A stretch of 64,000 bases of DNA from Imperialibacter roseus (GTDB lineage: Bacteria > Bacteroidota > Bacteroidia > Cytophagales > Cyclobacteriaceae), in the NCBI RefSeq assembly GCF_032999765.1, contig NZ_CP136051.1, positions 1,588,417-1,652,416 on the forward strand, in the 5' to 3' direction. The notes under the pieces were generated by a model. It ran no database searches. It saw only the letters and a list, made by a program, of their open reading frames with translations, and had not been told where the DNA came from. Shown here piece by piece: positions 1 to 64,000 of this stretch. The position numbers were made by a program, and so were the translations under genes. Every line of letters begins with the position of its first letter. Position 1 is the first letter of the stretch.

Positions 1-437
1 AAAGTAAACATGCCCATCGGCGGAACCGGGATTACAAAGTACTGGATACCGGCAGCTTTGCAGTCAGCGATCAGCTGATCAGCGTTTTCCATGGTCACCA
101 TGCCCATGTGAGCACTTTTGGCGGTGAGACCAAGGGTGGCAAGGTAAGCTTTGAAATCAGCGGGAGTCATGCCATAGAACTTGCCCTCTTCATAGTTGGC
201 TGCTTCCACGTAGGCGTAGCCAGCGTCCGCTACTACCTGAAGGGTGGCCTTAGGATCGGTAGCCATGGAGTCACGCACGGTGTAAAGAGCAAGTCCGCCA
301 AACTCAGTCGGCATTGTCTCCACCATAGCAGTCGAGTCTGCAGATTCTTCGGTTGAGTTGGTTTTGGTGCTGCAGGCAGAGAAGCCAAGGACTATGGCCA
401 GCAGCAGTGTAAAGCTTAATTGTAAGTTACTTTTCAT
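1..437 (-). CDS. Sugar phosphate isomerase/epimerase-like lipoprotein, 3' end outside window
   Basis: The reading frame is open from an ATG at 437 to the window edge, so only the first 145 residues are visible. It starts with a hydrophobic signal and a lipobox (FSAC, Cys about 22), so the protein is probably a lipoprotein. The mature part has the pattern of xylose-isomerase-like TIM barrel proteins: an opening strand with LYTVRD, then GYAYVEAANY, GKFYGM and a helix before SAHMGM. Families of this type isomerise or epimerise sugars or sugar phosphates; the substrate cannot be told. The C-terminal metal-binding part is not in the window. The family call rests on pattern recognition of the N-terminal half. 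Confidence 0.8.
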   Translation of the reverse strand, partial: MKSNLQLSFTLLLAIVLGFSACSTKTNSTEESADSTAMVETMPTEFGGLALYTVRDSMATDPKATLQVVADAGYAYVEAANYEEGKFYGMTPADFKAYLATLGLTAKSAHMGMVTMENADQLIADCKAAGIQYFVIPVPPMGMFT

Positions 438-543
438 GATAGATTCAGTGTTTAATGCGTCAAAGTTACGCAACTTCAGGGGAAATGGAATATTTATGTT
501 GCTAGTTAGTGCTTATTCGAATTTGCAACAGTTGCTCTAAGTT

Positions 544-885
544 TTACTGAATCAGATTGAGTAGTGTTTGCAAATCCTTATCAGTGATCGTTTCTTGATC
601 TGATTTATCATAGATGGAAAGTAGGTACACTACGTGACTAGATACGTGAACTACATGAGTTATTAGTCTTGCTCCGCCGGATTTACCCTTACCTTTTGAT
701 TTAATAGCTAGCCGTATTTTGTAGCAATCATTCCCAATGGAAGTGCCAATTTGAGGGTTTTCCGAAAGCTGACGACCGAGTTCGGCTAATTCTCCTTTAA
801 GAGATGGATATTTTCTAATGAGCTTTTTCGCCTCTTTACGAAAAGGCGCTATGGTCTCAATTTTATAACTCACTGAGGAACTCAC
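544..885 (-). CDS. RelE/ParE-superfamily toxin
   Basis: A 113-residue protein with the usual RelE-type order: an N-terminal amphipathic helix with many Lys (FRKEAKKLIRKYP), a central strand pair around CYKIRLAIKSKGKGKSGGAR, then RLITHVVHV and VVYLLSIYDKSD. RelE-like toxins cut mRNA on the ribosome or act as small RNases. It overlaps the upstream antitoxin gene by 23 nt, so the pair is translationally coupled and probably autoregulated. The protein looks intact and of normal length. Which substrate it cuts cannot be read from the sequence. Confidence 0.78.
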   Translation of the reverse strand: MSSSVSYKIETIAPFRKEAKKLIRKYPSLKGELAELGRQLSENPQIGTSIGNDCYKIRLAIKSKGKGKSGGARLITHVVHVSSHVVYLLSIYDKSDQETITDKDLQTLLNLIQ

Positions 886-1069
886 TGAGGGGTTGCGCCT
901 TCTTCTTACCGGCTTTGACCAGATTCACTTCCTCTACTGCCTCCTTAAGCCCCTCCAGTACTTCTGCCTTATAAGGGGTGAGTGGCTTGGCTTTAACGAA
1001 TGAAAAGTTCTTTAGCACTTCCAAAACGAATGCAGCCTTGTCGTCTTTTATATCCAGAATTACCTTCAT
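863..1069 (-). CDS. Antitoxin of the RelE/ParE-type pair
   Basis: I chose the ATG at 1069, giving 68 residues that begin MKVILDIKDDKAAFVLEVL; an in-frame upstream extension to 1153 reads unlike protein and is probably not translated. The N-terminal strand followed by a helix and a Lys-rich C-terminal tail ending in LSEFLSEL is the build of small antitoxins whose tail wraps the toxin. It precedes and overlaps the toxin gene (stop at 863, toxin ATG at 885). No DNA-binding domain family could be named with certainty. Confidence 0.7.
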   Translation of the reverse strand: MKVILDIKDDKAAFVLEVLKNFSFVKAKPLTPYKAEVLEGLKEAVEEVNLVKAGKKKAQPLSEFLSEL

Positions 1070-1215
1070 AGAAACATTGATTTGGCCGGTCGGCTGCTCA
1101 AATATACGAAATAGATGTTCCTCTTCGGAATATTTTGGCGGTTGCAAGCGCATATATAGGTGCCCGGGGTGCTACAACCACCGACGATAGTGATTTATGC
1201 CTCACTTAGCTTTCA

Positions 1216-1243
1216 CTCAGAGTCTCTCGCAGAGGACTCTGAG
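1216..1243. repeat. Hairpin element with TCTCGCAGAG core (dispersed family)
   Basis: The 28 bases form an almost perfect hairpin: left arm CTCAGAGTC-TCT, loop CGC, right arm AGAGGACTCTGAG, with one bulged base. The core TCTCGCAGAG recurs three times near 35.35-35.49 kb with different but self-complementary outer arms. It sits between the antitoxin start (1069) and the 3' end of the next gene (1285). It may work as a terminator or be a REP-like dispersed element. Confidence 0.55.
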
Positions 1244-1284
1244 AAGGGCAGGAATTTCACCCCGGAAAGTTCACGTCGTTATTC

Positions 1285-2004
1285 CTATTGCACCAGCCAT
1301 TCATTTTGCTCTTCAATAATCATGGACAGGCAGGCAGCTGCCATTTTCAGCTTTTGATCAGCTGGCAAATCAGACGATATCCAGACATTTCGCTTGGGAG
1401 TAGCCTGCACGGCACCAATTTCAACGTCTCCCTTGTAGATAGCAAAACCTACCCAAAGAGTGAAAGGAGCTACCCTGCCGTTGTCCATTCTCTTTACAGG
1501 CACCAGTTTGTATTCCTCAGTATCTGTTTTGATAGCCCCGGTGAAAACGCCGTTGGCCACAGAGGCCGCCAGTCCCCACGTAAGTGTGTCGGCGCTGGAA
1601 GTAATGAGTGCCGTGACGTTCTGCGAGCCTTGCGACATGGTAATGTTGGGGAACCAGGAGTTTTGTGAGCTTTGCACCAGTCCGTCTTTCGACATGTTGA
1701 CGACGGCGGTGTCGCCTGCACTATTGATCATCGTGAAAGCCAGCTGCTGGCTGGAAGAAGAAATAGTGCCCTGCATATTGCTTCTGCTATTGGTAGTAAG
1801 CCAGCCGGCTTTGGAAGACACAATTTTGTATTCATCAAAGTAGTAATAGGGCACCGCTTTCATTCCTTTATACTTGACTTGCTGAGGGGTGGCCTTGGCG
1901 CTTAGCGAGGGGTCGATCTGCATGATCATCTGGGCATTCACTACTGACAGTGATGCCATGGAAATAACGGCTGTAACGACGATTTTAGTGAGAAAAGTTC
2001 TCAT
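1285..2004 (-). CDS. Secreted protein of unknown function
   Basis: The start at 2004 gives MRTFLTKIVVTAVISMASLSVVNAQ, a clean Sec signal peptide with a cleavage site near VNA-Q; the open frame extends 55 codons further upstream to 2169 but without a plausible signal. The mature part of about 215 residues is rich in Ser, Thr and Gln (SRSNMQGTISSSSQQ), suggesting a beta-rich periplasmic or outer-surface protein. I do not recognise a family. It stands alone, with a structured spacer upstream and a hairpin downstream that may end its transcript. Confidence 0.7.
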   Translation of the reverse strand: MRTFLTKIVVTAVISMASLSVVNAQMIMQIDPSLSAKATPQQVKYKGMKAVPYYYFDEYKIVSSKAGWLTTNSRSNMQGTISSSSQQLAFTMINSAGDTAVVNMSKDGLVQSSQNSWFPNITMSQGSQNVTALITSSADTLTWGLAASVANGVFTGAIKTDTEEYKLVPVKRMDNGRVAPFTLWVGFAIYKGDVEIGAVQATPKRNVWISSDLPADQKLKMAAACLSMIIEEQNEWLVQ

Positions 2005-2316
2005 GACAATGTTTAGGTAAGAAGTGAGGAACAATGAATTAATTTTGGAGCGAATATGGGAGATAATTGGGGAATTATTGACGGCTGGTGGCAAGATATT
2101 TTCTACCGTTTGGCAGGTATTCCCGCAGCTTATGTTCACCACGGCAGGGATACCATCCCAGGCTGGCAAAATGCTGCAAAGTTTCAGGTGGCGCCTCCTC
2201 CTGCCGAAGAGGGGTGGTATCCCTCGCTTCCGAAACGATTTGTGTAGCGGCGAGACGCCGAAATTAGAAGCCTCACAAGCCTGTGCGGCCCGGCGGCCGC
2301 TTGCGAGATGAGAGGG
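2005..2316. other. Intergenic spacer with imperfect inverted repeats
   Basis: No convincing gene was found in these 312 bases. Short open frames cross it, but they have no recognisable protein character. It contains an imperfect inverted pair, GGGATACCATCCC near 2149 and GGGTGGTATCCC near 2212, and a small palindrome CGGCGAGACGCCG near 2252. The right end holds CACAAGCCTGTGCGGCCCGG, which resembles CGCAAGCCTTTGTGGCCCGG near 3418, so a small dispersed intergenic element is likely. Confidence 0.4.
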
Positions 2317-2606
2317 TTATAATCTACCTGGATTCTTCATATTTGCCCAGACTCGTAAAATATTGATCACCTTATCATCAAACGTGTAGAAAATAGTAGT
2401 GTGTTCTGAATGCTGATACTCCTTGGTTCCTGGTTTCCTAATTGAGTCCTTCTGTTGATACGGAGCTTCTTTGATATGCTTAGACACGCTTCCAGTCGGG
2501 TAAAAAAATGATGAATCTCTTTCTCAGTCCAATTCTCCTCCAGGTATTCGATGATTTCATCCAGGCCCTCATTGGCTTCATCTGACCAAACGATCTCTAA
2601 AGCCAT
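2317..2606 (-). pseudogene. ParE-like toxin broken by a frameshift
   Basis: The N-terminal half reads as a ParE toxin (MALEIVWSDEANEGLDEII, then YLEENWTEKEI) up to EACLSISKKL, after which the frame becomes senseless and stops at 2367. Shifting frame near 2478-2490 restores a classical ParE C-terminus: HIKEAPYQQKDSIRKPG, then TTIFYTFDDKVINILRVW and NMKNPGRL, ending at 2317. One missing base around the codons for ACL explains the break. The gene overlaps its antitoxin by 10 nt. A ParE toxin poisons DNA gyrase or replication in known cases; here it is most likely inactive, unless the shift is a sequencing error. Confidence 0.75.
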
Positions 2607-2794
2607 TTCTCGTATTTCTTTTTCACTTCACTATGCGGAGTGACTTTGCCTTCTTTTACCTGCTGTAATGCCCGATCCAATGAAGCCGATAACTTCGCCT
2701 CCCTTTCGAGAAACATTTCAATATTACTCAACTCATGCTCACTTAATTGCATGACTCGCTCTATTAAATGGTATTTTCTTGCTTCAATTTCCAT
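2597..2794 (-). CDS. Antitoxin of the frameshifted ParE pair
   Basis: A 65-residue acidic-to-basic protein starting MEIEARKYHLIERVMQL; a GTG two codons upstream (2800) is possible but less likely. It is helical throughout and ends with Lys-rich VKKKYEKWL, as in the antitoxin half of Bacteroidota ParE pairs, where the tail HSEVKKKYEKWL is common. It lies directly upstream of the toxin and overlaps it. With the toxin frameshifted, the antitoxin may persist as a solitary gene. Confidence 0.68.
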   Translation of the reverse strand: MEIEARKYHLIERVMQLSEHELSNIEMFLEREAKLSASLDRALQQVKEGKVTPHSEVKKKYEKWL

Positions 2795-2899
2795 GCCCAC
2801 AAATTAACAATTTCTTGCTACATTCTTATCTATTTAAAATAGATGATATTGGTCGGCCTGTTGCTGGTTCGAGCGTCTCGCTCAGAGTTTCAAATCTAC

Positions 2900-3297
2900 C
2901 CTTCGCTGCTTCGAACTTGCAGCCGAAATCCTATCACAACACAATTCAACCCCCATCTCCCCTCCGAATAAGCGCCCAGCCCAGTGATCCGGTGGTGGCG
3001 ATCATCACAAGTAGCATGGCCAGGATGCCCCAGGAAAAGTCGGCCTGGGCAGTAGCGATTTGATACCCCCAATAACCGCTAACACCAATGCCTCCAAAGG
3101 CTATCAGGATACAGCCAAGGCCATAGTAGATAGCAAACTCACTTCGACTCTTTTGAGACATACGCTGGTTGTTTATTAACAATCATTCTTGCCAGGAACC
3201 GGCATTACAGCATCTGTAATACTTTCGCAACATAATCTCGGCAAATTGCTCCAAAAGCTACCAGCGTTGAACGCAATTAATTATTTGCAACTCCACA
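2900..3297. repeat. 398-bp direct repeat, copy 1
   Basis: This segment matches 4913-5310 base for base in register (offset 2013) with no net insertion or deletion. The last 150 bases (about 3145-3297) appear identical, while the first part has scattered substitutions. It contains a complete small membrane-protein gene and its upstream region. The two copies flank a 1.6-kb unique stretch with two unknown genes. Confidence 0.9.
2946..3161 (-). CDS. Small two-helix membrane protein, copy 1
   Basis: The 71-residue protein begins MSQKSRSEFAIYYGLGC and has two membrane segments (about residues 11-32 and 41-64) ending with a basic RRGDGG tail. The start at 3161 is preferred over an in-frame TTG seven codons upstream. 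I know no function. A second copy at 4959-5174 differs at about eight residues, mostly at the second helix and the loop, so both copies seem to be kept as protein-coding genes. Confidence 0.6.
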   Translation of the reverse strand: MSQKSRSEFAIYYGLGCILIAFGGIGVSGYWGYQIATAQADFSWGILAMLLVMIATTGSLGWALIRRGDGG

Positions 3298-3472
3298 GTC
3301 ATTGCCCTGAAAATAGCCAGGTATTTTAAGGTGCCGGTGGAGGAGATATTTATGTTGGTGGAGGAAGGTTAGTGCAGGACACAATGGGCGAGCTGGTAGC
3401 TTAAGGAGTGAAACCCGCAAGCCTTTGTGGCCCGGTTCGTTGATTGCTAAACTTGCGGGAGTTAATTGTTTG
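3162..3472. other. Intergenic: end of repeat copy 1 and unique spacer
   Basis: The first 136 bases are the upstream part of repeat copy 1, identical to the stretch before the esterase gene at 5.2-5.3 kb, and may carry the promoter for the small membrane protein. The remaining 175 bases hold no gene; they contain a pair CCCGCAAG/CTTGCGGG (about 3415 and 3453) that could form a hairpin and end transcription of the leftward gene at 3473. Confidence 0.45.
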
Positions 3473-3883
3473 TTAATTAAGATTTTGAGGGCAACTGTAG
3501 TCGAGAACTATCAAGGTGTCTAGATTCAAACGCCTAACAAATAGGTTTAAGCTGCCCGCTTTCTTGCCAAGAGTATCTCCCACCTGAATGAAATCATAGG
3601 TTTTTGCGGTTTCGAAAATTAAGAGCTCACTGTCAATTGTGTCTTGCTTATTTGAGAGCTTAAATTTTCTAAGCTTTCTGGGAGTTAGGTATTTTTCAAC
3701 AATGACTCCCTCGATCAGCATTTCGGAAGCAATTGAATCTTCCATGCAAGCTCTCCGGTCAAGTCGATTTTCTTGATCATAAAGCATTAATTTTCTCATT
3801 TGTGGCAGAACTAAAAAGTACATTAACGGAAGAGCAATAACCATCTGGGAAAACCTATTCGATAATATTTTCTTTATGTTCAT
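3473..3883 (-). CDS. Hypothetical membrane-anchored protein
   Basis: A 136-residue protein with one N-terminal membrane anchor (about residues 14-28, VIALPLMYFLVLP) followed by a basic-acidic soluble domain with two Cys (one near residue 46, one near the end in YSCPQN). No family is recognised. It is AT-rich compared with neighbouring metabolism genes and lies between the two copies of a 398-bp repeat, so it may have arrived or been duplicated together with them. Confidence 0.55.
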   Translation of the reverse strand: MNIKKILSNRFSQMVIALPLMYFLVLPQMRKLMLYDQENRLDRRACMEDSIASEMLIEGVIVEKYLTPRKLRKFKLSNKQDTIDSELLIFETAKTYDFIQVGDTLGKKAGSLNLFVRRLNLDTLIVLDYSCPQNLN

Positions 3884-3950
3884 TTTGTTGAAAAGTTAAA
3901 TTGACTTTACTATTTGATCCTTTTCTGCTGCAAGTTTGGCGATAGAGTTG

Positions 3951-4730
3951 TTAGAAATCTCTCCCACACCCACATTCTACAATATATCCCGGCTTGTAGA
4001 AATTCATAAATGAGGCAACTGCCTCTAGTGTTTTTTGATACTTGAAGTTTAAGGTCTTTTTTATAATGCCACTATACTTAAGAAAATCAGGTTCTTGTTT
4101 TGTATGAATTATGTCATCCCGAAAGTCTCTGAGATTCCATATTAGATTATTTGTGGGAGTGGGCCTTGAAAAGAATGACTTGCCGGTGCATTCCGGTAAT
4201 ATTTCGGTCACCTTGGTCTTAAAATCTATAGCCTTTTGAATATCACTTTTTGAAAATGTTCTTGTCTCTGCCCTCACAATTTTTCTAAAAGTATATTTGT
4301 CAGGGATAATTTGATTGGTAAAGGATTCAAGAGAAGTGAAAAGAAATATCAGAAAACCGGTAGTCAGGCCATAATAATTGTATATCTCATGAATTGGAGG
4401 GTCAATTGGTTTTCCTGAGAATTCGATCTTTTCCAGTAGTGTTTTTTTTAAGTTTTTTATTTTGGCGACACTAAGTTGAGCATTATTGAAATAGATTAAC
4501 GATGGATCAGGAATCGGTAGCACAACATGTTTTCCGTCCACCGTATGAAGGAACCCTGGGAAATATTCACCCTGATCGGTTTCTAGAAACATAGGAGTAC
4601 CTTTTTTCTCCTTTAGGAATGCTGACTCAAAAACTAGGTCATCTCGCAGAGTCAAGTACTCAATTCCTGGTTGATTTAAGTTGATTTTTGGAAGTTCCTG
4701 ATAAAGGAACCTCCTTTTAATATGTTTCAT
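3951..4730 (-). CDS. Unknown protein with a HEPN-like R-x4-H motif
   Basis: A 259-residue AT-rich gene. The N-terminal third looks like a small beta domain (LETDQGEYFPGFLHTVDGKH). The rest is helical and contains TTGFLIFLFTSLESFTNQI, like the long first helix of HEPN domains, and later LRDFRDDIIHTK, which fits the HEPN catalytic pattern R-x4-H. HEPN proteins are often RNases in toxin or defence systems. The match is by motif only and the protein ends with a Cys-rich ECGCGRDF. It is located between direct repeats, with no obvious antidote gene beside it. Confidence 0.5.
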   Translation of the reverse strand: MKHIKRRFLYQELPKINLNQPGIEYLTLRDDLVFESAFLKEKKGTPMFLETDQGEYFPGFLHTVDGKHVVLPIPDPSLIYFNNAQLSVAKIKNLKKTLLEKIEFSGKPIDPPIHEIYNYYGLTTGFLIFLFTSLESFTNQIIPDKYTFRKIVRAETRTFSKSDIQKAIDFKTKVTEILPECTGKSFFSRPTPTNNLIWNLRDFRDDIIHTKQEPDFLKYSGIIKKTLNFKYQKTLEAVASFMNFYKPGYIVECGCGRDF

Positions 4731-4912
4731 TTGCAGTACTTTTAATAAAAAAAAACCTGAATCTACCCCAAGTTTAGCATCACCCTAACTTGTGGCGTCC
4801 TTCCTTAAAGCTTTCAGCTTCCTTTCACCCCATCAACCCCACTACCTCAGTTATGTAAGGCTAAAGATGTTGTACAGCAATTCTCGAAAGTAAGCTTTAT
4901 CTAATTTTTTAT

Positions 4913-5310
4913 CCTTCGCTGCTTCGAACTTGTAGCTGGAGTTCTTTCACAGCACAAGCTAACCACCATCACCCCTCCGAATAAGCACATAGCCCAGCGA
5001 TCCGGTGGTGGCGATCATCGCAAGCAGCATGGCCAGGATGCCCCAGGAAAAGTCGGCCTGGTCGGTGGCAATTTGATAGCTCAAGTAACCGCTAACACCA
5101 ATGCCTCCGAAGGCTATCAGGACACAGCCAAGGCCATAGTAGATAGCAAACTCACTTCGACTCTTTTGAGACATACGCTGGTTGTTTATTAACAATCATT
5201 CTTGCCAGGAACCGGCATTACAGCATCTGTAATACTTTCGCAACATAATCTCGGCAAATTGCTCCAAAAGCTACCAGCGTTGAACGCAATTAATTATTTG
5301 CAACTCCACA
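4913..5310. repeat. 398-bp direct repeat, copy 2
   Basis: Direct copy of 2900-3297. It ends in CAACTCCACA at 5310, just where copy 1 ends at 3297; both flanks are unrelated. Recombination between the copies would remove 2013 bp including two genes. The 3' part now serves as the upstream region of the esterase gene that starts at 5391. Confidence 0.9.
4959..5174 (-). CDS. Small two-helix membrane protein, copy 2
   Basis: Paralogue of the gene at 2946-3161, same length (71 residues). Changes include Ile/Val in the first helix, WG to LS at its end, Ala to Asp in the loop and WA to YV near the C-terminus. It is divergent from the esterase gene, and the two share the 216-bp spacer, most of it repeat sequence. 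Function unknown. Confidence 0.6.
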   Translation of the reverse strand: MSQKSRSEFAIYYGLGCVLIAFGGIGVSGYLSYQIATDQADFSWGILAMLLAMIATTGSLGYVLIRRGDGG

Positions 5311-5390
5311 AACAAATTGTGTTGTATCGACACAATGAATCCATTACATTTATGTATAGACTACGATCCCGATACTTAAACTACATACCA

Positions 5391-6575
5391 ATGAAGAAAC
5401 AATTACGCAACAGGAAAGCCTGGAGCTTTCTACTTGTGCTGGGCTTATCTCTTGGCCTTGCTCCTACAATGTCGGCACAGTTTCGCCGCAACCCGGTGGT
5501 GTCACCGGAAATCCACACCGACAATAAAGTCACCTTCAGGGTGTACGCACCCAAAGCCAACGAAATTACGCTTTCTGGCGACTGGATGGGTTTTGGCAAA
5601 ACCGAGCCGTTGGTAAAAGGCGACACCGGCCTTTGGGCAGTTACCATTGGCCCGCTGGAGCCTGAGTTGTATGGTTACAACTTTACCGTCGATGGCGTTT
5701 ACACCCTCGATGCCTCTAATGCTTTGGTGAAGCGGGACGGTGTGCGCAACATCAGTTTCTTCATGATCAAAGGCAAGGGATCCGACCTGTACGAACCCAA
5801 GCACGGTGCCAAGGGTATGGTGTCGAAGGTTTGGTATGACTCGCCAACACTTGGCCTCACCCGCCGCATGTATGTGTATACCCCGCCGGGATACGAAAAC
5901 AGCAAGGACAGCTATCCCGTGTTTTACCTGCTGCACGGCGGCGGTGGCGATGAAGATGCGTGGAATGAGCTGGGGCTGACGCCCACCATTATGGATAACC
6001 TGATCAACTCAGGCCAGGCCAAACCGATGATTGTGGTGATGACCAATGGCAACCCCGACCAAACAGCGGCTGGCATTGAAGCACCGGCCAAACTTCCTTC
6101 GCAAACCAACGAAGGTGGCATGGGCATGGCCAACAAGAAATTTGAAGGCAGTCTGGTAAAGGATGTTATCCCTTATATCGAAAGCCACTATCGGACAAAG
6201 AAAGGCAAAGAAAACAGGGCGCTGTCTGGCCTTAGTATGGGAGGCTGGCAAACGCTCAATACTACGTTCGACAATCCTGAATTGTTCGACTACATCTGCG
6301 TGATGAGCATGGGCTTTGTGAAGGACAGTCCTTTCGGCCTGCCTGCCAATGGAGAAGGCCGTGGTAAGGACATTGATGCACTGAAGAAAGCCGACCCAAA
6401 AGTGTACTGGATTGCCTGTGGCAAAGACGATTTTCTTTACGACAGCGTAGTGAACCTCAGGAATACGCTCGATGAGCATGGCTTCAAATACAAATATGTA
6501 GAGAGCACTGGCGGCCACACCTGGACCAACTGGCGCATTTACCTGTCGCAGTTTGCGCCGGTGCTGTTTAAGTAG
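5391..6575 (+). CDS. Secreted esterase with N-terminal Ig-like (CBM48/isoamylase-N-like) domain
   Basis: The start at 5391 gives a signal peptide ending near MSAQ (about residue 29). Residues about 35-120 form an early-set domain as in feruloyl and enterochelin esterases (VTFRVYAPKANEITLSGDW). Residues about 140-394 are an esterase-D-like alpha/beta hydrolase with YLLHGGGGDEDAW (oxyanion region), nucleophile Ser282 in GLSMGG, acid in CGKDDFLYD and base in GGHTW. Such proteins release acyl or feruloyl groups from plant or algal polysaccharides. No polysaccharide locus partner is seen next to it, so the substrate is unknown. A terminator follows at 6605. Confidence 0.88.
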   Translation: MKKQLRNRKAWSFLLVLGLSLGLAPTMSAQFRRNPVVSPEIHTDNKVTFRVYAPKANEITLSGDWMGFGKTEPLVKGDTGLWAVTIGPLEPELYGYNFTVDGVYTLDASNALVKRDGVRNISFFMIKGKGSDLYEPKHGAKGMVSKVWYDSPTLGLTRRMYVYTPPGYENSKDSYPVFYLLHGGGGDEDAWNELGLTPTIMDNLINSGQAKPMIVVMTNGNPDQTAAGIEAPAKLPSQTNEGGMGMANKKFEGSLVKDVIPYIESHYRTKKGKENRALSGLSMGGWQTLNTTFDNPELFDYICVMSMGFVKDSPFGLPANGEGRGKDIDALKKADPKVYWIACGKDDFLYDSVVNLRNTLDEHGFKYKYVESTGGHTWTNWRIYLSQFAPVLFK

Positions 6576-6604
6576 GAACTGGTTTTCACTCGATTTATGG
6601 TTTC

Positions 6605-6634
6605 AGGTCTGCTCTTTGGGGCAGGCCTTTTTTT
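6605..6634 (+). terminator. Rho-independent terminator after esterase
   Basis: Stem AGGTCTGC/GCAGGCCT with one G-T pair and an 8-base loop, followed by a run of T. It lies 30 bases past the esterase stop codon. Confidence 0.75.
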
Positions 6635-6765
6635 GTTTCCCTGGAATGCAGTTTTCATTTGAATCCCTTACACCGCATTTGGCGAAGTATGAATTTCTTC
6701 AATATTATTTGACATTAATAAAAGATATATTATTATTGTTTATCAATAATTAATTTCCGCATAAC

Positions 6766-7371
6766 ATGAATAAGCTTCGCATCATTCGCATCATTGTTAA
6801 AGCCAGCATGGGCTTGCTGATTTTAGGGATGGTGTTCGTTACCATCTTCTTTGCGTCGATGAAGGAAGGGGTGTTTATCGAGATTGAGCAGCCGCATTGG
6901 GTAATCAAATCGGATCAATTGCAGGAAGTGCTGAGGTCGCAGCTGCCTGTTCCGGATAAGCCCATGCTGCTCTCTGTCGAAACGCTGGAAATGAGGCTGC
7001 CGGTGCATCTCAATCTACGGTTGATTGTAATCGCAATGATGTTTATGGTGTCGGGCTATATGCTCTGGATACTCTGGCTCATAGCAACAATCATTCATGA
7101 TGTGATGAAGGGCACACCGTTCAACCTGAGCAGTAGCAAGAGAGTGAAGCTTATCGGTACGCTGGTTGTGCTTGCTCCTTTGGGCGAGTGGATACTCAAT
7201 GTCTTTTTCTCGCTTTGGATCGATAATCGATTTCATTTCGAAGGAATGATCCTGGAAACAGACGCCAATCTGGGCTGGCCGGTGTTCATACTTGGGCTTC
7301 TGATTGTGGTGCTCGGCGTAGCCTTCGAGCAGGGCCAGAAAATACAGGAGGAAAACGAACTGACAATTTAG
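6766..7371 (+). CDS. DUF2975 membrane protein, paralogue 1 of 3
   Basis: A 201-residue protein with four membrane helices (about residues 10-30, 83-108, 128-148, 168-190). The tail VLGVAFEQGQKIQEENELTI is the hallmark ending of DUF2975 proteins. A conserved stretch before helix 3 (GTPFNLSSSKRVKLIGTLV) matches the family's F-x3-N-x2-R-x3-G pattern. Family members are usually encoded beside a small XRE regulator, as here at 8695. The role is unknown; they are thought to be stress- or host-related membrane proteins. It is the first gene of a four-gene rightward operon. Confidence 0.85.
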   Translation: MNKLRIIRIIVKASMGLLILGMVFVTIFFASMKEGVFIEIEQPHWVIKSDQLQEVLRSQLPVPDKPMLLSVETLEMRLPVHLNLRLIVIAMMFMVSGYMLWILWLIATIIHDVMKGTPFNLSSSKRVKLIGTLVVLAPLGEWILNVFFSLWIDNRFHFEGMILETDANLGWPVFILGLLIVVLGVAFEQGQKIQEENELTI

Positions 7372-7435
7372 GAAGCGCACTTTCGAGACTGTTCTGTTCA
7401 ATTCTTAAATAGCTGGTAGTTGTAAAATTGATGAT

Positions 7436-8044
7436 ATGAAAAAACTCAATATCGCTCAGGGGGTCATCACCTTCCTTATATTGTTGCTGTGGCTGGGCGT
7501 GGCTGTAGGTACTGTTTCTCTGGTGACTATGAAGGAAGGCAGGTATTACGAGATAGGCGAACCCCATCTCAGGGTGCAGTCGGATGAATTGCAGAAAAGC
7601 CTTGGCGAAACCCTGGCGAACAGCATTCCCGAATCGTTCAAAATCAGGGTAGACACTATGAAATTAAGCCAACCCATTGACGGAGGCTTAAAAGTACTAC
7701 TACTTTCGATTGTGTACATGTCCGTTGGATACCTGACCTATGTGCTCTTTGTTTTCAAAAGCATTATCAACGACGTGAGAAGAAGCAATTCTTTCAATAG
7801 GGACAATATACAAAGAGTGAAATTGCTCGGTTTGCTGATTGTTATTGCCCCATTTGTCAATTGGCTGGTGGCGAAGGCCATGGTGTGGTGGCTTGAATAC
7901 AATTACCTGTTTGATGGGGTAAAGGTTGTTTCGGACTCATCTTTTGACTTTACCGTGTTTCTAATGGGCCTCATTATCATGGTGTTGGGTGTAGCTTTTG
8001 AGCAGGGTAGAAAAATCAGGGAGGAGAATGAACTTACTATCTAA
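7436..8044 (+). CDS. DUF2975 membrane protein, paralogue 2 of 3
   Basis: A 202-residue paralogue of its neighbours, with matching helix positions and the ending GRKIREENELTI. The extracytoplasmic loop between helices 1 and 2 opens with a stretch seen in all three copies (KEGRYYEIGEPHL here) and then diverges, which suggests that the loop is the specialised part. It follows paralogue 1 after 64 bases and precedes paralogue 3 by 30 bases. Confidence 0.85.
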   Translation: MKKLNIAQGVITFLILLLWLGVAVGTVSLVTMKEGRYYEIGEPHLRVQSDELQKSLGETLANSIPESFKIRVDTMKLSQPIDGGLKVLLLSIVYMSVGYLTYVLFVFKSIINDVRRSNSFNRDNIQRVKLLGLLIVIAPFVNWLVAKAMVWWLEYNYLFDGVKVVSDSSFDFTVFLMGLIIMVLGVAFEQGRKIREENELTI

Positions 8045-8074
8045 ATTAAACGCTCATTCAAATAGGATTGTGAA

Positions 8075-8695
8075 ATGAAAAAACTCAAACTCATCAGAGA
8101 ATTTATTTTAGTTGCTAAGGTTGGGCTTTTTGTAGGGCTGGTTGTCATTGCGTTCTTTTTGGTGACAACTAAAAACGGCGTTTTCGTTCCGGTTAGCGAC
8201 CCGCACCTTCACATTACTTCGGAGCAAGTAAAGAACACACTTTACGATGCACTGTTTCAGTCCCGGCCGCCGGTAAGGGGAGAGCCAGTGCTCACTTCCA
8301 TCAGCACGGCCGATCTTAGTTTGAAAGTAGACGGTAGTTTCAAGGCTTTGGTCGCTGTTATTTTTGTGCTGGCTACAGCTTATATTTTGTGGGTGCTCGA
8401 ATTGCTCAAGAGAATCGTTAAGTCGGTGGAGGATAATAATTCTTTTAGTGTAGGCAATATTGGCAGGGTAAAGCTGACAGGAGCTTTGGTTATGCTGGCA
8501 CCTGTTTTTGAGTGGGTGTTACGGATGGTATTTATGACATGGATAAGTAGTAAACTCACTTTTGAAGGGATGACGCTAACCTCAAATGCCGACTATGGTA
8601 TTTCCATTTCTATTGTGGGGCTGCTGATCATTGTGCTGGGAATTGCTTTCGAGCAAGGTCAAAAATTACAGGAAGAAAGCGAACTCACTATCTGA
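8075..8695 (+). CDS. DUF2975 membrane protein, paralogue 3 of 3
   Basis: At 206 residues it is the longest of the trio, because of a longer loop after helix 1 (QSRPPVRGEPVLTS). It keeps the NSFSVGNIGRVKLTGALVM segment and the ending GQKLQEESELTI. Its TGA stop overlaps the ATG of the following XRE regulator by one base (TGATG), which implies coupled translation. Confidence 0.85.
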   Translation: MKKLKLIREFILVAKVGLFVGLVVIAFFLVTTKNGVFVPVSDPHLHITSEQVKNTLYDALFQSRPPVRGEPVLTSISTADLSLKVDGSFKALVAVIFVLATAYILWVLELLKRIVKSVEDNNSFSVGNIGRVKLTGALVMLAPVFEWVLRMVFMTWISSKLTFEGMTLTSNADYGISISIVGLLIIVLGIAFEQGQKLQEESELTI

Positions 8696-8904
8696 TGCCG
8701 ATTATAGTCAACCTCGATGTAATGATGGCGAAGCGGAAGATCCGTTCCAAAGACCTGGCCGACAGGCTGGGCATCACCGAAGCCAACCTGTCGATACTGA
8801 AGACAGGCAAGGCCAAAGCAGTGCGATTTTCTACGCTGGAGGCTATCTGTCAAATACTGGAATGCCAGCCAGGGGATATTTTGGAGTTCAGGGAGGAGGA
8901 TTAG
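8695..8904 (+). CDS. XRE-family regulator (YozG-like) coupled to DUF2975 genes
   Basis: A 69-residue protein that is almost only a Cro/CI helix-turn-helix: MPIIVNLDVMMAKRKIRSKD, then LADRLGITEANLSILKTGK and a conserved tail ICQILECQPGDILEF. This compact family is regularly found with DUF2975 membrane proteins and is presumed to control the operon in response to a signal sensed at the membrane. One-base overlap with the preceding gene. Confidence 0.88.
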   Translation: MPIIVNLDVMMAKRKIRSKDLADRLGITEANLSILKTGKAKAVRFSTLEAICQILECQPGDILEFREED

Positions 8905-8944
8905 GGGCATTGCTGAGGTTGTTCTTCAAATCATTCTCCACAAG

Positions 8945-9098
8945 CGGTAATTGCGAGGCTGCCGATAAATATTACATAAATAACCTAACACCAACAGCCG
9001 TGGCAATCTGTTCGAGTTAGCAGTCACCGCTGACAGATTGCCACGTCACAAAAACAATCTGCTGACGTGAAATTTGGACTAGTGACTCGCAATTACCG
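8945..9098. repeat. Nested inverted repeat element
   Basis: Outer arms are a perfect 13-bp pair, CGGTAATTGCGAG (8945-8957) and its complement (9086-9098). Inside lie a second perfect 13-bp pair, CGTGGCAATCTGT (8999-9011) with 9033-9045, and a 7-bp pair CACGTCA (9042-9048) with TGACGTG (9063-9069). It fills the gap between two convergent genes. Such a fold could be a small mobile element (MITE-like), a bidirectional terminator or a structured RNA; no long T run supports a simple terminator. Confidence 0.7.
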
Positions 9099-9114
9099 AA
9101 GAATTTGAGCTTGT

Positions 9115-10152
9115 TCACCCCTTCACCAAATACTTATCCAACCACCCCACCACCAGCTTCCGCATCTCAGGCAGCTCTTCGTGCGGACAATCAAACAGCT
9201 CGATGAGGCAATCTTCTTCCCGGCCGTGCTGCTTATACAGCGGCAGCAGGTAATCTCTCACCTTTTCCACTCCAGCGGGTGGTGTCAGCAGGTCCTGCTG
9301 GCCATTGAGGCTGAGGTGAGGGCGAGGAACGATCAGTTCGTTGATGGTGCTGGTAGAAAAATGCCGGAGCAACGAAGGCACATAGTAGTAGATGCCATGG
9401 CCGCTGAGGTTGCCAATCTTCATCAGCTCATCAAAGTCGGTTAGGCAGCAAAGGTCGAGGCAGGTGGTGATGCGGGTGTCGAGCGCCGCCAGCCACCAGG
9501 CTTTGGTAGCGCCCATAGAAAGCCCGAACACGCCCACCCGGCTGGTGTCGGCTTCCGGCCTGGCCAACAGGTAGTCGAGGGCTTTCATTTCGTCCCACAG
9601 CATCATGCCAAAAAGGGTTTGCCCTTTCCACAGCATTTCTTTGAAGGTGTCGGCTTCGCCAAACGCTCCATTTTTCAACCGGTTCCTTTCGCCAAAGCAC
9701 CAGCTGTCAATGGCCAGGGTCATAATGCCTTTTTTTGCATACACCTCGGCATAGGCCGGCATCACAGTTCGCCCGTTGAGCAGTTCTTCTTTCCCTATTT
9801 CATAGGTGCCAAAGTGGGCATGACAGTAGAGCATGCAAGGGGCTTTACCTTTCAGGTTGTCGGGTACGAGTAGGATGCCATGTACCTTCTCCAACCCATT
9901 GAAGTCGAACTCCAGGTGCTCCAGGGTGTAGCCGTTGCGCTTTTCTTTTTTAACCAGTTGCGGAGGCTTGGGTATATACTGGGTGGGTAAGTCTCCCAAC
10001 AGCCCAAGCAGTTTTTTGCGCTGACTGGCCTGATGGCTGGTGTAGATTGAGTCTTGGAGAGGCATAGTAAACGTAGGTAATTCAAATGGCAACATGCTGA
10101 CGACCGAGGCCGCCACTGAGTTTTTAATAAATGTTCTTCGGAATGATCCCAT
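9115..10152 (-). CDS. Tat-exported alpha/beta hydrolase (dienelactone hydrolase/acetyl xylan esterase-like)
   Basis: A 345-residue protein. The N-terminus MGSFRRTFIKNSVAASVVSM is a twin-arginine signal. The hydrolase fold runs from about residue 85 to the end, with LYCHAHFGTYEIGKEEL, nucleophile Ser212 in GLSMGA, the acid in NGQQDLLTPP and the base His in FDCPHEELPEM. The dienelactone-hydrolase-like superfamily includes periplasmic carbohydrate esterases, a likely role here. It is convergent to the XRE operon and divergent from the TPR-CHAT gene. Confidence 0.83.
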   Translation of the reverse strand: MGSFRRTFIKNSVAASVVSMLPFELPTFTMPLQDSIYTSHQASQRKKLLGLLGDLPTQYIPKPPQLVKKEKRNGYTLEHLEFDFNGLEKVHGILLVPDNLKGKAPCMLYCHAHFGTYEIGKEELLNGRTVMPAYAEVYAKKGIMTLAIDSWCFGERNRLKNGAFGEADTFKEMLWKGQTLFGMMLWDEMKALDYLLARPEADTSRVGVFGLSMGATKAWWLAALDTRITTCLDLCCLTDFDELMKIGNLSGHGIYYYVPSLLRHFSTSTINELIVPRPHLSLNGQQDLLTPPAGVEKVRDYLLPLYKQHGREEDCLIELFDCPHEELPEMRKLVVGWLDKYLVKG

Positions 10153-10417
10153 GTGCCTTTATTGTGTGGAGAAAGTTAACGATTTTTGGACGCCTTTTTT
10201 ATCATAAATGCCGGCAACGGTACATTTTTCGATTCGTTGCCCTTTGCTTTCTCCGACCGGAAATTTTACTTTGAGCCAAGCCACAGGCTTTTGTATCTAA
10301 CTAACATTTGCGGAGACCCCCTTTATGATAAATCCTGGCCAGCGGCCAAGCACACATGAATTCTTTTTTCGGAGCAGTTTTTTGTCAATAGGCCATCTCC
10401 AGCTGCTGAAGCTGACC

Positions 10418-13186
10418 ATGCGCTGGCTATCGATGCTCTGGATGTTGACAGCCTGCCGGTCAGCTGACGAAAAAGTGCAGAAGAAAGAGCTGGCATCTGT
10501 TATAGATATCCCTGCATTTATCAAATCTGCCGACCACAAGAGAAATGCTGGAGAGTTTGCTTCGGCTGTTCAGCACTATGACAGTTTACTTGCAGCAGCG
10601 TCGCTTACGAAGGAACAAGAAATATACCTGGTCATTAATCGGGAGATGTGCCGTCTGCTGACCACCGATACGCTGACCACCGTGAGTCAGGATCAACTTA
10701 GTGATTCAGTCTTGGCCCAACAAACTGTTTCCGGCAAGCTTCTCAAGAGCGTTGTCGACATCAGGAATGGGCGGTCTGCATTAAAAACGCTGCATGAGGC
10801 GAGTGCCACGCTTAGGAGAACCGGCTTTGAGGCTAGTTTTGAATACTTCGTAGTGCTGGAGCACCTGGGTTGGTGTCATCAGATGGTGCACGGCGAAACT
10901 GATTCATCTTATTTCTATTACAAAAAAGCGCTGGATATGGCGGGCGATTTTGAAGTCCTATCGCCCTTCATTCCACGACTTCTCGTGCAACTTTCGGAAG
11001 TGGCCATTACCAACAGGGATATGGTCGCCGCCCTTGGGTATACCGAACAGGGCCTACGCTACCAGCCAGCGAACAGAGACTTGCATGAGTTGCTGACCCT
11101 GAAGGCAACGCTCCTGCGGAGATTAGAGAAGTTCGATTCGGCGAATTATTACTACCAGCTTGCCGACGAGAAGATCCAATTGAGTGGAGACACGTCCAGC
11201 TTGGCCAAGCTTTTGAGAGAAAGAGCCCTGCATGAAATGATTGTGAATAACGACTCATTGTTCCGCTTCCAAATGATGCGTCTGGAAAGTTTGCCTGCGC
11301 ACTTTGCAAACAATGCCTCGGTAAGCACCGATCGTTTGTACGGCTTCTATCACTTTTTAAGAGGAGATGCTCAGGCAAGTATCGATGCCTATGAGAGGGC
11401 CGTGGCGCATTTTTCCAAACAAAAGCTTCCTGATATTGTGCAGACAACAGAGGCTTATTGGGTACTTGCTTACCTGTACAGGCAGATTGGGGAGTACGAA
11501 AAGGCGGAAAAGAATATTTTCGCAGCGATCGTCTATTTTTCACCCTACAAAAACACTCCTTTTTCCTGGGAAGTTCTTGTTTCTCCAGAGGTAGCCAACT
11601 GGAGCTTCAATTTCGTTAACTATCAGCAGCTGGCTGAAATAGAGCTACAACGGTTCAGGGACGACCCAGGAGACCGGCAAAACCTAAACCGTTCATTTGA
11701 AATATACCAGCTCATTGATTCACTGATGTTCCGACAAATAAGAGCAGTGGAAGAAGACGCCCTGCTGATGTTTTTGCGTATTGGCCGCATGGTTTATTCC
11801 GGGGCTATTGAAGCGAGCTTTCATTTGCATCAGCTTACCCAGGACACAGCTTACCTGAACCGGGCGCATTTGTATATGGAAAGGAGCAAAGGGCTTATTA
11901 CCTATCAGGACTTGCTGGCCAGGAACAATGAATACTTTTCGGAAGTGCCGGAGGAGTTCAGAGCAAAGGAACTTCAACTGAAAGCTCAGATAGCCGCAAT
12001 GAAGCGAAGCTATGCTTACGATTCAAGGGAAATGACTATGCTACTGCGAAAAGCCGATGACTACTATGCTGATATGCAGGACAAATACCCGGACTATTAC
12101 AAAGCCAAATATCAGATTAATTCAGATTCGTATGCTCATTATGCTGGCATGGCAGACGCCCGTGAAGCCACCTTTGTGCAGTATTTTGTGGACGACGATT
12201 ATGTTTATTCCCTAAGTTACGGCGGTGAGGGCCGATTTGAACGGGTAGAGATGGATACGTCTGTTACCACTGCTCTCAAGGTGGTGGGCACGCAGCTTTC
12301 GAAGCTGCCCAATCGACAGGATGTGGAGGCAAAAAAGGCCTTTATGGAATCCTCAGCGCAGCTGTACGACAAGTTAATAAGGCCGTTGGGCAAGATCCAA
12401 AAGTCTCTACTGGTCATTCCAGACGGGGTGTTGGCTTATCTCCCGTTTGAAGTGCTTACAAAGGAGGTGGCCGTGTCATTTCGGGATGCACCTTATCTGA
12501 TCAGGACCTGTGAGGTAAACTATGCACCGAGTTTGCAAATTTATTCCCTGAGTCAGCATATGCAGACAAGCCGAACAGATGAAGTTGTTGCTTACTCATT
12601 TACCAAAAGCCTGGGTGAACTTTATGCCCTGCCTGGTACAAAAAAGGAAGTGGCGCTCCTGGATAAAATATTTTCGGAGAGTGACATCCTGCTGAGAACA
12701 AACGAAGAAATAACCCGACAAAGGTTGATAGATGATCTGGTGTCGGCTGGAGATATTATGCACCTGGGTTTACATGCATCGTCCAGTTTGGCCGATAAAT
12801 TGGAGAATAAGATTGCCTGCTATTCTTCCTCAGGCCTCGATCAGGATGCCCTGTATGGGTACGAAATTGCACCCTTGTCGATCAGGGCGCATACGGTAGT
12901 GCTCACGGCCTGTCAGTCAGCGTTTGGGCCCGTGGTGGAAGGAGAAGGCACCTATAGCCTGGCCAGGGCATTTAAGCAGGCAGGAGTGAGCAATGTGGTA
13001 GCGTCTTTGTGGAACCTTTCCGACGGCACCACTTCTACATTGGTTGGAAGCTTTTACAACGCACTGAGTCAGGGAAAAAGCGCTTCAACCAGCCTTTCAC
13101 TTGCCAAGCGACAATACCTGAAAGAAGCGGACGAGCTTATGGCTCATCCGCATTTTTGGTCTGGGCTTGTTTGCCAGGGGCAGTAG
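10418..13186 (+). CDS. TPR-CHAT protease-like lipoprotein
   Basis: Start 10418 gives a short signal with lipobox LTAC (Cys13); an upstream ATG at 10325 would give an unusually long leader. Residues about 30-540 are helical repeats of TPR type. Residues about 640-922 are a CHAT domain, a caspase-HetF relative, with the catalytic pair His786 in HLGLHA and Cys832 in LTACQSA and the typical GEGTYSLARAF and VVASLWNLSDG segments. CHAT proteins cleave proteins in signalling, development or defence. A lipoprotein signal would put this one on the periplasmic face of a membrane, which is unusual for defence CHATs. No partner is obvious apart from the convergent gene ending 11 bases away. Confidence 0.85.
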   Translation: MRWLSMLWMLTACRSADEKVQKKELASVIDIPAFIKSADHKRNAGEFASAVQHYDSLLAAASLTKEQEIYLVINREMCRLLTTDTLTTVSQDQLSDSVLAQQTVSGKLLKSVVDIRNGRSALKTLHEASATLRRTGFEASFEYFVVLEHLGWCHQMVHGETDSSYFYYKKALDMAGDFEVLSPFIPRLLVQLSEVAITNRDMVAALGYTEQGLRYQPANRDLHELLTLKATLLRRLEKFDSANYYYQLADEKIQLSGDTSSLAKLLRERALHEMIVNNDSLFRFQMMRLESLPAHFANNASVSTDRLYGFYHFLRGDAQASIDAYERAVAHFSKQKLPDIVQTTEAYWVLAYLYRQIGEYEKAEKNIFAAIVYFSPYKNTPFSWEVLVSPEVANWSFNFVNYQQLAEIELQRFRDDPGDRQNLNRSFEIYQLIDSLMFRQIRAVEEDALLMFLRIGRMVYSGAIEASFHLHQLTQDTAYLNRAHLYMERSKGLITYQDLLARNNEYFSEVPEEFRAKELQLKAQIAAMKRSYAYDSREMTMLLRKADDYYADMQDKYPDYYKAKYQINSDSYAHYAGMADAREATFVQYFVDDDYVYSLSYGGEGRFERVEMDTSVTTALKVVGTQLSKLPNRQDVEAKKAFMESSAQLYDKLIRPLGKIQKSLLVIPDGVLAYLPFEVLTKEVAVSFRDAPYLIRTCEVNYAPSLQIYSLSQHMQTSRTDEVVAYSFTKSLGELYALPGTKKEVALLDKIFSESDILLRTNEEITRQRLIDDLVSAGDIMHLGLHASSSLADKLENKIACYSSSGLDQDALYGYEIAPLSIRAHTVVLTACQSAFGPVVEGEGTYSLARAFKQAGVSNVVASLWNLSDGTTSTLVGSFYNALSQGKSASTSLSLAKRQYLKEADELMAHPHFWSGLVCQGQ

Positions 13187-13196
13187 CAAAATTTCC

Positions 13197-13817
13197 CTAC
13201 CTGGGTTCGATGTGCGCAGCCCTGGTAATGTAAAGGCCAAGTGTGGGATCGTAGGTGACCGGGGCATCCAGTGCGACGCCGTCTTCTGCAGGGTCATAAG
13301 CCCGCCATGCGCCTCTTGGTTCCCCACCCCGGGGAGGTACAGCACCATCGCATACATAGTAGCCAATAGTGAAGTCGGGTAGTATGAATGGATAGAAGCG
13401 CATGTTATTGAAAGTAAAGTATTCTTTGGATACCCCCGCTCCATTGCCTGCTTTTGCCAGCACTCGTTTTGGGCAACCAAAAGGCCCGAAAATCCGCTTG
13501 TCCTCAAAAAACTCTTTCAGGTAGCCAGCGCTGTCGCCCATGTTCACAAGAAAGAGGCCGTGCATGTCGACTCGTTTTCCGTTGACAACACGAGCCTCTT
13601 CAAAGTAGGCAGGTATGGTCATTGAAGCGAGAGCAAAATTGGAATCAACGCAGTTTACCTGATAAGAAAAACCATATACCGACAGCCCAGCCAGGTTGTA
13701 CTCGTGGATGTCGTAAGCTGGGATCATTGATGTGGATTCAGTAACAGAAATAGCAGTTGACTTGGGGGGCAGCGATGTGAAATCATCCTTTTTTGCGTAA
13801 AGCTTAATAGTTGACAT
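13197..13817 (-). CDS. Hypothetical protein, convergent to TPR-CHAT gene
   Basis: A 206-residue protein from the ATG at 13817 (MSTIKLYAKKDDFTSLPP); a longer frame to 13859 adds only a doubtful leader. No signal peptide or membrane segment. It has beta-rich parts and a Pro/Gly-rich loop PPRGGEPRGAWRAYDPAEDG. I do not recognise the family. Its stop lies 11 bases from the CHAT stop codon; a functional link is possible but not shown. Confidence 0.55.
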   Translation of the reverse strand: MSTIKLYAKKDDFTSLPPKSTAISVTESTSMIPAYDIHEYNLAGLSVYGFSYQVNCVDSNFALASMTIPAYFEEARVVNGKRVDMHGLFLVNMGDSAGYLKEFFEDKRIFGPFGCPKRVLAKAGNGAGVSKEYFTFNNMRFYPFILPDFTIGYYVCDGAVPPRGGEPRGAWRAYDPAEDGVALDAPVTYDPTLGLYITRAAHIEPR

Positions 13818-14019
13818 AATGATTAGTGTTAGTTTCTGCTCAAGGTAAGGAATATGCAACGCCTGGGGAATACTTACTTTTAAGGAAAGTGACTTCTGCT
13901 CGAAACTGATATATTTTGTGTTGTTCAGGCTGGTGGCCTGGTGAACAAATGCGTGAAGTGATGGTTATTGTGGAGTGGAACGATCAAACTACTCGTCATG
14001 CATACTATTTTATCACATT

Positions 14020-14035
14020 TCAAACGTTTGTTTGA
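14020..14035. promoter_or_regulatory. Palindrome upstream of fasciclin gene
   Basis: CAAACGTTTG (14021-14030) is a perfect 10-bp palindrome inside TCAAAC-GTTT-GTTTGA, 50 bases before the fasciclin ATG. It could bind a dimeric regulator. Followed by TATATTTC at 14046, a possible -7 type element; both are candidates only. Confidence 0.35.
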
Positions 14036-14085
14036 ATAATCTTGCTATATTTCGTTCTCGATTTGAACCAAATAAACTACACGTT

Positions 14086-15180
14086 ATGAAAATGAACTTT
14101 ATTAAATGGGCGAAGATATTTAGCCTGCCAGCCATGGCGCTTGGTCTCCTTGTTTTCACCGGTTGCGGTGGCGATGATGAGGAAGAAGTACCAACAATGG
14201 ACATTGTAGAGCTTATTAGCTCTGATAAATACAAGCAAGCTTCCGGGGCTGCTGAAGGGGAGTCGCTAGATTCTCTTGTAAAGTATCTGGGTGTATATCC
14301 TGATCTGGTTGAGTTGCTGGGCGGCTCTACTGAATACACGCTTTTTGCACCAAGTAACTCTGCTTTCAAAAGCCTTCTTGCTACGCCAGGGTTTCCAGAA
14401 GACATTACTGACATTAACCCTGAAATTGTAAAAGGTGTATTGTCTTACCATGTTGTGTCCGGCACCAAGCTGAAAGCTGATTTGACTGCAGGCACCTCAG
14501 TGACCACAGCAGAAACAGAGGCAATTGTTGTGAATGCCGACGGTACTCTGAAAACAGGCTCAACCAACCAGGCTATTGAGATCGTCTCGGCTGACTTGAA
14601 GGCTACCAATGGTGTGGTGCATTTAGTGGCTACGGTATTAATTCCACCATCTGTTGGCACGTCGTTAACTCCTATTTTGGGAACTAATGCAGGAACCATC
14701 CTGCTTGGGGCACCTTTCACCACTTTGGCAGCTGGTATTAAGCTTGGCGATGCATATGCTGCAGCGAACAGTAAGCCAACATTGACGTCTATTCTGGCTG
14801 GAAGCACTGTTCACACAGTTTTTGCACCCACCAATGCGACTTTTACTGCCGGACAAATTACTGCTAACACATTTACCGGTGAGCAGTGGTATGGCATTAT
14901 TGCGAATCACGTGGTACTTGGCCAAACTATTGCACCAGCGGATTTGACGACTGGAAAGTCTTTCAATACTGCTGCAGGAGGGAAAATTCTTGTATTTAAT
15001 AATACTGCTGCTATACCTCCTAAAAACGGTGTCGGAATCTATTTGGACGGCAACGGTTCAGTAGACCTTAACGTTCAGTCAACGTATACTACTTTCGATG
15101 CAGAGGTGGCTTTGCCGAACGCAGCAGAAAATAGTAACGGAGTGATTCACGTAATTGCAGGAGTGTTATCACCGTTATAA
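14086..15180 (+). CDS. Lipoprotein with two fasciclin (FAS1) domains
   Basis: The ATG at 14086 gives a signal with lipobox VFTGC followed by GGDDEEE, an acidic stretch typical of surface-exported Bacteroidota lipoproteins. Two FAS1 domains follow (about residues 40-190 and 195-364). Each has the family markers: YTLFAPSNSAF and GVLSYHVVSG in the first, HTVFAPTNATF and IIANHVVLGQ in the second. FAS1 domains mediate adhesion to surfaces, polymers or other cells. It is transcribed alone and ends at a strong terminator shared with the next, convergent gene. Confidence 0.93.
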   Translation: MKMNFIKWAKIFSLPAMALGLLVFTGCGGDDEEEVPTMDIVELISSDKYKQASGAAEGESLDSLVKYLGVYPDLVELLGGSTEYTLFAPSNSAFKSLLATPGFPEDITDINPEIVKGVLSYHVVSGTKLKADLTAGTSVTTAETEAIVVNADGTLKTGSTNQAIEIVSADLKATNGVVHLVATVLIPPSVGTSLTPILGTNAGTILLGAPFTTLAAGIKLGDAYAAANSKPTLTSILAGSTVHTVFAPTNATFTAGQITANTFTGEQWYGIIANHVVLGQTIAPADLTTGKSFNTAAGGKILVFNNTAAIPPKNGVGIYLDGNGSVDLNVQSTYTTFDAEVALPNAAENSNGVIHVIAGVLSPL

Positions 15181-15205
15181 AACTTGAATCAACATTAGCA
15201 CAAAT

Positions 15206-15236
15206 AAAAAAGGCCGGATCATCCGGCCTTTTTTAT
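15206..15236. terminator. Bidirectional terminator
   Basis: Perfect stem AAGGCCGGAT/ATCCGGCCTT with a one-base loop, flanked by A-run and T-run on the two sides, so it can end both the fasciclin gene (+) and the lipase-like gene (-). Confidence 0.92.
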
Positions 15237-15242
15237 TTTCTC

Positions 15243-16448
15243 TTATTGATATTCCAACAACAGTGGGACAAAAGCCTCCACATAGGGCACCACACCTGTA
15301 TAATGGGTGAATCCTTCTAAAGGAGTGAGGGTCAGGACAGACGTTGGCGTTCCATTTTCTATCAGTTTATTGTAACTGTCCACAGAGTTTTGATAGGGTA
15401 CTGTTACATCTGCCGTGCCATGAAACATATAGGTTTTGGTGGTAGGCGTCCAGTCAGTCAGTCCGTTGTCGTTAAACCCATCTACCAGGTATTGGTAATC
15501 TGGGTTGGTATCAATGTTTTCAAGTAAATCAGGCTGTACCAATTCAGAAATAGTATAGCTTAATTCCTCGTTGATTTGTCCGCCGCTTTTGCTCCCGTCG
15601 AATAGGTTTGGGATTTTCTCTGCGTAGGCTTCCACAAAGAAATTGGAAAGTGGTTCAGTCCAGCCATAGTACGTTTGATAAGCAAGGGCTACGTAGGCAA
15701 GAAAAAACGGATTGTCGTACGTTTCCAGCCCGAAAAAGTACTCCTGCATACCCTTCACGTCATACCCACCAGAAGATGGAAATGACGCCAGCAATTCGAA
15801 GCCATCCAATGGATCATTTTCAATCGCCTGTTGTGTTGCCATGGTCGCATAACCTCCCTGAGAATAGCCAGCCAGGAATAGGTGTTCATTGAAGTTGAGG
15901 TTATGCTCCTGGGCCAACTGATGTGCCGCTTTTAAATTGTCAATGATGGGAGTTGATGTAGCTTCTTTCACATAGTAGGGGTGAAGAATGTCCTTAGAAC
16001 TACCGAAGCCTATAAAATCTGGAACTACCGTAATGAACCCAGTACTGGCCAAGGCAGCATAGAGGATAAGAGAACTGTTTTGTACCGAAGAAGCCGAAGG
16101 CGCTTCCGAGTGGGAAGCAATGGTGCCGTGCTGGAAGCTTATCATGCCGACAGGTTCCACCGTCGTGGGTATTACTATTAGCCCTGAAGCAGTAATCTCC
16201 TGGCCCTTGTATTCGGTTACGTAGGTAACCTTATAGAGTTCTGTATTGTATTTTATGGCCTCTGAAGGGATGTCTATGCCCGAAAAAGCTATAAAACCTT
16301 TCAACTCTCCGGCAGGACGGTCAAGAAATAGATTGGCCTCCGTTAGGTTGTTGTACTTTACCGAAGGCCCGCCGTCGTCGTCTTTTTGGCACGAGGTGAT
16401 GCCGAGTAGTAGAATAAACAGGAAACTGAGCAGATAATTCTTTTTCAT
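15243..16448 (-). CDS. Lipase/esterase-like lipoprotein (alpha/beta hydrolase)
   Basis: A 401-residue protein from the ATG at 16448; lipobox ITSC (Cys20) followed by QKDDDGG, a likely surface-export signal. The hydrolase domain resembles secretory lipases: ISFQHGTIASHSEAPS near the oxyanion region, the nucleophile Ser in AGYSQGGYATM, the acid in HGTADVTVPYQNS and the base His in GFTHYTG. It probably cleaves esters of lipids or peptides outside the cell. It is downstream of the TonB receptor gene on the same strand but separated by a terminator hairpin, so co-expression is uncertain. Confidence 0.85.
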   Translation of the reverse strand: MKKNYLLSFLFILLLGITSCQKDDDGGPSVKYNNLTEANLFLDRPAGELKGFIAFSGIDIPSEAIKYNTELYKVTYVTEYKGQEITASGLIVIPTTVEPVGMISFQHGTIASHSEAPSASSVQNSSLILYAALASTGFITVVPDFIGFGSSKDILHPYYVKEATSTPIIDNLKAAHQLAQEHNLNFNEHLFLAGYSQGGYATMATQQAIENDPLDGFELLASFPSSGGYDVKGMQEYFFGLETYDNPFFLAYVALAYQTYYGWTEPLSNFFVEAYAEKIPNLFDGSKSGGQINEELSYTISELVQPDLLENIDTNPDYQYLVDGFNDNGLTDWTPTTKTYMFHGTADVTVPYQNSVDSYNKLIENGTPTSVLTLTPLEGFTHYTGVVPYVEAFVPLLLEYQ

Positions 16449-16461
16449 AGTCATGGGCTTA

Positions 16462-16495
16462 AATAAAAAAGGCTGTCGTATCAAAGACAGCCTTT
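16462..16495 (-). terminator. Rho-independent terminator after TonB receptor gene
   Basis: On the minus strand, AAAGGCTGTC and GACAGCCTTT form a 10-bp stem with an 8-base loop followed by a T-rich run. It separates the TonB receptor from the lipase-like gene and may act as an attenuator, since the next ATG is only 14 bases away. Confidence 0.85.
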
Positions 16496-16515
16496 AAGGG
16501 CAAATTGTTGTTAGA

Positions 16516-19464
16516 TTAATTCATTAGTTCATCAAAAGTGAGCGACACATAGTAGATAGCGCCAATATTGGGGCCGCCTAAGCTCTGGATATAATAGGTA
16601 TTGAGAATGTTGGAACCGCCAACTTTCAGCATCGATTTGATATTGGGCAACTTAAAGCTCATTTGCGCATCCACCGTGGTGTAAGCTGGCACCATTCCAA
16701 ACGCTGGTGCTACGAAAGACGACTGCCATTCGAACTCAGTTTGCCATCTCATGGCCACGTTGAAACCAATAATGTCCGTCAGTTTTCGGTTGGCAAACGA
16801 CACATTCACTTTGTGCTCAGGTGTGTTGTATTCAGCCAGGAAGTTTTCCGGCACATCGTTCAGCACGTTCCAGCTATGGTTGGCCGAAATGGTATATCCC
16901 CTGCTTAAATTGTAGGTAAGCCCAATAGCAGTGCCTTGCGATGTTACGGTCTGATCAATGTTGGTGTAAATCTGGAAAGTATTCAGATCAGTTCCGTTCA
17001 GAATTGTGGCGTAGTTGGGTGTGCCTACCAGTTCAGGGCTGGGAGCAGTGGCAGAGGTATACTCTGTCGCTTTTCTTATTCTGATTTGAGAAATAAAATC
17101 ATCATAGATATTATAATAATAGCCAGCATCGATCAGGAGTTTGTTTTGGATCAATGTTTTATAGCCGATTTCGAACGACTTCACCTGCTCTGGTTTCACT
17201 GGATTGAAAGTCGTTACGGGCGTCAGCAGGGCAATGTTGGCCGGGTTGAAGATTGCTGCCGGAGTCGCCCCCTGATTGAATACCGCTGTGCCGTAGTTCT
17301 GAACTGAAAAGCCTTCATAACCCAGTGGAACTCCAGTGCTTGACACTTCGGTAAGGTTGTACTTCTCAGCATATCTTGGAAGCCCCCCCAGCAGCCTGGC
17401 ACTGATGATGCTAAGGTCGATGTGCTGGCCTTGTGTGGTGGGTATTCTAAATCCGGTTTGGAACGACGCCCGCAGGTTGTGGTTTTCTTTGACCTTCCAA
17501 ACCGCTGAAAGCCTTGGGTTCACCCGTCCTTTGAAGTTCTGGTTTTTATCGTAGCGAACAGAGCCTGATAGTTTCACTTTGCGGTCGCCTATCCACTTGC
17601 CAAACTGTGTGTAGATACCCTGTTCTGCAATGGTGATGGGCGCATCTGCATCGTCAAAAATCGTTCCGCCGGAGTTGAGCTCATACAACCTGTAGCTGGC
17701 TCCAACTTGCAGTTCCATGAAGTCGATCTCATTTTTGAAGTCGTACTGACCTTCTGCATGATACAAGTTTGTACGGTCGTTGAATCCCGGACCTTTTGGA
17801 ACCACACCAACTAAAGCCCTTTTCTTTATGTCCTGAAATTCCTTCGAATTGGGGTCAAGTACAAACAGGTCATTGAAAACACCTCTTGCGTAGGCATGGC
17901 CCGCCTGCTGCACCTGAATTCTTTCGGCATCAGATAGTGCATTGACGTCGCCCGGAGCGTAACCCGAATTGTACAGATATCTAAGGTATTCTATACCGTA
18001 ATTGCCCAAAGCGCTCGAAACGTCAAAGTTAGGATTGACCCTTGCAGCGGCCAGGTCGTTGACCCTCTTGGCCAAAAACTCCGTGATATATGAATCTCCT
18101 GAGTTCTCTCTGGTTGTGTAAGCACGCACATAGAAATTATCACCTCTCAGCTGCAGCCGGTGTTGCATAATGCCGAAGTTGTTTAGAGAATACCTTTGAG
18201 CGCCGGTGTAGATACTAGTGCCCCAACCTCCGTTGAAGAGGTAACTCAATTCCATTCTATCGTTGGGGCGATAAAAAAGCCCCACGCTTGCTTTCTTGTT
18301 TTCAGCGCCGTAATCAATGAGATCAACCTCCTTGTATGGGGTGACTGAAACTACGTTGCTCGGAAGATCGCCAGCGGCGGCGTAGGTCTGGGCGGAAACA
18401 CCCGGCTCAAATACGGCGTTTCTGGCCAGCACATTCCAGTTGGCGCTGAGAGGGAAAATAGCGAGGTTGATGGAAGCCTCATCGCCCATATAGTGCAGCC
18501 TGTCCGACCCTGGGTTAGAGCTGAAACCTTCAGGCGTCCTGGCTATTTCCCGGTCTACATCGCTGGTGCCGTGCCAGTCCTCAGCCTTGCTGTAGGCGAG
18601 GTTTACTTTGAAGGCGAACTTGTTATTGAATGACTTGGCGTAACGAAGGGCGCCTTCGTAAAGGGGAGCGGCATCATGACCTGATTTTTCTCCGCCTCCC
18701 ACATGGTTAATACCCACTTTTGAGAAGGCACTCACGCCCTGGTATTCAAAGGGACTTTTACTGTTAACCAGTAGAATCCCGTTAAAAGCATTGGGGCCAT
18801 ATAGTGCAGACGAAGCACCCGGAATCAGTTCCACACTTTCTACATCCAGTTCTGATGGGCCATTTAAGTTGCCAATTGGAAAATTGAGAGCAGGAGCCTG
18901 CGTATCCATCCCGTCTGTAAGCTGCACAAATCTGGTGTTGCCGGTGTTGGCAAACCCTCTGGTATTGATGATTTGGAAGTTGATACTACTGCTGGTAACG
19001 TCGACTCCCTTTAGTGACGCAATGCCTTTGTAGTAATTGTCAGCAGCGGTGGACTGCACTGCCAGGATGTCCATCTTCTCGATAGATACCGGCGACTCAA
19101 GGATACTCTCTTCCACCCTGGAGGCTGAAATGACTACCTCCTGCCCGAGCATCGTTTGCTCCTGCATCTTGATGTCAATATTGCTCATGGCGGCATTGCT
19201 CACCACAAACTCCTGTGTGGTATACCCTATGTAGGATATTTGAAGCGTGAAAGGAGGCGCATCGCTGACGCTGAGTTTGAAGTTCCCATTGATGTCGGTT
19301 ACAGTACCCAACACCTTGCCCTTCACAAGGATGTTGACTCCGGCAAGTCCGTCGCCATTGGCAGCATCAGTTATTTTGCCCGAAATGCTGGTTTGAGCTA
19401 TCGCCGTTGACGCAGCGAATAAAAGTAGAAATAGTAAGTTTAAGCAAGTAGATATCTTCTTCAT
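16516..19464 (-). CDS. TonB-dependent outer membrane receptor
   Basis: A 982-residue protein: signal peptide (to about residue 23, AIAQ), carboxypeptidase-regulatory-like domain (about 25-110, ISGKITDAANGDGLAGVNI), plug (about 115-235, with VTSSSINFQIINTRGF and ELIPGASSALYGPNAF) and a beta barrel to the C-terminus. It imports a bulky ligand across the outer membrane using TonB energy. No SusD-like partner is next to it, so it is not a classical SusCD pair; the ligand may be a peptide, siderophore or lipid product. The neighbouring lipase-like lipoprotein might prepare its substrate, but that is inference. Confidence 0.93.
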   Translation of the reverse strand: MKKISTCLNLLFLLLFAASTAIAQTSISGKITDAANGDGLAGVNILVKGKVLGTVTDINGNFKLSVSDAPPFTLQISYIGYTTQEFVVSNAAMSNIDIKMQEQTMLGQEVVISASRVEESILESPVSIEKMDILAVQSTAADNYYKGIASLKGVDVTSSSINFQIINTRGFANTGNTRFVQLTDGMDTQAPALNFPIGNLNGPSELDVESVELIPGASSALYGPNAFNGILLVNSKSPFEYQGVSAFSKVGINHVGGGEKSGHDAAPLYEGALRYAKSFNNKFAFKVNLAYSKAEDWHGTSDVDREIARTPEGFSSNPGSDRLHYMGDEASINLAIFPLSANWNVLARNAVFEPGVSAQTYAAAGDLPSNVVSVTPYKEVDLIDYGAENKKASVGLFYRPNDRMELSYLFNGGWGTSIYTGAQRYSLNNFGIMQHRLQLRGDNFYVRAYTTRENSGDSYITEFLAKRVNDLAAARVNPNFDVSSALGNYGIEYLRYLYNSGYAPGDVNALSDAERIQVQQAGHAYARGVFNDLFVLDPNSKEFQDIKKRALVGVVPKGPGFNDRTNLYHAEGQYDFKNEIDFMELQVGASYRLYELNSGGTIFDDADAPITIAEQGIYTQFGKWIGDRKVKLSGSVRYDKNQNFKGRVNPRLSAVWKVKENHNLRASFQTGFRIPTTQGQHIDLSIISARLLGGLPRYAEKYNLTEVSSTGVPLGYEGFSVQNYGTAVFNQGATPAAIFNPANIALLTPVTTFNPVKPEQVKSFEIGYKTLIQNKLLIDAGYYYNIYDDFISQIRIRKATEYTSATAPSPELVGTPNYATILNGTDLNTFQIYTNIDQTVTSQGTAIGLTYNLSRGYTISANHSWNVLNDVPENFLAEYNTPEHKVNVSFANRKLTDIIGFNVAMRWQTEFEWQSSFVAPAFGMVPAYTTVDAQMSFKLPNIKSMLKVGGSNILNTYYIQSLGGPNIGAIYYVSLTFDELMN

Positions 19465-19699
19465 AGGGTCATTTTTAAGCTAATCCTTAAATCTAAATCT
19501 TTTTTTGAGAATTTGGCAAAGTGATTCTCTGTATGGGATATTTAAATAAGGTCTAATCAGGAGGCTTGTTTTGGCTGGTAATAATAAAGATATAACTATT
19601 GCATATACTTGAGCCATCGACGGGGCAAAATGTGACACATGGATTGCCTCTTGATAGGTATTTGCCTTATCTTATGAGCTCATTAAACACCCTTTTGCC

Positions 19700-20731
19700 A
19701 TGAAAGCCCTTGTGCTGGAAGCCTACAATCAATTTACGTATAAGGAAGTGCCCGACCCGAAGATCGCCGACAACGAAGTGCTGGTGAGAGTTAAAGCCGC
19801 CGGGATATGCGGCAGCGATGTTCATGGTATGGATGGCAGCTCCGGTAGAAGGCTTCCACCCGTTATTATGGGGCATGAGGCTGCCGGTGAAATAGCAGCA
19901 GTGGGGAGCAATGTGGCCAACTGGAAGGCGGGGGACAGGGTTACTTTCGATTCTACCATTTTTAAGAAAGATGACTGGTTTACACGACAAGGTCATTACC
20001 AGCTCAGTGATGGTAAAATGGTGGTGGGCGTGTCTACACCGGACTTCCGAAAAGATGGTGCCTTTGCAGAATATGTGGTATTGCCCGAGCACATTCTTTA
20101 TAAGCTTCCAGATGCCATTTCTTACACACAGGCCGCTTTTGTGGAACCAGCGGGGGTAGCGCTTCATGGCATTGAAATTACCCAACCCTCCATGACGGAT
20201 ATTGTGGTGGTGGTGGGAGTAGGCATGGTGGGCTCGTTTGTGCTTCAGCTACTAAAAATCAGAGGCTGCCGGAAAGTGATTGCCGTGGACATCGACGACT
20301 TTAAGCTGGACCTTGCCAGAAAGCTGGGTGCCGACCACGCCTTTCTGCCGGACGACCCGAAGTTGATGGAGACGGTGAAAGCCTTGACCGACGGACGTGG
20401 GGCTGATGTAGTGTTTGAGGTGGTGGGAGAGGAGGACAGTGTGAATACCTGTATCTCTGCTGTTCGCAAAGGAGGCAAAGTGACATTGATTGGCAATGTA
20501 ACTCCAACGATCAATTTTCCTGTGCAGTCGGTAGTTACCCGGGAAATAAGAGTGCAGGGATCGTGCGCCATTAATGGCGAATATCCTGCGGTGCTGGATT
20601 TGATTGCAACCGGTCGCCTGGACGTAACAAGTATTTTGTCGGCGGAGGTACCGTTATCCGAAGGTGCCGCCTGGTTTGATCGATTGTATAACAAAGAAAA
20701 AGGCCTCATGAAAGTGATGCTAAAGCCTTAA
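19700..20731 (+). CDS. Zinc-dependent medium-chain dehydrogenase lacking the structural zinc site
   Basis: A 343-residue alcohol/sugar-alcohol dehydrogenase-like protein. Catalytic zinc ligands are visible: Cys37 in CGSD, His59-Glu60 in MGHEAAGE and a Glu in VEPAG. The Rossmann fold is marked by VVVVGVGMVGSFVLQLL. The usual four-Cys structural zinc lobe is replaced by DSTIFKKDDWFTRQGHYQLS, with no Cys. It forms an operon with the Gfo/Idh/MocA gene 6 bases downstream, suggesting two steps of polyol, inositol or sugar-acid oxidation. Confidence 0.88.
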   Translation: MKALVLEAYNQFTYKEVPDPKIADNEVLVRVKAAGICGSDVHGMDGSSGRRLPPVIMGHEAAGEIAAVGSNVANWKAGDRVTFDSTIFKKDDWFTRQGHYQLSDGKMVVGVSTPDFRKDGAFAEYVVLPEHILYKLPDAISYTQAAFVEPAGVALHGIEITQPSMTDIVVVVGVGMVGSFVLQLLKIRGCRKVIAVDIDDFKLDLARKLGADHAFLPDDPKLMETVKALTDGRGADVVFEVVGEEDSVNTCISAVRKGGKVTLIGNVTPTINFPVQSVVTREIRVQGSCAINGEYPAVLDLIATGRLDVTSILSAEVPLSEGAAWFDRLYNKEKGLMKVMLKP

Positions 20732-20737
20732 GAAAAA

Positions 20738-21823
20738 ATGGAGAAAATTAGAGTAGGAGTAGTTGGAAGTGGAAAAGCCGCAGGCATGCATGCCGATGGC
20801 ATTGTCAATATCAAAAATGCCAGTCTCGTGGCGGTGCAAAGCCGAAGCAAGGAAAGAGGAGAGGCTTTTGCCGGGAAGTATGGGGCCAAGGCCTATCAGG
20901 ATATTGCCGACATGGTTTCGGCTGAAAAGCTGGATATGGTTACGGTCTGTTCACCCCATCCTAACCACCTTGAGGCGGTGGAAGCGGCTATGAGCCAGGG
21001 TGCGCACGTGCTGGTGGAAAAACCTCTGGCCTCCACGCTGGAAGACTGCGACGCCATGATTGCCGCCTCAAAGAAATACGGAAAGAAGCTGGGCATGGTA
21101 AGCCAGCGGCGTATTTTGCCAGCTTCGCAAAGGATTAGAAAGGCGATTGACGCCGGGAAGGTTGGCAGCCCTGCGCTGGGAATAGCCCAGCTGCTTGGCT
21201 GGCGTGGAGAAGACTACTATAAAAGCGACCCCTGGCGAGGTAGCTGGGAGCACGAAGGAGGCGGTGTGCTGGTGAACCAAGCCCCGCACCAAATCGATCT
21301 GCTGCAATGGTATATGGGTGGAGAAATGGAATCTTTGTATGGCGTATGGAACAATATCAATCACCCCTACATTGAAGTGGACGACACTGCGGTGGCGATC
21401 ATTAAGTTCAAAGGAGGTGGTATCGCCAACCTCATTTTGAGCAACTCTCAGAAGCCGGGGCTTTACGGAAAAGTACATATCCACGGCTCCAATGGCGCAT
21501 CTGTAGGTGTGCAAACCGACGGAGGAGCGATGTTCATTGCAGGTATCTCAAAAGTACAAGAGCCGCCCAAAACCGACCTTTGGACCGTGCCAGGGGAAGA
21601 AGGCCTGGTGGCGCAGTGGGAAAAAGAAGACGTCGACTTGTTTCACAGAGAGGATCCCATTGAATACTTCATAAGGGCCCAGAACCAGGACTTCGTGGAT
21701 GCGATCATCAATGACAGGCCGCCGATGGTAGATGGAAAAGAGGGTAGAAAAACTGTCGAGATATTCACGGCCATCTACCGCTCAATGAAAGAGGGGAAAG
21801 AGATTAAATGGCCTTTAATCTGA
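20738..21823 (+). CDS. Gfo/Idh/MocA-family oxidoreductase
   Basis: A 361-residue protein with an N-terminal NAD(P)-binding fold (VGVVGSGKAAGMHADGIVN) and EKPLAST, where the Lys is the conserved catalytic residue of the family. The C-terminal alpha/beta domain has GGGVLVNQAPHQIDLLQWY, with the conserved His-x3-Asp pair. It oxidises or reduces a sugar or cyclitol with NAD(P). No signal peptide, so it is cytoplasmic. Tightly linked to the preceding dehydrogenase. Confidence 0.92.
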   Translation: MEKIRVGVVGSGKAAGMHADGIVNIKNASLVAVQSRSKERGEAFAGKYGAKAYQDIADMVSAEKLDMVTVCSPHPNHLEAVEAAMSQGAHVLVEKPLASTLEDCDAMIAASKKYGKKLGMVSQRRILPASQRIRKAIDAGKVGSPALGIAQLLGWRGEDYYKSDPWRGSWEHEGGGVLVNQAPHQIDLLQWYMGGEMESLYGVWNNINHPYIEVDDTAVAIIKFKGGGIANLILSNSQKPGLYGKVHIHGSNGASVGVQTDGGAMFIAGISKVQEPPKTDLWTVPGEEGLVAQWEKEDVDLFHREDPIEYFIRAQNQDFVDAIINDRPPMVDGKEGRKTVEIFTAIYRSMKEGKEIKWPLI

Positions 21824-21828
21824 GATGC

Positions 21829-22179
21829 TCAATTGTCCGGTTCTGAGTCGACTATTTGTTTCAAGTGGTCGTTCAGTTCAGGTATCCTGTTTATGATGAC
21901 GTCCCAAACGATTTCATAGTCTACGCCGAAATAATCATGGATCAATTTATCTCTCATTTGAGCCATTCTTTTCCACTCCACCTGAGGGTACTTTGCTCGG
22001 TGTTCAAGATCTACTTTCTTTGAAGCTTCCCCAATAATTTCGATGCTTCGGACTATTGCCCGCTGCCACACCTCATCGGATTGTAAGTCGTCAAAAGACT
22101 TCCCTTCACTACTTTTCAGGATAAACTCCGTCTCGATCAGAATATGCTTTAGAAATTGAATCCAGCTAAAATTGGACAT
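21829..22179 (-). CDS. hepT: HepT-like HEPN toxin
   Basis: A 116-residue helical protein (start at 22179, MSNFSWIQFLKHIL; a start six codons upstream is possible). It carries the HepT catalytic motif R-x4-H-x-Y as Arg76, His81 and Tyr83 in RDKLIHDYFG and the family stretch VRSIEIIGEASKKV. HepT is an RNase toxin that is silenced when its partner MntA adds AMP units to the Tyr of that motif. It overlaps mntA by 14 bases and ends 5 bases from the convergent oxidoreductase stop codon. Confidence 0.9.
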   Translation of the reverse strand: MSNFSWIQFLKHILIETEFILKSSEGKSFDDLQSDEVWQRAIVRSIEIIGEASKKVDLEHRAKYPQVEWKRMAQMRDKLIHDYFGVDYEIVWDVIINRIPELNDHLKQIVDSEPDN

Positions 22180-22468
22180 ACTGAATTTCCTTTTCAATAT
22201 AGGGTCTAATGAGAGGGCTAAGAGATTCTGGTGTAACCAATTCTATGTTTCGTCCGAGAGAGCTTTCAAGGTAATCGATCAGTCCAATGAAGTTATCAAA
22301 GGACTTGGTACCTGGCTTATACTCTACAAGAATGTCAATATCACTTTCCGGGGTTTGCTCATTTCTGACAAACGAGCCGAAGAGGCCGAGTTTACTCACC
22401 CCAAACCGCTCAATTTCTGGCTGATGAGTTGTGATGAACTCAAGGATATGGTGCGATGAAAGCTTCAT
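22166..22468 (-). CDS. mntA: MntA-like minimal nucleotidyltransferase antitoxin
   Basis: A 100-residue nucleotidyltransferase with the active site GLFGSFVRNEQTPESDIDIL: GS at 31-32 and the metal-binding Asp43 and Asp45. It adds AMP to its cognate HEPN toxin. It lies upstream of hepT and overlaps it. Everything needed for activity appears intact. Confidence 0.9.
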   Translation of the reverse strand: MKLSSHHILEFITTHQPEIERFGVSKLGLFGSFVRNEQTPESDIDILVEYKPGTKSFDNFIGLIDYLESSLGRNIELVTPESLSPLIRPYIEKEIQYVQF

Positions 22469-22522
22469 TTTCGTTGCTTAGTCAAGTAAATATACAAACC
22501 ATTTGTCAGACAATGCATAGCC

Positions 22523-23872
22523 TCACACCCTCACTACGAAACTCGTCCCTGTTCCAATCTCCGTATTGACAGTAAGCGTTCCTTTATGCAGCCTGATGAT
22601 CTGCCGGCTGAGGCTGAGTCCAATGCCTGAACCCTGCTTTTTTGTTGTGTAGAAAGGGACGAAAATGTTGTCCAGGATGTCGGCTGGAATACCAGGGCCA
22701 TTGTCTGAGATTGAGATGATAACATTCCCGTTATCTTGCGTTGCGCTCATTTTGATAAGGGGAGAAGCGGTGGCTTCCACTGCTTCACCAGCGTTTTTTA
22801 CGAGGTTGATCAGCACCTGCTCAAACAGGTCTTTGTCGATGGTGATTTCCAGCCCGGCTGGCAAGGTCTCTGTCTCCAGCTTGATCTTCTTTTTGTCGAA
22901 GTCCTTCAAAAAGAGTTTTTCAACCTCGCTAAACAGTGTTGATACTTTTACTTTTTCAAATTTAGGAGGCTGAATGTTTGTCAAACTGCGGTAGGCCTCA
23001 ACAAACCTGACGAGGCCTTTGCTGCGGTTTTCTATCGTTTTCAGGCTATCGACAACGTCCTTCGCCGACTCGTCGTCCAGGTCTGAAAGGGGCAGCGGCT
23101 GACCAGCCTCGTCCTCGAGCATCTCTCTTATCACAGACGTAAGCGTGGAAATAGGAATGGCCGAATTCATAATTTCATGTGTCAGCACCCTGATCAGCTT
23201 TTGCCATGAGTCGAGTTCCCTTTCTTCCAACTCATTCCTAATGTCCTGAAAGGAGATAATGCGGTATTGGGTGTTCTTCACCGTAATGGAAGAGCATTGA
23301 ACCGATAGGTTGTAAAGCTCCTTGTGCAAGAGCTTTGTGAGGATTCGCTGACCCGGTTCCAAAGCGGCGATGGTGTCGTAAAAGCGTTCGTCCACATTGC
23401 GGAGCGAGCCTATATTTCTAATGAACTTCTTGCCCGTGAGCTCAGTAAAAGAACGGTTATAGATCAGCACTTCGCCTTTTGGGTCGGCTACAACAAGGGC
23501 CACCCTCACATGCTCCACAATGGTTTGAAGAAACAGGTATTGCGACTCCCGCTCGGAGCTTAGCTGATGGAAAACTCTGATGATTTCGGAATAGGCAAAC
23601 TTCAGGTCGTCGACCCGGAAGCGGGCCGTGTGCCCTGAAAAGGAATTCGTGAAATCGCCCTGTTTGATAGCAGAAAGGAAATTGTAGAGTTCCCTTCGGT
23701 AGATTTCCACATAACGAAACAAGGATACCGTGGCAATGGCAGTAAACAGGATCAGCCAGCAGCCAGCCAGCCAGAAGTCGGTGCTCATAATGATGTACAT
23801 GCCTGCGTAGCCGAGCACCAGAATGACGGCAATGCGAGCGACTACCTGCCAGCGAAACCTGTCAAAAACCAT
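22523..23872 (-). CDS. PAS-domain sensor histidine kinase (NtrY/AtoS-like)
   Basis: A 449-residue protein with two N-terminal membrane helices (about 10-30 and 34-52), a HAMP-like linker, a PAS domain (about 110-215), then a HisKA-like helix pair with His232 in LTHEIMNS and an ATPase domain (NLVKNAGEA, SDNGPGI, GSGIGLSLS). It has almost no periplasmic loop, so the signal is probably sensed in the membrane or by PAS in the cytoplasm. Its start overlaps the end of the sigma-54 regulator gene by 11 bases, so the two are a translationally coupled two-component pair. Confidence 0.93.
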   Translation of the reverse strand: MVFDRFRWQVVARIAVILVLGYAGMYIIMSTDFWLAGCWLILFTAIATVSLFRYVEIYRRELYNFLSAIKQGDFTNSFSGHTARFRVDDLKFAYSEIIRVFHQLSSERESQYLFLQTIVEHVRVALVVADPKGEVLIYNRSFTELTGKKFIRNIGSLRNVDERFYDTIAALEPGQRILTKLLHKELYNLSVQCSSITVKNTQYRIISFQDIRNELEERELDSWQKLIRVLTHEIMNSAIPISTLTSVIREMLEDEAGQPLPLSDLDDESAKDVVDSLKTIENRSKGLVRFVEAYRSLTNIQPPKFEKVKVSTLFSEVEKLFLKDFDKKKIKLETETLPAGLEITIDKDLFEQVLINLVKNAGEAVEATASPLIKMSATQDNGNVIISISDNGPGIPADILDNIFVPFYTTKKQGSGIGLSLSRQIIRLHKGTLTVNTEIGTGTSFVVRV

Positions 23873-25232
23873 ACTTTTTCATTTTGCGGTACAGTGTGGT
23901 GCGGCCCATGCCCATTTCGTCAGCCGCTTTGGTCAGGTTACCTTCCCATTTTTTGATGGCCTTTTGAATGAGCTGCTTTTCCATTTCATCTTTTTGGAGC
24001 ACTTCGTTCACCAGGCTGGGTTGGGGCTTTTTGTCGAGTGGGAAATCATCGGCGGTCAGCTCAGTCGCATCGGCCATAATCACCGCCCTTTCCATCGTAT
24101 GTTGCAGCTCACGGATGTTGCCAGGCCAGGGGTACTGGTCTAGCTTTTTTAAAGCCGACTTGTTCAGCGACAGCTGCCGCTTGTTGTATTTGCTGGCGTA
24201 CAAGTTAAGGTAATGCTCCGCTAGTAACGCCACGTCGCCGGTTCTCGACCTGAGAGGCGGAAGTGTTATTTCAACTGTGTTGATCCGATACAATAAATCT
24301 TGCCGGAATTCTCCACTCTCTATCACCTGGTCCAGCTGGATATTGGTGGCAGAAATTAGCCTTATGTCAATATCTACGGGGCGATTGGAGCCGATAGGCG
24401 TCACCTGCCGGGCCTGCAGCACCGTGAGTAACTTCGACTGCTGGGTGGTGGTAAGGTTGCCAATTTCATCCAAAAACAGCGTGCCGCCCGATGCTATTTC
24501 CAGCCGTCCCTGCCGGTCTTCCTTAGCATCAGTAAAGGCTCCCTTTTTGTGCCCAAACAGCTCCGATTCGAACAGACTTTCTGCCAGAGAGCCAAGATCA
24601 ACTTTAATGAAAGGCTCTTTTGCCCGAAGTGACTGACGGTAGATCTCCCTGGCTACCAGCTCTTTGCCTGTTCCGTTTTCACCAAGGATAAGCACGTTGG
24701 CGTCTGTTTTTGCTACTTTTTCTATCGCTTCAAACACAGGAGCCATCACATCGGAGCGACTGATCATGTCGGGAAACGCCTTGTCGATGTCGCCAGTTAT
24801 TACCTTTTCTCTCGATTTTAGCTTTTGCACCTCCTTTTTGGAGCGGGAAAGCTGGAAGACGTTTTCGACGGTTGCTATCAGCTTTTCTCTTTCCCATGGC
24901 TTCACCAGAAAATCGATGGCCCCGATTTTCATGGCTTCAACCGCCAGCTGGATGTCGCCATAGGCGGTGTTCATAATGACGTGCGCCTGCGAATCAAGCT
25001 TAAGTATTTCTCTCAGCCAAAAGAGTCCTTCGTTCCCGCTGGTTTGTCCATGAGAGAAGTTCATGTCAAGCAGAATCACATCGAAGGCAGTTTTCTCCAA
25101 TAGCCTTGGAAGTCGCTTTGGGTCGGTTTCGGTATGCACCTCACCAAATCGCTGCTTGAGCACCAGCTTGGCAGTATAGAGCACGTCCTCGTCGTCTTCA
25201 ATGATCAGTATATTGGCGTTGAGCTTGGGCAT
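23862..25232 (-). CDS. Sigma-54-dependent response regulator (NtrC/AtoC family)
   Basis: 456 residues from the ATG at 25232 (an upstream extension to 25283 runs through a hairpin). Receiver domain with phospho-acceptor Asp56 in LLDMNF; AAA+ domain with Walker A GENGTGKE, sigma-54 contact loop GAFTDA (usual GAFTGA, Gly to Asp in the fifth position) and Walker B GGTLFLDEIGN; C-terminal Fis-type helix-turn-helix (LTKAADEMGMGRTTLYRKMKK). It activates sigma-54 promoters from distant sites. It is divergent from the permease array, and matching paired upstream sites stand before each permease unit, so it is the likely activator of all three. Confidence 0.94.
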   Translation of the reverse strand: MPKLNANILIIEDDEDVLYTAKLVLKQRFGEVHTETDPKRLPRLLEKTAFDVILLDMNFSHGQTSGNEGLFWLREILKLDSQAHVIMNTAYGDIQLAVEAMKIGAIDFLVKPWEREKLIATVENVFQLSRSKKEVQKLKSREKVITGDIDKAFPDMISRSDVMAPVFEAIEKVAKTDANVLILGENGTGKELVAREIYRQSLRAKEPFIKVDLGSLAESLFESELFGHKKGAFTDAKEDRQGRLEIASGGTLFLDEIGNLTTTQQSKLLTVLQARQVTPIGSNRPVDIDIRLISATNIQLDQVIESGEFRQDLLYRINTVEITLPPLRSRTGDVALLAEHYLNLYASKYNKRQLSLNKSALKKLDQYPWPGNIRELQHTMERAVIMADATELTADDFPLDKKPQPSLVNEVLQKDEMEKQLIQKAIKKWEGNLTKAADEMGMGRTTLYRKMKKYGF

Positions 25233-25251
25233 GTTTGTAAAAATCGTTCTG

Positions 25252-25299
25252 AACCCTCCAAGGGCTAATCTTCGATATGGCAAGAGCCCTTGGAGGGTT
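25252..25299. repeat. Perfect 15-bp inverted repeat upstream of the sigma-54 regulator
   Basis: AACCCTCCAAGGGCT (25252-25266) and its exact complement (25285-25299) flank an 18-base loop. It lies 20-67 bases upstream of the regulator ATG, so it would be in its leader or just before its promoter. The same 15 bases recur at 63941-63955, so it is a dispersed element rather than a unique control site. Confidence 0.75.
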
Positions 25300-25320
25300 A
25301 GTGCCAGAAATATATAAACT

Positions 25321-25358
25321 GTTCCACAATGAAACGAAAAATTGTTTCAATGTGAAAC
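25321..25358 (+). promoter_or_regulatory. Paired upstream activator sites, permease unit 1
   Basis: Site 1 GTTCCACAATGAAAC (25321-25335) and site 2 GTTTCAATGTGAAAC (25344-25358), 23 bp apart. Site 2 is a perfect dyad (GTTTCA-N3-TGAAAC) that extends to 10-bp arms at 25340-25362. The same paired arrangement precedes the other two permease units. They probably bind the adjacent Fis-type regulator. Confidence 0.75.
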
Positions 25359-25423
25359 AATTATAATGGTGTTAAGCAAGTTTTTAATTTGCAATTATTT
25401 GATATTCAGCATTTTGAATATTA

Positions 25424-25438
25424 TGGCATTCGGTTTGG
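25424..25438 (+). promoter_or_regulatory. Sigma-54-type -24/-12 promoter, permease unit 1
   Basis: TGGCA at 25424-25428 and TTTGG at 25434-25438 give the GG and TG doublets the spacing that sigma-54 requires (11 bases from the second G of the -24 element to the G of the -12 element). Predicted start near 25449, leaving about 25 bases to the ATG at 25475. Confidence 0.65.
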
Positions 25439-25474
25439 CGTATAATGGTTCCGTCACCATAAGCGAATAAGGTT

Positions 25475-27943
25475 ATGCTCAAAAACTATCTAATTCTAGC
25501 CTTCCGTCATCTAAAGAGAAAGAAGGGTTTTGCTTTCATCAATATCGCTGGCATGGGAGTGAGCCTGACGGTGGTGCTGGTCATTCTGCAATATGTGGTG
25601 CAGGAAACCAGCTACGATAGCTTTCATGAAAAACTCGACAGAACATATCGTGTTGTTGGTACTATGACCCAGGCCGGCAAAGAGGCGGCAGCGAATCCCG
25701 GCAGCCATGCCCCGCTTTCGGTGGCGGTGGCAGCGCAAGTACCTGAGATTGAGACTTACGTCAGGTTTGACCGAATTGATTATACCAATGTTTCTTTGAC
25801 CAACAAGTCCGAAGCTACTCCCCGTCAGGTATTTCAGGGTAACTTCTATATTGTCGATTCAACTTTTTTCGAGGTGCTAAGCTTCGAGCTGGTAAGTGGC
25901 GACGAGCGCTCTGCTCTTACAAAACCGGAAAACATGGTCATCACCGAGAGCGTGGCAAAAAAGCTTTTTGGAAACCAGGATCCTATGGGCCGGGAGATTG
26001 AAATGGGAAACAATTGGGGTAAATATCCCTTTCTGGTGTCAGGAGTGATGAAAGACCCACCATTTAATAGCCAGATCTCTCCACAAGTACTTATCCCGCT
26101 GACGTTTTATGACAAGATCAATGTGAAGATCAACGACTGGGAGAATAGTTACCTGGGTACCTATGTGTTACTTAATAGCCCACAGTCGATAGACCGTGTT
26201 ACAAGTGCATACAACTCCATTTACCAGGAGCACCGCCCGGAGAGCCAGAAGAATCAGGGCGTTAATTACGAGTATTCCCTTCAGCCAATGGCTGACGTAT
26301 ATCTTCATTCTTCTTTCGAATTTGAATCGGCCAAAACAGGCAACTATACCTATGTGGTGTTTATAAGCATAGTTGGTGCGCTGGTGCTGATCATTTCTTG
26401 GGTCAACTACGTCAACCTTGCCACTGCGCAGTCGGTGGAGCGGGCCAGGGAAGTGGGTATCAGAAAGGTTTTTGGTTCATTAAAAAGACAACTAATCAGT
26501 CAATTCCTTTTTGAGTCGATGTTGATCAATGCTGTCAGTATTGTGCTGGCACTCACGCTGGCCCAAACTATGCTAGGGCGGATTGGTAACTGGACGGGCA
26601 TAGAAATCCACTCCACCCTGATTGCCGAGCCGATGTTTTGGGTTTGGGTAGTGTTGTTTTGGCTAACTGTCTCATTTTTTGCCGGGTTTTATCCAGCCTT
26701 TATATTGTCGGGCTACAGGCCCGCCAGGGTGCTGGGTGGAAGGTTTAGCACCGATAGTCGGGGGGTTTTTCTGCGCAGGTCACTGGTGATTTTTCAATTT
26801 GCTGTATCCGCTCTGCTCATAGCTGGTACTATCACAGTATACAGGCAGATCGGCTATATGCGCAGCCAGGATTTGGGGATTAATATCAACGATGTTGTTG
26901 TGTTAAAGTCACCTCCGTCTGCCTTGAGCAGTGTAGAGTTCAACAAGAAGGTCAACTATTTTAAAACGGAGCTGCTTAGAAATCCGCAGTTTTCGGCGAT
27001 GACGACAGCCAGCACCATGCCGGGGCATAAAATTGGCTGGACGTCAACGAAAGTGAGGAGAAAAGGTGAGGCCGAAGGCGAGGGAGCATCGTTTAGTTTG
27101 ATTGCTTGCGACAAAGATTACCCGGCAGCGCTGTCGATTAACATGATAGCGGGAAGGTTCTTTCAGGGGCATGAGCAACCATGGGTTACCGGAGAAATTG
27201 TGATCAATAAACGGGCAGCAGAAGCGTTGGGATATCAGTCTCCGGAGGAGGCACTGTATCAGCATCTGGCGTGCCCTGTTTTTGGTGACGCCGATCTGAG
27301 GATTATTGGTGTGACTGACGATTACCACCACCAGGCTTTGCAGTCTTCCATTGAGCCGGTGATCTATGTGCTCTCCAACTGGAGCAACTATTATCTGGTA
27401 AAACTGAACCTTGAGGAAACTGTTGATAAAAAAACGGCTGCGCTCGCACCAGTCCTGTCCAGCCTGGAGTCGTCCTGGAAGGAAGCGTTTCCCGAGAGCA
27501 CCTTCGACTACTCGTTTCTGGATGAACAGTTCAACCAACAATACAAGACCGACCAGCAATTCGGTGCATTGTTTACTCTTTTTTCTGCCTTTGCGATCTT
27601 CATCGGTTGCATGGGCTTGTTTGGCCTGGCTTCCTACACGCTTTATCAAAAGACCAAAGAGATTGGCATTCGCAAAGTGTTGGGTGCCAGATACGGCGAC
27701 ATCATGGTGCTGGTGTCAAAGGAATTTCTAGTGCTGGTTCTTATGGGGAATGTGGTGGCCATTCCTGCGGGCTGGTGGCTGGTAAGTAACTGGCTGGAGG
27801 GATATGCCTACAGAATTGAGATTGGCTGGTGGTTCGTTGCCATCCCGGTAGTAAGCCTGCTGGTGCTGACCTTTTTGACTATCCTGTTTCAGGTATTGAA
27901 GGCAGTGAGGCTGAATCCGGTAGAAAGTCTTCGCAATGAGTAG
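25475..27943 (+). CDS. FtsX/MacB-type ABC permease 1 (unit 1, first gene)
   Basis: An 822-residue double-length permease. Topology as read: helix 1 at about 20-42, a large periplasmic MacB-type domain (45-290), helices 2-4 at about 292-315, 343-368 and 385-408, helix 5 at about 435-457, a second periplasmic domain (460-690), and helices 6-8 at about 698-722, 747-770 and 785-810. After helices 2 and 6 come the cytoplasmic coupling motifs AREVGIRKVFGS and TKEIGIRKVLGA, which in MacB/LolCE-type transporters contact the ATPase. Such permeases transmit force to the periplasm rather than forming a classical channel. Substrate unknown; no ATPase gene nearby. Confidence 0.9.
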   Translation: MLKNYLILAFRHLKRKKGFAFINIAGMGVSLTVVLVILQYVVQETSYDSFHEKLDRTYRVVGTMTQAGKEAAANPGSHAPLSVAVAAQVPEIETYVRFDRIDYTNVSLTNKSEATPRQVFQGNFYIVDSTFFEVLSFELVSGDERSALTKPENMVITESVAKKLFGNQDPMGREIEMGNNWGKYPFLVSGVMKDPPFNSQISPQVLIPLTFYDKINVKINDWENSYLGTYVLLNSPQSIDRVTSAYNSIYQEHRPESQKNQGVNYEYSLQPMADVYLHSSFEFESAKTGNYTYVVFISIVGALVLIISWVNYVNLATAQSVERAREVGIRKVFGSLKRQLISQFLFESMLINAVSIVLALTLAQTMLGRIGNWTGIEIHSTLIAEPMFWVWVVLFWLTVSFFAGFYPAFILSGYRPARVLGGRFSTDSRGVFLRRSLVIFQFAVSALLIAGTITVYRQIGYMRSQDLGININDVVVLKSPPSALSSVEFNKKVNYFKTELLRNPQFSAMTTASTMPGHKIGWTSTKVRRKGEAEGEGASFSLIACDKDYPAALSINMIAGRFFQGHEQPWVTGEIVINKRAAEALGYQSPEEALYQHLACPVFGDADLRIIGVTDDYHHQALQSSIEPVIYVLSNWSNYYLVKLNLEETVDKKTAALAPVLSSLESSWKEAFPESTFDYSFLDEQFNQQYKTDQQFGALFTLFSAFAIFIGCMGLFGLASYTLYQKTKEIGIRKVLGARYGDIMVLVSKEFLVLVLMGNVVAIPAGWWLVSNWLEGYAYRIEIGWWFVAIPVVSLLVLTFLTILFQVLKAVRLNPVESLRNE

Positions 27944-27973
27944 CATTTAAGTTAACTGATCAATCGAGCAACT

Positions 27974-30409
27974 ATGTTTTTTAACTACATCAAAATCGCC
28001 TGGAGAAACATCTTGAGAAAGAAGATGTTCGCCTTTATCAATGTGATTGGGCTGGCCGTTGGGATCAGTACCTGCTTTGTCATGCTGCTGATGATCGACT
28101 TTGAAAACGGGTTTGACAGAGCGCATGTTGCTGGAGACAGAATCTACCGTATCTATTCCAGTTTCAGCGGTGCATTTACCGGAACTAACCGGGGCACTGT
28201 CACGGGGGCTGGGCCTTATATCAGGGATAACTTTACCCAGGTAGAGAAAGTGACTCAATTTTTTGATATGGGAGGCAATAAGGTGACCATCGGTAAACCG
28301 GATGCCGAACCAGTGATTTTTAGAGACGGGATCAAAGCAGTTGTCACAGATAGTTCCTTTTTTGATATGTTTTCAGCCTATCAATGGATTGCTGGTGATC
28401 CAAAAACATCACTCAATGGAATTAACCAGGTGGTGCTGACAGAAACCGCCTTCAGGAAGTATTTTGGTAACGAAGTAAGTTTTGCTGATCAACTTGGAAC
28501 AACGATTACCTACCGAGATTCTATTGCGACAACTTTAACAGGTGTTGTGAAGGACATTCCCTTCAGAACCGATTTTAAATTCACTGACTTCATTTCAGTG
28601 GCCACGGCAGAAAAATTCATGGTTCGCCTCAACGACTGGAGGGGTACCAACAGCGGACACCAAACTTTTATTCAATTGAAGCCAGGGACTACACCATCAG
28701 ATATGACTCCCATGTTGGCTGGCCTGCAGGCAAAATACAAGGAGACTCACGCCGAAAACGAGTTTCAAATCGAGTATTTATTGCAGCCATTGAGTGATCT
28801 TCACTTTAATCCGGAGCTGGGGATCTTCAACTCGGCAGGAGATGTAGCCAATAAATCGACATTAAAGATATTCGCTCTGGTGGCCTTGCTTATCCTCAGC
28901 ATTGCAGCGATCAACTACATCAACCTGGAAACTGCTCAGGCCACCCGCAGAGCGAAGGAGATAGGTATAAGGAAGGTGCTGGGAAGCTCGAGGGCCAATC
29001 TGGTGTTGCAGTTTCTCTCAGAGAGTTTGTTGCTTCCGCTGGTGGCTGCGGCTCTGGCGCTGCCTCTCAGCCAGTTTGCGTTACTGTTTTTTGACGATTT
29101 TGTGTCGCCAGACATGTCGCTCAATCTCACTGATCCGGCGACAATTGGCTACCTGGCTGGCTTAGTGCTGGCGGTGGGATTGGCGGCTGGGGTTTATCCT
29201 GCCTTTGTCCTGAGTAAATTTTTACCAGTAAAAGCCCTGAAAAGTCAGATTTACACAGAAAAAGGGAAGAGTATTTCGGTGATACTGCGAAAAACACTGA
29301 CCATCTTTCAATTTACATTCTCTCAGATTTTGATAGCGTGCTGCCTGCTGATGATCTGGCAGATTAACTTTCTGTCAGACAAGGAGTTGGGCTTTAAAAA
29401 GGACGAAATCGTGGTAGTGAGCACCCCATGGAGAGAATCCGAGACGAAAAAAGAACGGCTGCTGAATGAATTGTCTTCACTTCCTGAAATATCCGCCATT
29501 TCTGTACACGACGACCCTCCTTCGAGCGATGGCTGGAGTTCCGATATATTTAAATCCTACAACAAAGAGGGCAATGAACTGATCCACGATGTGCACATGA
29601 AACGTGGACGGGTAGATTATCTGTCTTTTTATGAAATAGAAATGATTGCAGGGCGACTGTACTTACCCAATGACTCACTGAAGGAAGTGGTCATCAATGA
29701 AAAGTTTGCCGGCGACATGGGCTTTCAAACTCCACAAGATGCTGTTAATCGGCAGGTCAGTCGGGGCGACAAAAAGTACACCATTGTGGGTGTTGTTAAA
29801 AACTTTCACAACCGGTCGCTGCATAGCGAGATTGACCCGATGGTGATCGTTTACAAAGAAGACGGTGGTGACATAGCACTAAAGTTGGATGCCGGTGGCC
29901 TGGCGGAAGCGGATGCTGTAGTCGATAAAATAAAAGCTGTGTGGGAAGGTGTGTATCCCGATCACCCCATTCGGTACCAGTTCCTCGACGAGCTGGTGAA
30001 TAATTTCTATGAATCAGAAAGGCGTACGGTGAAGCTCGCTTCTACGGCCACCATCATCGCCATCATTATTTCTTGCCTTGGTTTATTTGGTCTGGTTTCT
30101 TTTAGCACCATTCAGCGCACCAAGGAGATAGGGATCAGGAAAGTGCTGGGAGCCTCAGTTGGAAGTATTGTGAAACTGATGTCCAGAGACTTTCTCACCC
30201 TGGTGGTGATCGCTTCGTTGGTGGCGGCTCCTGTTGCCTATTGGTTGGGAATGAAATGGCTGGAAGATTTTGCTTATAGTATTGAACCTGGCGTGCTTTT
30301 GTTCTTGCTAACAGGAGTTGTAGCACTGCTAATTGCCTTTGCCACTGTTGCTCAGCAGGCTTTCAAAGCTGCCACTGAAAACCCGGTGAATGCCTTGAGG
30401 AATGAGTGA
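27974..30409 (+). CDS. FtsX/MacB-type ABC permease 2 (unit 1)
   Basis: An 811-residue paralogue starting MFFNYIKIAWRNILRKKMF, 30 bases after permease 1. Coupling motifs RRAKEIGIRKVLGSS and RTKEIGIRKVLGAS are both well kept. The first periplasmic domain includes the family marker VVLTETAFRKYFGN, and the second VVINEKFAGDMGF. The extreme C-terminus ENPVNALRNE is shared in form by all members. Its periplasmic domains are strongly diverged from those of its neighbours, so a different ligand or partner is plausible. Confidence 0.9.
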   Translation: MFFNYIKIAWRNILRKKMFAFINVIGLAVGISTCFVMLLMIDFENGFDRAHVAGDRIYRIYSSFSGAFTGTNRGTVTGAGPYIRDNFTQVEKVTQFFDMGGNKVTIGKPDAEPVIFRDGIKAVVTDSSFFDMFSAYQWIAGDPKTSLNGINQVVLTETAFRKYFGNEVSFADQLGTTITYRDSIATTLTGVVKDIPFRTDFKFTDFISVATAEKFMVRLNDWRGTNSGHQTFIQLKPGTTPSDMTPMLAGLQAKYKETHAENEFQIEYLLQPLSDLHFNPELGIFNSAGDVANKSTLKIFALVALLILSIAAINYINLETAQATRRAKEIGIRKVLGSSRANLVLQFLSESLLLPLVAAALALPLSQFALLFFDDFVSPDMSLNLTDPATIGYLAGLVLAVGLAAGVYPAFVLSKFLPVKALKSQIYTEKGKSISVILRKTLTIFQFTFSQILIACCLLMIWQINFLSDKELGFKKDEIVVVSTPWRESETKKERLLNELSSLPEISAISVHDDPPSSDGWSSDIFKSYNKEGNELIHDVHMKRGRVDYLSFYEIEMIAGRLYLPNDSLKEVVINEKFAGDMGFQTPQDAVNRQVSRGDKKYTIVGVVKNFHNRSLHSEIDPMVIVYKEDGGDIALKLDAGGLAEADAVVDKIKAVWEGVYPDHPIRYQFLDELVNNFYESERRTVKLASTATIIAIIISCLGLFGLVSFSTIQRTKEIGIRKVLGASVGSIVKLMSRDFLTLVVIASLVAAPVAYWLGMKWLEDFAYSIEPGVLLFLLTGVVALLIAFATVAQQAFKAATENPVNALRNE

Positions 30410-30433
30410 TACTTAATATACAATTGAGGAACT

Positions 30434-32854
30434 ATGCTGTTTAACTATCTGACCATCGCTTTTCGGAACCTGTGGAGGAATAAACTGTATTCTTTCATTA
30501 ATGTACTGGGGCTTGCCGTTGGTTTGGCATCGGCCATCATCGTGCTGGTATACTCCATTGACGAGCTCAGCTACGACCAGTATCATGAAAAGAAAGACCG
30601 CATTTTCAGGCTTTCGTACCAGGAACAGCGTCAGGATGACTTGCTAAGGGATGCAAGGGTTCCTTTTCCATACAAAAATATCCTCATTAGCCAGCTTCCT
30701 GAGGTAGAAAAAGCTGCTCGTATGATGAACCATGTGGCTATTGGCGGGCCAGACGAAATGGAGGTTGGCTCAGAAACCTACACAGAAACTAACCTTTTCA
30801 TTACGGACCCGGAGCTCTTCTTGATACTGGATTTTGACTGGATAGCGGGTGATGCGGGTAGTGCATTCAGAGAGTTGAATAGCGTGGTGCTTACTAAATC
30901 AATCGCCGTTAAATATTTTGGCACCACCGGGTGCCTGGGCGAAACCATCGTTTACAACAAGGGGCCACATCTTGCGGTCACAGGTGTCGTCGACGATCTG
31001 CCCCGCAACACCCACATGACGGCGGAGATTTTTGTACCCATGGCGCTCCTGCATGCCCGCTGGACTGAGAACTATCAGTACGATGTCGACCAGGACTGGA
31101 AATGGCTTGGGAGCTACACTTATATTTTACTCAAAGACAATGCTCAAATCGCTACTGTTGATGCCAAAATGCCCGGGCTCGTAGGACAGTATTTTCAGGA
31201 GGTTGACCCAGCTACATTTACTCCCGTATTTCTTCCGCTAACCGATATCCATCTGCGGTCAGAGTTCAGGTCGGAGATGAAGCCTGGCAGCAGCATGACC
31301 CAGCTGTACCTTTTCATGATCATTGCCGGGGTTATTTTGCTGGTGGCGGTGATTAACTTCATGAACCTCGCCACGGCCCGCTCAGCTAAACGAGCCAAAG
31401 AGGCGGGCATTCGAAAGGTGATGGGTGCTTATCGCAGGCAGGTGGTTACACAGTTCTTAAGCGAAGCAGTGGTGATTGCCGGACTGGGTTTGATTCATGC
31501 GCTGGTGCTGGTGAACCTCGCCTTACCGGTTTTTAACACCTTCACGGATCGCAGCTACCAGTTCTCAGATTTCATAAGCAATCCACTTGTGATGGGTGCA
31601 GCCCTGGCCATCACCGTTTTGACAGGTATTGCCTCCGGTATTTATCCCGCCTTTTATATTTCTGCTTTCAGTCCTGTTCAGGCTATGAAAAAGGACTTCA
31701 ATCCGGGGAAAACCCATCTGCTTCGCTCAGCATTGGTCACCCTTCAGTTCGCTGTTTCAACGGTATTCATCGTGGGCGTACTGGTGGTCAACACTCAACT
31801 CAATTATCTAAGGGGCAAGGAATTGGGCTTTGCAAAGGAGCGTACCATTCTCATTAACAATCGTTCGCTCAGTCTGTCGCAATACCAGTTGTTTCGCCAG
31901 ACGCTGGCTTCTAAGCCAGAGGTGAGTGATGTGTACATGGGCACGATGCCTGGCATGGGTGTTTGGGGCAATACGGTCGTTCCGGAAGGCTTCGATGAAA
32001 ATGAGGGTGTGAGTGTCTCCATGATGTATGGTACGGCCAATTTTGCCGATTTCTTTGGCGTGGGTATCGGGCAGGGAAGAGGGTTTCTCGACGAAGTCGA
32101 CCAGGATGAGGATGTTACCCGGCAGTCGTTTTTGATAAACAAAACACTGGCAAAAAAGCTTGGCTGGGAGAATGATGCTGTGGGCAGGGAAATTCACTGG
32201 CTGGGAGGCTCCGACAACAAAACATTGCAAAAAGGGCAGGTCGTTGGCGTGATAGATGACTTCCACTACAATTCGCTTCACCGTCCGATAGGCTCCCTGC
32301 TTGTGGTAATGGCTAATTGGGGTGGTATTGCTGTTAAGCTTTCCGGCGATAGTTATGGTTCAGGCCTGTCGGAAGTGCAGACTGCGTGGAATGAGATGTT
32401 TCCTGACAAGCCGTTTCAGTACTCCTACCTCGATCAGGACATTGCCGAGCAATACCTGAAAGAAGAGCAACTCGGAAAGCTTATCTCGTGGTTTACATTG
32501 CTGGCAGTGTTTGTCTGCTGCATGGGGTTGTACGGGCTGGTGGCGTTTGTGGTAGAGCAGCGCCGCAAGGAGTTTGCGATAAGGAAAACGCTGGGAGCCA
32601 CCATCAGGCATATTGTTATGCTTATCTCCTCTCAAATGCTGAAAACAGTGCTGATCGCTTCGGTGGTAGCGATTCCGGTAGCTGTGTATTTGCTGAGCAA
32701 TTGGCTTGATACTTTTCCCTATCGAATCCAGCTCAGTCCACTGTTTTTTGTACTGGCAGCGTTGATTTCGGTGATAGTGATGCTGGCCACTATGGCGTCA
32801 AATGCTTACAGAGCGGCCACCATGAATCCGGTCGATTCCCTTAGATCAGAATAG
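30434..32854 (+). CDS. FtsX/MacB-type ABC permease 3 (unit 1)
   Basis: An 806-residue paralogue, 24 bases after permease 2. The first coupling motif is RAKEAGIRKVMGA; the second has drifted to RRKEFAIRKTLGAT. The second periplasmic domain contains an acidic loop DEVDQDEDVTRQS. The start MLFNYLTIAFRNLWRNKLY fits the conserved N-terminal amphipathic helix of the group. Confidence 0.9.
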   Translation: MLFNYLTIAFRNLWRNKLYSFINVLGLAVGLASAIIVLVYSIDELSYDQYHEKKDRIFRLSYQEQRQDDLLRDARVPFPYKNILISQLPEVEKAARMMNHVAIGGPDEMEVGSETYTETNLFITDPELFLILDFDWIAGDAGSAFRELNSVVLTKSIAVKYFGTTGCLGETIVYNKGPHLAVTGVVDDLPRNTHMTAEIFVPMALLHARWTENYQYDVDQDWKWLGSYTYILLKDNAQIATVDAKMPGLVGQYFQEVDPATFTPVFLPLTDIHLRSEFRSEMKPGSSMTQLYLFMIIAGVILLVAVINFMNLATARSAKRAKEAGIRKVMGAYRRQVVTQFLSEAVVIAGLGLIHALVLVNLALPVFNTFTDRSYQFSDFISNPLVMGAALAITVLTGIASGIYPAFYISAFSPVQAMKKDFNPGKTHLLRSALVTLQFAVSTVFIVGVLVVNTQLNYLRGKELGFAKERTILINNRSLSLSQYQLFRQTLASKPEVSDVYMGTMPGMGVWGNTVVPEGFDENEGVSVSMMYGTANFADFFGVGIGQGRGFLDEVDQDEDVTRQSFLINKTLAKKLGWENDAVGREIHWLGGSDNKTLQKGQVVGVIDDFHYNSLHRPIGSLLVVMANWGGIAVKLSGDSYGSGLSEVQTAWNEMFPDKPFQYSYLDQDIAEQYLKEEQLGKLISWFTLLAVFVCCMGLYGLVAFVVEQRRKEFAIRKTLGATIRHIVMLISSQMLKTVLIASVVAIPVAVYLLSNWLDTFPYRIQLSPLFFVLAALISVIVMLATMASNAYRAATMNPVDSLRSE

Positions 32855-32870
32855 GAATAAAAAAATACCA

Positions 32871-35306
32871 ATGCTAAGAAACTACTTCATCATCGCCCTT
32901 CGCCACCTGAGCAGAAACAAGGTTTTCTCGCTTATCAATCTGGTGGGCCTTTCTATTGGCCTGGCGACCTTTCTCGTTATTTTCATTTTCGTTTCCTTCC
33001 ATAAAGGATTCGACCAGTATCATGCCGATGCCGACAGGATTGTACGGCTGGGCATGAAAGTGAAGCTGGGTGGAGAGCTTATTACCATGCCATCGGTGGG
33101 GGCGCCAGCTGCCACTGTTTTTGAACAGGAAATCCCTGAAGTGGAGGAAGCAACAAGGATTTATGGGCGGCCTTATTTCAAATTTGATATCACCCTCGGT
33201 GACAAGAACTTCCCGGGAGAGCAGGGGATGTATGCCGATCCTGATTTTTTCAGTTTCTTTTCTATCCCGGTCATCGCAGGTGATCCTGCGACAATCCTCT
33301 CGTCCCAAAAGTCCGTCGTACTTACACAGAGCATGGTGCAGAAGTACTTTGGCACAAATGCCACTCCTGCGTCGGTAGTTGGCAAGATGCTGGAGGTGAA
33401 AGAAAAAGGCACCGTGCAGGTCACAGGCGTATGTGCCGACGTGCCGGCGCAAACCCATTTCGATTTCGATATTTTGCTATCAATGGACATGAACCCATTG
33501 AGTGAAAGCCACTACTGGATGGCCGACGGATTCTACACCTTTGTAAAGCTGGCCAAAGGAGGTTCGGTGGAGAGCCTCTATGACAAATTCCCCACATTTA
33601 CCGACAAATACATTGGCCCGGAAGTACAGGAATTCCTGGGAGTGAGCTTCTCGGAGTTTTTGGCCTCCGGAGGTAGTTTTGAGTTCAATACCATGCCGTT
33701 GGAGGACATTCATCTCTGGTCGCATGCTGAAAATGAGTTGGGCACTAATGTCAACGGCACTTATATCAATGTGTTTCTTGGCATTGGACTGCTCATCCTG
33801 TTGCTGGCTGTGATCAATTTCATCAACCTGTCGGCGGCGTCCAATATACAACGCCTCAAAGAAGTAGGAGTGAGGAAGGTAATGGGAGCCCGGCGAGCTG
33901 CCCTGGTCATGCAGTTCATGACTGAAGCTGTGCTCATTACTTCGGTGGCTTTCGGCCTGGGCTTCACGTTGCAACAGGTGGCCACACCGTTGATCAGTCA
34001 ATATTTCGGTGTGAGTATGGGGCAGGAAGGCACGAGTCTGGTGTGGTACATTGCTGTTGCCTGCAGTGGTAGTCTCCTGATAGGGATGGCGGCTGGCCTG
34101 TATCCGGCGCTGCTGCTTTCAACCACAAAAACAATCAGTGCCCTCAAAGGCCAAACATCAGCGACCAGTTCAAAAGGCCGGATGAGAAATGTGCTGATGG
34201 TGTTGCAGTTCAGCATTACCATCGGTTTACTCTCGTCGGTGCTGGTGATATTGGCACAGGTACATTACCTGCAAACCAAACCTCTTGGTTACGAAAAGGA
34301 CCAGATCATGCTGATTGAAGATGTTGATCTCCTGGGGGAAGGCCGAAATTCGCTGCGCCAGGAATTGGAAAAGCTTCCGGGGGTGGAGGCAGTCTCGATT
34401 ACCGGCTACGTGCCCTCCGGCCCGAGGGAATTTGAACGAAACGCCATGCAGGACCTGACCCTCGAAAACCCTGAAACGCACCGGGTAACGCACGTAGGCG
34501 TCGACGAGCATTTCCTTAGCGTGATGAACATGAAATTGCTGTCGGGTCGCAATTTTTCCAGGGAGTATGGAGACGAGGCTTCCAATGTTATCATCAATGC
34601 ATCCATGAGCCGTAGCTTTGGCTGGGACGTGGCGTCAGGGGAAGCGCTTGGGAAGACAGTGACGGAAGTGGACCACAATGAGAACTTTACGGTAATAGGC
34701 ATTGTCGACGACTTCCACATTTTCAATATGAATGAAGCCATCAGCCCATTCTTTTTCAGGTATTCCTCCAACGGTTTTATGGCGGCCGTTCGGTTCGATA
34801 GCGACAAGTTAGCCCTGCTCAATGATGAGCTACCTAAGCTTTGGAGTGAGTTCTCCCAGGAGCCCATGGGCCAATCCTACCTCAATGAGTATTTTGTCAG
34901 GAACTTTGAAGAGGAGAAAAAAATAAGCAGCCTCTTCGAAGTATTCACGGTACTGGCCATTGTCTTGTCCGGCATGGGGCTTTTTGCCATTACGGCATTT
35001 GTCACCCACCAGCGCACCAAAGAAATCGGCATCAGAAAAGTGCTGGGGGCCGAAGGAATTCGCTTGTTTGTGATGCTGTCGAAAGGGGTGGTGGCTATGC
35101 TGCTCATCGCAGCCTGCTTGTGCATTCCTACCGTGTATTATGGCATGGAGCAATGGCTGCAAAGCTATCCTTACCGGATCAGCGTGCCTGCCTGGGCTTT
35201 CGGATTACCGGTACTGGGCATTGTTGCATTCGCCCTGCTGGTGAGCGGCTGGCATATCCTCAAAGTGATCAGGATCAACCCGGTGGAGTCGCTGAGGGAT
35301 GAGTAG
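32871..35306 (+). CDS. FtsX/MacB-type ABC permease 4 (unit 1, last gene)
   Basis: An 811-residue paralogue only 16 bases after permease 3, with coupling motifs RLKEVGVRKVMGAR and RTKEIGIRKVLGAE. It ends INPVESLRDE at the point where the permease array is interrupted by repeats and the accessory islet; the next permease lies 7 kb downstream. No clear terminator was seen after the stop codon, although the hairpin repeats from 35333 may serve as one. Confidence 0.9.
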   Translation: MLRNYFIIALRHLSRNKVFSLINLVGLSIGLATFLVIFIFVSFHKGFDQYHADADRIVRLGMKVKLGGELITMPSVGAPAATVFEQEIPEVEEATRIYGRPYFKFDITLGDKNFPGEQGMYADPDFFSFFSIPVIAGDPATILSSQKSVVLTQSMVQKYFGTNATPASVVGKMLEVKEKGTVQVTGVCADVPAQTHFDFDILLSMDMNPLSESHYWMADGFYTFVKLAKGGSVESLYDKFPTFTDKYIGPEVQEFLGVSFSEFLASGGSFEFNTMPLEDIHLWSHAENELGTNVNGTYINVFLGIGLLILLLAVINFINLSAASNIQRLKEVGVRKVMGARRAALVMQFMTEAVLITSVAFGLGFTLQQVATPLISQYFGVSMGQEGTSLVWYIAVACSGSLLIGMAAGLYPALLLSTTKTISALKGQTSATSSKGRMRNVLMVLQFSITIGLLSSVLVILAQVHYLQTKPLGYEKDQIMLIEDVDLLGEGRNSLRQELEKLPGVEAVSITGYVPSGPREFERNAMQDLTLENPETHRVTHVGVDEHFLSVMNMKLLSGRNFSREYGDEASNVIINASMSRSFGWDVASGEALGKTVTEVDHNENFTVIGIVDDFHIFNMNEAISPFFFRYSSNGFMAAVRFDSDKLALLNDELPKLWSEFSQEPMGQSYLNEYFVRNFEEEKKISSLFEVFTVLAIVLSGMGLFAITAFVTHQRTKEIGIRKVLGAEGIRLFVMLSKGVVAMLLIAACLCIPTVYYGMEQWLQSYPYRISVPAWAFGLPVLGIVAFALLVSGWHILKVIRINPVESLRDE

Positions 35307-35332
35307 CTGCGGCACTGCTCCATTGTCCCGTT

Positions 35333-35562
35333 GGGGTATCTCGCAGAGGATCCTCTCTCCTCCTCCCATTGGGGTCTCTCGCAGAGGACCCTGATGGGGT
35401 AGGCACGACACAACGTTGAACCAAGCCCCGCTGTTCTTCCTATTTCGCTCTCTCGTCTATTTTTCCAATGCGGTCTCTCGCAGAGAACCCTGATGGGGCA
35501 AGCGGACACTAAATACCACACAACGTTGAACCCCTGCCGCCCTTCCTATTTCAATTTCCCTC
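35333..35562. repeat. Tandem composite repeats with TCTCGCAGAG hairpins
   Basis: Hairpin A at 35333-35354, B at 35365-35399 and C at 35465-35498 share the core TCTCGCAGAG. B and C have outer arms that begin CC-AT and end ATGGGG. Both B and C are followed by ACACAACGTTGAACC and then CTTCCTATTTC, so a composite unit of roughly 90-100 bp is present twice in the same direction. A partial copy without the hairpin lies at about 36612-36660. Confidence 0.7.
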
Positions 35563-35772
35563 AGTTGCCATATTCAACGATTTGACTCGCTCTGGTCAAA
35601 AGATATCTTCACTTCGTAGCGATATAGCTCCACAACTGAACGACATTGGATTCAGCGTATATACACAACCCCCAGAGATTAAATGGTATATACGTCATTC
35701 ACATAAAGATGACACGAATCGACTGCCACAGATGGCGGGTTGTGTCCAAACTTTGAAATAGCTACTTTTGTT

Positions 35773-35784
35773 GTCTAACTAGAC
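35773..35784. promoter_or_regulatory. 12-bp palindrome before DUF4160 gene
   Basis: GTCTAACTAGAC nearly mirrors itself (GTCTA...TAGAC with a two-base centre AC... making 5-bp arms). It lies 8 bases before the likely TTG start and could be the autoregulatory operator for the XRE protein encoded by the second gene. Confidence 0.35.
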
Positions 35785-35792
35785 AATATCCT

Positions 35793-36026
35793 TTGCCAAC
35801 ATTAAAGATTATTGATTCGGTCAAGGTTGACGTTTATTCACGTGAACATCCGCCTCCACATTTTCATGCCATTTATGCAGAGTATGAAGAACTGATTGAA
35901 ATCGAAACATTGGCAACATATGCTGGCAGTTTGCCAAGAGCCCAAAGAAGCAAGGTGATCGAATGGGCAAAAACCAGACAAGACTTTTTGATGGGTAATT
36001 TTAATCGTTTGAATCCAGGATTATGA
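35793..36026 (+). CDS. DUF4160 protein
   Basis: A 77-residue protein with the family signature REHPPPHFHAIYAEYE and a conserved end VIEWAKTRQDFLMGNFNRL. The only suitable start is TTG at 35793. DUF4160 genes are usually followed by a DUF2442 gene, as here, and the pair is often counted among putative toxin-antitoxin or mobile accessory modules; the biochemical activity is unknown. It overlaps the next gene by 4 bases (ATGA). Confidence 0.82.
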   Translation: MPTLKIIDSVKVDVYSREHPPPHFHAIYAEYEELIEIETLATYAGSLPRAQRSKVIEWAKTRQDFLMGNFNRLNPGL

Positions 36027-36544
36027 GAAAGAAATTAGGCATCCCAAGAATTATCAAAATACAGAAAGTGAACGGGTTAACGATTCAGTGTATGTTCAAT
36101 AATGGGCAAAGCAGAATTCTTGACTTTGACGGGATATTTAAACAATGGAAAATTGGAGAAAGCGATGTTGAATATCCGCTGCTATCACCTGAAGAGTTCA
36201 AAAAAGTAGAACTTAGGAATTTCACTCTGTCCTGGCCTAATATTCCCGTTACACTCCTGTCTGAAGACGGAAGCGAAGTCCGCCATCCATACGAGTTGAG
36301 TCCGGATGAGCTTTACATGCTAAGTGAACCTGCCGAAGCTTCTGATTCGCAAAAATTTGGCAGTTTGATCCGTACAGCAAGGATAAAAGCTGGATTGACC
36401 CAGGAGCAGCTCGCTCAAAGAAGTGGAACTTCCAGGTTCTACATTTCAAGACTGGAGAACAACCGAACAGATGTAGAGCTTTCAACATTTCGAAAGATTG
36501 TAGAGGCTGGACTTGACAAGCATTTCAAGCTTATAATTGAGTAA
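36023..36544 (+). CDS. DUF2442 domain fused to XRE helix-turn-helix
   Basis: 173 residues: DUF2442 at about 5-90 (LTIQCMFNNGQSRILDFDGI, then PLLSPEEFKKVEL) and a Cro/CI domain at about 112-165 (IRTARIKAGLTQEQLAQRSG, TSRFYISRLENN). The fusion probably makes it the DNA-binding, autoregulating half of the DUF4160 module. It is coupled to the upstream gene through an ATGA overlap. Confidence 0.85.
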   Translation: MRKKLGIPRIIKIQKVNGLTIQCMFNNGQSRILDFDGIFKQWKIGESDVEYPLLSPEEFKKVELRNFTLSWPNIPVTLLSEDGSEVRHPYELSPDELYMLSEPAEASDSQKFGSLIRTARIKAGLTQEQLAQRSGTSRFYISRLENNRTDVELSTFRKIVEAGLDKHFKLIIE

Positions 36545-37017
36545 TGAACGCCATAATGTTGCCATCTCCGCTTTGCTAAACCTCAGAGACTTTAATGCCT
36601 TTTTTGCTATTGCCGCATAACGTTGAACTATTCCCTACGGTTCTTCCTGTTTCAATTCCCCCCATCCATTTTCCCATTTTCCATTACTCACTACCAAGGA
36701 TTTGAAACAGAGTATAAAAATCTCTGTATAAGGCGACCAAAGCGGGTATCTGGTAGAAAGCCTCCCCGAAATGATAGGATATATGGTGTAAAAAATATAT
36801 GTTTATTAGGGGAGAATGACACTGTTGTTTTCCTGTCCGGGCTACTTGCTTCTTTGTAGAGATAAACTCAAATGAGGGAGGTGGCTGGGGTTTATTGATT
36901 CGTTGCATTCCAAGCTAAAAAGCCGACTGCACAAATAGCATATTTGGGTTTGGCCGATACAATGCTAGATGCTGAAAATTAAAGAAGCAAGTTTTTGCCA
37001 TCGCCGGTAAAAACGAA
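36545..37017. other. Intergenic region upstream of TIR-caspase operon
   Basis: No gene is supported in these 473 bases. It includes the partial AACGTTGAAC repeat (about 36612-36660) and AT-rich sequence. A possible promoter for the operon is CATATTTG near 36938, one base off the Bacteroidota -7 consensus TAnnTTTG, about 80 bases before the first ATG. That is a weak call. Confidence 0.4.
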
Positions 37018-37512
37018 ATGAATGAAAACAATGCAAAAAAATCGGATATGTGGCCAGTAATAATTGGTGCAGGTGCAGTTGCTCTTCTTCTTAAAGCACT
37101 ATTCGAAGATGAGGAAGACTCGGGCAAGGAAATAAAGAAGCGCATCTTTATCAGCTTTGCAGTTGGAGATTCGAAATACAGAGATTATTTGGTGAAACAA
37201 GCCAAAGACGAACGGTCTCCTTTTGCCTTTGTAGATATGTCAGTAAAGCAACCTTGGGAAGAGGATGTTTGGAAACATAAATGCCGTACCAAAATTAAAT
37301 CCTGCGATGGCATGATAGTGCTGTTAAGTAAAAACACATGGCATGCCAGCGGCACACGTTGGGAAATAAAATGTGCTAAAGAAGAGGGCTTACCTGTAAT
37401 CGGTATGCATATTAAAAAGAATAATCAAGGAGCAACTCCACCAGAATTGTACGGCAAAAAAGTAATCACTTGGTCTTGGGACAATTTAGCCAAGGTTATT
37501 AAAAAGATGTAA
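37018..37512 (+). CDS. Membrane-anchored TIR-like (DUF1863/ThsB-type) protein
   Basis: 164 residues: one N-terminal membrane helix (about 12-28, VIIGAGAVALLLKALF), a short acidic linker, then a TIR-like fold from about 40. The fold shows the DUF1863 pattern RIFISFAVGDSKYRDYL, SPFAFVDMSVKQPWEE, then MIVLLSKNTWHASGTRW and Glu116 in RWEIKCAKEEG, the position of the catalytic Glu of NAD-consuming TIR enzymes. ThsB of Thoeris belongs to this family and makes a cyclic-ADP-ribose isomer after phage infection. First of four tightly packed genes; the next begins 4 bases on. Confidence 0.8.
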   Translation: MNENNAKKSDMWPVIIGAGAVALLLKALFEDEEDSGKEIKKRIFISFAVGDSKYRDYLVKQAKDERSPFAFVDMSVKQPWEEDVWKHKCRTKIKSCDGMIVLLSKNTWHASGTRWEIKCAKEEGLPVIGMHIKKNNQGATPPELYGKKVITWSWDNLAKVIKKM

Positions 37513-37516
37513 GAAT

Positions 37517-38110
37517 ATGGGTATTTACAGTAGTTCAGAGTTGAAAAATATTGCCTCAAGCAAAGGTAGGGTTTTTGAACAAAGAACTTATAGTGCGCAA
37601 AATGTTTCCATTAATACAAAATTCGATATTTTTTTATCCCATAGCTTTTTAGATAAACAAGAAGTACAAGGACTTTATCAAGAGTTGACCGATTTTGGGT
37701 ATTCTGTTTATGTTGATTGGATTGTAGATCCGCACCTTGATCGAACGAATGTAACTAAAGAATCAGCCTCACTAGTGAGAAAGAGAATGAAGTGTTCAAA
37801 GTCACTTCTACTCGCTATTTCAACAAATGCTTCAATGTCCAAATGGATTCCTTGGGAACTTGGTTATGTTGATGGAAGTACGAGTAGATGTGCAGTAATT
37901 CCAGTATCTAAAGAAGGTGTCCCTCCTAAGTCCTTCAAAGGCAAAGAATACCTTTCTTTATATCCATTTATTAAAAAAGTCCCAATAGGAAGAACTAATG
38001 AAGATAAACTCTGGGTGATAGCAGACGAATATGACTACTCACAATTCGATTCATGGTTTTTAAATGGAATAATTCAGGAAAATAGAGGCGTAAACATTTT
38101 CAACTTATGA
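37517..38110 (+). CDS. TIR-domain protein
   Basis: 197 residues; a TIR domain spans about 34-150 with FDIFLSHSFLDKQEVQGLY, a BB-loop region GYSVYVDW and SKWIPWELGYVDG, in which Glu114 fits the NADase catalytic Glu. The N-terminal 30 residues are short and without a known domain. It overlaps the caspase-like gene by 4 bases (ATGA), so the TIR and protease are made in step. In type IV Thoeris a TIR enzyme makes a signal that switches on a caspase-like protease; the layout here fits that scheme. Confidence 0.85.
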   Translation: MGIYSSSELKNIASSKGRVFEQRTYSAQNVSINTKFDIFLSHSFLDKQEVQGLYQELTDFGYSVYVDWIVDPHLDRTNVTKESASLVRKRMKCSKSLLLAISTNASMSKWIPWELGYVDGSTSRCAVIPVSKEGVPPKSFKGKEYLSLYPFIKKVPIGRTNEDKLWVIADEYDYSQFDSWFLNGIIQENRGVNIFNL

Positions 38111-39078
38111 GAAAAGCACTTGTAGTAGGTATCAACAAATATCCAAATGCAAATTTATTTGGTTGTATCAATGATGCTTCTGCTTTTGGTAATACATTGG
38201 AAACAAATGGTGATGGCTCACCCAATTTTGATGTGCGGTTGCTAACAGATGTTCCAACAAAAGGAGATTTAAAAGGCCACATAAAAAATCTGTTTGCAGG
38301 AGATTGTGAAACTGCACTCTTTTATTTTTCAGGTCATGGATTTTTTGATGAAACAGGTGGTGGAATAATCGTTACCCCTGATTTTGCAGCAAATGACGAA
38401 GGAATTTCAATGGATGATATTCTTCACGTTGCAAATGAATCCAAAGCACAAAATAGAGTAATCGTTTTAGACTGTTGTCATTCGGGGTCTTTTGGTAATC
38501 CGAAAATCAATGGAGGAAGGAATGCTCAAATAGGTGAAGGTGTTTCGATTTTAACCGCAAGTAAAGCAGATGAAGCCTCAGTTGAAATTAATGGCCATGG
38601 CGTTTTCACAAACCTCCTTTTAGATGCAATGCAAGGCGGAGCAGCAGATTTAAGAGGCCATATAACGCCAGGAAGTATTTATTCATACATAGACCAAGCT
38701 CTTGGCCCATGGGATCAAAGGCCAGTTTTTAAAACCAACATTACTCGTTTTACATCCCTCAGAACCGTCTCGCCACAAGTTTCACCTGAGATTTTGAGAA
38801 GGCTGAACCAGTATTTCGCTTCCCCAGGAGACCATTTTAAACTCGACCCTTCCTTTGAATTCACCAACGACCCAGCAATAGAACACGATTTTGTTGAACC
38901 ATATGCGGATGAAAAGAACGTTTCTGTATTCAAAGATTTACAGAAATTAACAAGCGTTGGGTTAGTGTTACCTGTAGATGAACAGCATATGTATTTTGCG
39001 GCAATGCACTCAAAAAGTTGTAGACTGACGGCATTGGGTTACCATTACTGGCGACTTGTAAAAGACAAGAGAATTTAA
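38107..39078 (+). CDS. Caspase-like protease (C14, p20 domain)
   Basis: 323 residues. The caspase fold covers about 1-215: ALVVGINKYPN, catalytic His77 in YFSGHGF and Cys124 in LDCCHSG, then VSILTASKADEAS. Thus the catalytic pair is complete. Residues about 225-323 form a second region (HDFVEPYADEKNVSVF, ending LTALGYHYWRLVKD) that may be a small ligand- or partner-binding domain; I do not recognise it. No signal peptide, so it acts in the cytoplasm. Placed between TIR genes, it is the probable effector that kills the infected cell when activated by a TIR-made nucleotide. Confidence 0.87.
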   Translation: MRKALVVGINKYPNANLFGCINDASAFGNTLETNGDGSPNFDVRLLTDVPTKGDLKGHIKNLFAGDCETALFYFSGHGFFDETGGGIIVTPDFAANDEGISMDDILHVANESKAQNRVIVLDCCHSGSFGNPKINGGRNAQIGEGVSILTASKADEASVEINGHGVFTNLLLDAMQGGAADLRGHITPGSIYSYIDQALGPWDQRPVFKTNITRFTSLRTVSPQVSPEILRRLNQYFASPGDHFKLDPSFEFTNDPAIEHDFVEPYADEKNVSVFKDLQKLTSVGLVLPVDEQHMYFAAMHSKSCRLTALGYHYWRLVKDKRI

Positions 39079-39093
39079 TCATCAAAAAAAACT

Positions 39094-39465
39094 ATGGCAG
39101 ATAAAAAAGTAGTATTCGTTGCCTTTGCAATTGAAGACAAAGCACAAAGGGATCTTTTAAAAGGTCAATCGCTTAACACAAAATCCCCATTCGAGTACGT
39201 TGACATGTCAGTCAAAGAACCGTATGAAGAGGACTGGAGAGATAGAGTGCGAACAAGAATTAGGCGTTCAGACGGAGTATTGGTTTTAGTGAGTAAAAAC
39301 TCCTTTAAATCGACCGGTCAAAAATGGGAAATCCAATGTGCAAGAGAAGAAGGTAAGAAAGTCAGAGGCTTTTGGGCATACGCAGATGACCGTACTGACT
39401 TAGAGGGTGTTTATACAAGAGCATGGACTTGGGACAATATTAAAGACTTTATTGATTCACTATGA
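39094..39465 (+). CDS. Soluble TIR-like (DUF1863/ThsB-type) protein
   Basis: 123 residues and essentially one domain: VVFVAFAIEDKAQRDLLKGQ, SPFEYVDMSVKEPYEEDW, VLVLVSKNSFKSTGQKW and Glu79 in KWEIQCAREEG. It is a clear paralogue of the first gene in the operon (same SPF-x2-VDMSVK-P and WEI-x-CA-EEG blocks) but lacks the membrane helix. Two diverged copies in one operon suggest separate sensing roles or a heteromer. It begins 15 bases after the caspase stop codon. Confidence 0.8.
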   Translation: MADKKVVFVAFAIEDKAQRDLLKGQSLNTKSPFEYVDMSVKEPYEEDWRDRVRTRIRRSDGVLVLVSKNSFKSTGQKWEIQCAREEGKKVRGFWAYADDRTDLEGVYTRAWTWDNIKDFIDSL

Positions 39466-39750
39466 AATGTCATCTCTAATCATCCATACATATTGGCAAG
39501 TCAGCCGTAGTCTCCCGTTAGCAGAGACCTGCCTAAAAGTATCGCTGCCGCAAAGCACGGACAAAAAGAAAGCACAGGTATGCGGCATTATACAAAAGCA
39601 ATAGCGGGAGAAGTAGTAAATCAAGGTCTTTGCATTTAATAAACTTAGGTAGTGACGGAAAGGTAATCCCCATGAAGTCCGCTACTGCTTTTGTTTATTT
39701 TTATGTAGGGCTATCCAACGAGGCCTTAGAATCGGACTTTGTTATTTCTG
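39466..39750. other. Intergenic region after TIR-caspase operon
   Basis: No gene is supported. Short open frames exist (for example across 39630-39887) but run through the decayed promoter copy and have no protein-like character. No clear terminator with a T run was seen. Confidence 0.4.
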
Positions 39751-39890
39751 ATCGTTTCAAAACAAAACGCTTTCTTGTCTCATTTTGGAGCATTTTGCTG
39801 CCGGTTCTGTATTGTAATTTCCTTATTTTTAGCGATTTGATATTTGGTAGGTTTTGTTATGTCGAGGTCGTCGGATCGAAACACTAAAAG
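39751..39890 (+). promoter_or_regulatory. Decayed copy of the permease sigma-54 control region
   Basis: About three quarters of these 140 bases match 42151-42291 in order, with a single one-base gap. The paired activator sites are still readable (GTTTCAAAACAAAAC at 39754 and GTCTCATTTTGGAGC at 39777, 23 bp apart), but the -24 element has become TTTGGTAG and the -12 element is lost. It ends with ACACTAAAAG, the leader just before the permease 5 ATG, and then switches abruptly into a truncated HigB frame. It seems to be the remains of a lost permease promoter. Confidence 0.75.
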
Positions 39891-40139
39891 CAAGTTGACC
39901 GTGTTCCAGAGAAATTCTTAAAGCATTTAACGGGAATAGGTAGCCTTTACGAAATCCGAATTGAACATCAGTCAAACATTTATCGGATTTTTTGCTGTTT
40001 TGACGAAGGCCAGCTTGTGGTGCTTTTCAATGGGTTTCAGAAAAAGACACAAAGAACACCGCCAAAGGAAATAGATAAAGCAGTTCGGTTGATGAAAGAG
40101 TATTTTGACAGCAAAAGAGGAAGTAATGAAAGACTATAA
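39888..40139 (+). pseudogene. HigB-like toxin, N-terminus missing
   Basis: The frame reads KQVDRVPEKFLKHLTGIGSL, then YEIRIEHQSNIYRIFCCFDE, LVVLFNGFQKKTQRTPPKEI and ends at 40139. This is the C-terminal two thirds of a HigB/RelE-type mRNA interferase. A stop codon precedes it immediately and there is no start codon, so the first 45-50 residues are gone. The break coincides with the junction to the decayed promoter copy. It overlaps higA by 14 bases, as in intact HigBA operons. Confidence 0.8.
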
Positions 40140-40425
40140 GAACATCAAGACATTTGATGAGTTGATTGAACTCGAACACGGAAAAATCGGAACGGAAAAC
40201 CGAAGCAAATATGAAGAGGGGGCGCAGATGTTCATTGTGAGTGAAATGCTAAAAGCAGCCCGCAAAGAAGCCAAACTGACACAGGAGCAACTGGCCGAAA
40301 GATCAGGAACAAAGAAGAGTTACATTTCTAAGCTTGAAAACGGCAAAGTAAATATTCAACTCTCAACATTGATCAGAATTTTTGAGCAAGGATTGAACAG
40401 AAGAATTGGACTGACTTTCTTGTAA
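40126..40425 (+). CDS. higA: HigA-like XRE antitoxin
   Basis: 99 residues from the ATG at 40126 (MKDYKNIKTFDELIELEHGK). The helix-turn-helix is at about 45-95 (LKAARKEAKLTQEQLAERSG, TKKSYISKLENGK) and the end RRIGLTFL is usual for HigA of Bacteroidota. It binds and represses its own operator in known systems. Its toxin partner is truncated, so it may be an orphan antitoxin able to neutralise related toxins. Confidence 0.82.
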   Translation: MKDYKNIKTFDELIELEHGKIGTENRSKYEEGAQMFIVSEMLKAARKEAKLTQEQLAERSGTKKSYISKLENGKVNIQLSTLIRIFEQGLNRRIGLTFL

Positions 40426-40498
40426 CACTCTCATTACATATGGCGCAAGCGTATGGTATCGCCCCTGGGTTAGTTCGACTAGGGAAGTGAAGCAACGC

Positions 40499-41731
40499 TT
40501 AAACAACCATTCGAGCTTTAATCAGCTTTATATTATTTTCCTTCACACCGAAGGTTCTTGCCAACTCTTCCCAATGCGAAAGTGCTTCAGCTGTCTGATC
40601 GATGATGGCTGTTAGGTCAGTGCTGGAAAGGTGGGTTTGCTTCCCAAGCTGGATCAAATGAGCCATGGAGGGGGCCTGGCCTTCACCCATCACCATCGTG
40701 CTTTGCTGCCCCCCAGGGCCGGAAGAGAAGGTCAGGTCGTAGGCAGGGGCGAGCGTCCAGTCTCCTGTTTGATCCATCAAATACGAGAAATTTTTTCCAT
40801 GGTCATCTCTGTTGTGAGCCAGCACATTGAAAACAGCCAGCCTGAACATTTTCTCCACTTCTCTGGCGTCCTTGGTGAGGGCCAGCGTGAGCTCAAGCAA
40901 GTTTTCATAATCCAGCGCCGGTACCCTGAAATTCGCATGCAGCAGTCCGCTAGCGGTGTGCATATGCCAACGCCGACCGGGCGAGCAGTCGAAACGTTTG
41001 ACTGCAAAATATCCCGGGCCTTTATCAGCAGGAAAGAGGTAAGTGGCTGGCATTATCAGCCCCGCCTGTCGTGCCATCTGGGAGTAGACGTACTCAATGG
41101 CTCCCGCATCATCCCCGTCGTTGACGTTCGGAAACTTCACCATCCAATGCTCGTAGCCATCAGGCAGCTGGTGTTTTCCATGAATAATATTTTTTTTCTC
41201 CCCATCCAATCCCACCACTACTTTTGGCCGTGCACCTGCCGAGGAGCCTCCTAAGTCAATCAATTCCTTTAAGACCTCACTAGCCTCCCCATGCAGCACG
41301 TCCCGGGTCTGGTTGGCCAGTTTATTCAGGTCAAGGGGGCTATCGGAAGCCTGGCTGCTGTGATCGGGTGCATACACCAAAGCCCCAAGACCGGTTGCGC
41401 CTACCAGGGCCAGCCGGTCTAAAGGTGAAAATTCGGCAGGCAGTATACCCTGGCTTTTTAAAAAGCGATCCACGAGCAGGCGCCCCCAGCCGTCAGGCAG
41501 GCTGTCGTCAAACACGCCATGCAACCCCTCAAAAAGAAATGGGTCGAAGCTCTGAAGCCCTGTTTGAAGGGGTAGTTTGAAAGGAGAAATGTGCAAGTCG
41601 AGTGCAAGAAACGACTGGTCGTACTCGAAGTAAACTCTATTGTCCCGGATGGCCAGTCGCCCTATTGGAATCGTGTCGCTGGCAAACTGAAGGCCAACTT
41701 TTATTTCCTTCACCGGTTTGTAACTGCTCAT
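40499..41731 (-). CDS. hipA: HipA-like serine/threonine kinase toxin
   Basis: 410 residues. N-terminal HipA domain (about 5-110, with DDSLPDGWGRLLVDRFL) and kinase domain with LIDLGGSSAGARPK (the Gly-rich, Ser-containing loop), HWMVKFP, catalytic AHNRDDHGKNFSYL and APAYDLTFS (the Asp-x-Thr metal site). HipA kinases phosphorylate a tRNA synthetase or similar target and stop growth. It overlaps hipB by 4 bases and appears complete. Confidence 0.9.
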   Translation of the reverse strand: MSSYKPVKEIKVGLQFASDTIPIGRLAIRDNRVYFEYDQSFLALDLHISPFKLPLQTGLQSFDPFLFEGLHGVFDDSLPDGWGRLLVDRFLKSQGILPAEFSPLDRLALVGATGLGALVYAPDHSSQASDSPLDLNKLANQTRDVLHGEASEVLKELIDLGGSSAGARPKVVVGLDGEKKNIIHGKHQLPDGYEHWMVKFPNVNDGDDAGAIEYVYSQMARQAGLIMPATYLFPADKGPGYFAVKRFDCSPGRRWHMHTASGLLHANFRVPALDYENLLELTLALTKDAREVEKMFRLAVFNVLAHNRDDHGKNFSYLMDQTGDWTLAPAYDLTFSSGPGGQQSTMVMGEGQAPSMAHLIQLGKQTHLSSTDLTAIIDQTAEALSHWEELARTFGVKENNIKLIKARMVV

Positions 41732-42033
41732 TTTTTCCAGCCTCGTTTGGGTGTGGCAGCCTTTTGGCCCTTCAGCACATCGTCAATGGAAGAGAATTGA
41801 GGCTGACTGCTGGTTGTTGCCTCCAATATTTTCTCCAGGCAACCGAGGGCCATGCAAAGCTTAATGAATGAAAGGAGGGATAGTACACCTTTTTGCTCAA
41901 ATTTTCGAAGCGTTGGCAAACTTACGTCTGCTCTTTCCGCTAAACCTTCCTGAGTCAGTCCCTGCGCCAACCGGAGCGCCTTGATGTTTACCGCAAGCCT
42001 TTGCTGTGCTTTAGGAATCGATATAAATAACAT
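41728..42033 (-). CDS. hipB: HipB-like XRE antitoxin
   Basis: 101 residues, Cro/CI helix-turn-helix at about 15-70 (IKALRLAQGLTQEGLAERAD, VSLPTLRKFEQKG) and a basic flexible C-terminus (GQKAATPKRGWKK) that in HipB proteins helps to hold the toxin. It is the first gene of the leftward hipBA pair, divergent from permease 5. A 7-bp dyad in the AT-rich region upstream is a candidate operator. Confidence 0.87.
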   Translation of the reverse strand: MLFISIPKAQQRLAVNIKALRLAQGLTQEGLAERADVSLPTLRKFEQKGVLSLLSFIKLCMALGCLEKILEATTSSQPQFSSIDDVLKGQKAATPKRGWKK

Positions 42034-42059
42034 TATTGTATTAATTAATAGATAAATAT

Positions 42060-42086
42060 ACTAATAAATAATATGATAGTATTAGT
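42060..42086. promoter_or_regulatory. Candidate HipB operator
   Basis: ACTAATA (42060-42066) and TATTAGT (42080-42086) form an inverted pair spaced by 13 bases in a very AT-rich stretch 27-53 bases upstream of hipB. The position fits an autoregulatory operator; the call is by position and symmetry only. Confidence 0.4.
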
Positions 42087-42153
42087 TAAAAATCACTAAA
42101 TTGATTGAGTTCTCCGGGAACCCGCTCAAGTCATTAAGCAATTAACTCCAATC

Positions 42154-42191
42154 GTTCCAAAATGAAACACTTCATTGTTTCATTTTGGTGC
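42154..42191 (+). promoter_or_regulatory. Paired upstream activator sites, permease unit 2
   Basis: Site 1 GTTCCAAAATGAAAC (42154-42168) differs from site 1 of unit 1 at one base. Site 2 GTTTCATTTTGGTGC (42177-42191) starts 23 bp later and matches the inverted form of site 1 at 13 of 15 bases. Confidence 0.75.
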
Positions 42192-42243
42192 ACTTTGTTG
42201 CTGGTTTTCGTTGTAATTACCTGATTTTTAGTATTTTGACATT

Positions 42244-42258
42244 TGGCACATCTTATGG
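42244..42258 (+). promoter_or_regulatory. Sigma-54-type -24/-12 promoter, permease unit 2
   Basis: TGGCAC (42244-42249) is an ideal -24 element and ATGGC (42255-42259) supplies the -12 TG at the right spacing. It starts 67 bp after activator site 2. Predicted start near 42269, about 30 bases before the ATG at 42299. Confidence 0.72.
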
Positions 42259-42298
42259 CATGTAAGAACCATTGGATTAAAACACTAAAAGAAGTCCC

Positions 42299-44722
42299 AT
42301 GCTTTTCAACTACTTCAAAATAGCCTGGCGCAACATCACCAGAAACAAACTTCTCACTTTTATTAATGTGGGCGGGCTGGCAGTGGGCATCGCCACTAGT
42401 TTGCTGATTATGCAATATGTTGCTTTTGAGCAAAGCTACGACCAGTTTTTTGAAAACAAGGAGCGCATATTCAGGGTTGACTGGAGCTTCAATCAGGAAG
42501 GTGAGACGGCGTTGGCACTCCCCAAGGCAGCATCAGGTGCGGGCCCTAAGCTCGTTGCCGAATTTCCGGAAGTAGAAGCGATGACGAGGATTTACAAAAC
42601 CTTTAGCCCTGTGAATGTCAGCTATCAGGACAAGGTTTTTAATGAGGCTAAAATCCTGTTCGCCAGCCAGGAATTCTTTACTGTGTTTTCCTTGCCGCTG
42701 GTTTCAGGTGAAAGGAAAAGTGTGCTGGACGGACCCAACAAGGTAGTGCTGAGCCAGTCGGCAGCCGATCGCTACTTTCCGGGCACTGATCCGCTCGGCA
42801 AGATGCTTCGCCTCAAGGAGGGTGACAATTGGGACATGAGCCTGCAGGTGACAGGTGTGATGGAAGATATGCCCGCCAACACCCATATGGAGGGTGATTT
42901 GATTGTTTCCTTCGACACCTATATCCATCCCGGTTCCTATGCCGATGGAAGTTTTTACTGGGTAAACTTTTACACCTACCTGCTCACCGCCCCCGGTACC
43001 ACAAAAGAGCAGCTGAATGCCAAATTGAATCCATGGTTGGCTGCGAACGAGGCTTTCAACGATTCGAGTGAAGGAGACAAACCCACCGCAAGCGTGATGC
43101 CGCTGGAGGACATTCACCTGCACTCGCACTATACGCAGGAAATGAAGGCCAACGGAAGCTACCTGGTGGTCTACATCTTAATGGTGGCTGCGCTGATGAT
43201 ATTGGTTATTGCCTGGCTCAACTATATCAACCTGAGCACTGCGAAGGGGTTGGAAAGGGCCAAAGAGGTGGGCATAAAGAAGGTAGTGGGTGCCAGTAGA
43301 GGGCAACTGATTGGGCAATTCTTATTGGAAGCCAGCTTGACCAATGCCATGAGCATCGCTCTCGCTTTCACACTGTTTCAGTTTGCGCAGCCACTTATCC
43401 ACCTGGTGCTTCCCGCGCAGGCAGTGTGGAGCATTGTCTTTGAAGGTGAGTTGGTTTGGCAAATGTTTGTTGTACTGCTCGTTGGGGCTTTTCTGTCCGG
43501 ATACTACCCCGCCGTCGTTATTTCGTCCTACAAACCTGCCCATATCCTTAAAGGACGGGCTACACATTCTTCAGGAGGTCACCTGCTAAGAAGAATGATG
43601 GTTGCGCTTCAATTTGGGCTTTCGCTAACGCTACTGGTATCCACCTTTACTGTAAAAGACCAGGTAAGTTTTATGCTCAATCAGGATCTTGGATTGAATA
43701 TCGATCAGGTAGTGGTGGCCATGGCACCCAACGCCAGTGGAAAAGTAAAACCGGAACAGCTGGATCAGTTTAGAGCGGCTGTGCTGGCCCGGCCAGCGGT
43801 GACAGGTTTTTCGGCCACACGGATGATGCCAGGCGAGGCTATTTTTTATAATACAGCCGGGCAATCATTTGGAAGTAGAGGCTTCAATAACAACTATGGG
43901 CAGGGAGGCATAGACTCCTATTTCATACCATTTATGGAAATAGAGTTTTTGGCTGGCCGCAATTTTGACCCAACCATGGAAACCGATAATAGAGCGGTGG
44001 TGGTAAATCAATCAGCGTTAAAGCTGCTCGACTTTGTAACGCCTGAGGAGGCTATTGGTAAAAAGATATTTTGGATGGATGACGACTTTGGAGACTGGAA
44101 TGTCATCGGTGTGGTGAAAGATCACCACCAATTTGGCTTGGCCAACGCTATTGAACCTATTATTTATTACCAGGAAGAGGAGGCACCATCCTATTTTTCC
44201 TTTAAGGTGTCGGCTGCAAACATGAAAGAGTCAATTGATCAACTCAGCGAAGTGTATGGCCAGTTCTTTCCCGGCAACCCCTTCGACTACCATTTTTTGG
44301 ATGAACAGTTTGATGTGCAATACGATGCGGATCGTCAGGTGTTGCAGGCTTTCAGTGCCTTCTCATTAGTTGCCATCATTATCGCCTGTCTGGGGTTATT
44401 TGGGCTGGCGTCTTTTGAAGCCATTCAGCGCACTAAAGAGATCGGGATCCGGAAAGTGCTGGGAGCTTCCTTTTCTGGCTTGGCAGTGTTGTTCTCCCGC
44501 CGGTTCCTGGGTTTGCTGCTAATCAGCGCTGCATTTGCTCTGCCGCTTTGCTACCTGCTGATGGACGAGTGGCTGAACAGTTATGCCTTCAGGATGGAGC
44601 TTGGCTGGCTGGAATTTGTGCTGCCGGTTGGCATTTTGTTCGGGATATCAATGATTACTTTACTCTACCATACCCTGAAAACTGTGAGAATTAATCCTGT
44701 GGAGGCATTAAGAAGTGAATGA
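42299..44722 (+). CDS. FtsX/MacB-type ABC permease 5 (unit 2, first gene)
   Basis: An 807-residue paralogue starting MLFNYFKIAWRNITRNKLLT. Coupling motifs are RAKEVGIKKVVGAS and RTKEIGIRKVLGAS. It is the first gene of a five-permease unit controlled from the sigma-54 promoter at 42244. Its second periplasmic domain carries an aromatic and Gly-rich loop FGSRGFNNNYGQGGIDSY not seen in the other copies. The gene is followed by an 80-base gap, the longest within the unit. Confidence 0.9.
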   Translation: MLFNYFKIAWRNITRNKLLTFINVGGLAVGIATSLLIMQYVAFEQSYDQFFENKERIFRVDWSFNQEGETALALPKAASGAGPKLVAEFPEVEAMTRIYKTFSPVNVSYQDKVFNEAKILFASQEFFTVFSLPLVSGERKSVLDGPNKVVLSQSAADRYFPGTDPLGKMLRLKEGDNWDMSLQVTGVMEDMPANTHMEGDLIVSFDTYIHPGSYADGSFYWVNFYTYLLTAPGTTKEQLNAKLNPWLAANEAFNDSSEGDKPTASVMPLEDIHLHSHYTQEMKANGSYLVVYILMVAALMILVIAWLNYINLSTAKGLERAKEVGIKKVVGASRGQLIGQFLLEASLTNAMSIALAFTLFQFAQPLIHLVLPAQAVWSIVFEGELVWQMFVVLLVGAFLSGYYPAVVISSYKPAHILKGRATHSSGGHLLRRMMVALQFGLSLTLLVSTFTVKDQVSFMLNQDLGLNIDQVVVAMAPNASGKVKPEQLDQFRAAVLARPAVTGFSATRMMPGEAIFYNTAGQSFGSRGFNNNYGQGGIDSYFIPFMEIEFLAGRNFDPTMETDNRAVVVNQSALKLLDFVTPEEAIGKKIFWMDDDFGDWNVIGVVKDHHQFGLANAIEPIIYYQEEEAPSYFSFKVSAANMKESIDQLSEVYGQFFPGNPFDYHFLDEQFDVQYDADRQVLQAFSAFSLVAIIIACLGLFGLASFEAIQRTKEIGIRKVLGASFSGLAVLFSRRFLGLLLISAAFALPLCYLLMDEWLNSYAFRMELGWLEFVLPVGILFGISMITLLYHTLKTVRINPVEALRSE

Positions 44723-44768
44723 GCTCGCAAACTAGCTGTTGTGTTTCAACTCTTAGCTAATGGTCGGC

Positions 44769-44803
44769 AACCAATAACCAATAACTCATAACCAATAACC
44801 AAA
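44769..44803 (+). repeat. Heptanucleotide tandem repeat abutting a start codon
   Basis: Five 7-bp units in a row: AACCAAT, AACCAAT, AACTCAT, AACCAAT, AACCAAA, the last one merging with the ATG at 44803. They occupy the place of a ribosome binding site. Change in unit number would alter the leader length by 7 bases without touching the coding frame. Confidence 0.85.
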
Positions 44804-47214
44804 TGTTCCGAAACTACCTCGTCATAGCCATTCGCAATCTTGTCCGCAACCGGATATTTTCATTGATCAATGTCTCCGGTCTGGCTATAGGCATTGCTTC
44901 CTTTCTGCTGATTGGTTTGTACAGCTGGCAGGTGTTGCATTATGATAGCTTTCATAAAGACAAGGAAAGAATCTTCAGGATCGTAGAAACTGCCGATGAC
45001 CCCAGTGGCCAGGAGGCGTATGTGTCCTTTGGCCTTTCGAAGCAATTGAAAGCAGGCGGAGAAACTGGCTGGGAAGTACTTCGGATGGCAAGTGGTACTT
45101 ATTGGATTGGTAGCGACGACAGGAGATTTAAGGAGAAGGTTTTCTTCGGAGATCCCAACTTTTTCAACATGCTTGATATTCCATTGAGCAAAGGGCAAAG
45201 GGAGCAGGTGCTACAGCTAAAGAACGGAGTAGTGATCGGCGAAGCCCTGGCCGGCAAGTTGTTTGGAAACGAAGATCCTATTGGCAAGGTGATCAAGGTG
45301 AATGTTGAAAGAGAGTTTGTTGTGACGGGCGTCATGGACAATGCGTCCGTTAACACCGTTTTTGACGCCGAAGCTATCGTGCCTTTTTCAAATGTCAACG
45401 AGCTTTTCTATGACAACGCAGAAAATGGCTGGCACGACACCGGTTGTACCGTGCTGGTGAAGACAACCCAAAATGAAGGAGCGCCCGATGCTGCTAAACT
45501 CAGGTCAATTTTTCTATCAAGTGCGCCAAAGGAGTTCGTTGACGACAGTAAATATTTCTACCTGCAACCACTCACCGACCTGTACGTGAATGCCTCTGGA
45601 TACCAGTTTGAAGAATATGCAGGAGACACCATTAAGTCAATTTCCTACCAGCGGGTGTTGATTTTCGTAGGTGTTGGGATTTTCATCCTTGTCATTGCCG
45701 TGATCAATTATTTCAACCTGACCACCAGCATTTTTGTGAGTCGCATGAAGGAAATAGGCATCAGAAGGGTAAACGGAGCTTCCAAAGCGCAGCTAAGTGT
45801 TCAGTTTATGACCGAAGCTACTGTGACTACCTTCATCGGCCTGGCTTTGGGGCTAGCCATTGCACAGCTGGCAAAAATATGGTTTGGAGAGATCATGGGG
45901 GAGCCGCTGACGCTTCAAATGCCAGGTGGCGGCCCGGTATTCCTGATGGCAGTGGTTGTACTTGGTGGCGCTTTGTCTTTGCTCAACGGCTCTTATCCGG
46001 CGTTTTATCTGTCGTCGAAGGCAAGTGCGTTGCAGAGGGGCCAATTCAAAGCAGCCCCGGGAGAGAATCGCTCGTTCAGGAATCTGCTGGTAGTGTTTCA
46101 GATGACGATCTCACTTGGACTACTCACGGGCCTTGTGGTGATGACCTCTCAGTTGGATTACCTGCAGCAGGCAGACAAAGGATTTGACCAGGAAGGCGTA
46201 TTGACGATAGCTATTGACATGGCCAACGCCGAAACACTGGGCAGCAAGGCACCAGTTTTTGCTGAGCAGGTGAGAAAGAACGCCTCCATCGAAAGTGTCT
46301 CATTGCACCAGGCATCCATGGGGCGCTACATCAAAAACCTGTTTGGCGTGTTTGTGCCAGGAGCAGACAAGGAGCAATCCATTCTCACCACTTATGCAGA
46401 CGAAAATTACCTGAAGACCTATAAAATTGACCTATTGGAAGGGAGTTCCTTTGACGCATTTTCTGATTCTCTGAAGTTGAAAAAAGTGCTGATCAACGAG
46501 GCGGCAGCAAAGTACCTGGGTTGGAAAGTAAACGAAGCCGTTGGCCAGTCTTTCAGATTCCATTGGAAAGGAGGGCCTGAGTATCAGGTGGCCGGCGTGG
46601 TGAAAGACTTCAATCTCCGTTCCATGCATTACGCCATCGAGCCATCTATTTTTCTTTACCCCACAAGCACATGGCACCGGGAGTACATCTCCATCAGGCC
46701 TGCCGGAAGTATGACAAACAAGGTGCTGGAGGAAGTAGAAAAGGAGTGGGAAGCCACCATGGGGAGTTTTCCGATGGAATACTTTTTCACAGATGATGAG
46801 TATAGAAAGAATTACGTGGCCGACGAACGCCAGCAACGGGGCATATTCGTAGCATCGCTGATCGCCATCTTTATTGGTTGCTTCGGGCTGTTTGGGCTGG
46901 CAAGTTACACCGTCGGACAAAAGTCGAAGGAGATTGGTATACGGAAGGTGCTGGGAGCCAGCGTATCGACGATACTTCTGCTGCTTTCCAGGAGCTACGT
47001 TGTGCTGGTAGTTGTCGCTTTAGTGGTGGCAGCTCCGGTGAGCTTTTATCTGGTTCAGCAGTGGTTGGAAGGGTTTGCTTATCGAATAACCCTAAGCTGG
47101 TGGATGTTCCTGCTGCCCGGACTTACCGTGTTGGTAGTTGCCTTGTTTTCCGTGTCCATTCAGTCATTAAAAGCCTCGCTGGCTAATCCGGTGGACTCAC
47201 TTAGAACAGAATAG
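44803..47214 (+). CDS. FtsX/MacB-type ABC permease 6 (unit 2)
   Basis: An 803-residue paralogue, MFRNYLVIAIRNLVRNRIFS. The first coupling motif is unusual, RMKEIGIRRVNGAS, with Asn where Leu/Met/Val is normal; the second is KSKEIGIRKVLGAS. The leader consists of a heptanucleotide repeat, so its translation may be set differently from that of its neighbours. The 24 bases to the next gene suggest co-transcription. Confidence 0.9.
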   Translation: MFRNYLVIAIRNLVRNRIFSLINVSGLAIGIASFLLIGLYSWQVLHYDSFHKDKERIFRIVETADDPSGQEAYVSFGLSKQLKAGGETGWEVLRMASGTYWIGSDDRRFKEKVFFGDPNFFNMLDIPLSKGQREQVLQLKNGVVIGEALAGKLFGNEDPIGKVIKVNVEREFVVTGVMDNASVNTVFDAEAIVPFSNVNELFYDNAENGWHDTGCTVLVKTTQNEGAPDAAKLRSIFLSSAPKEFVDDSKYFYLQPLTDLYVNASGYQFEEYAGDTIKSISYQRVLIFVGVGIFILVIAVINYFNLTTSIFVSRMKEIGIRRVNGASKAQLSVQFMTEATVTTFIGLALGLAIAQLAKIWFGEIMGEPLTLQMPGGGPVFLMAVVVLGGALSLLNGSYPAFYLSSKASALQRGQFKAAPGENRSFRNLLVVFQMTISLGLLTGLVVMTSQLDYLQQADKGFDQEGVLTIAIDMANAETLGSKAPVFAEQVRKNASIESVSLHQASMGRYIKNLFGVFVPGADKEQSILTTYADENYLKTYKIDLLEGSSFDAFSDSLKLKKVLINEAAAKYLGWKVNEAVGQSFRFHWKGGPEYQVAGVVKDFNLRSMHYAIEPSIFLYPTSTWHREYISIRPAGSMTNKVLEEVEKEWEATMGSFPMEYFFTDDEYRKNYVADERQQRGIFVASLIAIFIGCFGLFGLASYTVGQKSKEIGIRKVLGASVSTILLLLSRSYVVLVVVALVVAAPVSFYLVQQWLEGFAYRITLSWWMFLLPGLTVLVVALFSVSIQSLKASLANPVDSLRTE

Positions 47215-47238
47215 ATTGATAAAGAAAAAATATCAGTA

Positions 47239-49596
47239 ATGTTACAAAACTACTTTTTGATCGCCTGGCGCAACTTGCTCCGTCACAAGGGTTATGCATT
47301 CATCAATATCCTCGGACTGACGGTTGGGCTCGCTGCCAATATTTTCATCCTCCTTTGGGTGATCGATGAACTGTCGTTCGATCAGTTTCATGCAAATGGT
47401 GACCGCATTTTCCAGGTGCTGGTCAATAGCGAATATCCGGATGGCAGCATTGAAACCTATGCCGCTACGCCGGCAAAATTGAAGGCCGTCATTGAAAGCC
47501 AAATTCCTGAAGTGGAACTAGCTACTCAGTACAGTATGGAAACAGAGCTGTTGGTAAAGCATGAGTCCAATGCCTTCAATGAAAGTGGAATTTACGCCGA
47601 CCCGGCACTATTTGAGGTGTTCAGTTTCCCCATCGTAAGTGGTGATCCCACCCAACCGCTCACCGACATTAAATCAATTGCTCTTTCTGAGAACCTCGCC
47701 AAAAAGCTGTTTGAAAAGGAAGACCCCATTGGTAAAACGCTGCGCCTGGGAGAATCCAGCGAACTAATGGTCACCAGCGTTTTCGAAGACATTCCACAAA
47801 ACTCCACCCTTCGGTTTGACTTTGTTGTTCCCTTTGAGCTTTTCGTCAGGGAGAATCCGTGGACACAAAACTGGAGAAGTGGCGGCAGCAAGACAGCGGT
47901 GATGTTGAAATCGGCTGACTCCAGGGATGCGGCCGACCAAAAGCTGTCTGGCCTGATTAAGAGCAACTGTGCGGATTGCTCAACGACCCCACTATTATTT
48001 CCCTACCTGAAGTCGAGGCTTTATTCGGAGTTTGAAAACGGGAAGAACACCGGCGGAAGAATACAGCAGGTTTTCCTTTTTGGTGCTGTGGCCATCTTAA
48101 TCCTGGTTATGGCTTGCATCAATTTCATGAACCTTTCAACGGCCCGATCAGCCAACCGAAGCCGTGAAGTGGGTGTTAGGAAATCGATAGGGGCCCGAAA
48201 ATCTGACCTCGTTATTCAGTTTATGACCGAGTCGGTGCTGCTGTCTTTCATTGCGCTGCTTTTCGCCATGGGGATTGTGCAGATGCTCCTGCCATTTTTT
48301 AACGACATCACTGCCAAGTCTATTGAATTAGACTTCGCCAATCCGGTACTCACTTTTGGGATTCTGGGAGTGGCATTGGTCTGCGGGCTGCTAGCCGGAA
48401 GCTACCCGGCATTTATTTTGGCAGCATTCCATCCTGCTAAAGTTTTAAAGGGAAACACACAAGCCGGCCTCACCGGAAACACCCTTCGCAAATCACTTGT
48501 GGTCATTCAATTCACCACTTCATTAATTCTGATCATAGGGAGTATCACTGTGTACAAGCAGATAGTTTTTATCAGTGAAAGAAATCTTGGGTTTGACAAA
48601 GAGAATATCATTGTGGTCGACCGGAATGAAGGCACGGACAAAAACTATTCGGCCATTAAAAATGATTTGAATCAGCTGGCTGCGGTGAAAAGCATTGCCT
48701 TTGGAGGCAATAACATATTTACTGTTCCCATTACGACCACCGATCCGGTATGGGCTGGCAAACCCGACAACTCCTCCATCACATTCAAAATTTACCGCTG
48801 CGATGCTGAGTTCATTCCAACGATGAATATCAAAATGCAAGGGGGTAGAAATTTCATTGGCGATCAGGATGCCTCCAATTACATCATTAACAAGAAAGCT
48901 GCCGAGGTCATGGGATTAGACCTTGAACATGCGATAGGAGCAGACCTTGAAATGTGGAATGGAAAAGGGAAAGTGGTCGGCGTTACAGATGATTTTCACA
49001 ACAACAATTTGAGGTTTGGCATAGAGCCCATGATATTCATGTATTCTGAAAATATCGGGTCACACTACTTCATCAAGCTAGAAGGGCAGGGGTCAGTGGC
49101 AGAAACCATTGCCCAGGTAGAAAGCGTCTTTGAGAAGCACAACTCGGATTATCCTTTTGAATACACTTTTCTTGATGAAGTTTTCAACAGGGAATACCGA
49201 ACAGAGGCAGTGGTGGGAAAGCTCTCACTGAGTTTTACAGTCATTGCCATACTGATTTCTTGTTTGGGGCTCGTTGGTTTAGCCTCTTTCACCGCTGAAA
49301 GAAGAACCAGGGAATTGGGCATCCGAAAAGTAATGGGAGCATCCGTTTGGGGCCTTGTTGTTATGCTGGGCAATGATTTTGTAGCCCTCTTTAGCTTTAG
49401 CTTGCTCGCTGGAATCCCGATAGCCTGGTATTTAGTCAGCGAATACTTATCAGACTATGCCTTCCGAACCGAAATCAGCTGGAGCACTTACCTCTCCACT
49501 GCGCTTGTCATGTTGCTCGTCACGTTGCTCTCTGTAGGGTACCAGTCTGTGAAAGCAGCTTCAGCCAATCCAGTCGACTCTTTGAGGAATGAATAA
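47239..49596 (+). CDS. FtsX/MacB-type ABC permease 7 (unit 2)
   Basis: A 785-residue paralogue, MLQNYFLIAWRNLLRHKGYA. Coupling motifs are RSREVGVRKSIGAR and RTRELGIRKVMGAS. Unlike the others it has a Cys pair in the first periplasmic domain (SNCADCSTTP, about residue 245), which may form a disulphide. Length is intermediate between the standard and the short subgroup that follows. Confidence 0.9.
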   Translation: MLQNYFLIAWRNLLRHKGYAFINILGLTVGLAANIFILLWVIDELSFDQFHANGDRIFQVLVNSEYPDGSIETYAATPAKLKAVIESQIPEVELATQYSMETELLVKHESNAFNESGIYADPALFEVFSFPIVSGDPTQPLTDIKSIALSENLAKKLFEKEDPIGKTLRLGESSELMVTSVFEDIPQNSTLRFDFVVPFELFVRENPWTQNWRSGGSKTAVMLKSADSRDAADQKLSGLIKSNCADCSTTPLLFPYLKSRLYSEFENGKNTGGRIQQVFLFGAVAILILVMACINFMNLSTARSANRSREVGVRKSIGARKSDLVIQFMTESVLLSFIALLFAMGIVQMLLPFFNDITAKSIELDFANPVLTFGILGVALVCGLLAGSYPAFILAAFHPAKVLKGNTQAGLTGNTLRKSLVVIQFTTSLILIIGSITVYKQIVFISERNLGFDKENIIVVDRNEGTDKNYSAIKNDLNQLAAVKSIAFGGNNIFTVPITTTDPVWAGKPDNSSITFKIYRCDAEFIPTMNIKMQGGRNFIGDQDASNYIINKKAAEVMGLDLEHAIGADLEMWNGKGKVVGVTDDFHNNNLRFGIEPMIFMYSENIGSHYFIKLEGQGSVAETIAQVESVFEKHNSDYPFEYTFLDEVFNREYRTEAVVGKLSLSFTVIAILISCLGLVGLASFTAERRTRELGIRKVMGASVWGLVVMLGNDFVALFSFSLLAGIPIAWYLVSEYLSDYAFRTEISWSTYLSTALVMLLVTLLSVGYQSVKAASANPVDSLRNE

Positions 49597-49623
49597 GTTG
49601 TTCAATCACTAAACCAACCAACC

Positions 49624-51885
49624 ATGCTCAAAAACCACATTCTCCTCGCTTTCCGTCATTTGAAAAAGGAAAAGGGCTACGCTCTGGTAAGCATTATGGG
49701 GCTTGCTATCGCTTTTACGGTTTCGTTTTTCGCAGTGGTCTTTCTCCTTCATGAGCTATTTCCTGACCAGCATTTTGCACAAAGGGATAGGCTCTACCGA
49801 ATGAACTCTCATTTTACTCTCACGGAAGACAGGGTGCTTAATCCTGATGTATCCTTTGATGCTGCTTTTGAGCTTGGAGAAAAGATACCTGAATTGGAGC
49901 AAGTGATCCCTATTGATCCTGTCAGAGGTCCTTTTAATATATCTTTTGGAGGAGAAACCTTCAAAGTTGATAAATGTATTTTTACCAGTCCTGAATTTAC
50001 GGAGCTATTCAAAGCCAATTTGTTCTCGGTTCAATTGCCTTTTCAAAAAGGGTCTATTCTACTTAGCAACAACATTTCAAAAGCCATTTTTGGCGAGGCA
50101 GACCCTGTCGGCCAAATTGTAAATACCAGCCGTGGCGATTTTGTAGTGGCCGGCACATTCGACGACTTCCCTTCAAATTCACACATACAAATAAATGCTG
50201 CTGCAATATCACTTTCATCTCAATCTAGTGGCAGCGGTTTCGTTTATGTGAAGTTTCAGGAGGGTGCAACGCTGGGACAGGTTGACCCTAAACTGGCTGA
50301 ACTCTCTGGTGAATTGGAGGAACAATACGGGCCTTTTGCCTATTCGCTCGAAAGCATCGACGAGAAGTATTTCAGTGGAACCACGGGCTTTATTTTTAGA
50401 GCAATTAATAAAAATGCCTTGCAGCTATTAGTCATTATTTCCGGCATTATTTTACTGATTTCAATTACTAATATTGTCAATTACACACAACTAAAGGCAT
50501 TGTTTCGTGGCAGAGAAGTGGGTGTAAAAAAGGTGCTGGGCATTAAGAAGACACAGCTTGTTTATCAGTTTTTTGTTGAGTCTTTTTTGATTGTTTCTGT
50601 ATCGTTTTTATTGGCGATGTCAATGGCTCAGGTCTTTGCCAGTGAGGTTTATATGTACCTCAAAATAGTATCAGTCAATCAGTCCCTATCGCTGGCCGTC
50701 GTCGCTGGCGTAGCTCTTGGTGTTGCTGGCCTTTTGACCCTGCCTCAAATCTATTTATTTACTGGCATCATGCCCAGAAAGATTATTTCTGGTAACTATA
50801 AGATTGGCTCTAAGAAGCATCTTTCAAAAGCCATGATTGGCGCTCAGTTTTTGATCACTACAGGCCTTGTGGGGGGTGCGCTGCTGGTAAGAAGTCAAGT
50901 GAGCTACATTGCCAATAAACCATTGGGTTTTGATGCGGATGGGCTGTGGTACGTTCATAGTGACCGGGATTCGCTCAATCTTCAGCTCTTAAAAAACGAA
51001 GTCAAAAGTATTCCAGGAGTTATTTCATCCACGGTTTCAAGTGCGATACCAGGCCAAAATGCTGGTTATTATCTGACCGTTTACGACCTAGATAAGCACC
51101 GAGAGCAATTTTTTGAGTGTAAAGTGGATCGGGACTATTTTGATACCTATCGAATTCATTTCAAAGAAGAACCCACTTCGCTCACAGCTACGGGTTACCT
51201 GCTTAATGAACAAGGGGTTTGGCTTGAAAAAGAGTTGAATGGCCGTTTCAAAATAGAGGGGACTCTAGAGGGAGTGGTGAGTGACTTTCACAAGTCTAAC
51301 CTCAGACAACCAATACAGCCACTGAGGTTCAGAATTAGAGACCAGGGGAATGGCTTTCTTACCGTTCGGATAGCGGAAGGGAAAGAAAAAGAAGCAAAGC
51401 AGTACTTGGCTGCCAAATGGAAGCAACTTTATCCGGAAACGCCTTTTGAACTGTTCAACCTGAAAGATCAGTTTGTTGCGTCGCATGCATCGGTCATGGA
51501 GTTCCTTACATTGGTAAACGCACTCACATTTATATCGGTTTTTATTTCTTGTGTAGGGTTGAGCGCTTTGTCAGCGTTCTCGATCAAAAAGAAAATAAAG
51601 GAAGTAGCGATTCGGAAAGTGCTGGGAGCCACGGTCTACCAAATAGCCAAAAGCGTCAATCTGGGCTTTGTCTTGATTATCGCCGCCTGTGCCCTGGCGG
51701 CTGTTCCGATAGTCAACAAATTTGGAAATGACTGGATGGACGGGTTCGCTTACCATACCCGGTTTCATTGGTGGATCCAGCTACTGCCCGGACTGCTTGT
51801 GCTGGCTGTTTCGGTGTCCATTGTCACTTTTAAAACCTGGGTGACCGCCAAATCGAACCCCATTGAAGCATTGAGAACTGAATAA
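49624..51885 (+). CDS. FtsX/MacB-type ABC permease 8 (unit 2, short subgroup)
   Basis: A 753-residue member of a distinct short subgroup shared with the next gene: both start LKNHILLAFRHLKK, both have VAGTF-x-DFPSNSH in the first periplasmic domain, and both have a first coupling motif ending VKKVLGI. The second motif is KIKEVAIRKVLGAT. The second periplasmic domain is about 50 residues shorter than in permeases 1-6. Confidence 0.88.
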   Translation: MLKNHILLAFRHLKKEKGYALVSIMGLAIAFTVSFFAVVFLLHELFPDQHFAQRDRLYRMNSHFTLTEDRVLNPDVSFDAAFELGEKIPELEQVIPIDPVRGPFNISFGGETFKVDKCIFTSPEFTELFKANLFSVQLPFQKGSILLSNNISKAIFGEADPVGQIVNTSRGDFVVAGTFDDFPSNSHIQINAAAISLSSQSSGSGFVYVKFQEGATLGQVDPKLAELSGELEEQYGPFAYSLESIDEKYFSGTTGFIFRAINKNALQLLVIISGIILLISITNIVNYTQLKALFRGREVGVKKVLGIKKTQLVYQFFVESFLIVSVSFLLAMSMAQVFASEVYMYLKIVSVNQSLSLAVVAGVALGVAGLLTLPQIYLFTGIMPRKIISGNYKIGSKKHLSKAMIGAQFLITTGLVGGALLVRSQVSYIANKPLGFDADGLWYVHSDRDSLNLQLLKNEVKSIPGVISSTVSSAIPGQNAGYYLTVYDLDKHREQFFECKVDRDYFDTYRIHFKEEPTSLTATGYLLNEQGVWLEKELNGRFKIEGTLEGVVSDFHKSNLRQPIQPLRFRIRDQGNGFLTVRIAEGKEKEAKQYLAAKWKQLYPETPFELFNLKDQFVASHASVMEFLTLVNALTFISVFISCVGLSALSAFSIKKKIKEVAIRKVLGATVYQIAKSVNLGFVLIIAACALAAVPIVNKFGNDWMDGFAYHTRFHWWIQLLPGLLVLAVSVSIVTFKTWVTAKSNPIEALRTE

Positions 51886-51896
51886 ATATTTAGAGC

Positions 51897-54155
51897 ATGC
51901 TAAAGAACCACATCCTCCTCGCTTTCCGTCATTTGAAAAAGAAAAAAGGTTATGCAGCCTCTAGTATCGTTGGGCTGGCGCTCGCTTTTGCCGCTTGTTT
52001 TTTCACTTTCAGCTTCATACTCCATGAGTATTCGGCTGATAAGCATTTCGCAGATATCGAGGATACCTATCTGCTCAAGACTAACGACACCATAGATTCC
52101 CCGATTCGTTTTCCATTTATTCCTGTTGCAAATGCCCGGTATATGGAAGAGCACTTTCCTGAAGTAAGCATGGCAGTGCCGGTGTGCCGGGAAGGGGAGG
52201 AGACAGAAGTGACGGCTCATGGTCAGAAATTTGTGGAGAAGCTATGGGTCTACACAGAACCGGAGGTAGTTGAATTGTTTCAGCAGGGCTATTTCGATAT
52301 ACGAAGTCCGTTTGAAGAGGGTACCATACTTATCAATGAAACCACGGCGTCGAGGCTCTTTGGACAAGCCAACCCGATAGGACAGGTTGTGACTGTTAAA
52401 GAAGGCAACTACGTGGTGGCAGGTACTTTTGGGGATTTTCCTTCCAACTCGCACCTCGCAGCCAATATACTGGCAGTGCCGTTACCGACTGCCGAAATGA
52501 AGGATTCTCCCGGGCTGGTATACATGAAGCTGCAGCCCGGAACAGATGCTTATCAGCTGGCCCTGAAAGTTGATAAAGAGTCAGAAAGCATGGAGAGATT
52601 CATCGATGTGATCAGGTACACGCTGGTAAGGGTCGACGAAATGTACCTGAAAGGTGAGCAGGAGACCGGTATTCTCAGAAAGGCCGATCTACCCATGCTG
52701 ACCATGATGAGTATAGTATCTTCCGTCATTCTGTTTATTTCGCTGTTCAATATTATGAACCTTACCCAGGTCAGGACCCTTTTCAGGGGCCGGGAAATGG
52801 GTGTCAAGAAGGTGCTGGGCATCACAGCTTCCCAGATGCTTTTTCAGTTTTTCGTCGAAGCGATGATGATTGTAGTGCTTTCTGCTCTGGTTTCTTTCTC
52901 CTTTATTCAGCTGAGCCTTGGCGACGTGCTGGCCTACCTTCATATGACCGACTTCCCCACACTTCAGGTAGCCCTGCTTCTGGGAGCGCTGTTGGTAATT
53001 GTCGTTTTAAGCCTCGCCTTGATGCAAAGTGTACTTTTCAGAAAAGTGATGCCCAGGGACGTAATGGCCGGTAAGTTCAACCTCGGTGAGAGAAAATGGT
53101 TGCTGAGAGGACTGGTCGGTCTTCAGTTTCTAATTGCCTGTGTATTGCTGGGAGGCACGTTGGTGGTAGATAAACAAATGAACTATATCAGGTCGAAACC
53201 ACTGGGTTTCAATATCGACAATCTGTGGTATGTTCCCATGAGGTCGGCGGCGCTGGATTTGGAACTCATGAAAAACAAAGCACTTGGGATTCCGGAAATT
53301 GAAAGTGCCACTGCCACAGGGGGGCTTCCGTTTCTCTGGTACGGAGCTATCGTTGATAGCCGGGAGGGCAAGATGGAATTTGTGCCCTATGCCGAAATTG
53401 ATGAAGACTATATCTCCACACTACAGATACAGTTCAAACAGGAGCCGGATCATCTGCAGGAAGAGGGTCTCCTGGTAAACGAACAGCTGGCCGCCAGAGA
53501 AGATATTGATGTAGAGAAGCTTATGGGCAAGAAAATAATCGGGCAGGTCAGCGACTACCATTTTAACGGGCTCAATGCTACGATCAATCCAATGATGCTG
53601 GTAGTCACAAAGCCAAAGGCTGGCTACCTGGCGCTACGGGTGCGGGAGGGCAGGAGTGAGGTGGTGGAGCAAAAGCTGAAAGCCGAGTGGGAAGCATTGT
53701 ACCCGGGCAGGCAATTTGAGTTTCATGCCCTCTACGACGATTACCTCGCCAAACATCGGGAAGCGAATGAATTGAATGTGGTGCTGAAGAGCCTGTCGCT
53801 TGTGGCCGTTTTCATTTCCTGCATCGGTCTTGCATCACTTACCGGCTTCTTCGTTAAAAAGCGGTTCAAGGAAATCGCCATCAGAAAAGTGCTGGGCGCC
53901 ACCACACAGCAGTTGTTGAGGGAGGTAAACAAAAGCTATGTTTTCTGGATACTCGGTGCTTGCACGATATCGGCTGCCATTATAAGATACTTCGGCTCCG
54001 ATTGGCTGGCAGAGTTCGCCTACTCCACGTCCATGGATCTCTGGCTGATGGCCGGCCCGGCTGTAGCGATGCTTCTGGTTTCAAGCTCGATCATGGTACT
54101 CCAAACCTGGAAAACCGCCCGGACTAATCCGGTGGAGGCGCTGAGGGCGGAGTAA
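51897..54155 (+). CDS. FtsX/MacB-type ABC permease 9 (unit 2, last gene, short subgroup)
   Basis: 752 residues, 11 bases after permease 8 and its closest relative, so the two probably arose by local duplication. Coupling motifs RGREMGVKKVLGIT and RFKEIAIRKVLGAT. The similarity is highest in the N-terminus and motifs; the periplasmic domains have diverged. Ends unit 2, directly before a convergent PIN-type toxin-antitoxin pair. Confidence 0.88.
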   Translation: MLKNHILLAFRHLKKKKGYAASSIVGLALAFAACFFTFSFILHEYSADKHFADIEDTYLLKTNDTIDSPIRFPFIPVANARYMEEHFPEVSMAVPVCREGEETEVTAHGQKFVEKLWVYTEPEVVELFQQGYFDIRSPFEEGTILINETTASRLFGQANPIGQVVTVKEGNYVVAGTFGDFPSNSHLAANILAVPLPTAEMKDSPGLVYMKLQPGTDAYQLALKVDKESESMERFIDVIRYTLVRVDEMYLKGEQETGILRKADLPMLTMMSIVSSVILFISLFNIMNLTQVRTLFRGREMGVKKVLGITASQMLFQFFVEAMMIVVLSALVSFSFIQLSLGDVLAYLHMTDFPTLQVALLLGALLVIVVLSLALMQSVLFRKVMPRDVMAGKFNLGERKWLLRGLVGLQFLIACVLLGGTLVVDKQMNYIRSKPLGFNIDNLWYVPMRSAALDLELMKNKALGIPEIESATATGGLPFLWYGAIVDSREGKMEFVPYAEIDEDYISTLQIQFKQEPDHLQEEGLLVNEQLAAREDIDVEKLMGKKIIGQVSDYHFNGLNATINPMMLVVTKPKAGYLALRVREGRSEVVEQKLKAEWEALYPGRQFEFHALYDDYLAKHREANELNVVLKSLSLVAVFISCIGLASLTGFFVKKRFKEIAIRKVLGATTQQLLREVNKSYVFWILGACTISAAIIRYFGSDWLAEFAYSTSMDLWLMAGPAVAMLLVSSSIMVLQTWKTARTNPVEALRAE

Positions 54156-54163
54156 GGGCAAAT

Positions 54164-54571
54164 TTAGGACATGAACTGCTCAACGAATGCAGCAGGTGAA
54201 ATGATAGGTATTCCCCGAAAAGGATGAAGGTCGAGCAGTGGTCTGTCTCCGGTGATGATGCAGCCAGCTTCGCCTGCTACCGCCAGTTCGAGGTACATAT
54301 CATCATTTGGATCCCGACAAGCTTTTATGCTTTCCTTTGGTTCAATAAATGAAGCTTTTTCGGCGAGCTTCAGCAGAAATACTAGTTTATCATGCTCCTG
54401 AATATACTTGTCAAATTTTGGTCGTGAGAGAGTGGAATGAAGTTCTGAAAAGGTTGCTGAAGAATACAAAACTTGGCAATTTTCTGTTGCGAACCTTGTA
54501 ACTATTCCCGGAACTGACCGGTGTGAAAGGGCTGCACTTACAAATACATTGTAATCAACTATAAGCCTCGA
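54164..54571 (-). CDS. PIN-domain toxin without a visible start codon
   Basis: The open frame after the antitoxin stop codon reads RLIVDYNVFVSAALSHRSVP, ... LYSSATFSELHSTLSRPKF, ... CRDPNDDMYLELAVAGEAGC and ITGDRPLLDLHPFRGIPI: a full PIN domain of about 135 residues (COG1569 type) with the acidic residues Asp in IVDYN, Glu in SEL, Asp in RDPNDD and Asp in TGDRPLL. But between the in-frame antitoxin TAA (54572-54574) and the first strand there is no ATG, GTG or TTG; the first codon is TCG. A TTG start at 54469 would lose the first catalytic Asp. It may be a recent start-loss pseudogene or use an unusual start. Confidence 0.65.
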   Translation of the reverse strand, partial: SRLIVDYNVFVSAALSHRSVPGIVTRFATENCQVLYSSATFSELHSTLSRPKFDKYIQEHDKLVFLLKLAEKASFIEPKESIKACRDPNDDMYLELAVAGEAGCIITGDRPLLDLHPFRGIPIISPAAFVEQFMS

Positions 54572-54862
54572 TTACTTTTTCTTTAGAATTTCAGGCGTAA
54601 GACCTTTTCTTTCGGCGTACGCACTCATGTCGCTCATTACTTCCAATAAGGCTCTTTTATCCTCAAGAATTTTTTCTAATTTTTCCGGCGTTGGATCATT
54701 GTTTTGTGCGTTCTTTTGCATCTCTCCAAGGGTTTTTAGCAGTCGTTTCCTTGGCTCTAGCCAATTTGAAATTACTGTTTCTAATTCCTCCAGCTTTTCC
54801 TTCGGGAGCTTTTCCAGCCGGGAAGCTATATCGTCGCTGACGTTGAGTGCAATAGTTTTCAT
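54572..54862 (-). CDS. Antitoxin-like partner of the PIN protein
   Basis: 96 residues, starting MKTIALNVSDDIASRLEKLP, as in ribbon-helix-helix-like or coiled antitoxins, with a charged helical remainder ending GLTPEILKKK. It lies directly upstream of the PIN frame and in the same reading frame, separated by a single stop codon. The likely role is to hold the PIN RNase inactive. Confidence 0.68.
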   Translation of the reverse strand: MKTIALNVSDDIASRLEKLPKEKLEELETVISNWLEPRKRLLKTLGEMQKNAQNNDPTPEKLEKILEDKRALLEVMSDMSAYAERKGLTPEILKKK

Positions 54863-55033
54863 CTTTAGCTCAATTCGTGTCTTGTTCCTTAAAGAATGCT
54901 TATCAAAGATAATAAATTCCGCTACAGAGGCATATCAGTTGTCTTTTCAATTTTGACTTTGAAATTATGCTCAGTAAATTCTGCAAATGACGTCTTTGTG
55001 ATCTCCTTCTACCGATAGCCAACACTGGCCTCT

Positions 55034-56146
55034 TTAAACCTTCAAAAACACATCCTTCTTATACATGAAATACAAGAAAGCCCACTTCACCGCCAGGTAA
55101 CAAAACACCATTACTACCACATTGTAAGGGTCGCCGACCAACTGCCCCAGCCAGCCAAAGAAGGCATTGGTGGAGTAAGACCAGTTAATGAATCGTCCCG
55201 ACATATAGATCAGGATGGAGTTCATGCCAATAACTTTGAAGAAGAACGCCCACTTCTTATGGCCCAGGATATCGATAATGTAGTAGAAAGTCGCCATTAG
55301 CAGCATGCTGATGCCGCCGCACTGCAGCACAAACGAGCTGGTCCACAAGTTTTTATTGATGGGGAACACCAGGTTCCAGAGCTGGGCCAATACCAGTAGT
55401 ACGGCACCGGTAGCAGCCAGTCGTATCGCCACTTTTGTTCGGTCATCGATGGTTGTGCTTTTTAACAAGTTGCCCGTGTAAATGCCCAGGAGAGCTGTGC
55501 CAATAGCTGGAATGGTGGATACAAGGCCCTCCGGATCGTGGATGCCGAGGTAGAGCTTGCCAGGCATGATCAGGGTGTCAAGGTAAGAGACCATATTGCC
55601 TTCCATGGTCAGGTCACCCGCCAGGTGGCCGGGTGCATGCCCAAACAGCAGCAGGAACCAGTAGCCCAGTAAAAGAGAGGCGAACCAGATGATTTGCCCT
55701 CGTTGTGTGGTGTACAAATAGATAATATTGGCGAACATATACGCAAGGCCAATGCGCCCCAGTACGCTGCCAAAACGTATTTCCTCCAGCGGGAGTATTT
55801 TCAGTCCATTGTTGTAAATGATGCCCAGCAGCACGAGTATCAAGCCTCTTTTGATCACACGGAGCAGGAGGGACTGCTTGTCTAAGCCTTTTTCCAACTG
55901 CCTGCCAATAGAGAAGGGAGTAGACACGCCCGCCATAAAAAGGAAAAGTGGGAAAATAAGGTCGTAAGCAGCGAAACCATGCCAGGCAGGGTGGTCAAAC
56001 TGAGTGGACAGCGCATGCCAGAAGGGCCCTCCCGTAATTTCATCCATTCTGTGGAAAATCCCTTCTGCGCCCATGATCCAAAACATGTCAAAACCCCGGA
56101 GGGCATCAAGGGAATAAAGGCGCTGGCTCTTGACGGATTGTGTCAT
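55034..56146 (-). CDS. DUF5009/HGSNAT-type membrane acyltransferase
   Basis: A 370-residue polytopic protein with about ten membrane helices. It begins SQRLYSLDALRGFDMFWIMG, the start motif of the heparan-alpha-glucosaminide N-acetyltransferase-like and YeiB/OpgC acyltransferase groups, and has HGFAAYDLIFPLFLFMAGVS with the conserved His/Asp in and after the second helix. Such enzymes move acetyl groups across the membrane on to amino sugars. The gene stands alone and there is no glycan gene next to it. Confidence 0.85.
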   Translation of the reverse strand: MTQSVKSQRLYSLDALRGFDMFWIMGAEGIFHRMDEITGGPFWHALSTQFDHPAWHGFAAYDLIFPLFLFMAGVSTPFSIGRQLEKGLDKQSLLLRVIKRGLILVLLGIIYNNGLKILPLEEIRFGSVLGRIGLAYMFANIIYLYTTQRGQIIWFASLLLGYWFLLLFGHAPGHLAGDLTMEGNMVSYLDTLIMPGKLYLGIHDPEGLVSTIPAIGTALLGIYTGNLLKSTTIDDRTKVAIRLAATGAVLLVLAQLWNLVFPINKNLWTSSFVLQCGGISMLLMATFYYIIDILGHKKWAFFFKVIGMNSILIYMSGRFINWSYSTNAFFGWLGQLVGDPYNVVVMVFCYLAVKWAFLYFMYKKDVFLKV

Positions 56147-56453
56147 CTCTGATTTAAATGTTTAAGAAAAGGCCCGCAACGCAGCTCTTTCTGGTATTGA
56201 ACTAAAACAGCTATCCGGCCGATTGTGTCCGGCAACAGTAGCAGAAGCTAATTTAGCAGTTTTTCATTACTGAGCTACTTAAATGACACCTCTGTGGAAA
56301 AAGGCGGGTTGGTTGGTGCTTGTTGGTGGATCGCCGGTGTTTGCTCCTGACTTTTTTCTATCCTAAGCGGCCACTTTTACGACGTCATGAAAATTGAAAC
56401 TGCTTCAGTTATGAAGATATTGAAAGCTGGTACCTCTGGGAAGTTGACTGAGT
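56147..56453. other. Intergenic region between acyltransferase and permease 10
   Basis: No gene is supported. The left part should hold the leftward promoter of the acyltransferase gene. A short dyad AACTGCTTCAGTT lies at about 56398-56410. The activator sites for permease 10 begin at 56454. Confidence 0.4.
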
Positions 56454-56491
56454 GTGCCATATTGAAACAAGCAATTGTGCCAATATGGTAC
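56454..56491 (+). promoter_or_regulatory. Paired upstream activator sites, permease unit 3
   Basis: Site 1 GTGCCATATTGAAAC (56454-56468) and site 2 GTGCCAATATGGTAC (56477-56491), again 23 bp apart. They also contain a perfect 8-bp inverted pair CCATATTG/CAATATGG (56457-56464 and 56481-56488). Weaker matches than in units 1 and 2, but the spacing is identical. Confidence 0.65.
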
Positions 56492-56543
56492 GTTTTCAGT
56501 CGATACACCCATTTAAATGGCTAATAATCAATCAATTGCAATT

Positions 56544-56558
56544 TGGTACGACCTCTGC
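56544..56558 (+). promoter_or_regulatory. Sigma-54-type -24/-12 promoter, permease unit 3
   Basis: TGGTACG (56544-56550) and CTGCT (56555-56559) match the sigma-54 consensus with correct spacing. It starts 67 bp after activator site 2, the same distance as in unit 2. Predicted start near 56569, about 22 bases before the ATG at 56591; this excludes the upstream in-frame start at 56543. Confidence 0.72.
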
Positions 56559-56590
56559 TCATGCGAATGAGTTACGTCAATGTTTTCAAT

Positions 56591-59059
56591 ATGCTTACCA
56601 ACTACCTCAAACTCGCCTTTCGTAACCTGCTCCGGCATAAGAGCGCCTCAGCCATTACCATTTTTGGCTTGGGAATGGCGTTGGCGGCTGCGCTTCTTAT
56701 CGGGCAGTACGTTCGTTTCGAACTTAGCTACGACCGGTTCCACGGTGCAGGCATTGATCGAACCTATCGTATTTTCTCCAGAGACTTTTCCAGTGGCGCC
56801 TTGCAGTACGAAGCCGCCACTTCTCCGGCTGTGCTGGCCACTTCATTACTCAATACTCCACAGGTGGAGGCCATCACCAGGCTATGCGGAAGTTCCAGTT
56901 TCTCCAATGTGCTGTCGTACGACAATGGGGAAGAAGTCAGGAGCTTTAACACCAGGCATAGCTATTTTGCAGAAACATCGTTCTTCGATTTTTTTGACTT
57001 TCCACTGCTCAAAGGAAGCAAGGAAGCATTGGATCAGCCTTTTCAGGTGATCATCTCCGAATCTATGGCTTTGAAGTTTTTTGGTGCTGATGACCCCATG
57101 GGCAAAACACTGAAGTGGCATACCAGCATGGATGACGTAGAGTACACGGTGGCGGGAGTGTTAAAAGACCTGCCAGCTAACAGCCACATGGCTGTCAACT
57201 TTTTGTTTTCTTTTCCCACATTGGCACAAACGGAAAGAGGAAGGGCAGACCTAAAAGACTGGGATGCGGAATATTTTCACTCTTATGTGAGGATCCGTCA
57301 AGGTAGTCATCCAGAAGATCTTTCGGAGCAGTTGCTGGAATTTGAAGGAGAATGGCTTGGTAAGTATGGCATGGCGCCGGATCCAGCGCACCCACGCTGG
57401 CACATGCAGCCGGTCGTTGATATTCATTTGCATTCACAGTTGATGGAAGAAATGAAAACCAATAACTCGGCTGCTGATGTTTACTTTCTTGTAGCCATAG
57501 CGCTGTTCGTGCTGGTGATCGCCTGGGTCAACCATATCAATCTGTCGATGTTCTCGGCCCTGAGCCGGGGTAAGGAAGTAGGTGTGAGGAGGCTGATCGG
57601 TGCTGGCAAGTGGCAGCTTATTCAGCAATTTGTAGCAGAGGCGCTCGTGGTGAATGTGCTCGCACTTGGGCTTGCTTTTACAATGGTGCAGGTTAGTTCA
57701 ACCTGGTTTCAGGCCGTGGCAGGTGTTCCTTTCGGCCTGTTTTGGAAAGATAATGTAATGTTGATGGTTTGTTGGGTACTCTTTTTTGTTAGCGTATCCA
57801 TTTCGTCATTTGTGCCGTTCTGCTTACTTCAAAACAGGCAACTCGCTTCGATGCTGAAAGGAAAGACGAGCGCCTTGGCCGGAGGAGGCCTGCGGTCTAC
57901 TCTGATGGTGGTGCAGTTTGCTGCCAGCCTTTTTATCATTGTCGGCACAGCAGCGGTATATGGTCAATTAAAGTTCATGCACAACATGAAGCTCGGGATT
58001 GATATTGAGAATACCCTCGTGCTAACTACTCCTTCGTTGGTGGACTCCACCTATCTGTCCCGCCTGGAGGTGTTCAGGAATGAGCTTCAGCAATATCCCG
58101 GCATTCGGGCGGTGTCTACGTCTGCGGTTTTGCCCGGCAACGAGAACACCTGGCAGCAGCGATTCTGGAAACCCGAAAGCGGCAGTGATGAGGCAGTACT
58201 AATGACATTTGATGTGGTGGACGATAGCTTTGTTGACGTATTTGGTGTGGAAATACTGGAGGGAAGAGACTTTCTTCCGACTGAGCAGCGGGCCGGAGAT
58301 TTTGGTGACGCACTGGAAAGCATTCTGATCAACGAAAAGGCAGTGCAAGCGCATGGTTTTGCGAGCGCAAAGGACGCAGTAGGCAGCGAGCTGGCATCGA
58401 AAGGGGTTCGTTGCAAGATAGTGGGCGTAGTGAAGGACTTTCATCAGGAGTCGCCAAAGGCGGCCATTCCGCCGACCATGTTTGTGCTGGACAATATCAA
58501 CAGCACTTTTTACGCTGTTAAGCTCAATTTTCCTGCCAGCGACCTTAACAACGAAGCACTGACGGCCGCACTTACCTTCATTGGAGGCAAATGGGAAGAG
58601 ATGTTTCCTAACAACCCTTTCGACTACTTCTTGCTGGAGAATCGTTACGAACAACAATATGCCTCCGAAAACCGGCTGTCGACACTGCTGTCGATTTTCT
58701 CCGGCCTCTCGATTGTTATTTCCTGCCTGGGGCTCTTTGCCCTGGTGTCGCTCACCATTGCCCAACGGACAAAGGAGATTGGTATCCGAAAAGTGCTGGG
58801 CGCTTCCATCACTGACCTGCTGCTGTTGCTGTCCAGCCGCTTTGTTATGTTGGTGGGGATTGCCATTGTGGTCACCCTGCCCATCACCTTTTGGCTGGTG
58901 AGCGAATGGTTGCAAAACTACGCTTATGCTATGCGTTTGGGGTGGTGGCTATTTGCACTTCCGGGGGCGGGACTGATATTGCTGGCGCTGGTCGTTGTGG
59001 TAGTCGAGGCCATTCCAAAGGCACAAGCCAATCCTGTGGATTCGCTGAGGATGGAGTAG
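56591..59059 (+). CDS. FtsX/MacB-type ABC permease 10 (unit 3, single gene)
   Basis: 822 residues from the ATG at 56591 (MLTNYLKLAFRNLLRHKSAS), the start that matches the N-termini of the other nine. Coupling motifs RGKEVGVRRLIGAG and RTKEIGIRKVLGAS. It is transcribed alone from its own sigma-54-like promoter and ends with a hairpin that includes its stop codon. Being separated from unit 2 by leftward genes, it shows that the shared promoter module, not the operon, unites the ten genes. Confidence 0.9.
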   Translation: MLTNYLKLAFRNLLRHKSASAITIFGLGMALAAALLIGQYVRFELSYDRFHGAGIDRTYRIFSRDFSSGALQYEAATSPAVLATSLLNTPQVEAITRLCGSSSFSNVLSYDNGEEVRSFNTRHSYFAETSFFDFFDFPLLKGSKEALDQPFQVIISESMALKFFGADDPMGKTLKWHTSMDDVEYTVAGVLKDLPANSHMAVNFLFSFPTLAQTERGRADLKDWDAEYFHSYVRIRQGSHPEDLSEQLLEFEGEWLGKYGMAPDPAHPRWHMQPVVDIHLHSQLMEEMKTNNSAADVYFLVAIALFVLVIAWVNHINLSMFSALSRGKEVGVRRLIGAGKWQLIQQFVAEALVVNVLALGLAFTMVQVSSTWFQAVAGVPFGLFWKDNVMLMVCWVLFFVSVSISSFVPFCLLQNRQLASMLKGKTSALAGGGLRSTLMVVQFAASLFIIVGTAAVYGQLKFMHNMKLGIDIENTLVLTTPSLVDSTYLSRLEVFRNELQQYPGIRAVSTSAVLPGNENTWQQRFWKPESGSDEAVLMTFDVVDDSFVDVFGVEILEGRDFLPTEQRAGDFGDALESILINEKAVQAHGFASAKDAVGSELASKGVRCKIVGVVKDFHQESPKAAIPPTMFVLDNINSTFYAVKLNFPASDLNNEALTAALTFIGGKWEEMFPNNPFDYFLLENRYEQQYASENRLSTLLSIFSGLSIVISCLGLFALVSLTIAQRTKEIGIRKVLGASITDLLLLLSSRFVMLVGIAIVVTLPITFWLVSEWLQNYAYAMRLGWWLFALPGAGLILLALVVVVVEAIPKAQANPVDSLRME

Positions 59060-59100
59060 GGTGAGAGGCACCGAATCCCCTACTCCCTTTTGTACTTTTT
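59053..59100 (+). terminator. Terminator overlapping the permease 10 stop codon
   Basis: GGAGTAGGG (59053-59061) pairs perfectly with CCCTACTCC (59078-59086), loop of 16 bases, followed by CTTTTGTACTTTTT. The TAG stop codon is inside the left arm. Confidence 0.65.
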
Positions 59101-59232
59101 AGTGAGAATAAGCTTTACTAAGGCGTCAAAGAAAAGCAAATAAGGGGATGTGCATATTTGGCCATTATTTACTGCCAAAACAAACTAGGTTTTCTCGAAA
59201 TTTGTTAGCTTAGTAACCTAAATAATCTGAAT

Positions 59233-59472
59233 ATGGCAAGGAAATCAAACCACGTTGTGCCATCAACTCAAAAAGGAGGTTGGGCTGTTAAAAAATCGGG
59301 ATCAGCGAAGTCTTCTAAATCCTTTGACAACAAGGTGAAGGCGGTAGAATATGGTAAACAGTTGAGTAAAAAAGAACATTCCGAGCTGTTTATTCACCGG
59401 AAGGATGGGACTATCCAAAACAGAAACTCCTATGGGAATGACCCTTTCCCTCCAAAGGACAGAAAGCACTAA
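59233..59472 (+). CDS. DUF2188 protein
   Basis: A 79-residue basic protein with the DUF2188 pattern HVVPSTQKGGWAVKKSGSAK, a central helix (DNKVKAVEYGKQLSKKEHSE) and the ending IHRKDGTIQNRNSYGNDPFP. Its activity is unknown; the family is often encoded beside effector-like genes. It precedes the TIR/deoxyribosyltransferase-like gene by 3 bases, so the two form an operon. Confidence 0.85.
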   Translation: MARKSNHVVPSTQKGGWAVKKSGSAKSSKSFDNKVKAVEYGKQLSKKEHSELFIHRKDGTIQNRNSYGNDPFPPKDRKH

Positions 59473-59475
59473 GGA

Positions 59476-60135
59476 GTGGTGAAACATACAAATTATGATA
59501 AAAACGTATTTATCAATTGCCCATTTGATGATAAGTATTTCGATCTCCTAAGGACATTGATTTTTACTATAGTATACTTCGGCTTTAACCCAAGAATTTC
59601 TCTGGAGTCTTCTGACTCCGGCCTTTCTAGATTAGAAAAAATCATTAAGCTAATACAAGAATCAAAATATGCTGTTCATGATTTGTCCAGGCTCCAAGCC
59701 AAATCAATTGATGAATATTATCGACTAAACATGCCGTTTGAACTTGGGATTGACTATGGTTTGAGGAGGTTTAATCCAGACTTTTCAGACAGAAGATCAG
59801 TGATTTTGGAAACTGAAAGGTATGACTATATGAAGGCAATTTCGGATATAAACGGATTTGACATAAAGAGTCATGATGACATACCTGAAAAGTTGATTGA
59901 ATGTTTAAGGTCATGGTTTTCCGAAACCGTGGGACTTAGAGATTTGAATAGTTCAGATAAGATATATTCCGATTTCATTGATTTCAATACGGATTTGTAT
60001 ATGAAGAAAATGATGAAGTATGCTGGTAAACATACCGCCACCGAGGCAGAACGATTCGTAGATACTGAAATCCAACAAATGACTCTCCCTGAATTTATTG
60101 ATGAAATTAAGCTATGGAAAGACGGTGGTACATAA
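59476..60135 (+). CDS. TIR/nucleoside deoxyribosyltransferase-like protein
   Basis: 219 residues starting at a GTG (59476 or 59479); no ATG is available near the 5' end. The first 110 residues look like a Rossmann-type fold of the TIR/NDT superfamily: NVFINCPFDDKYFDLL, then SKYAVHDLSRLQA and MPFELGIDYGLRRF, in which the Glu of FELG sits at the place of the catalytic Glu. The remaining half is helical and acidic (FVDTEIQQMTLPEFIDEIKL). Related proteins act as NAD- or nucleotide-consuming effectors. Paired with DUF2188. Function not proven. Confidence 0.6.
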   Translation: MVKHTNYDKNVFINCPFDDKYFDLLRTLIFTIVYFGFNPRISLESSDSGLSRLEKIIKLIQESKYAVHDLSRLQAKSIDEYYRLNMPFELGIDYGLRRFNPDFSDRRSVILETERYDYMKAISDINGFDIKSHDDIPEKLIECLRSWFSETVGLRDLNSSDKIYSDFIDFNTDLYMKKMMKYAGKHTATEAERFVDTEIQQMTLPEFIDEIKLWKDGGT

Positions 60136-60193
60136 CAAAGGGTTTCCGCCTTTGTGATTGTTCAGTAACGTATCCCTAAGCGGGAAGCTTTCG

Positions 60194-60245
60194 TTAAGCG
60201 CTTAGCTGAATTCCATTAAGCGCTTGATGAGAACCTGTTAAGCGC
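60194..60245. repeat. Three TTAAGCGC repeats at 22-bp spacing
   Basis: TTAAGCGC stands at 60194, 60216 and 60238, exactly 22 bp apart (two helical turns), with a degenerate CTAAGCGG at 60176. The bases between the repeats differ. This iteron-like row is 100 bases upstream of the metallophosphoesterase gene and could bind a regulator on one face of the helix. Confidence 0.65.
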
Positions 60246-60347
60246 CTCGTGGGAAACGATGAGAAATGTTTCGCAATGAATTCTTGTTGGCGCAGCGGGT
60301 AATTTCCGTTAATTTGACGTCATATTTAACCACCGACAGTCAGTCCT

Positions 60348-61241
60348 ATGATCACCCGCCGACTATTCCTCAAATCGTCCCTGGTTACCATTCCCGCCAT
60401 GGGGCTTATTGGCAACGCCATGGCGGCCCGAAAGCCCAAAGTGCGCTTTGGTGTGGTCACCGACTCTCATTATGCCGACCGGGAGCCAGGCGGCATTCGG
60501 TACTACCGGGAGTCGCTGGAAAAGATGGCCGAGTTTACCGAGGTGATGAACATGGAAAAGGTCGATTTCGTGGTCCATCTTGGGGATTTCAAAGATGAAG
60601 ACACCAACAGGAGGGAGGAAGACACCTTGAAGTACCTGCAAAACCTGGAGGCGGTGTATGCACAATTCAAAGGCCCCCGCTACCATGTCATAGGCAACCA
60701 CGACGTGGACAGCATCAGCAAAGCACAGTTTATAGCCAAGGTGGAGAATACAGGCATCAACTCGGGCCTTGGCTACTATTCGTTTGACAAGAAGGGGTTC
60801 CACTTTATAGTGATCGACCCCAACTTCCATCCTGACGGCACTGATCACAACAAAGGTGATTTTGAATGGTTCGAATCGACCGTTCCCCAACCTCAGATGG
60901 ATTGGTTGAAGGCTGACCTCGGAGCAACCAGGCTACCCACGGTAGTGTTTGTTCACCACTCACTTTATGAACTGCCGGATGAGACCATGCACGTAGAGAA
61001 TTCAGCGGCTATCCGGCAAATACTGGAGGCATCAGGCAGGGTGGTAGCAGTTTTTCATGGCCATTGCCACAGGGAGGGTTATTCCAGTATTAATGGTATT
61101 CACTACACGCTTTTGCCTGCCATGGTCGACAACAGCGGGCCGGAGAACAATGCTTATGCCATCATTGAAGGGTTTGATAATGGTGACCTGGAGTTGACGG
61201 GTTATCGAAAGACGAGGAGCAGGTCGTATCCGGCGACATAA
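60348..61241 (+). CDS. Tat-exported metallophosphoesterase
   Basis: 297 residues with a twin-arginine signal (TRRLFLKSSLVTIPAMGLIG). All five metallophosphoesterase blocks are present: Asp39 and His41 in VVTDSHYAD, VHLGDFKDE, VIGNHDVDS, FVHHSLYELP and FHGHCHREG. It therefore should bind two metal ions and hydrolyse phosphomono- or diesters in the periplasm. The TTAAGCGC row upstream may control it. It is convergent with the AraC gene that ends 31 bases away. Confidence 0.92.
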   Translation: MITRRLFLKSSLVTIPAMGLIGNAMAARKPKVRFGVVTDSHYADREPGGIRYYRESLEKMAEFTEVMNMEKVDFVVHLGDFKDEDTNRREEDTLKYLQNLEAVYAQFKGPRYHVIGNHDVDSISKAQFIAKVENTGINSGLGYYSFDKKGFHFIVIDPNFHPDGTDHNKGDFEWFESTVPQPQMDWLKADLGATRLPTVVFVHHSLYELPDETMHVENSAAIRQILEASGRVVAVFHGHCHREGYSSINGIHYTLLPAMVDNSGPENNAYAIIEGFDNGDLELTGYRKTRSRSYPAT

Positions 61242-61272
61242 GTTGGGCAAGGGCCCCGGCCCGCCTTGCTGG

Positions 61273-62124
61273 TTAACCAACATGCTTCTTCCTGAACCCC
61301 GTCGGGCTCAGCCCTGTGAGTCGCTTGAACTGCTTGTTAAAATGGGGAATGGTACTGTAGCCCGACTGCAGACAGACTTCGGTGATGCTGAGTTCAGTAT
61401 CGATCAGAAGCCTGCTGGCGTGGCCTATCCTAAATTCATTCACAAACTCGAAGAAAGTTTTCTTGGCTCTTTTTTTAAAATAACGACAAAAAGCCTGAGG
61501 TGTTTGGTGAAGTAGGTTGGCAACGGGGTCAAGTCGAATCACGTCCCTGAAATGTTGCCTTACATACTCAAACACGAGGGTCATCCTTTCTGCATCCTTT
61601 GCCGTTGAGTGGTGCGCATAGCCAGCACTGGCAAGGGTTCTCGCCTCGTTGGATGTGGCGAGGAGCTGAAGTGTTTCCATGAGGCCAAGCACTTTACCAA
61701 ATGGGTCGGCATCTACCATCTGAGCTAGTTTTCTCCCAACGCTTTTGGAGAGCTCCGGTGGAAATGCCACACCATAGCTGGCTTTTTCAAAAAGCTGCCG
61801 GATGGTGGCAAACTCGGGAGAGCTGAGCAAGCTATTGTTGAGCATTCCTGCGGAAAAATGCACGACTATTGCCTCACTTCTGCCGGACTGATTAGAAGGG
61901 TTCTGCCAGATATGCGGAAGGTTGGATCCGAGCAGTACCAGATCGTTTTCGACGAACTCCTCAATACTGTTGCCCACAAATCTCGTTCCCCGGCTTTTGA
62001 TAATATAAGTGAGCTCCATTTCGGGATGAAAGTGCCATGGAGCATCGAACTCCGGGAGGTTCAACGCACGAATTACCAGTGACTGACCTGCTTCCAGGTC
62101 TACTTTTTCAAAGATGGCTTTCAT
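61273..62124 (-). CDS. AraC-family regulator with N-terminal cupin
   Basis: 283 residues. N-terminal cupin (about 1-90) with HFHPEMELTYI for ligand sensing and GSNLPHIWQNP; C-terminal double helix-turn-helix (about 185-283) with LDPVANLLHQTPQAFCRYFK and ITEVCLQSGYSTIPHFNKQF. This type commonly controls sugar or sugar-acid use. It is divergent from the PhyH oxygenase gene, its most likely target, with a 150-bp shared promoter region. Confidence 0.9.
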   Translation of the reverse strand: MKAIFEKVDLEAGQSLVIRALNLPEFDAPWHFHPEMELTYIIKSRGTRFVGNSIEEFVENDLVLLGSNLPHIWQNPSNQSGRSEAIVVHFSAGMLNNSLLSSPEFATIRQLFEKASYGVAFPPELSKSVGRKLAQMVDADPFGKVLGLMETLQLLATSNEARTLASAGYAHHSTAKDAERMTLVFEYVRQHFRDVIRLDPVANLLHQTPQAFCRYFKKRAKKTFFEFVNEFRIGHASRLLIDTELSITEVCLQSGYSTIPHFNKQFKRLTGLSPTGFRKKHVG

Positions 62125-62274
62125 CCGTTATCGATGCAATGCTTGTTTATATTACCAATAATACGACTCTTGATCAATATTATGGTTAAAATAAGTTAAG
62201 TAAATGCCAAAATTGACGTAGAGGACTGTCGGAAAAGGCGGTACTTTTAAATGAGCATTAGTAAGTTATAGTAT

Positions 62275-63153
62275 ATGAGTAGTGTTGCAGATTTGGCCGG
62301 GGTTCATGAATTGGTAAGTCGGCTGTTTGAGTGGCCCGAAACTGAAAAGGAATGGGAACAATACAAACTCAGCGACGAACAGGTAGCCTTCTTCAAGGAG
62401 AACGGTTATTTAGCCAACGTGAAATTACTCAACAGTATTCAGGTAGAATCACTCCGCAATGAACTTGAGGAGATTGCAGACCCTAACCACCCCGGCCACC
62501 ATCTGTTCTACGAGTTCCATTCCAACGAATCCACTGACCCTTCGAAGGTTCTTTTCCATGCGCTGGGTGCATGGCGGGTGGCTCCCGGCTTTCACGACGT
62601 GCTGTGGAACCCCGCTTTTGTGATGGCGGCCAGCCAGCTTCTGGGTGGGTCAGTTCGCTTTTGGCATGACCAGCTTTTTTGCAAACCAGCCAAACATGGA
62701 GGCGTGGTGGCCTGGCATCAGGACTACTCGTACTGGACTCGCACCAAACCCATGGAGCACCTCACTTGCTGGGTAGGACTCGACGATGCCGATGTTGACA
62801 ACGGCTGCTTGTACTATGTGCCCGGCAGCCACAGGTGGGGCCTGCTCGATAAGCCTGACCTTGCCGGCGATATGAATGGCCTTGATCAGTACCTGACGCC
62901 AGAGCAAAAAAGTCAATTCAAGCCCATTCCCATTGAAATGAAAATGGGGCATGGCACTTTCCATCACCCCTTGCTGGTGCATGGATCCTACGAAAACAAA
63001 ACCGACAGGCAGCGCAGGGCATACGTCACCAATGTGTTTAAAGACGGCACAAGATCGGATGCCGACACACCGTTGCTTGCAGGGGCCGATGCTGTGCCAC
63101 GGGGACAAAAGATGCAGGGGAAGTTTTATCCGCTTCTTTACCAGGCCCGATAG
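62275..63153 (+). CDS. Phytanoyl-CoA dioxygenase (PhyH) family protein
   Basis: 292 residues; Fe(II)/2-oxoglutarate oxygenase fold. The metal triad is His148 and Asp150 in AWHQDYSYW and His236 in LVHGSYENKT, with Arg247 or Arg248 for 2-oxoglutarate. Family markers CWVGLDDADVDNGCLYYVPG and GSHRWG are present. Members hydroxylate lipids, sugars, amino acids or small acids; the substrate cannot be told. Probably regulated by the divergent AraC protein. Confidence 0.9.
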   Translation: MSSVADLAGVHELVSRLFEWPETEKEWEQYKLSDEQVAFFKENGYLANVKLLNSIQVESLRNELEEIADPNHPGHHLFYEFHSNESTDPSKVLFHALGAWRVAPGFHDVLWNPAFVMAASQLLGGSVRFWHDQLFCKPAKHGGVVAWHQDYSYWTRTKPMEHLTCWVGLDDADVDNGCLYYVPGSHRWGLLDKPDLAGDMNGLDQYLTPEQKSQFKPIPIEMKMGHGTFHHPLLVHGSYENKTDRQRRAYVTNVFKDGTRSDADTPLLAGADAVPRGQKMQGKFYPLLYQAR

Positions 63154-63166
63154 CCAAACTGGCGAA

Positions 63167-63355
63167 TCACTTCGCTTCCTGAAGCTGGGTCTCTTCGTCC
63201 TCTTGTTTTTTAACCACTTGTTCGGTTTTTACGCCCTCCTCATTTTCTATCCTTTTCGGTTTGAAAATATTGGGATCGATGCCCATGCCAAATCCGCTGA
63301 GCAAAATGAACAGCATCAACCCTGCTGTTCGCATGTATTTTTTGAATTTTTTCAT
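63167..63355 (-). CDS. Small hypothetical membrane or exported protein
   Basis: 62 residues with a basic N-terminus and one hydrophobic segment (RTAGLMLFILLSGFGMG) followed by a charged tail (EGVKTEQVVKKQEDEETQL). No family recognised. It lies convergent to the PhyH gene, 13 bases after its stop codon. Confidence 0.5.
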   Translation of the reverse strand: MKKFKKYMRTAGLMLFILLSGFGMGIDPNIFKPKRIENEEGVKTEQVVKKQEDEETQLQEAK

Positions 63356-63457
63356 TTTACGAATGACAATAAGGGATGCAGGGTTTTTAAGCCTACATAC
63401 GCTGGGTAAATGAAGGGAATGGATGGCCCGATATGGGCCTGCGCTGAGAGGAGGCTC

Positions 63458-63850
63458 TCAGGAGTGAATAGAGGAGTCTTCGTCGGTAGAAGGAGGAAGG
63501 TGCTTCTTGACAACCGCCGCTAAACATACCAGCGGTGCTTGGGCGTTTACTTGCTCCAAAGTGCTGGCAAGCCTCTCATGCAGGAGAGTGGCGATGTTTA
63601 GGAGAGTGCGCTGGCTTTTAAAGTCAGTAGAGGCACTGCTTCGGAGGTCTAAAATAGCCCTGGCGTAAGAAAACGATCGATGAGTAACAGATACAGGGCT
63701 ATAAGCAACCTCACTGGTTACCGGGGTAAATGGCCTGGTAGGGGTGGCCGCTTCAATACCCGAAAACCCCAATATAGCTGCCGCCACACACAGTAGCAGG
63801 AGCGTATTTTCGGTGCCTTTTTTGAATAGATGCCGGACTGAAGCCATCAT
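63458..63850 (-). CDS. Hypothetical exported protein
   Basis: 130 residues with a signal-like hydrophobic stretch (TLLLLCVAAAILGFSGIEA, about 15-35) and a mature part with a helical region (LLNIATLLHERLASTLEQV). No family recognised. The Ser/Asp-rich end DEDSSIHS lacks a known anchor. A two-residue difference between the first and second Met leaves the start open. Confidence 0.5.
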   Translation of the reverse strand: MMASVRHLFKKGTENTLLLLCVAAAILGFSGIEAATPTRPFTPVTSEVAYSPVSVTHRSFSYARAILDLRSSASTDFKSQRTLLNIATLLHERLASTLEQVNAQAPLVCLAAVVKKHLPPSTDEDSSIHS

Positions 63851-63940
63851 ATAGCGATAAATATACGCCGCTTTTGTGAAAGTGTTGCTGTTTTCGATAA
63901 CCTTACCTGGGCGAATGCATACAAGAAGGCTTCATAGCGT

Positions 63941-63955
63941 AACCCTCCAAGGGCT
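63941..63955. repeat. Second copy of the AACCCTCCAAGGGCT arm
   Basis: Identical to the left arm of the hairpin at 25252-25266. The expected right arm would lie at or beyond the window end; only a partial echo (TCCCTGGAG, near 63968) is visible here, so this copy is degenerate or cut. Confidence 0.6.
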
Positions 63956-64000
63956 CCCGACTAGCTTTCCCTGGAGACATGACAGCTTGCTGCCCCGAAA

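Follow-up and report, generated by a model that had tools for sequence, protein, structure and literature searches.

Three TIR-type genes beside one caspase-like protease gene: a probable sensor-expanded operon of Imperialibacter roseus that fits type IV Thoeris

The window analysed here, a stretch of 64,000 nucleotides from Imperialibacter roseus (contig NZ_CP136051.1), carries a compact run of four forward-strand genes in which a single caspase-like protease is encoded among three TIR-type proteins. The order TIR-type, TIR, caspase, TIR-type, first described in an earlier note on this DNA, is borne out at the same positions by open reading frames, Pfam and PADLOC. The genes and the variable stretch that holds them are as follows.

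37018..37512, + strand: gene 1, ThsB_TIR-type protein of 164 aa with an N-terminal hydrophobic segment (predicted membrane anchor) and Glu116 (Pfam PF08937, 1.5e-12)
37517..38110, + strand: gene 2, canonical TIR protein of 197 aa with Glu114, an optional cassette in the interval between gene 1 and the caspase (Pfam TIR_2, 5.1e-7; PADLOC ThsB PDLC00422, 4.9e-49)
38107..39078, + strand: gene 3, caspase-like protease of 323 aa with His77, Asp122 and Cys124 (Pfam Peptidase_C14, 2.8e-17; PADLOC 'caspase', 3.6e-21)
39094..39465, + strand: gene 4, soluble ThsB_TIR-type protein of 123 aa with Glu79 (Pfam PF08937, 6.1e-8)
36813..40487, no strand: variable stretch carrying the operon, where the same-genus genome G028 has instead 1831 bp with a 516-aa gene

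Spacings of +4, -4 and +15 bases separate successive genes, as the earlier note had stated, and from them we infer a single transcript; a promoter scan gave no excess over shuffled sequence (8 found, 9.2 expected). The arrangement is not a product of chance, since dN/dS lies between 0.03 and 0.10 in all whole-gene pairs computed against near relatives, with dS partly near saturation.

Gene 1 had been described as a membrane-anchored DUF1863 protein. Its ThsB_TIR (DUF1863) assignment stands by Pfam, and it does carry one N-terminal hydrophobic segment, with a mean Kyte-Doolittle value of 2.14 over 17 residues from residue 13, against maxima of 0.71, 1.02 and 0.78 in genes 2, 3 and 4. The anchor itself is a prediction only, because the structural model has low confidence at the N-terminus (pLDDT below 50 across most of residues 1-23). 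A Foldseek search with the TIR part gave 8fz9 (a B. cereus TIR, TMt 0.82) as the best match, followed by EcThsB 8wcf and BcThsB 6lhy, and there was no NCBIfam family match to gene 1. Used as lone queries, neither gene 1 nor gene 4 found a match in a PDB sequence search; ThsB-type matches appeared when an alignment was used instead. Gene 2 matches PDB 8btn_B at 5.3e-43. The glutamates reported at positions 116, 114 and 79 of the three TIR-type proteins are all present. Of the 61 ThsB_TIR sequences scoring above 100 bits, among which are both from the window, 60 have the glutamate that corresponds to Glu116 of gene 1; in the remaining one, a broken copy, this position falls in a gap (L126; homologous loci are cited by L number). 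Glu114 of gene 2 is kept in 11/12 sequences, window included; in the other, a canonical TIR at L018:10534-11028, the catalytic Glu is replaced by Gln.

A tree of 69 ThsB_TIR sequences, in which few columns leave many forks unsure, puts gene 1 in a clade of 8 rows (support 100/84) that is separate from the 11-row clade of gene 4 (support 100/100). The latter spans Bacteroidota, Pseudomonadota, Verrucomicrobiota and Myxococcota. Since each gene belongs to its own supported clade, we reject the idea that genes 1 and 4 are recent tandem duplicates.

Relatives of the caspase were collected in a GTDB genome scan with an 11-sequence alignment, and the best 80 of 479, picked by similarity to the window caspase, were analysed together with the best 17 (L123-L139) of 67 loci returned from viral contigs in IMG/VR. 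His77, Asp122 and Cys124 are identical in 98/98 caspases (window, best 80 of 479 genome loci and 17 IMG/VR loci), which agrees with the earlier statement that His77 and Cys124 are intact. The structural model of gene 3 is confident (pLDDT 94.1), and its best Foldseek match is the MALT1 paracaspase (E 1.2e-12, TMq 0.54). A caspase-like paralogue at L018:7493-8503 (46 bits to the family HMM), which has lost the His and Cys motifs in the alignment, lies beside an intact caspase, and the Gln-bearing TIR mentioned above is found near this pair.

The C-terminal region of the caspase had been taken for an unrecognised addition at this locus. It is instead a feature of the family, because the best 80 of 479 loci align over essentially the full length, from residue 1-3 to residue 318-323 of the query, and we therefore reject it as an oddity of the window. 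The domain comprises about 100 residues (about 223-323), is conserved across the family and gave no Pfam match in 10/10 members tried. In the model its secondary structure runs helix-strand-helix-strand-helix, and to the eye it looks winged-helix-like, with no library match behind that resemblance. The possibility that it is a mobile receptor borne by other effectors was also rejected, as 9/9 matches among 192 host-family genomes (own genome included) were known caspases.

TIR partners of the caspase were counted with HMMs for the two TIR kinds, on the same strand and within 2.5 kb, weak matches (below about 45 bits) being included; loci with a single partner or none were rechecked on all open reading frames. 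Among the best 80 of 479 relatives, 71 have such a TIR-type gene, 68 have a ThsB_TIR-like partner (above 100 bits in 44) and 8 have a canonical gene-2-type partner above 200 bits; at least two TIR genes are present at 20 loci and at least three at 2. The same pairing is seen in 16 of the 17 best IMG/VR loci. Pfam places several of the weak matches above its cut-off, as ThsB_TIR at L060, L092 and L106 and as TIR_2 for one at L085. The usual layout, across many phyla and also on plasmids, is one small ThsB_TIR gene with a caspase of this family. This reverses the earlier picture of ThsB-type genes as added partners: it is the canonical TIR that is the rarer addition.

Nine of the best 80 loci have no same-strand TIR gene by the two HMMs. 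Two of them nevertheless adjoin a gene with a Pfam match above cut-off, L088 with TIR_2 and L114 with ThsB_TIR, and beside L083 and L063 there are TIR matches short of the cut-off; at L099 a TIR-like gene lies on the opposite strand, L089, L090 and L093 resemble L088 by eye only, and L078 has no TIR among its neighbours. The association was also seen in an even phylum sample of 395 genomes including our own, which was left out of the test: a gene-1-like TIR (E 1e-10) is present in 4/4 genomes with the caspase and in 4/390 without it (p = 7e-8), and the two genes are neighbours in all 4. A survey of 196 host-family genomes, which found 4 others with the caspase, at 8 places, speaks against it. 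A TIR neighbour is lacking at four of these 8 places (the HMMs detect none over 13 kb at L013, L014 and L016, and none adjoins the first caspase of L018), and a fifth, L017, has only a weak TIR-like match on the other strand.

Some further neighbours were noted, the first two kinds by eye. In place of a TIR gene, the divergent caspases of L013, L016 and L018 have in front of them a LuxR-type regulator and a long gene that is TPR-like and may encode a kinase. An unannotated family of about 160-180 aa with the motif 'FIS[HR]P.P' near its start adjoins caspases at L038:6950-7438, L091:9953-10447 and L138:7338-7886; it has no Pfam match, its L091 copy has no PADLOC match, and it is possibly a further sensor or an enzyme making an NAD-derived signal. 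At L039:6008-7731, behind a type II restriction-modification pair, a gene-1-type TIR is accompanied by another ThsB_TIR gene and by a TIR protein that carries an 8xMP membrane domain as a fusion. No caspase is present among the open reading frames shown there, and sensor types like those of the window operon may in this case serve a membrane effector.

Against this background, the window operon is a sensor-expanded version of the layout of a caspase with a single TIR, and close relatives differ in which TIR genes they hold. Algoriphagus faecimaris (L043) has genes 2, 3 and 4 at 77.2, 93.2 and 89.4% protein identity to the window, and ahead of gene 2 only a stub of gene 1, a 15-residue match to its end. 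A Marinilabiliales MAG (L044) has genes 1, 3 and 4 at 87.2, 89.5 and 83.7% identity; gene 2, present in L043, is absent here, since gene 1 ends one base ahead of the caspase start. L038 has TIR, caspase and ThsB_TIR in the order of genes 2-3-4, the last gene being of a different clade, and Lacibacter luteus (L050) combines two ThsB_TIR types with a gene-2-type TIR and the caspase. The earlier note had proposed a search for the four-gene order in other genomes. What recurs is the TIR-caspase pairing, and all four kinds occur in one run in Nonlabens xylanidelens (L091), in the order gene-1-type, gene-4-type, caspase, two other genes, gene-2-type. Either of two kinds of TIR can be the only one found beside a caspase: the gene-4 type at L037, L110, L120 and L122 (all open reading frames checked), and the gene-2 type at L015, save for a weak match 5 kb off. 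At synonymous sites, gene 2 is more diverged from L043 than gene 3 (p 0.011) and gene 4 (p 0.0036), and gene 1 is less diverged from L044 than gene 3 (p 0.0006); the other three of the six comparisons made were not significant. This suggests that the TIR genes and the caspase have separate histories.

The operon occupies a site of exchange. In G028 the flanks at 34292-36812 (91.2%) and 40488-42104 (91.6%) are collinear with the window, and the middle is unalignable, about 3.7 kb of the window being replaced; the operon therefore lies in a swap site, with an HTH gene on one side and a HipA-type pair on the other. The replacing gene in G028 matches PADLOC REase_II (1.2e-9) and DrmC (2.6e-7) and is PLD-like by eye. 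Within the window, a HigB/RelE-like frame at 39885-40136, with no obvious start codon, precedes an HTH gene (40105-40425) and appears by eye to be a toxin-antitoxin remnant. A long array of FtsX-like permease genes, also recognised by eye, surrounds the swap site at 25475-35306, 42299-54155 and 56543-59059. A tRNA-linked island was considered and rejected, the 64-kb window having no tRNA.

Homologues elsewhere are found in mobile and defensive settings. Among plasmids, 43 records match the caspase at E 1e-40, of which 22 are predicted to be conjugative, and annotated TIR and caspase pairs are present in all three plasmids inspected, from E. coli, Shewanella and Proteus, the last near Tn7-like transposition genes. 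In keeping with what the earlier note supposed, defence genes do lie near homologues: PADLOC matches were obtained for 6 of 8 hand-picked neighbours of caspase or gene-1-type homologues, by several types (restriction-modification, DISARM-like, NsnA/PD-T4-2, AbiU and one weak Argonaute-type). The operon very probably serves in anti-phage defence, of which the defence neighbours, the plasmids and the viral contigs are indirect signs.

Type IV Thoeris consists of a TIR protein and a caspase-like protease (Rousset et al. 2025, as cited in PMC12847820 and PMC13373217), and the protease is activated by N7-cADPR (PMC12847820). Our locus fits this published system: in both, a TIR gene adjoins a caspase-like gene on the same strand, the catalytic residues are intact, and the contexts include mobile elements and defence genes. 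The earlier proposal of a type IV variant holds for the TIR-caspase coupling and the catalytic residues; the putative identity with type IV is judged from layout, and the PADLOC copy used dates from 2023 and predates the description of type IV Thoeris. Unlike that system, the window has three TIR genes of three lineages for one caspase, and one predicted membrane anchor. The E. coli plasmid pCREC-591_1 (L190) likewise has a small TIR gene 9 bases ahead of a caspase with 48.6% identity over residues 1-319, but in contrast to the window only one annotated TIR.

Several TIR sensors on one effector are also described for type I Thoeris in PMC11204291 and PMC12578639. Where Bacillus Thoeris has several ThsB proteins, these most likely recognise different phage markers, one apiece (PMC11204291). 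In a staphylococcal pair, the capsid protein is bound by ThsB1, which in turn activates ThsB2, and of the two active sites just that of ThsB2 is required (PMC12578639). Type I ThsB is distantly related to genes 1 and 4, but the type I effector is the SIR2-SLOG protein ThsA whereas that of the window is a caspase. Genes 1-4 have no SIR2 or SLOG match above cut-off (gene 4 has a cpYpsA-SLOG match of 17.6 against a cut-off of 26.2), and no ThsA effector, whether SIR2-SLOG or TM-macro, was found above cut-off in these genes or the four flanking genes scanned, on which ground we reject membership of type I or type II. Contrary to the earlier suggestion of a new layout, the idea that many sensors may serve one effector is not new, because type I Thoeris already embodies it; the caspase version with a predicted membrane-anchored TIR is probably a new variant. 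No description of a three-TIR caspase system was found in the literature searched, which excluded the paper defining type IV Thoeris and most subscription papers.

In our view the operon is probably a system of the type IV Thoeris kind that acts by abortive infection and has an enlarged set of sensors. Each of the TIR proteins would sense some phage product and, through its conserved Glu, would consume NAD+ to make a cyclic ADP-ribose-type signal that turns on the single caspase-like protease, which would then cleave host proteins and so stop the phage. The likeliest candidate receptor of this signal is the family-wide C-terminal domain of the caspase. The core of the system would be the caspase with gene 4 or its equivalent, gene 2 would be an optional second sensor, and gene 1 a membrane-anchored extra TIR acting beside, perhaps through, another TIR. 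In favour of this reading are the recurrent TIR-caspase pairing, the invariant or almost invariant catalytic residues, and the purifying selection on what near relatives without gene 1 or gene 2 retain; the caspase loci with no adjoining TIR, in the host's family and among the best 80 of 479, and the missing Glu in the canonical TIR of L018 weigh against it. The suggestion that three NAD-consuming enzymes feed one protease is unproven, because the conserved Glu is necessary, not sufficient, and because the staphylococcal pair needs one TIR active site only.

A tentative alternative, which we regard as possible, is that genes 1 and 4 form one heteromeric sensor, in which anchored gene 1 binds the trigger and recruits or activates gene 4 as the sole signal maker, gene 2 being a separate input. 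The gene-1 type is never the sole TIR in the 7/7 informative loci (window, L012, L039, L044, L050, L091 and L119; L039 is counted although it has no caspase, and L071 starts at a contig end and is uninformative). Its partner is of the gene-4 clade in the window, L044, L119 and L091 and is 72% identical to gene 4 in L012, and ThsB1/ThsB2 of staphylococcal Thoeris offer a precedent (PMC12578639). However, Glu is kept in gene 1 and its relatives, gene 4 occurs without gene 1 (L037, L043), the partners in L039 and L050 are other TIR types, and seven loci are a small sample. The never-alone pattern is compatible both with gene 1 as an extra sensor and with gene 1 as the activator of another TIR; we prefer the reading in which one caspase receives several inputs, gene 1 perhaps working by way of gene 4.

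It seems unlikely that the NAD-derived product differs from one TIR protein to another, so that the caspase integrates chemically distinct signals, or that some of them just deplete NAD+ as a second arm. The best-matching TIR models in Pfam and PADLOC do differ between gene 2 and genes 1 and 4, and one TIR clade can yield differing products (PMC13142454). Yet for every TIR type seen the neighbouring caspase belongs to a single family and has the same kind of C-terminal domain, and for this reason one shared signal is the simplest reading. An elaboration that we put forward only as a speculation, and doubt, is a three-input death switch: the membrane-anchored TIR would work only by activating a second TIR, the canonical TIR, of another lineage, would feed the caspase independently, possibly with another NAD-derived molecule, and surface and cytoplasmic alarms would be integrated via the family-specific C-terminal domain.

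That the additional TIR genes have no role, as hitch-hikers or as duplicates in decay, is very improbable. A. faecimaris retains no more than a stub of gene 1, and stop codons interrupt a gene-1-like copy in G472; but gene 1 has a dN/dS of 0.10 and gene 2 one of 0.08, their Glu residues are conserved, and genes 1 and 4 do not stem from a recent duplication. Membership of the two-gene EACC1-caspase membrane system, in which an EACC1 gene with one TM helix precedes a caspase, is largely refuted and has hardly any probability left: the caspases are of related families, NCBIfam caspase_w_EACC1 matches gene 3 at 4.4e-30 and gene 1 has a single N-terminal hydrophobic segment, but the gene 3 score of 104.7 is below the curated cut-off of 140, Pfam and the fold both mark gene 1 as TIR-like, no EACC1 match was obtained, and the window family has one constant C-terminal domain where the paper on that system (Kaur et al. 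2020, PMC7159879) gives up to 50 alternatives.

These loci amount to a natural experiment on the gain and loss of sensors by an immune caspase, in which proteases 89-93% identical have differing TIR sets. Two questions can be put to the test with them: do dissimilar TIR lineages arrive at a common signal, and does a membrane-anchored TIR sense by itself or activate a partner? They also point to the conserved, unnamed C-terminal domain of the caspase as the candidate receptor of that signal.
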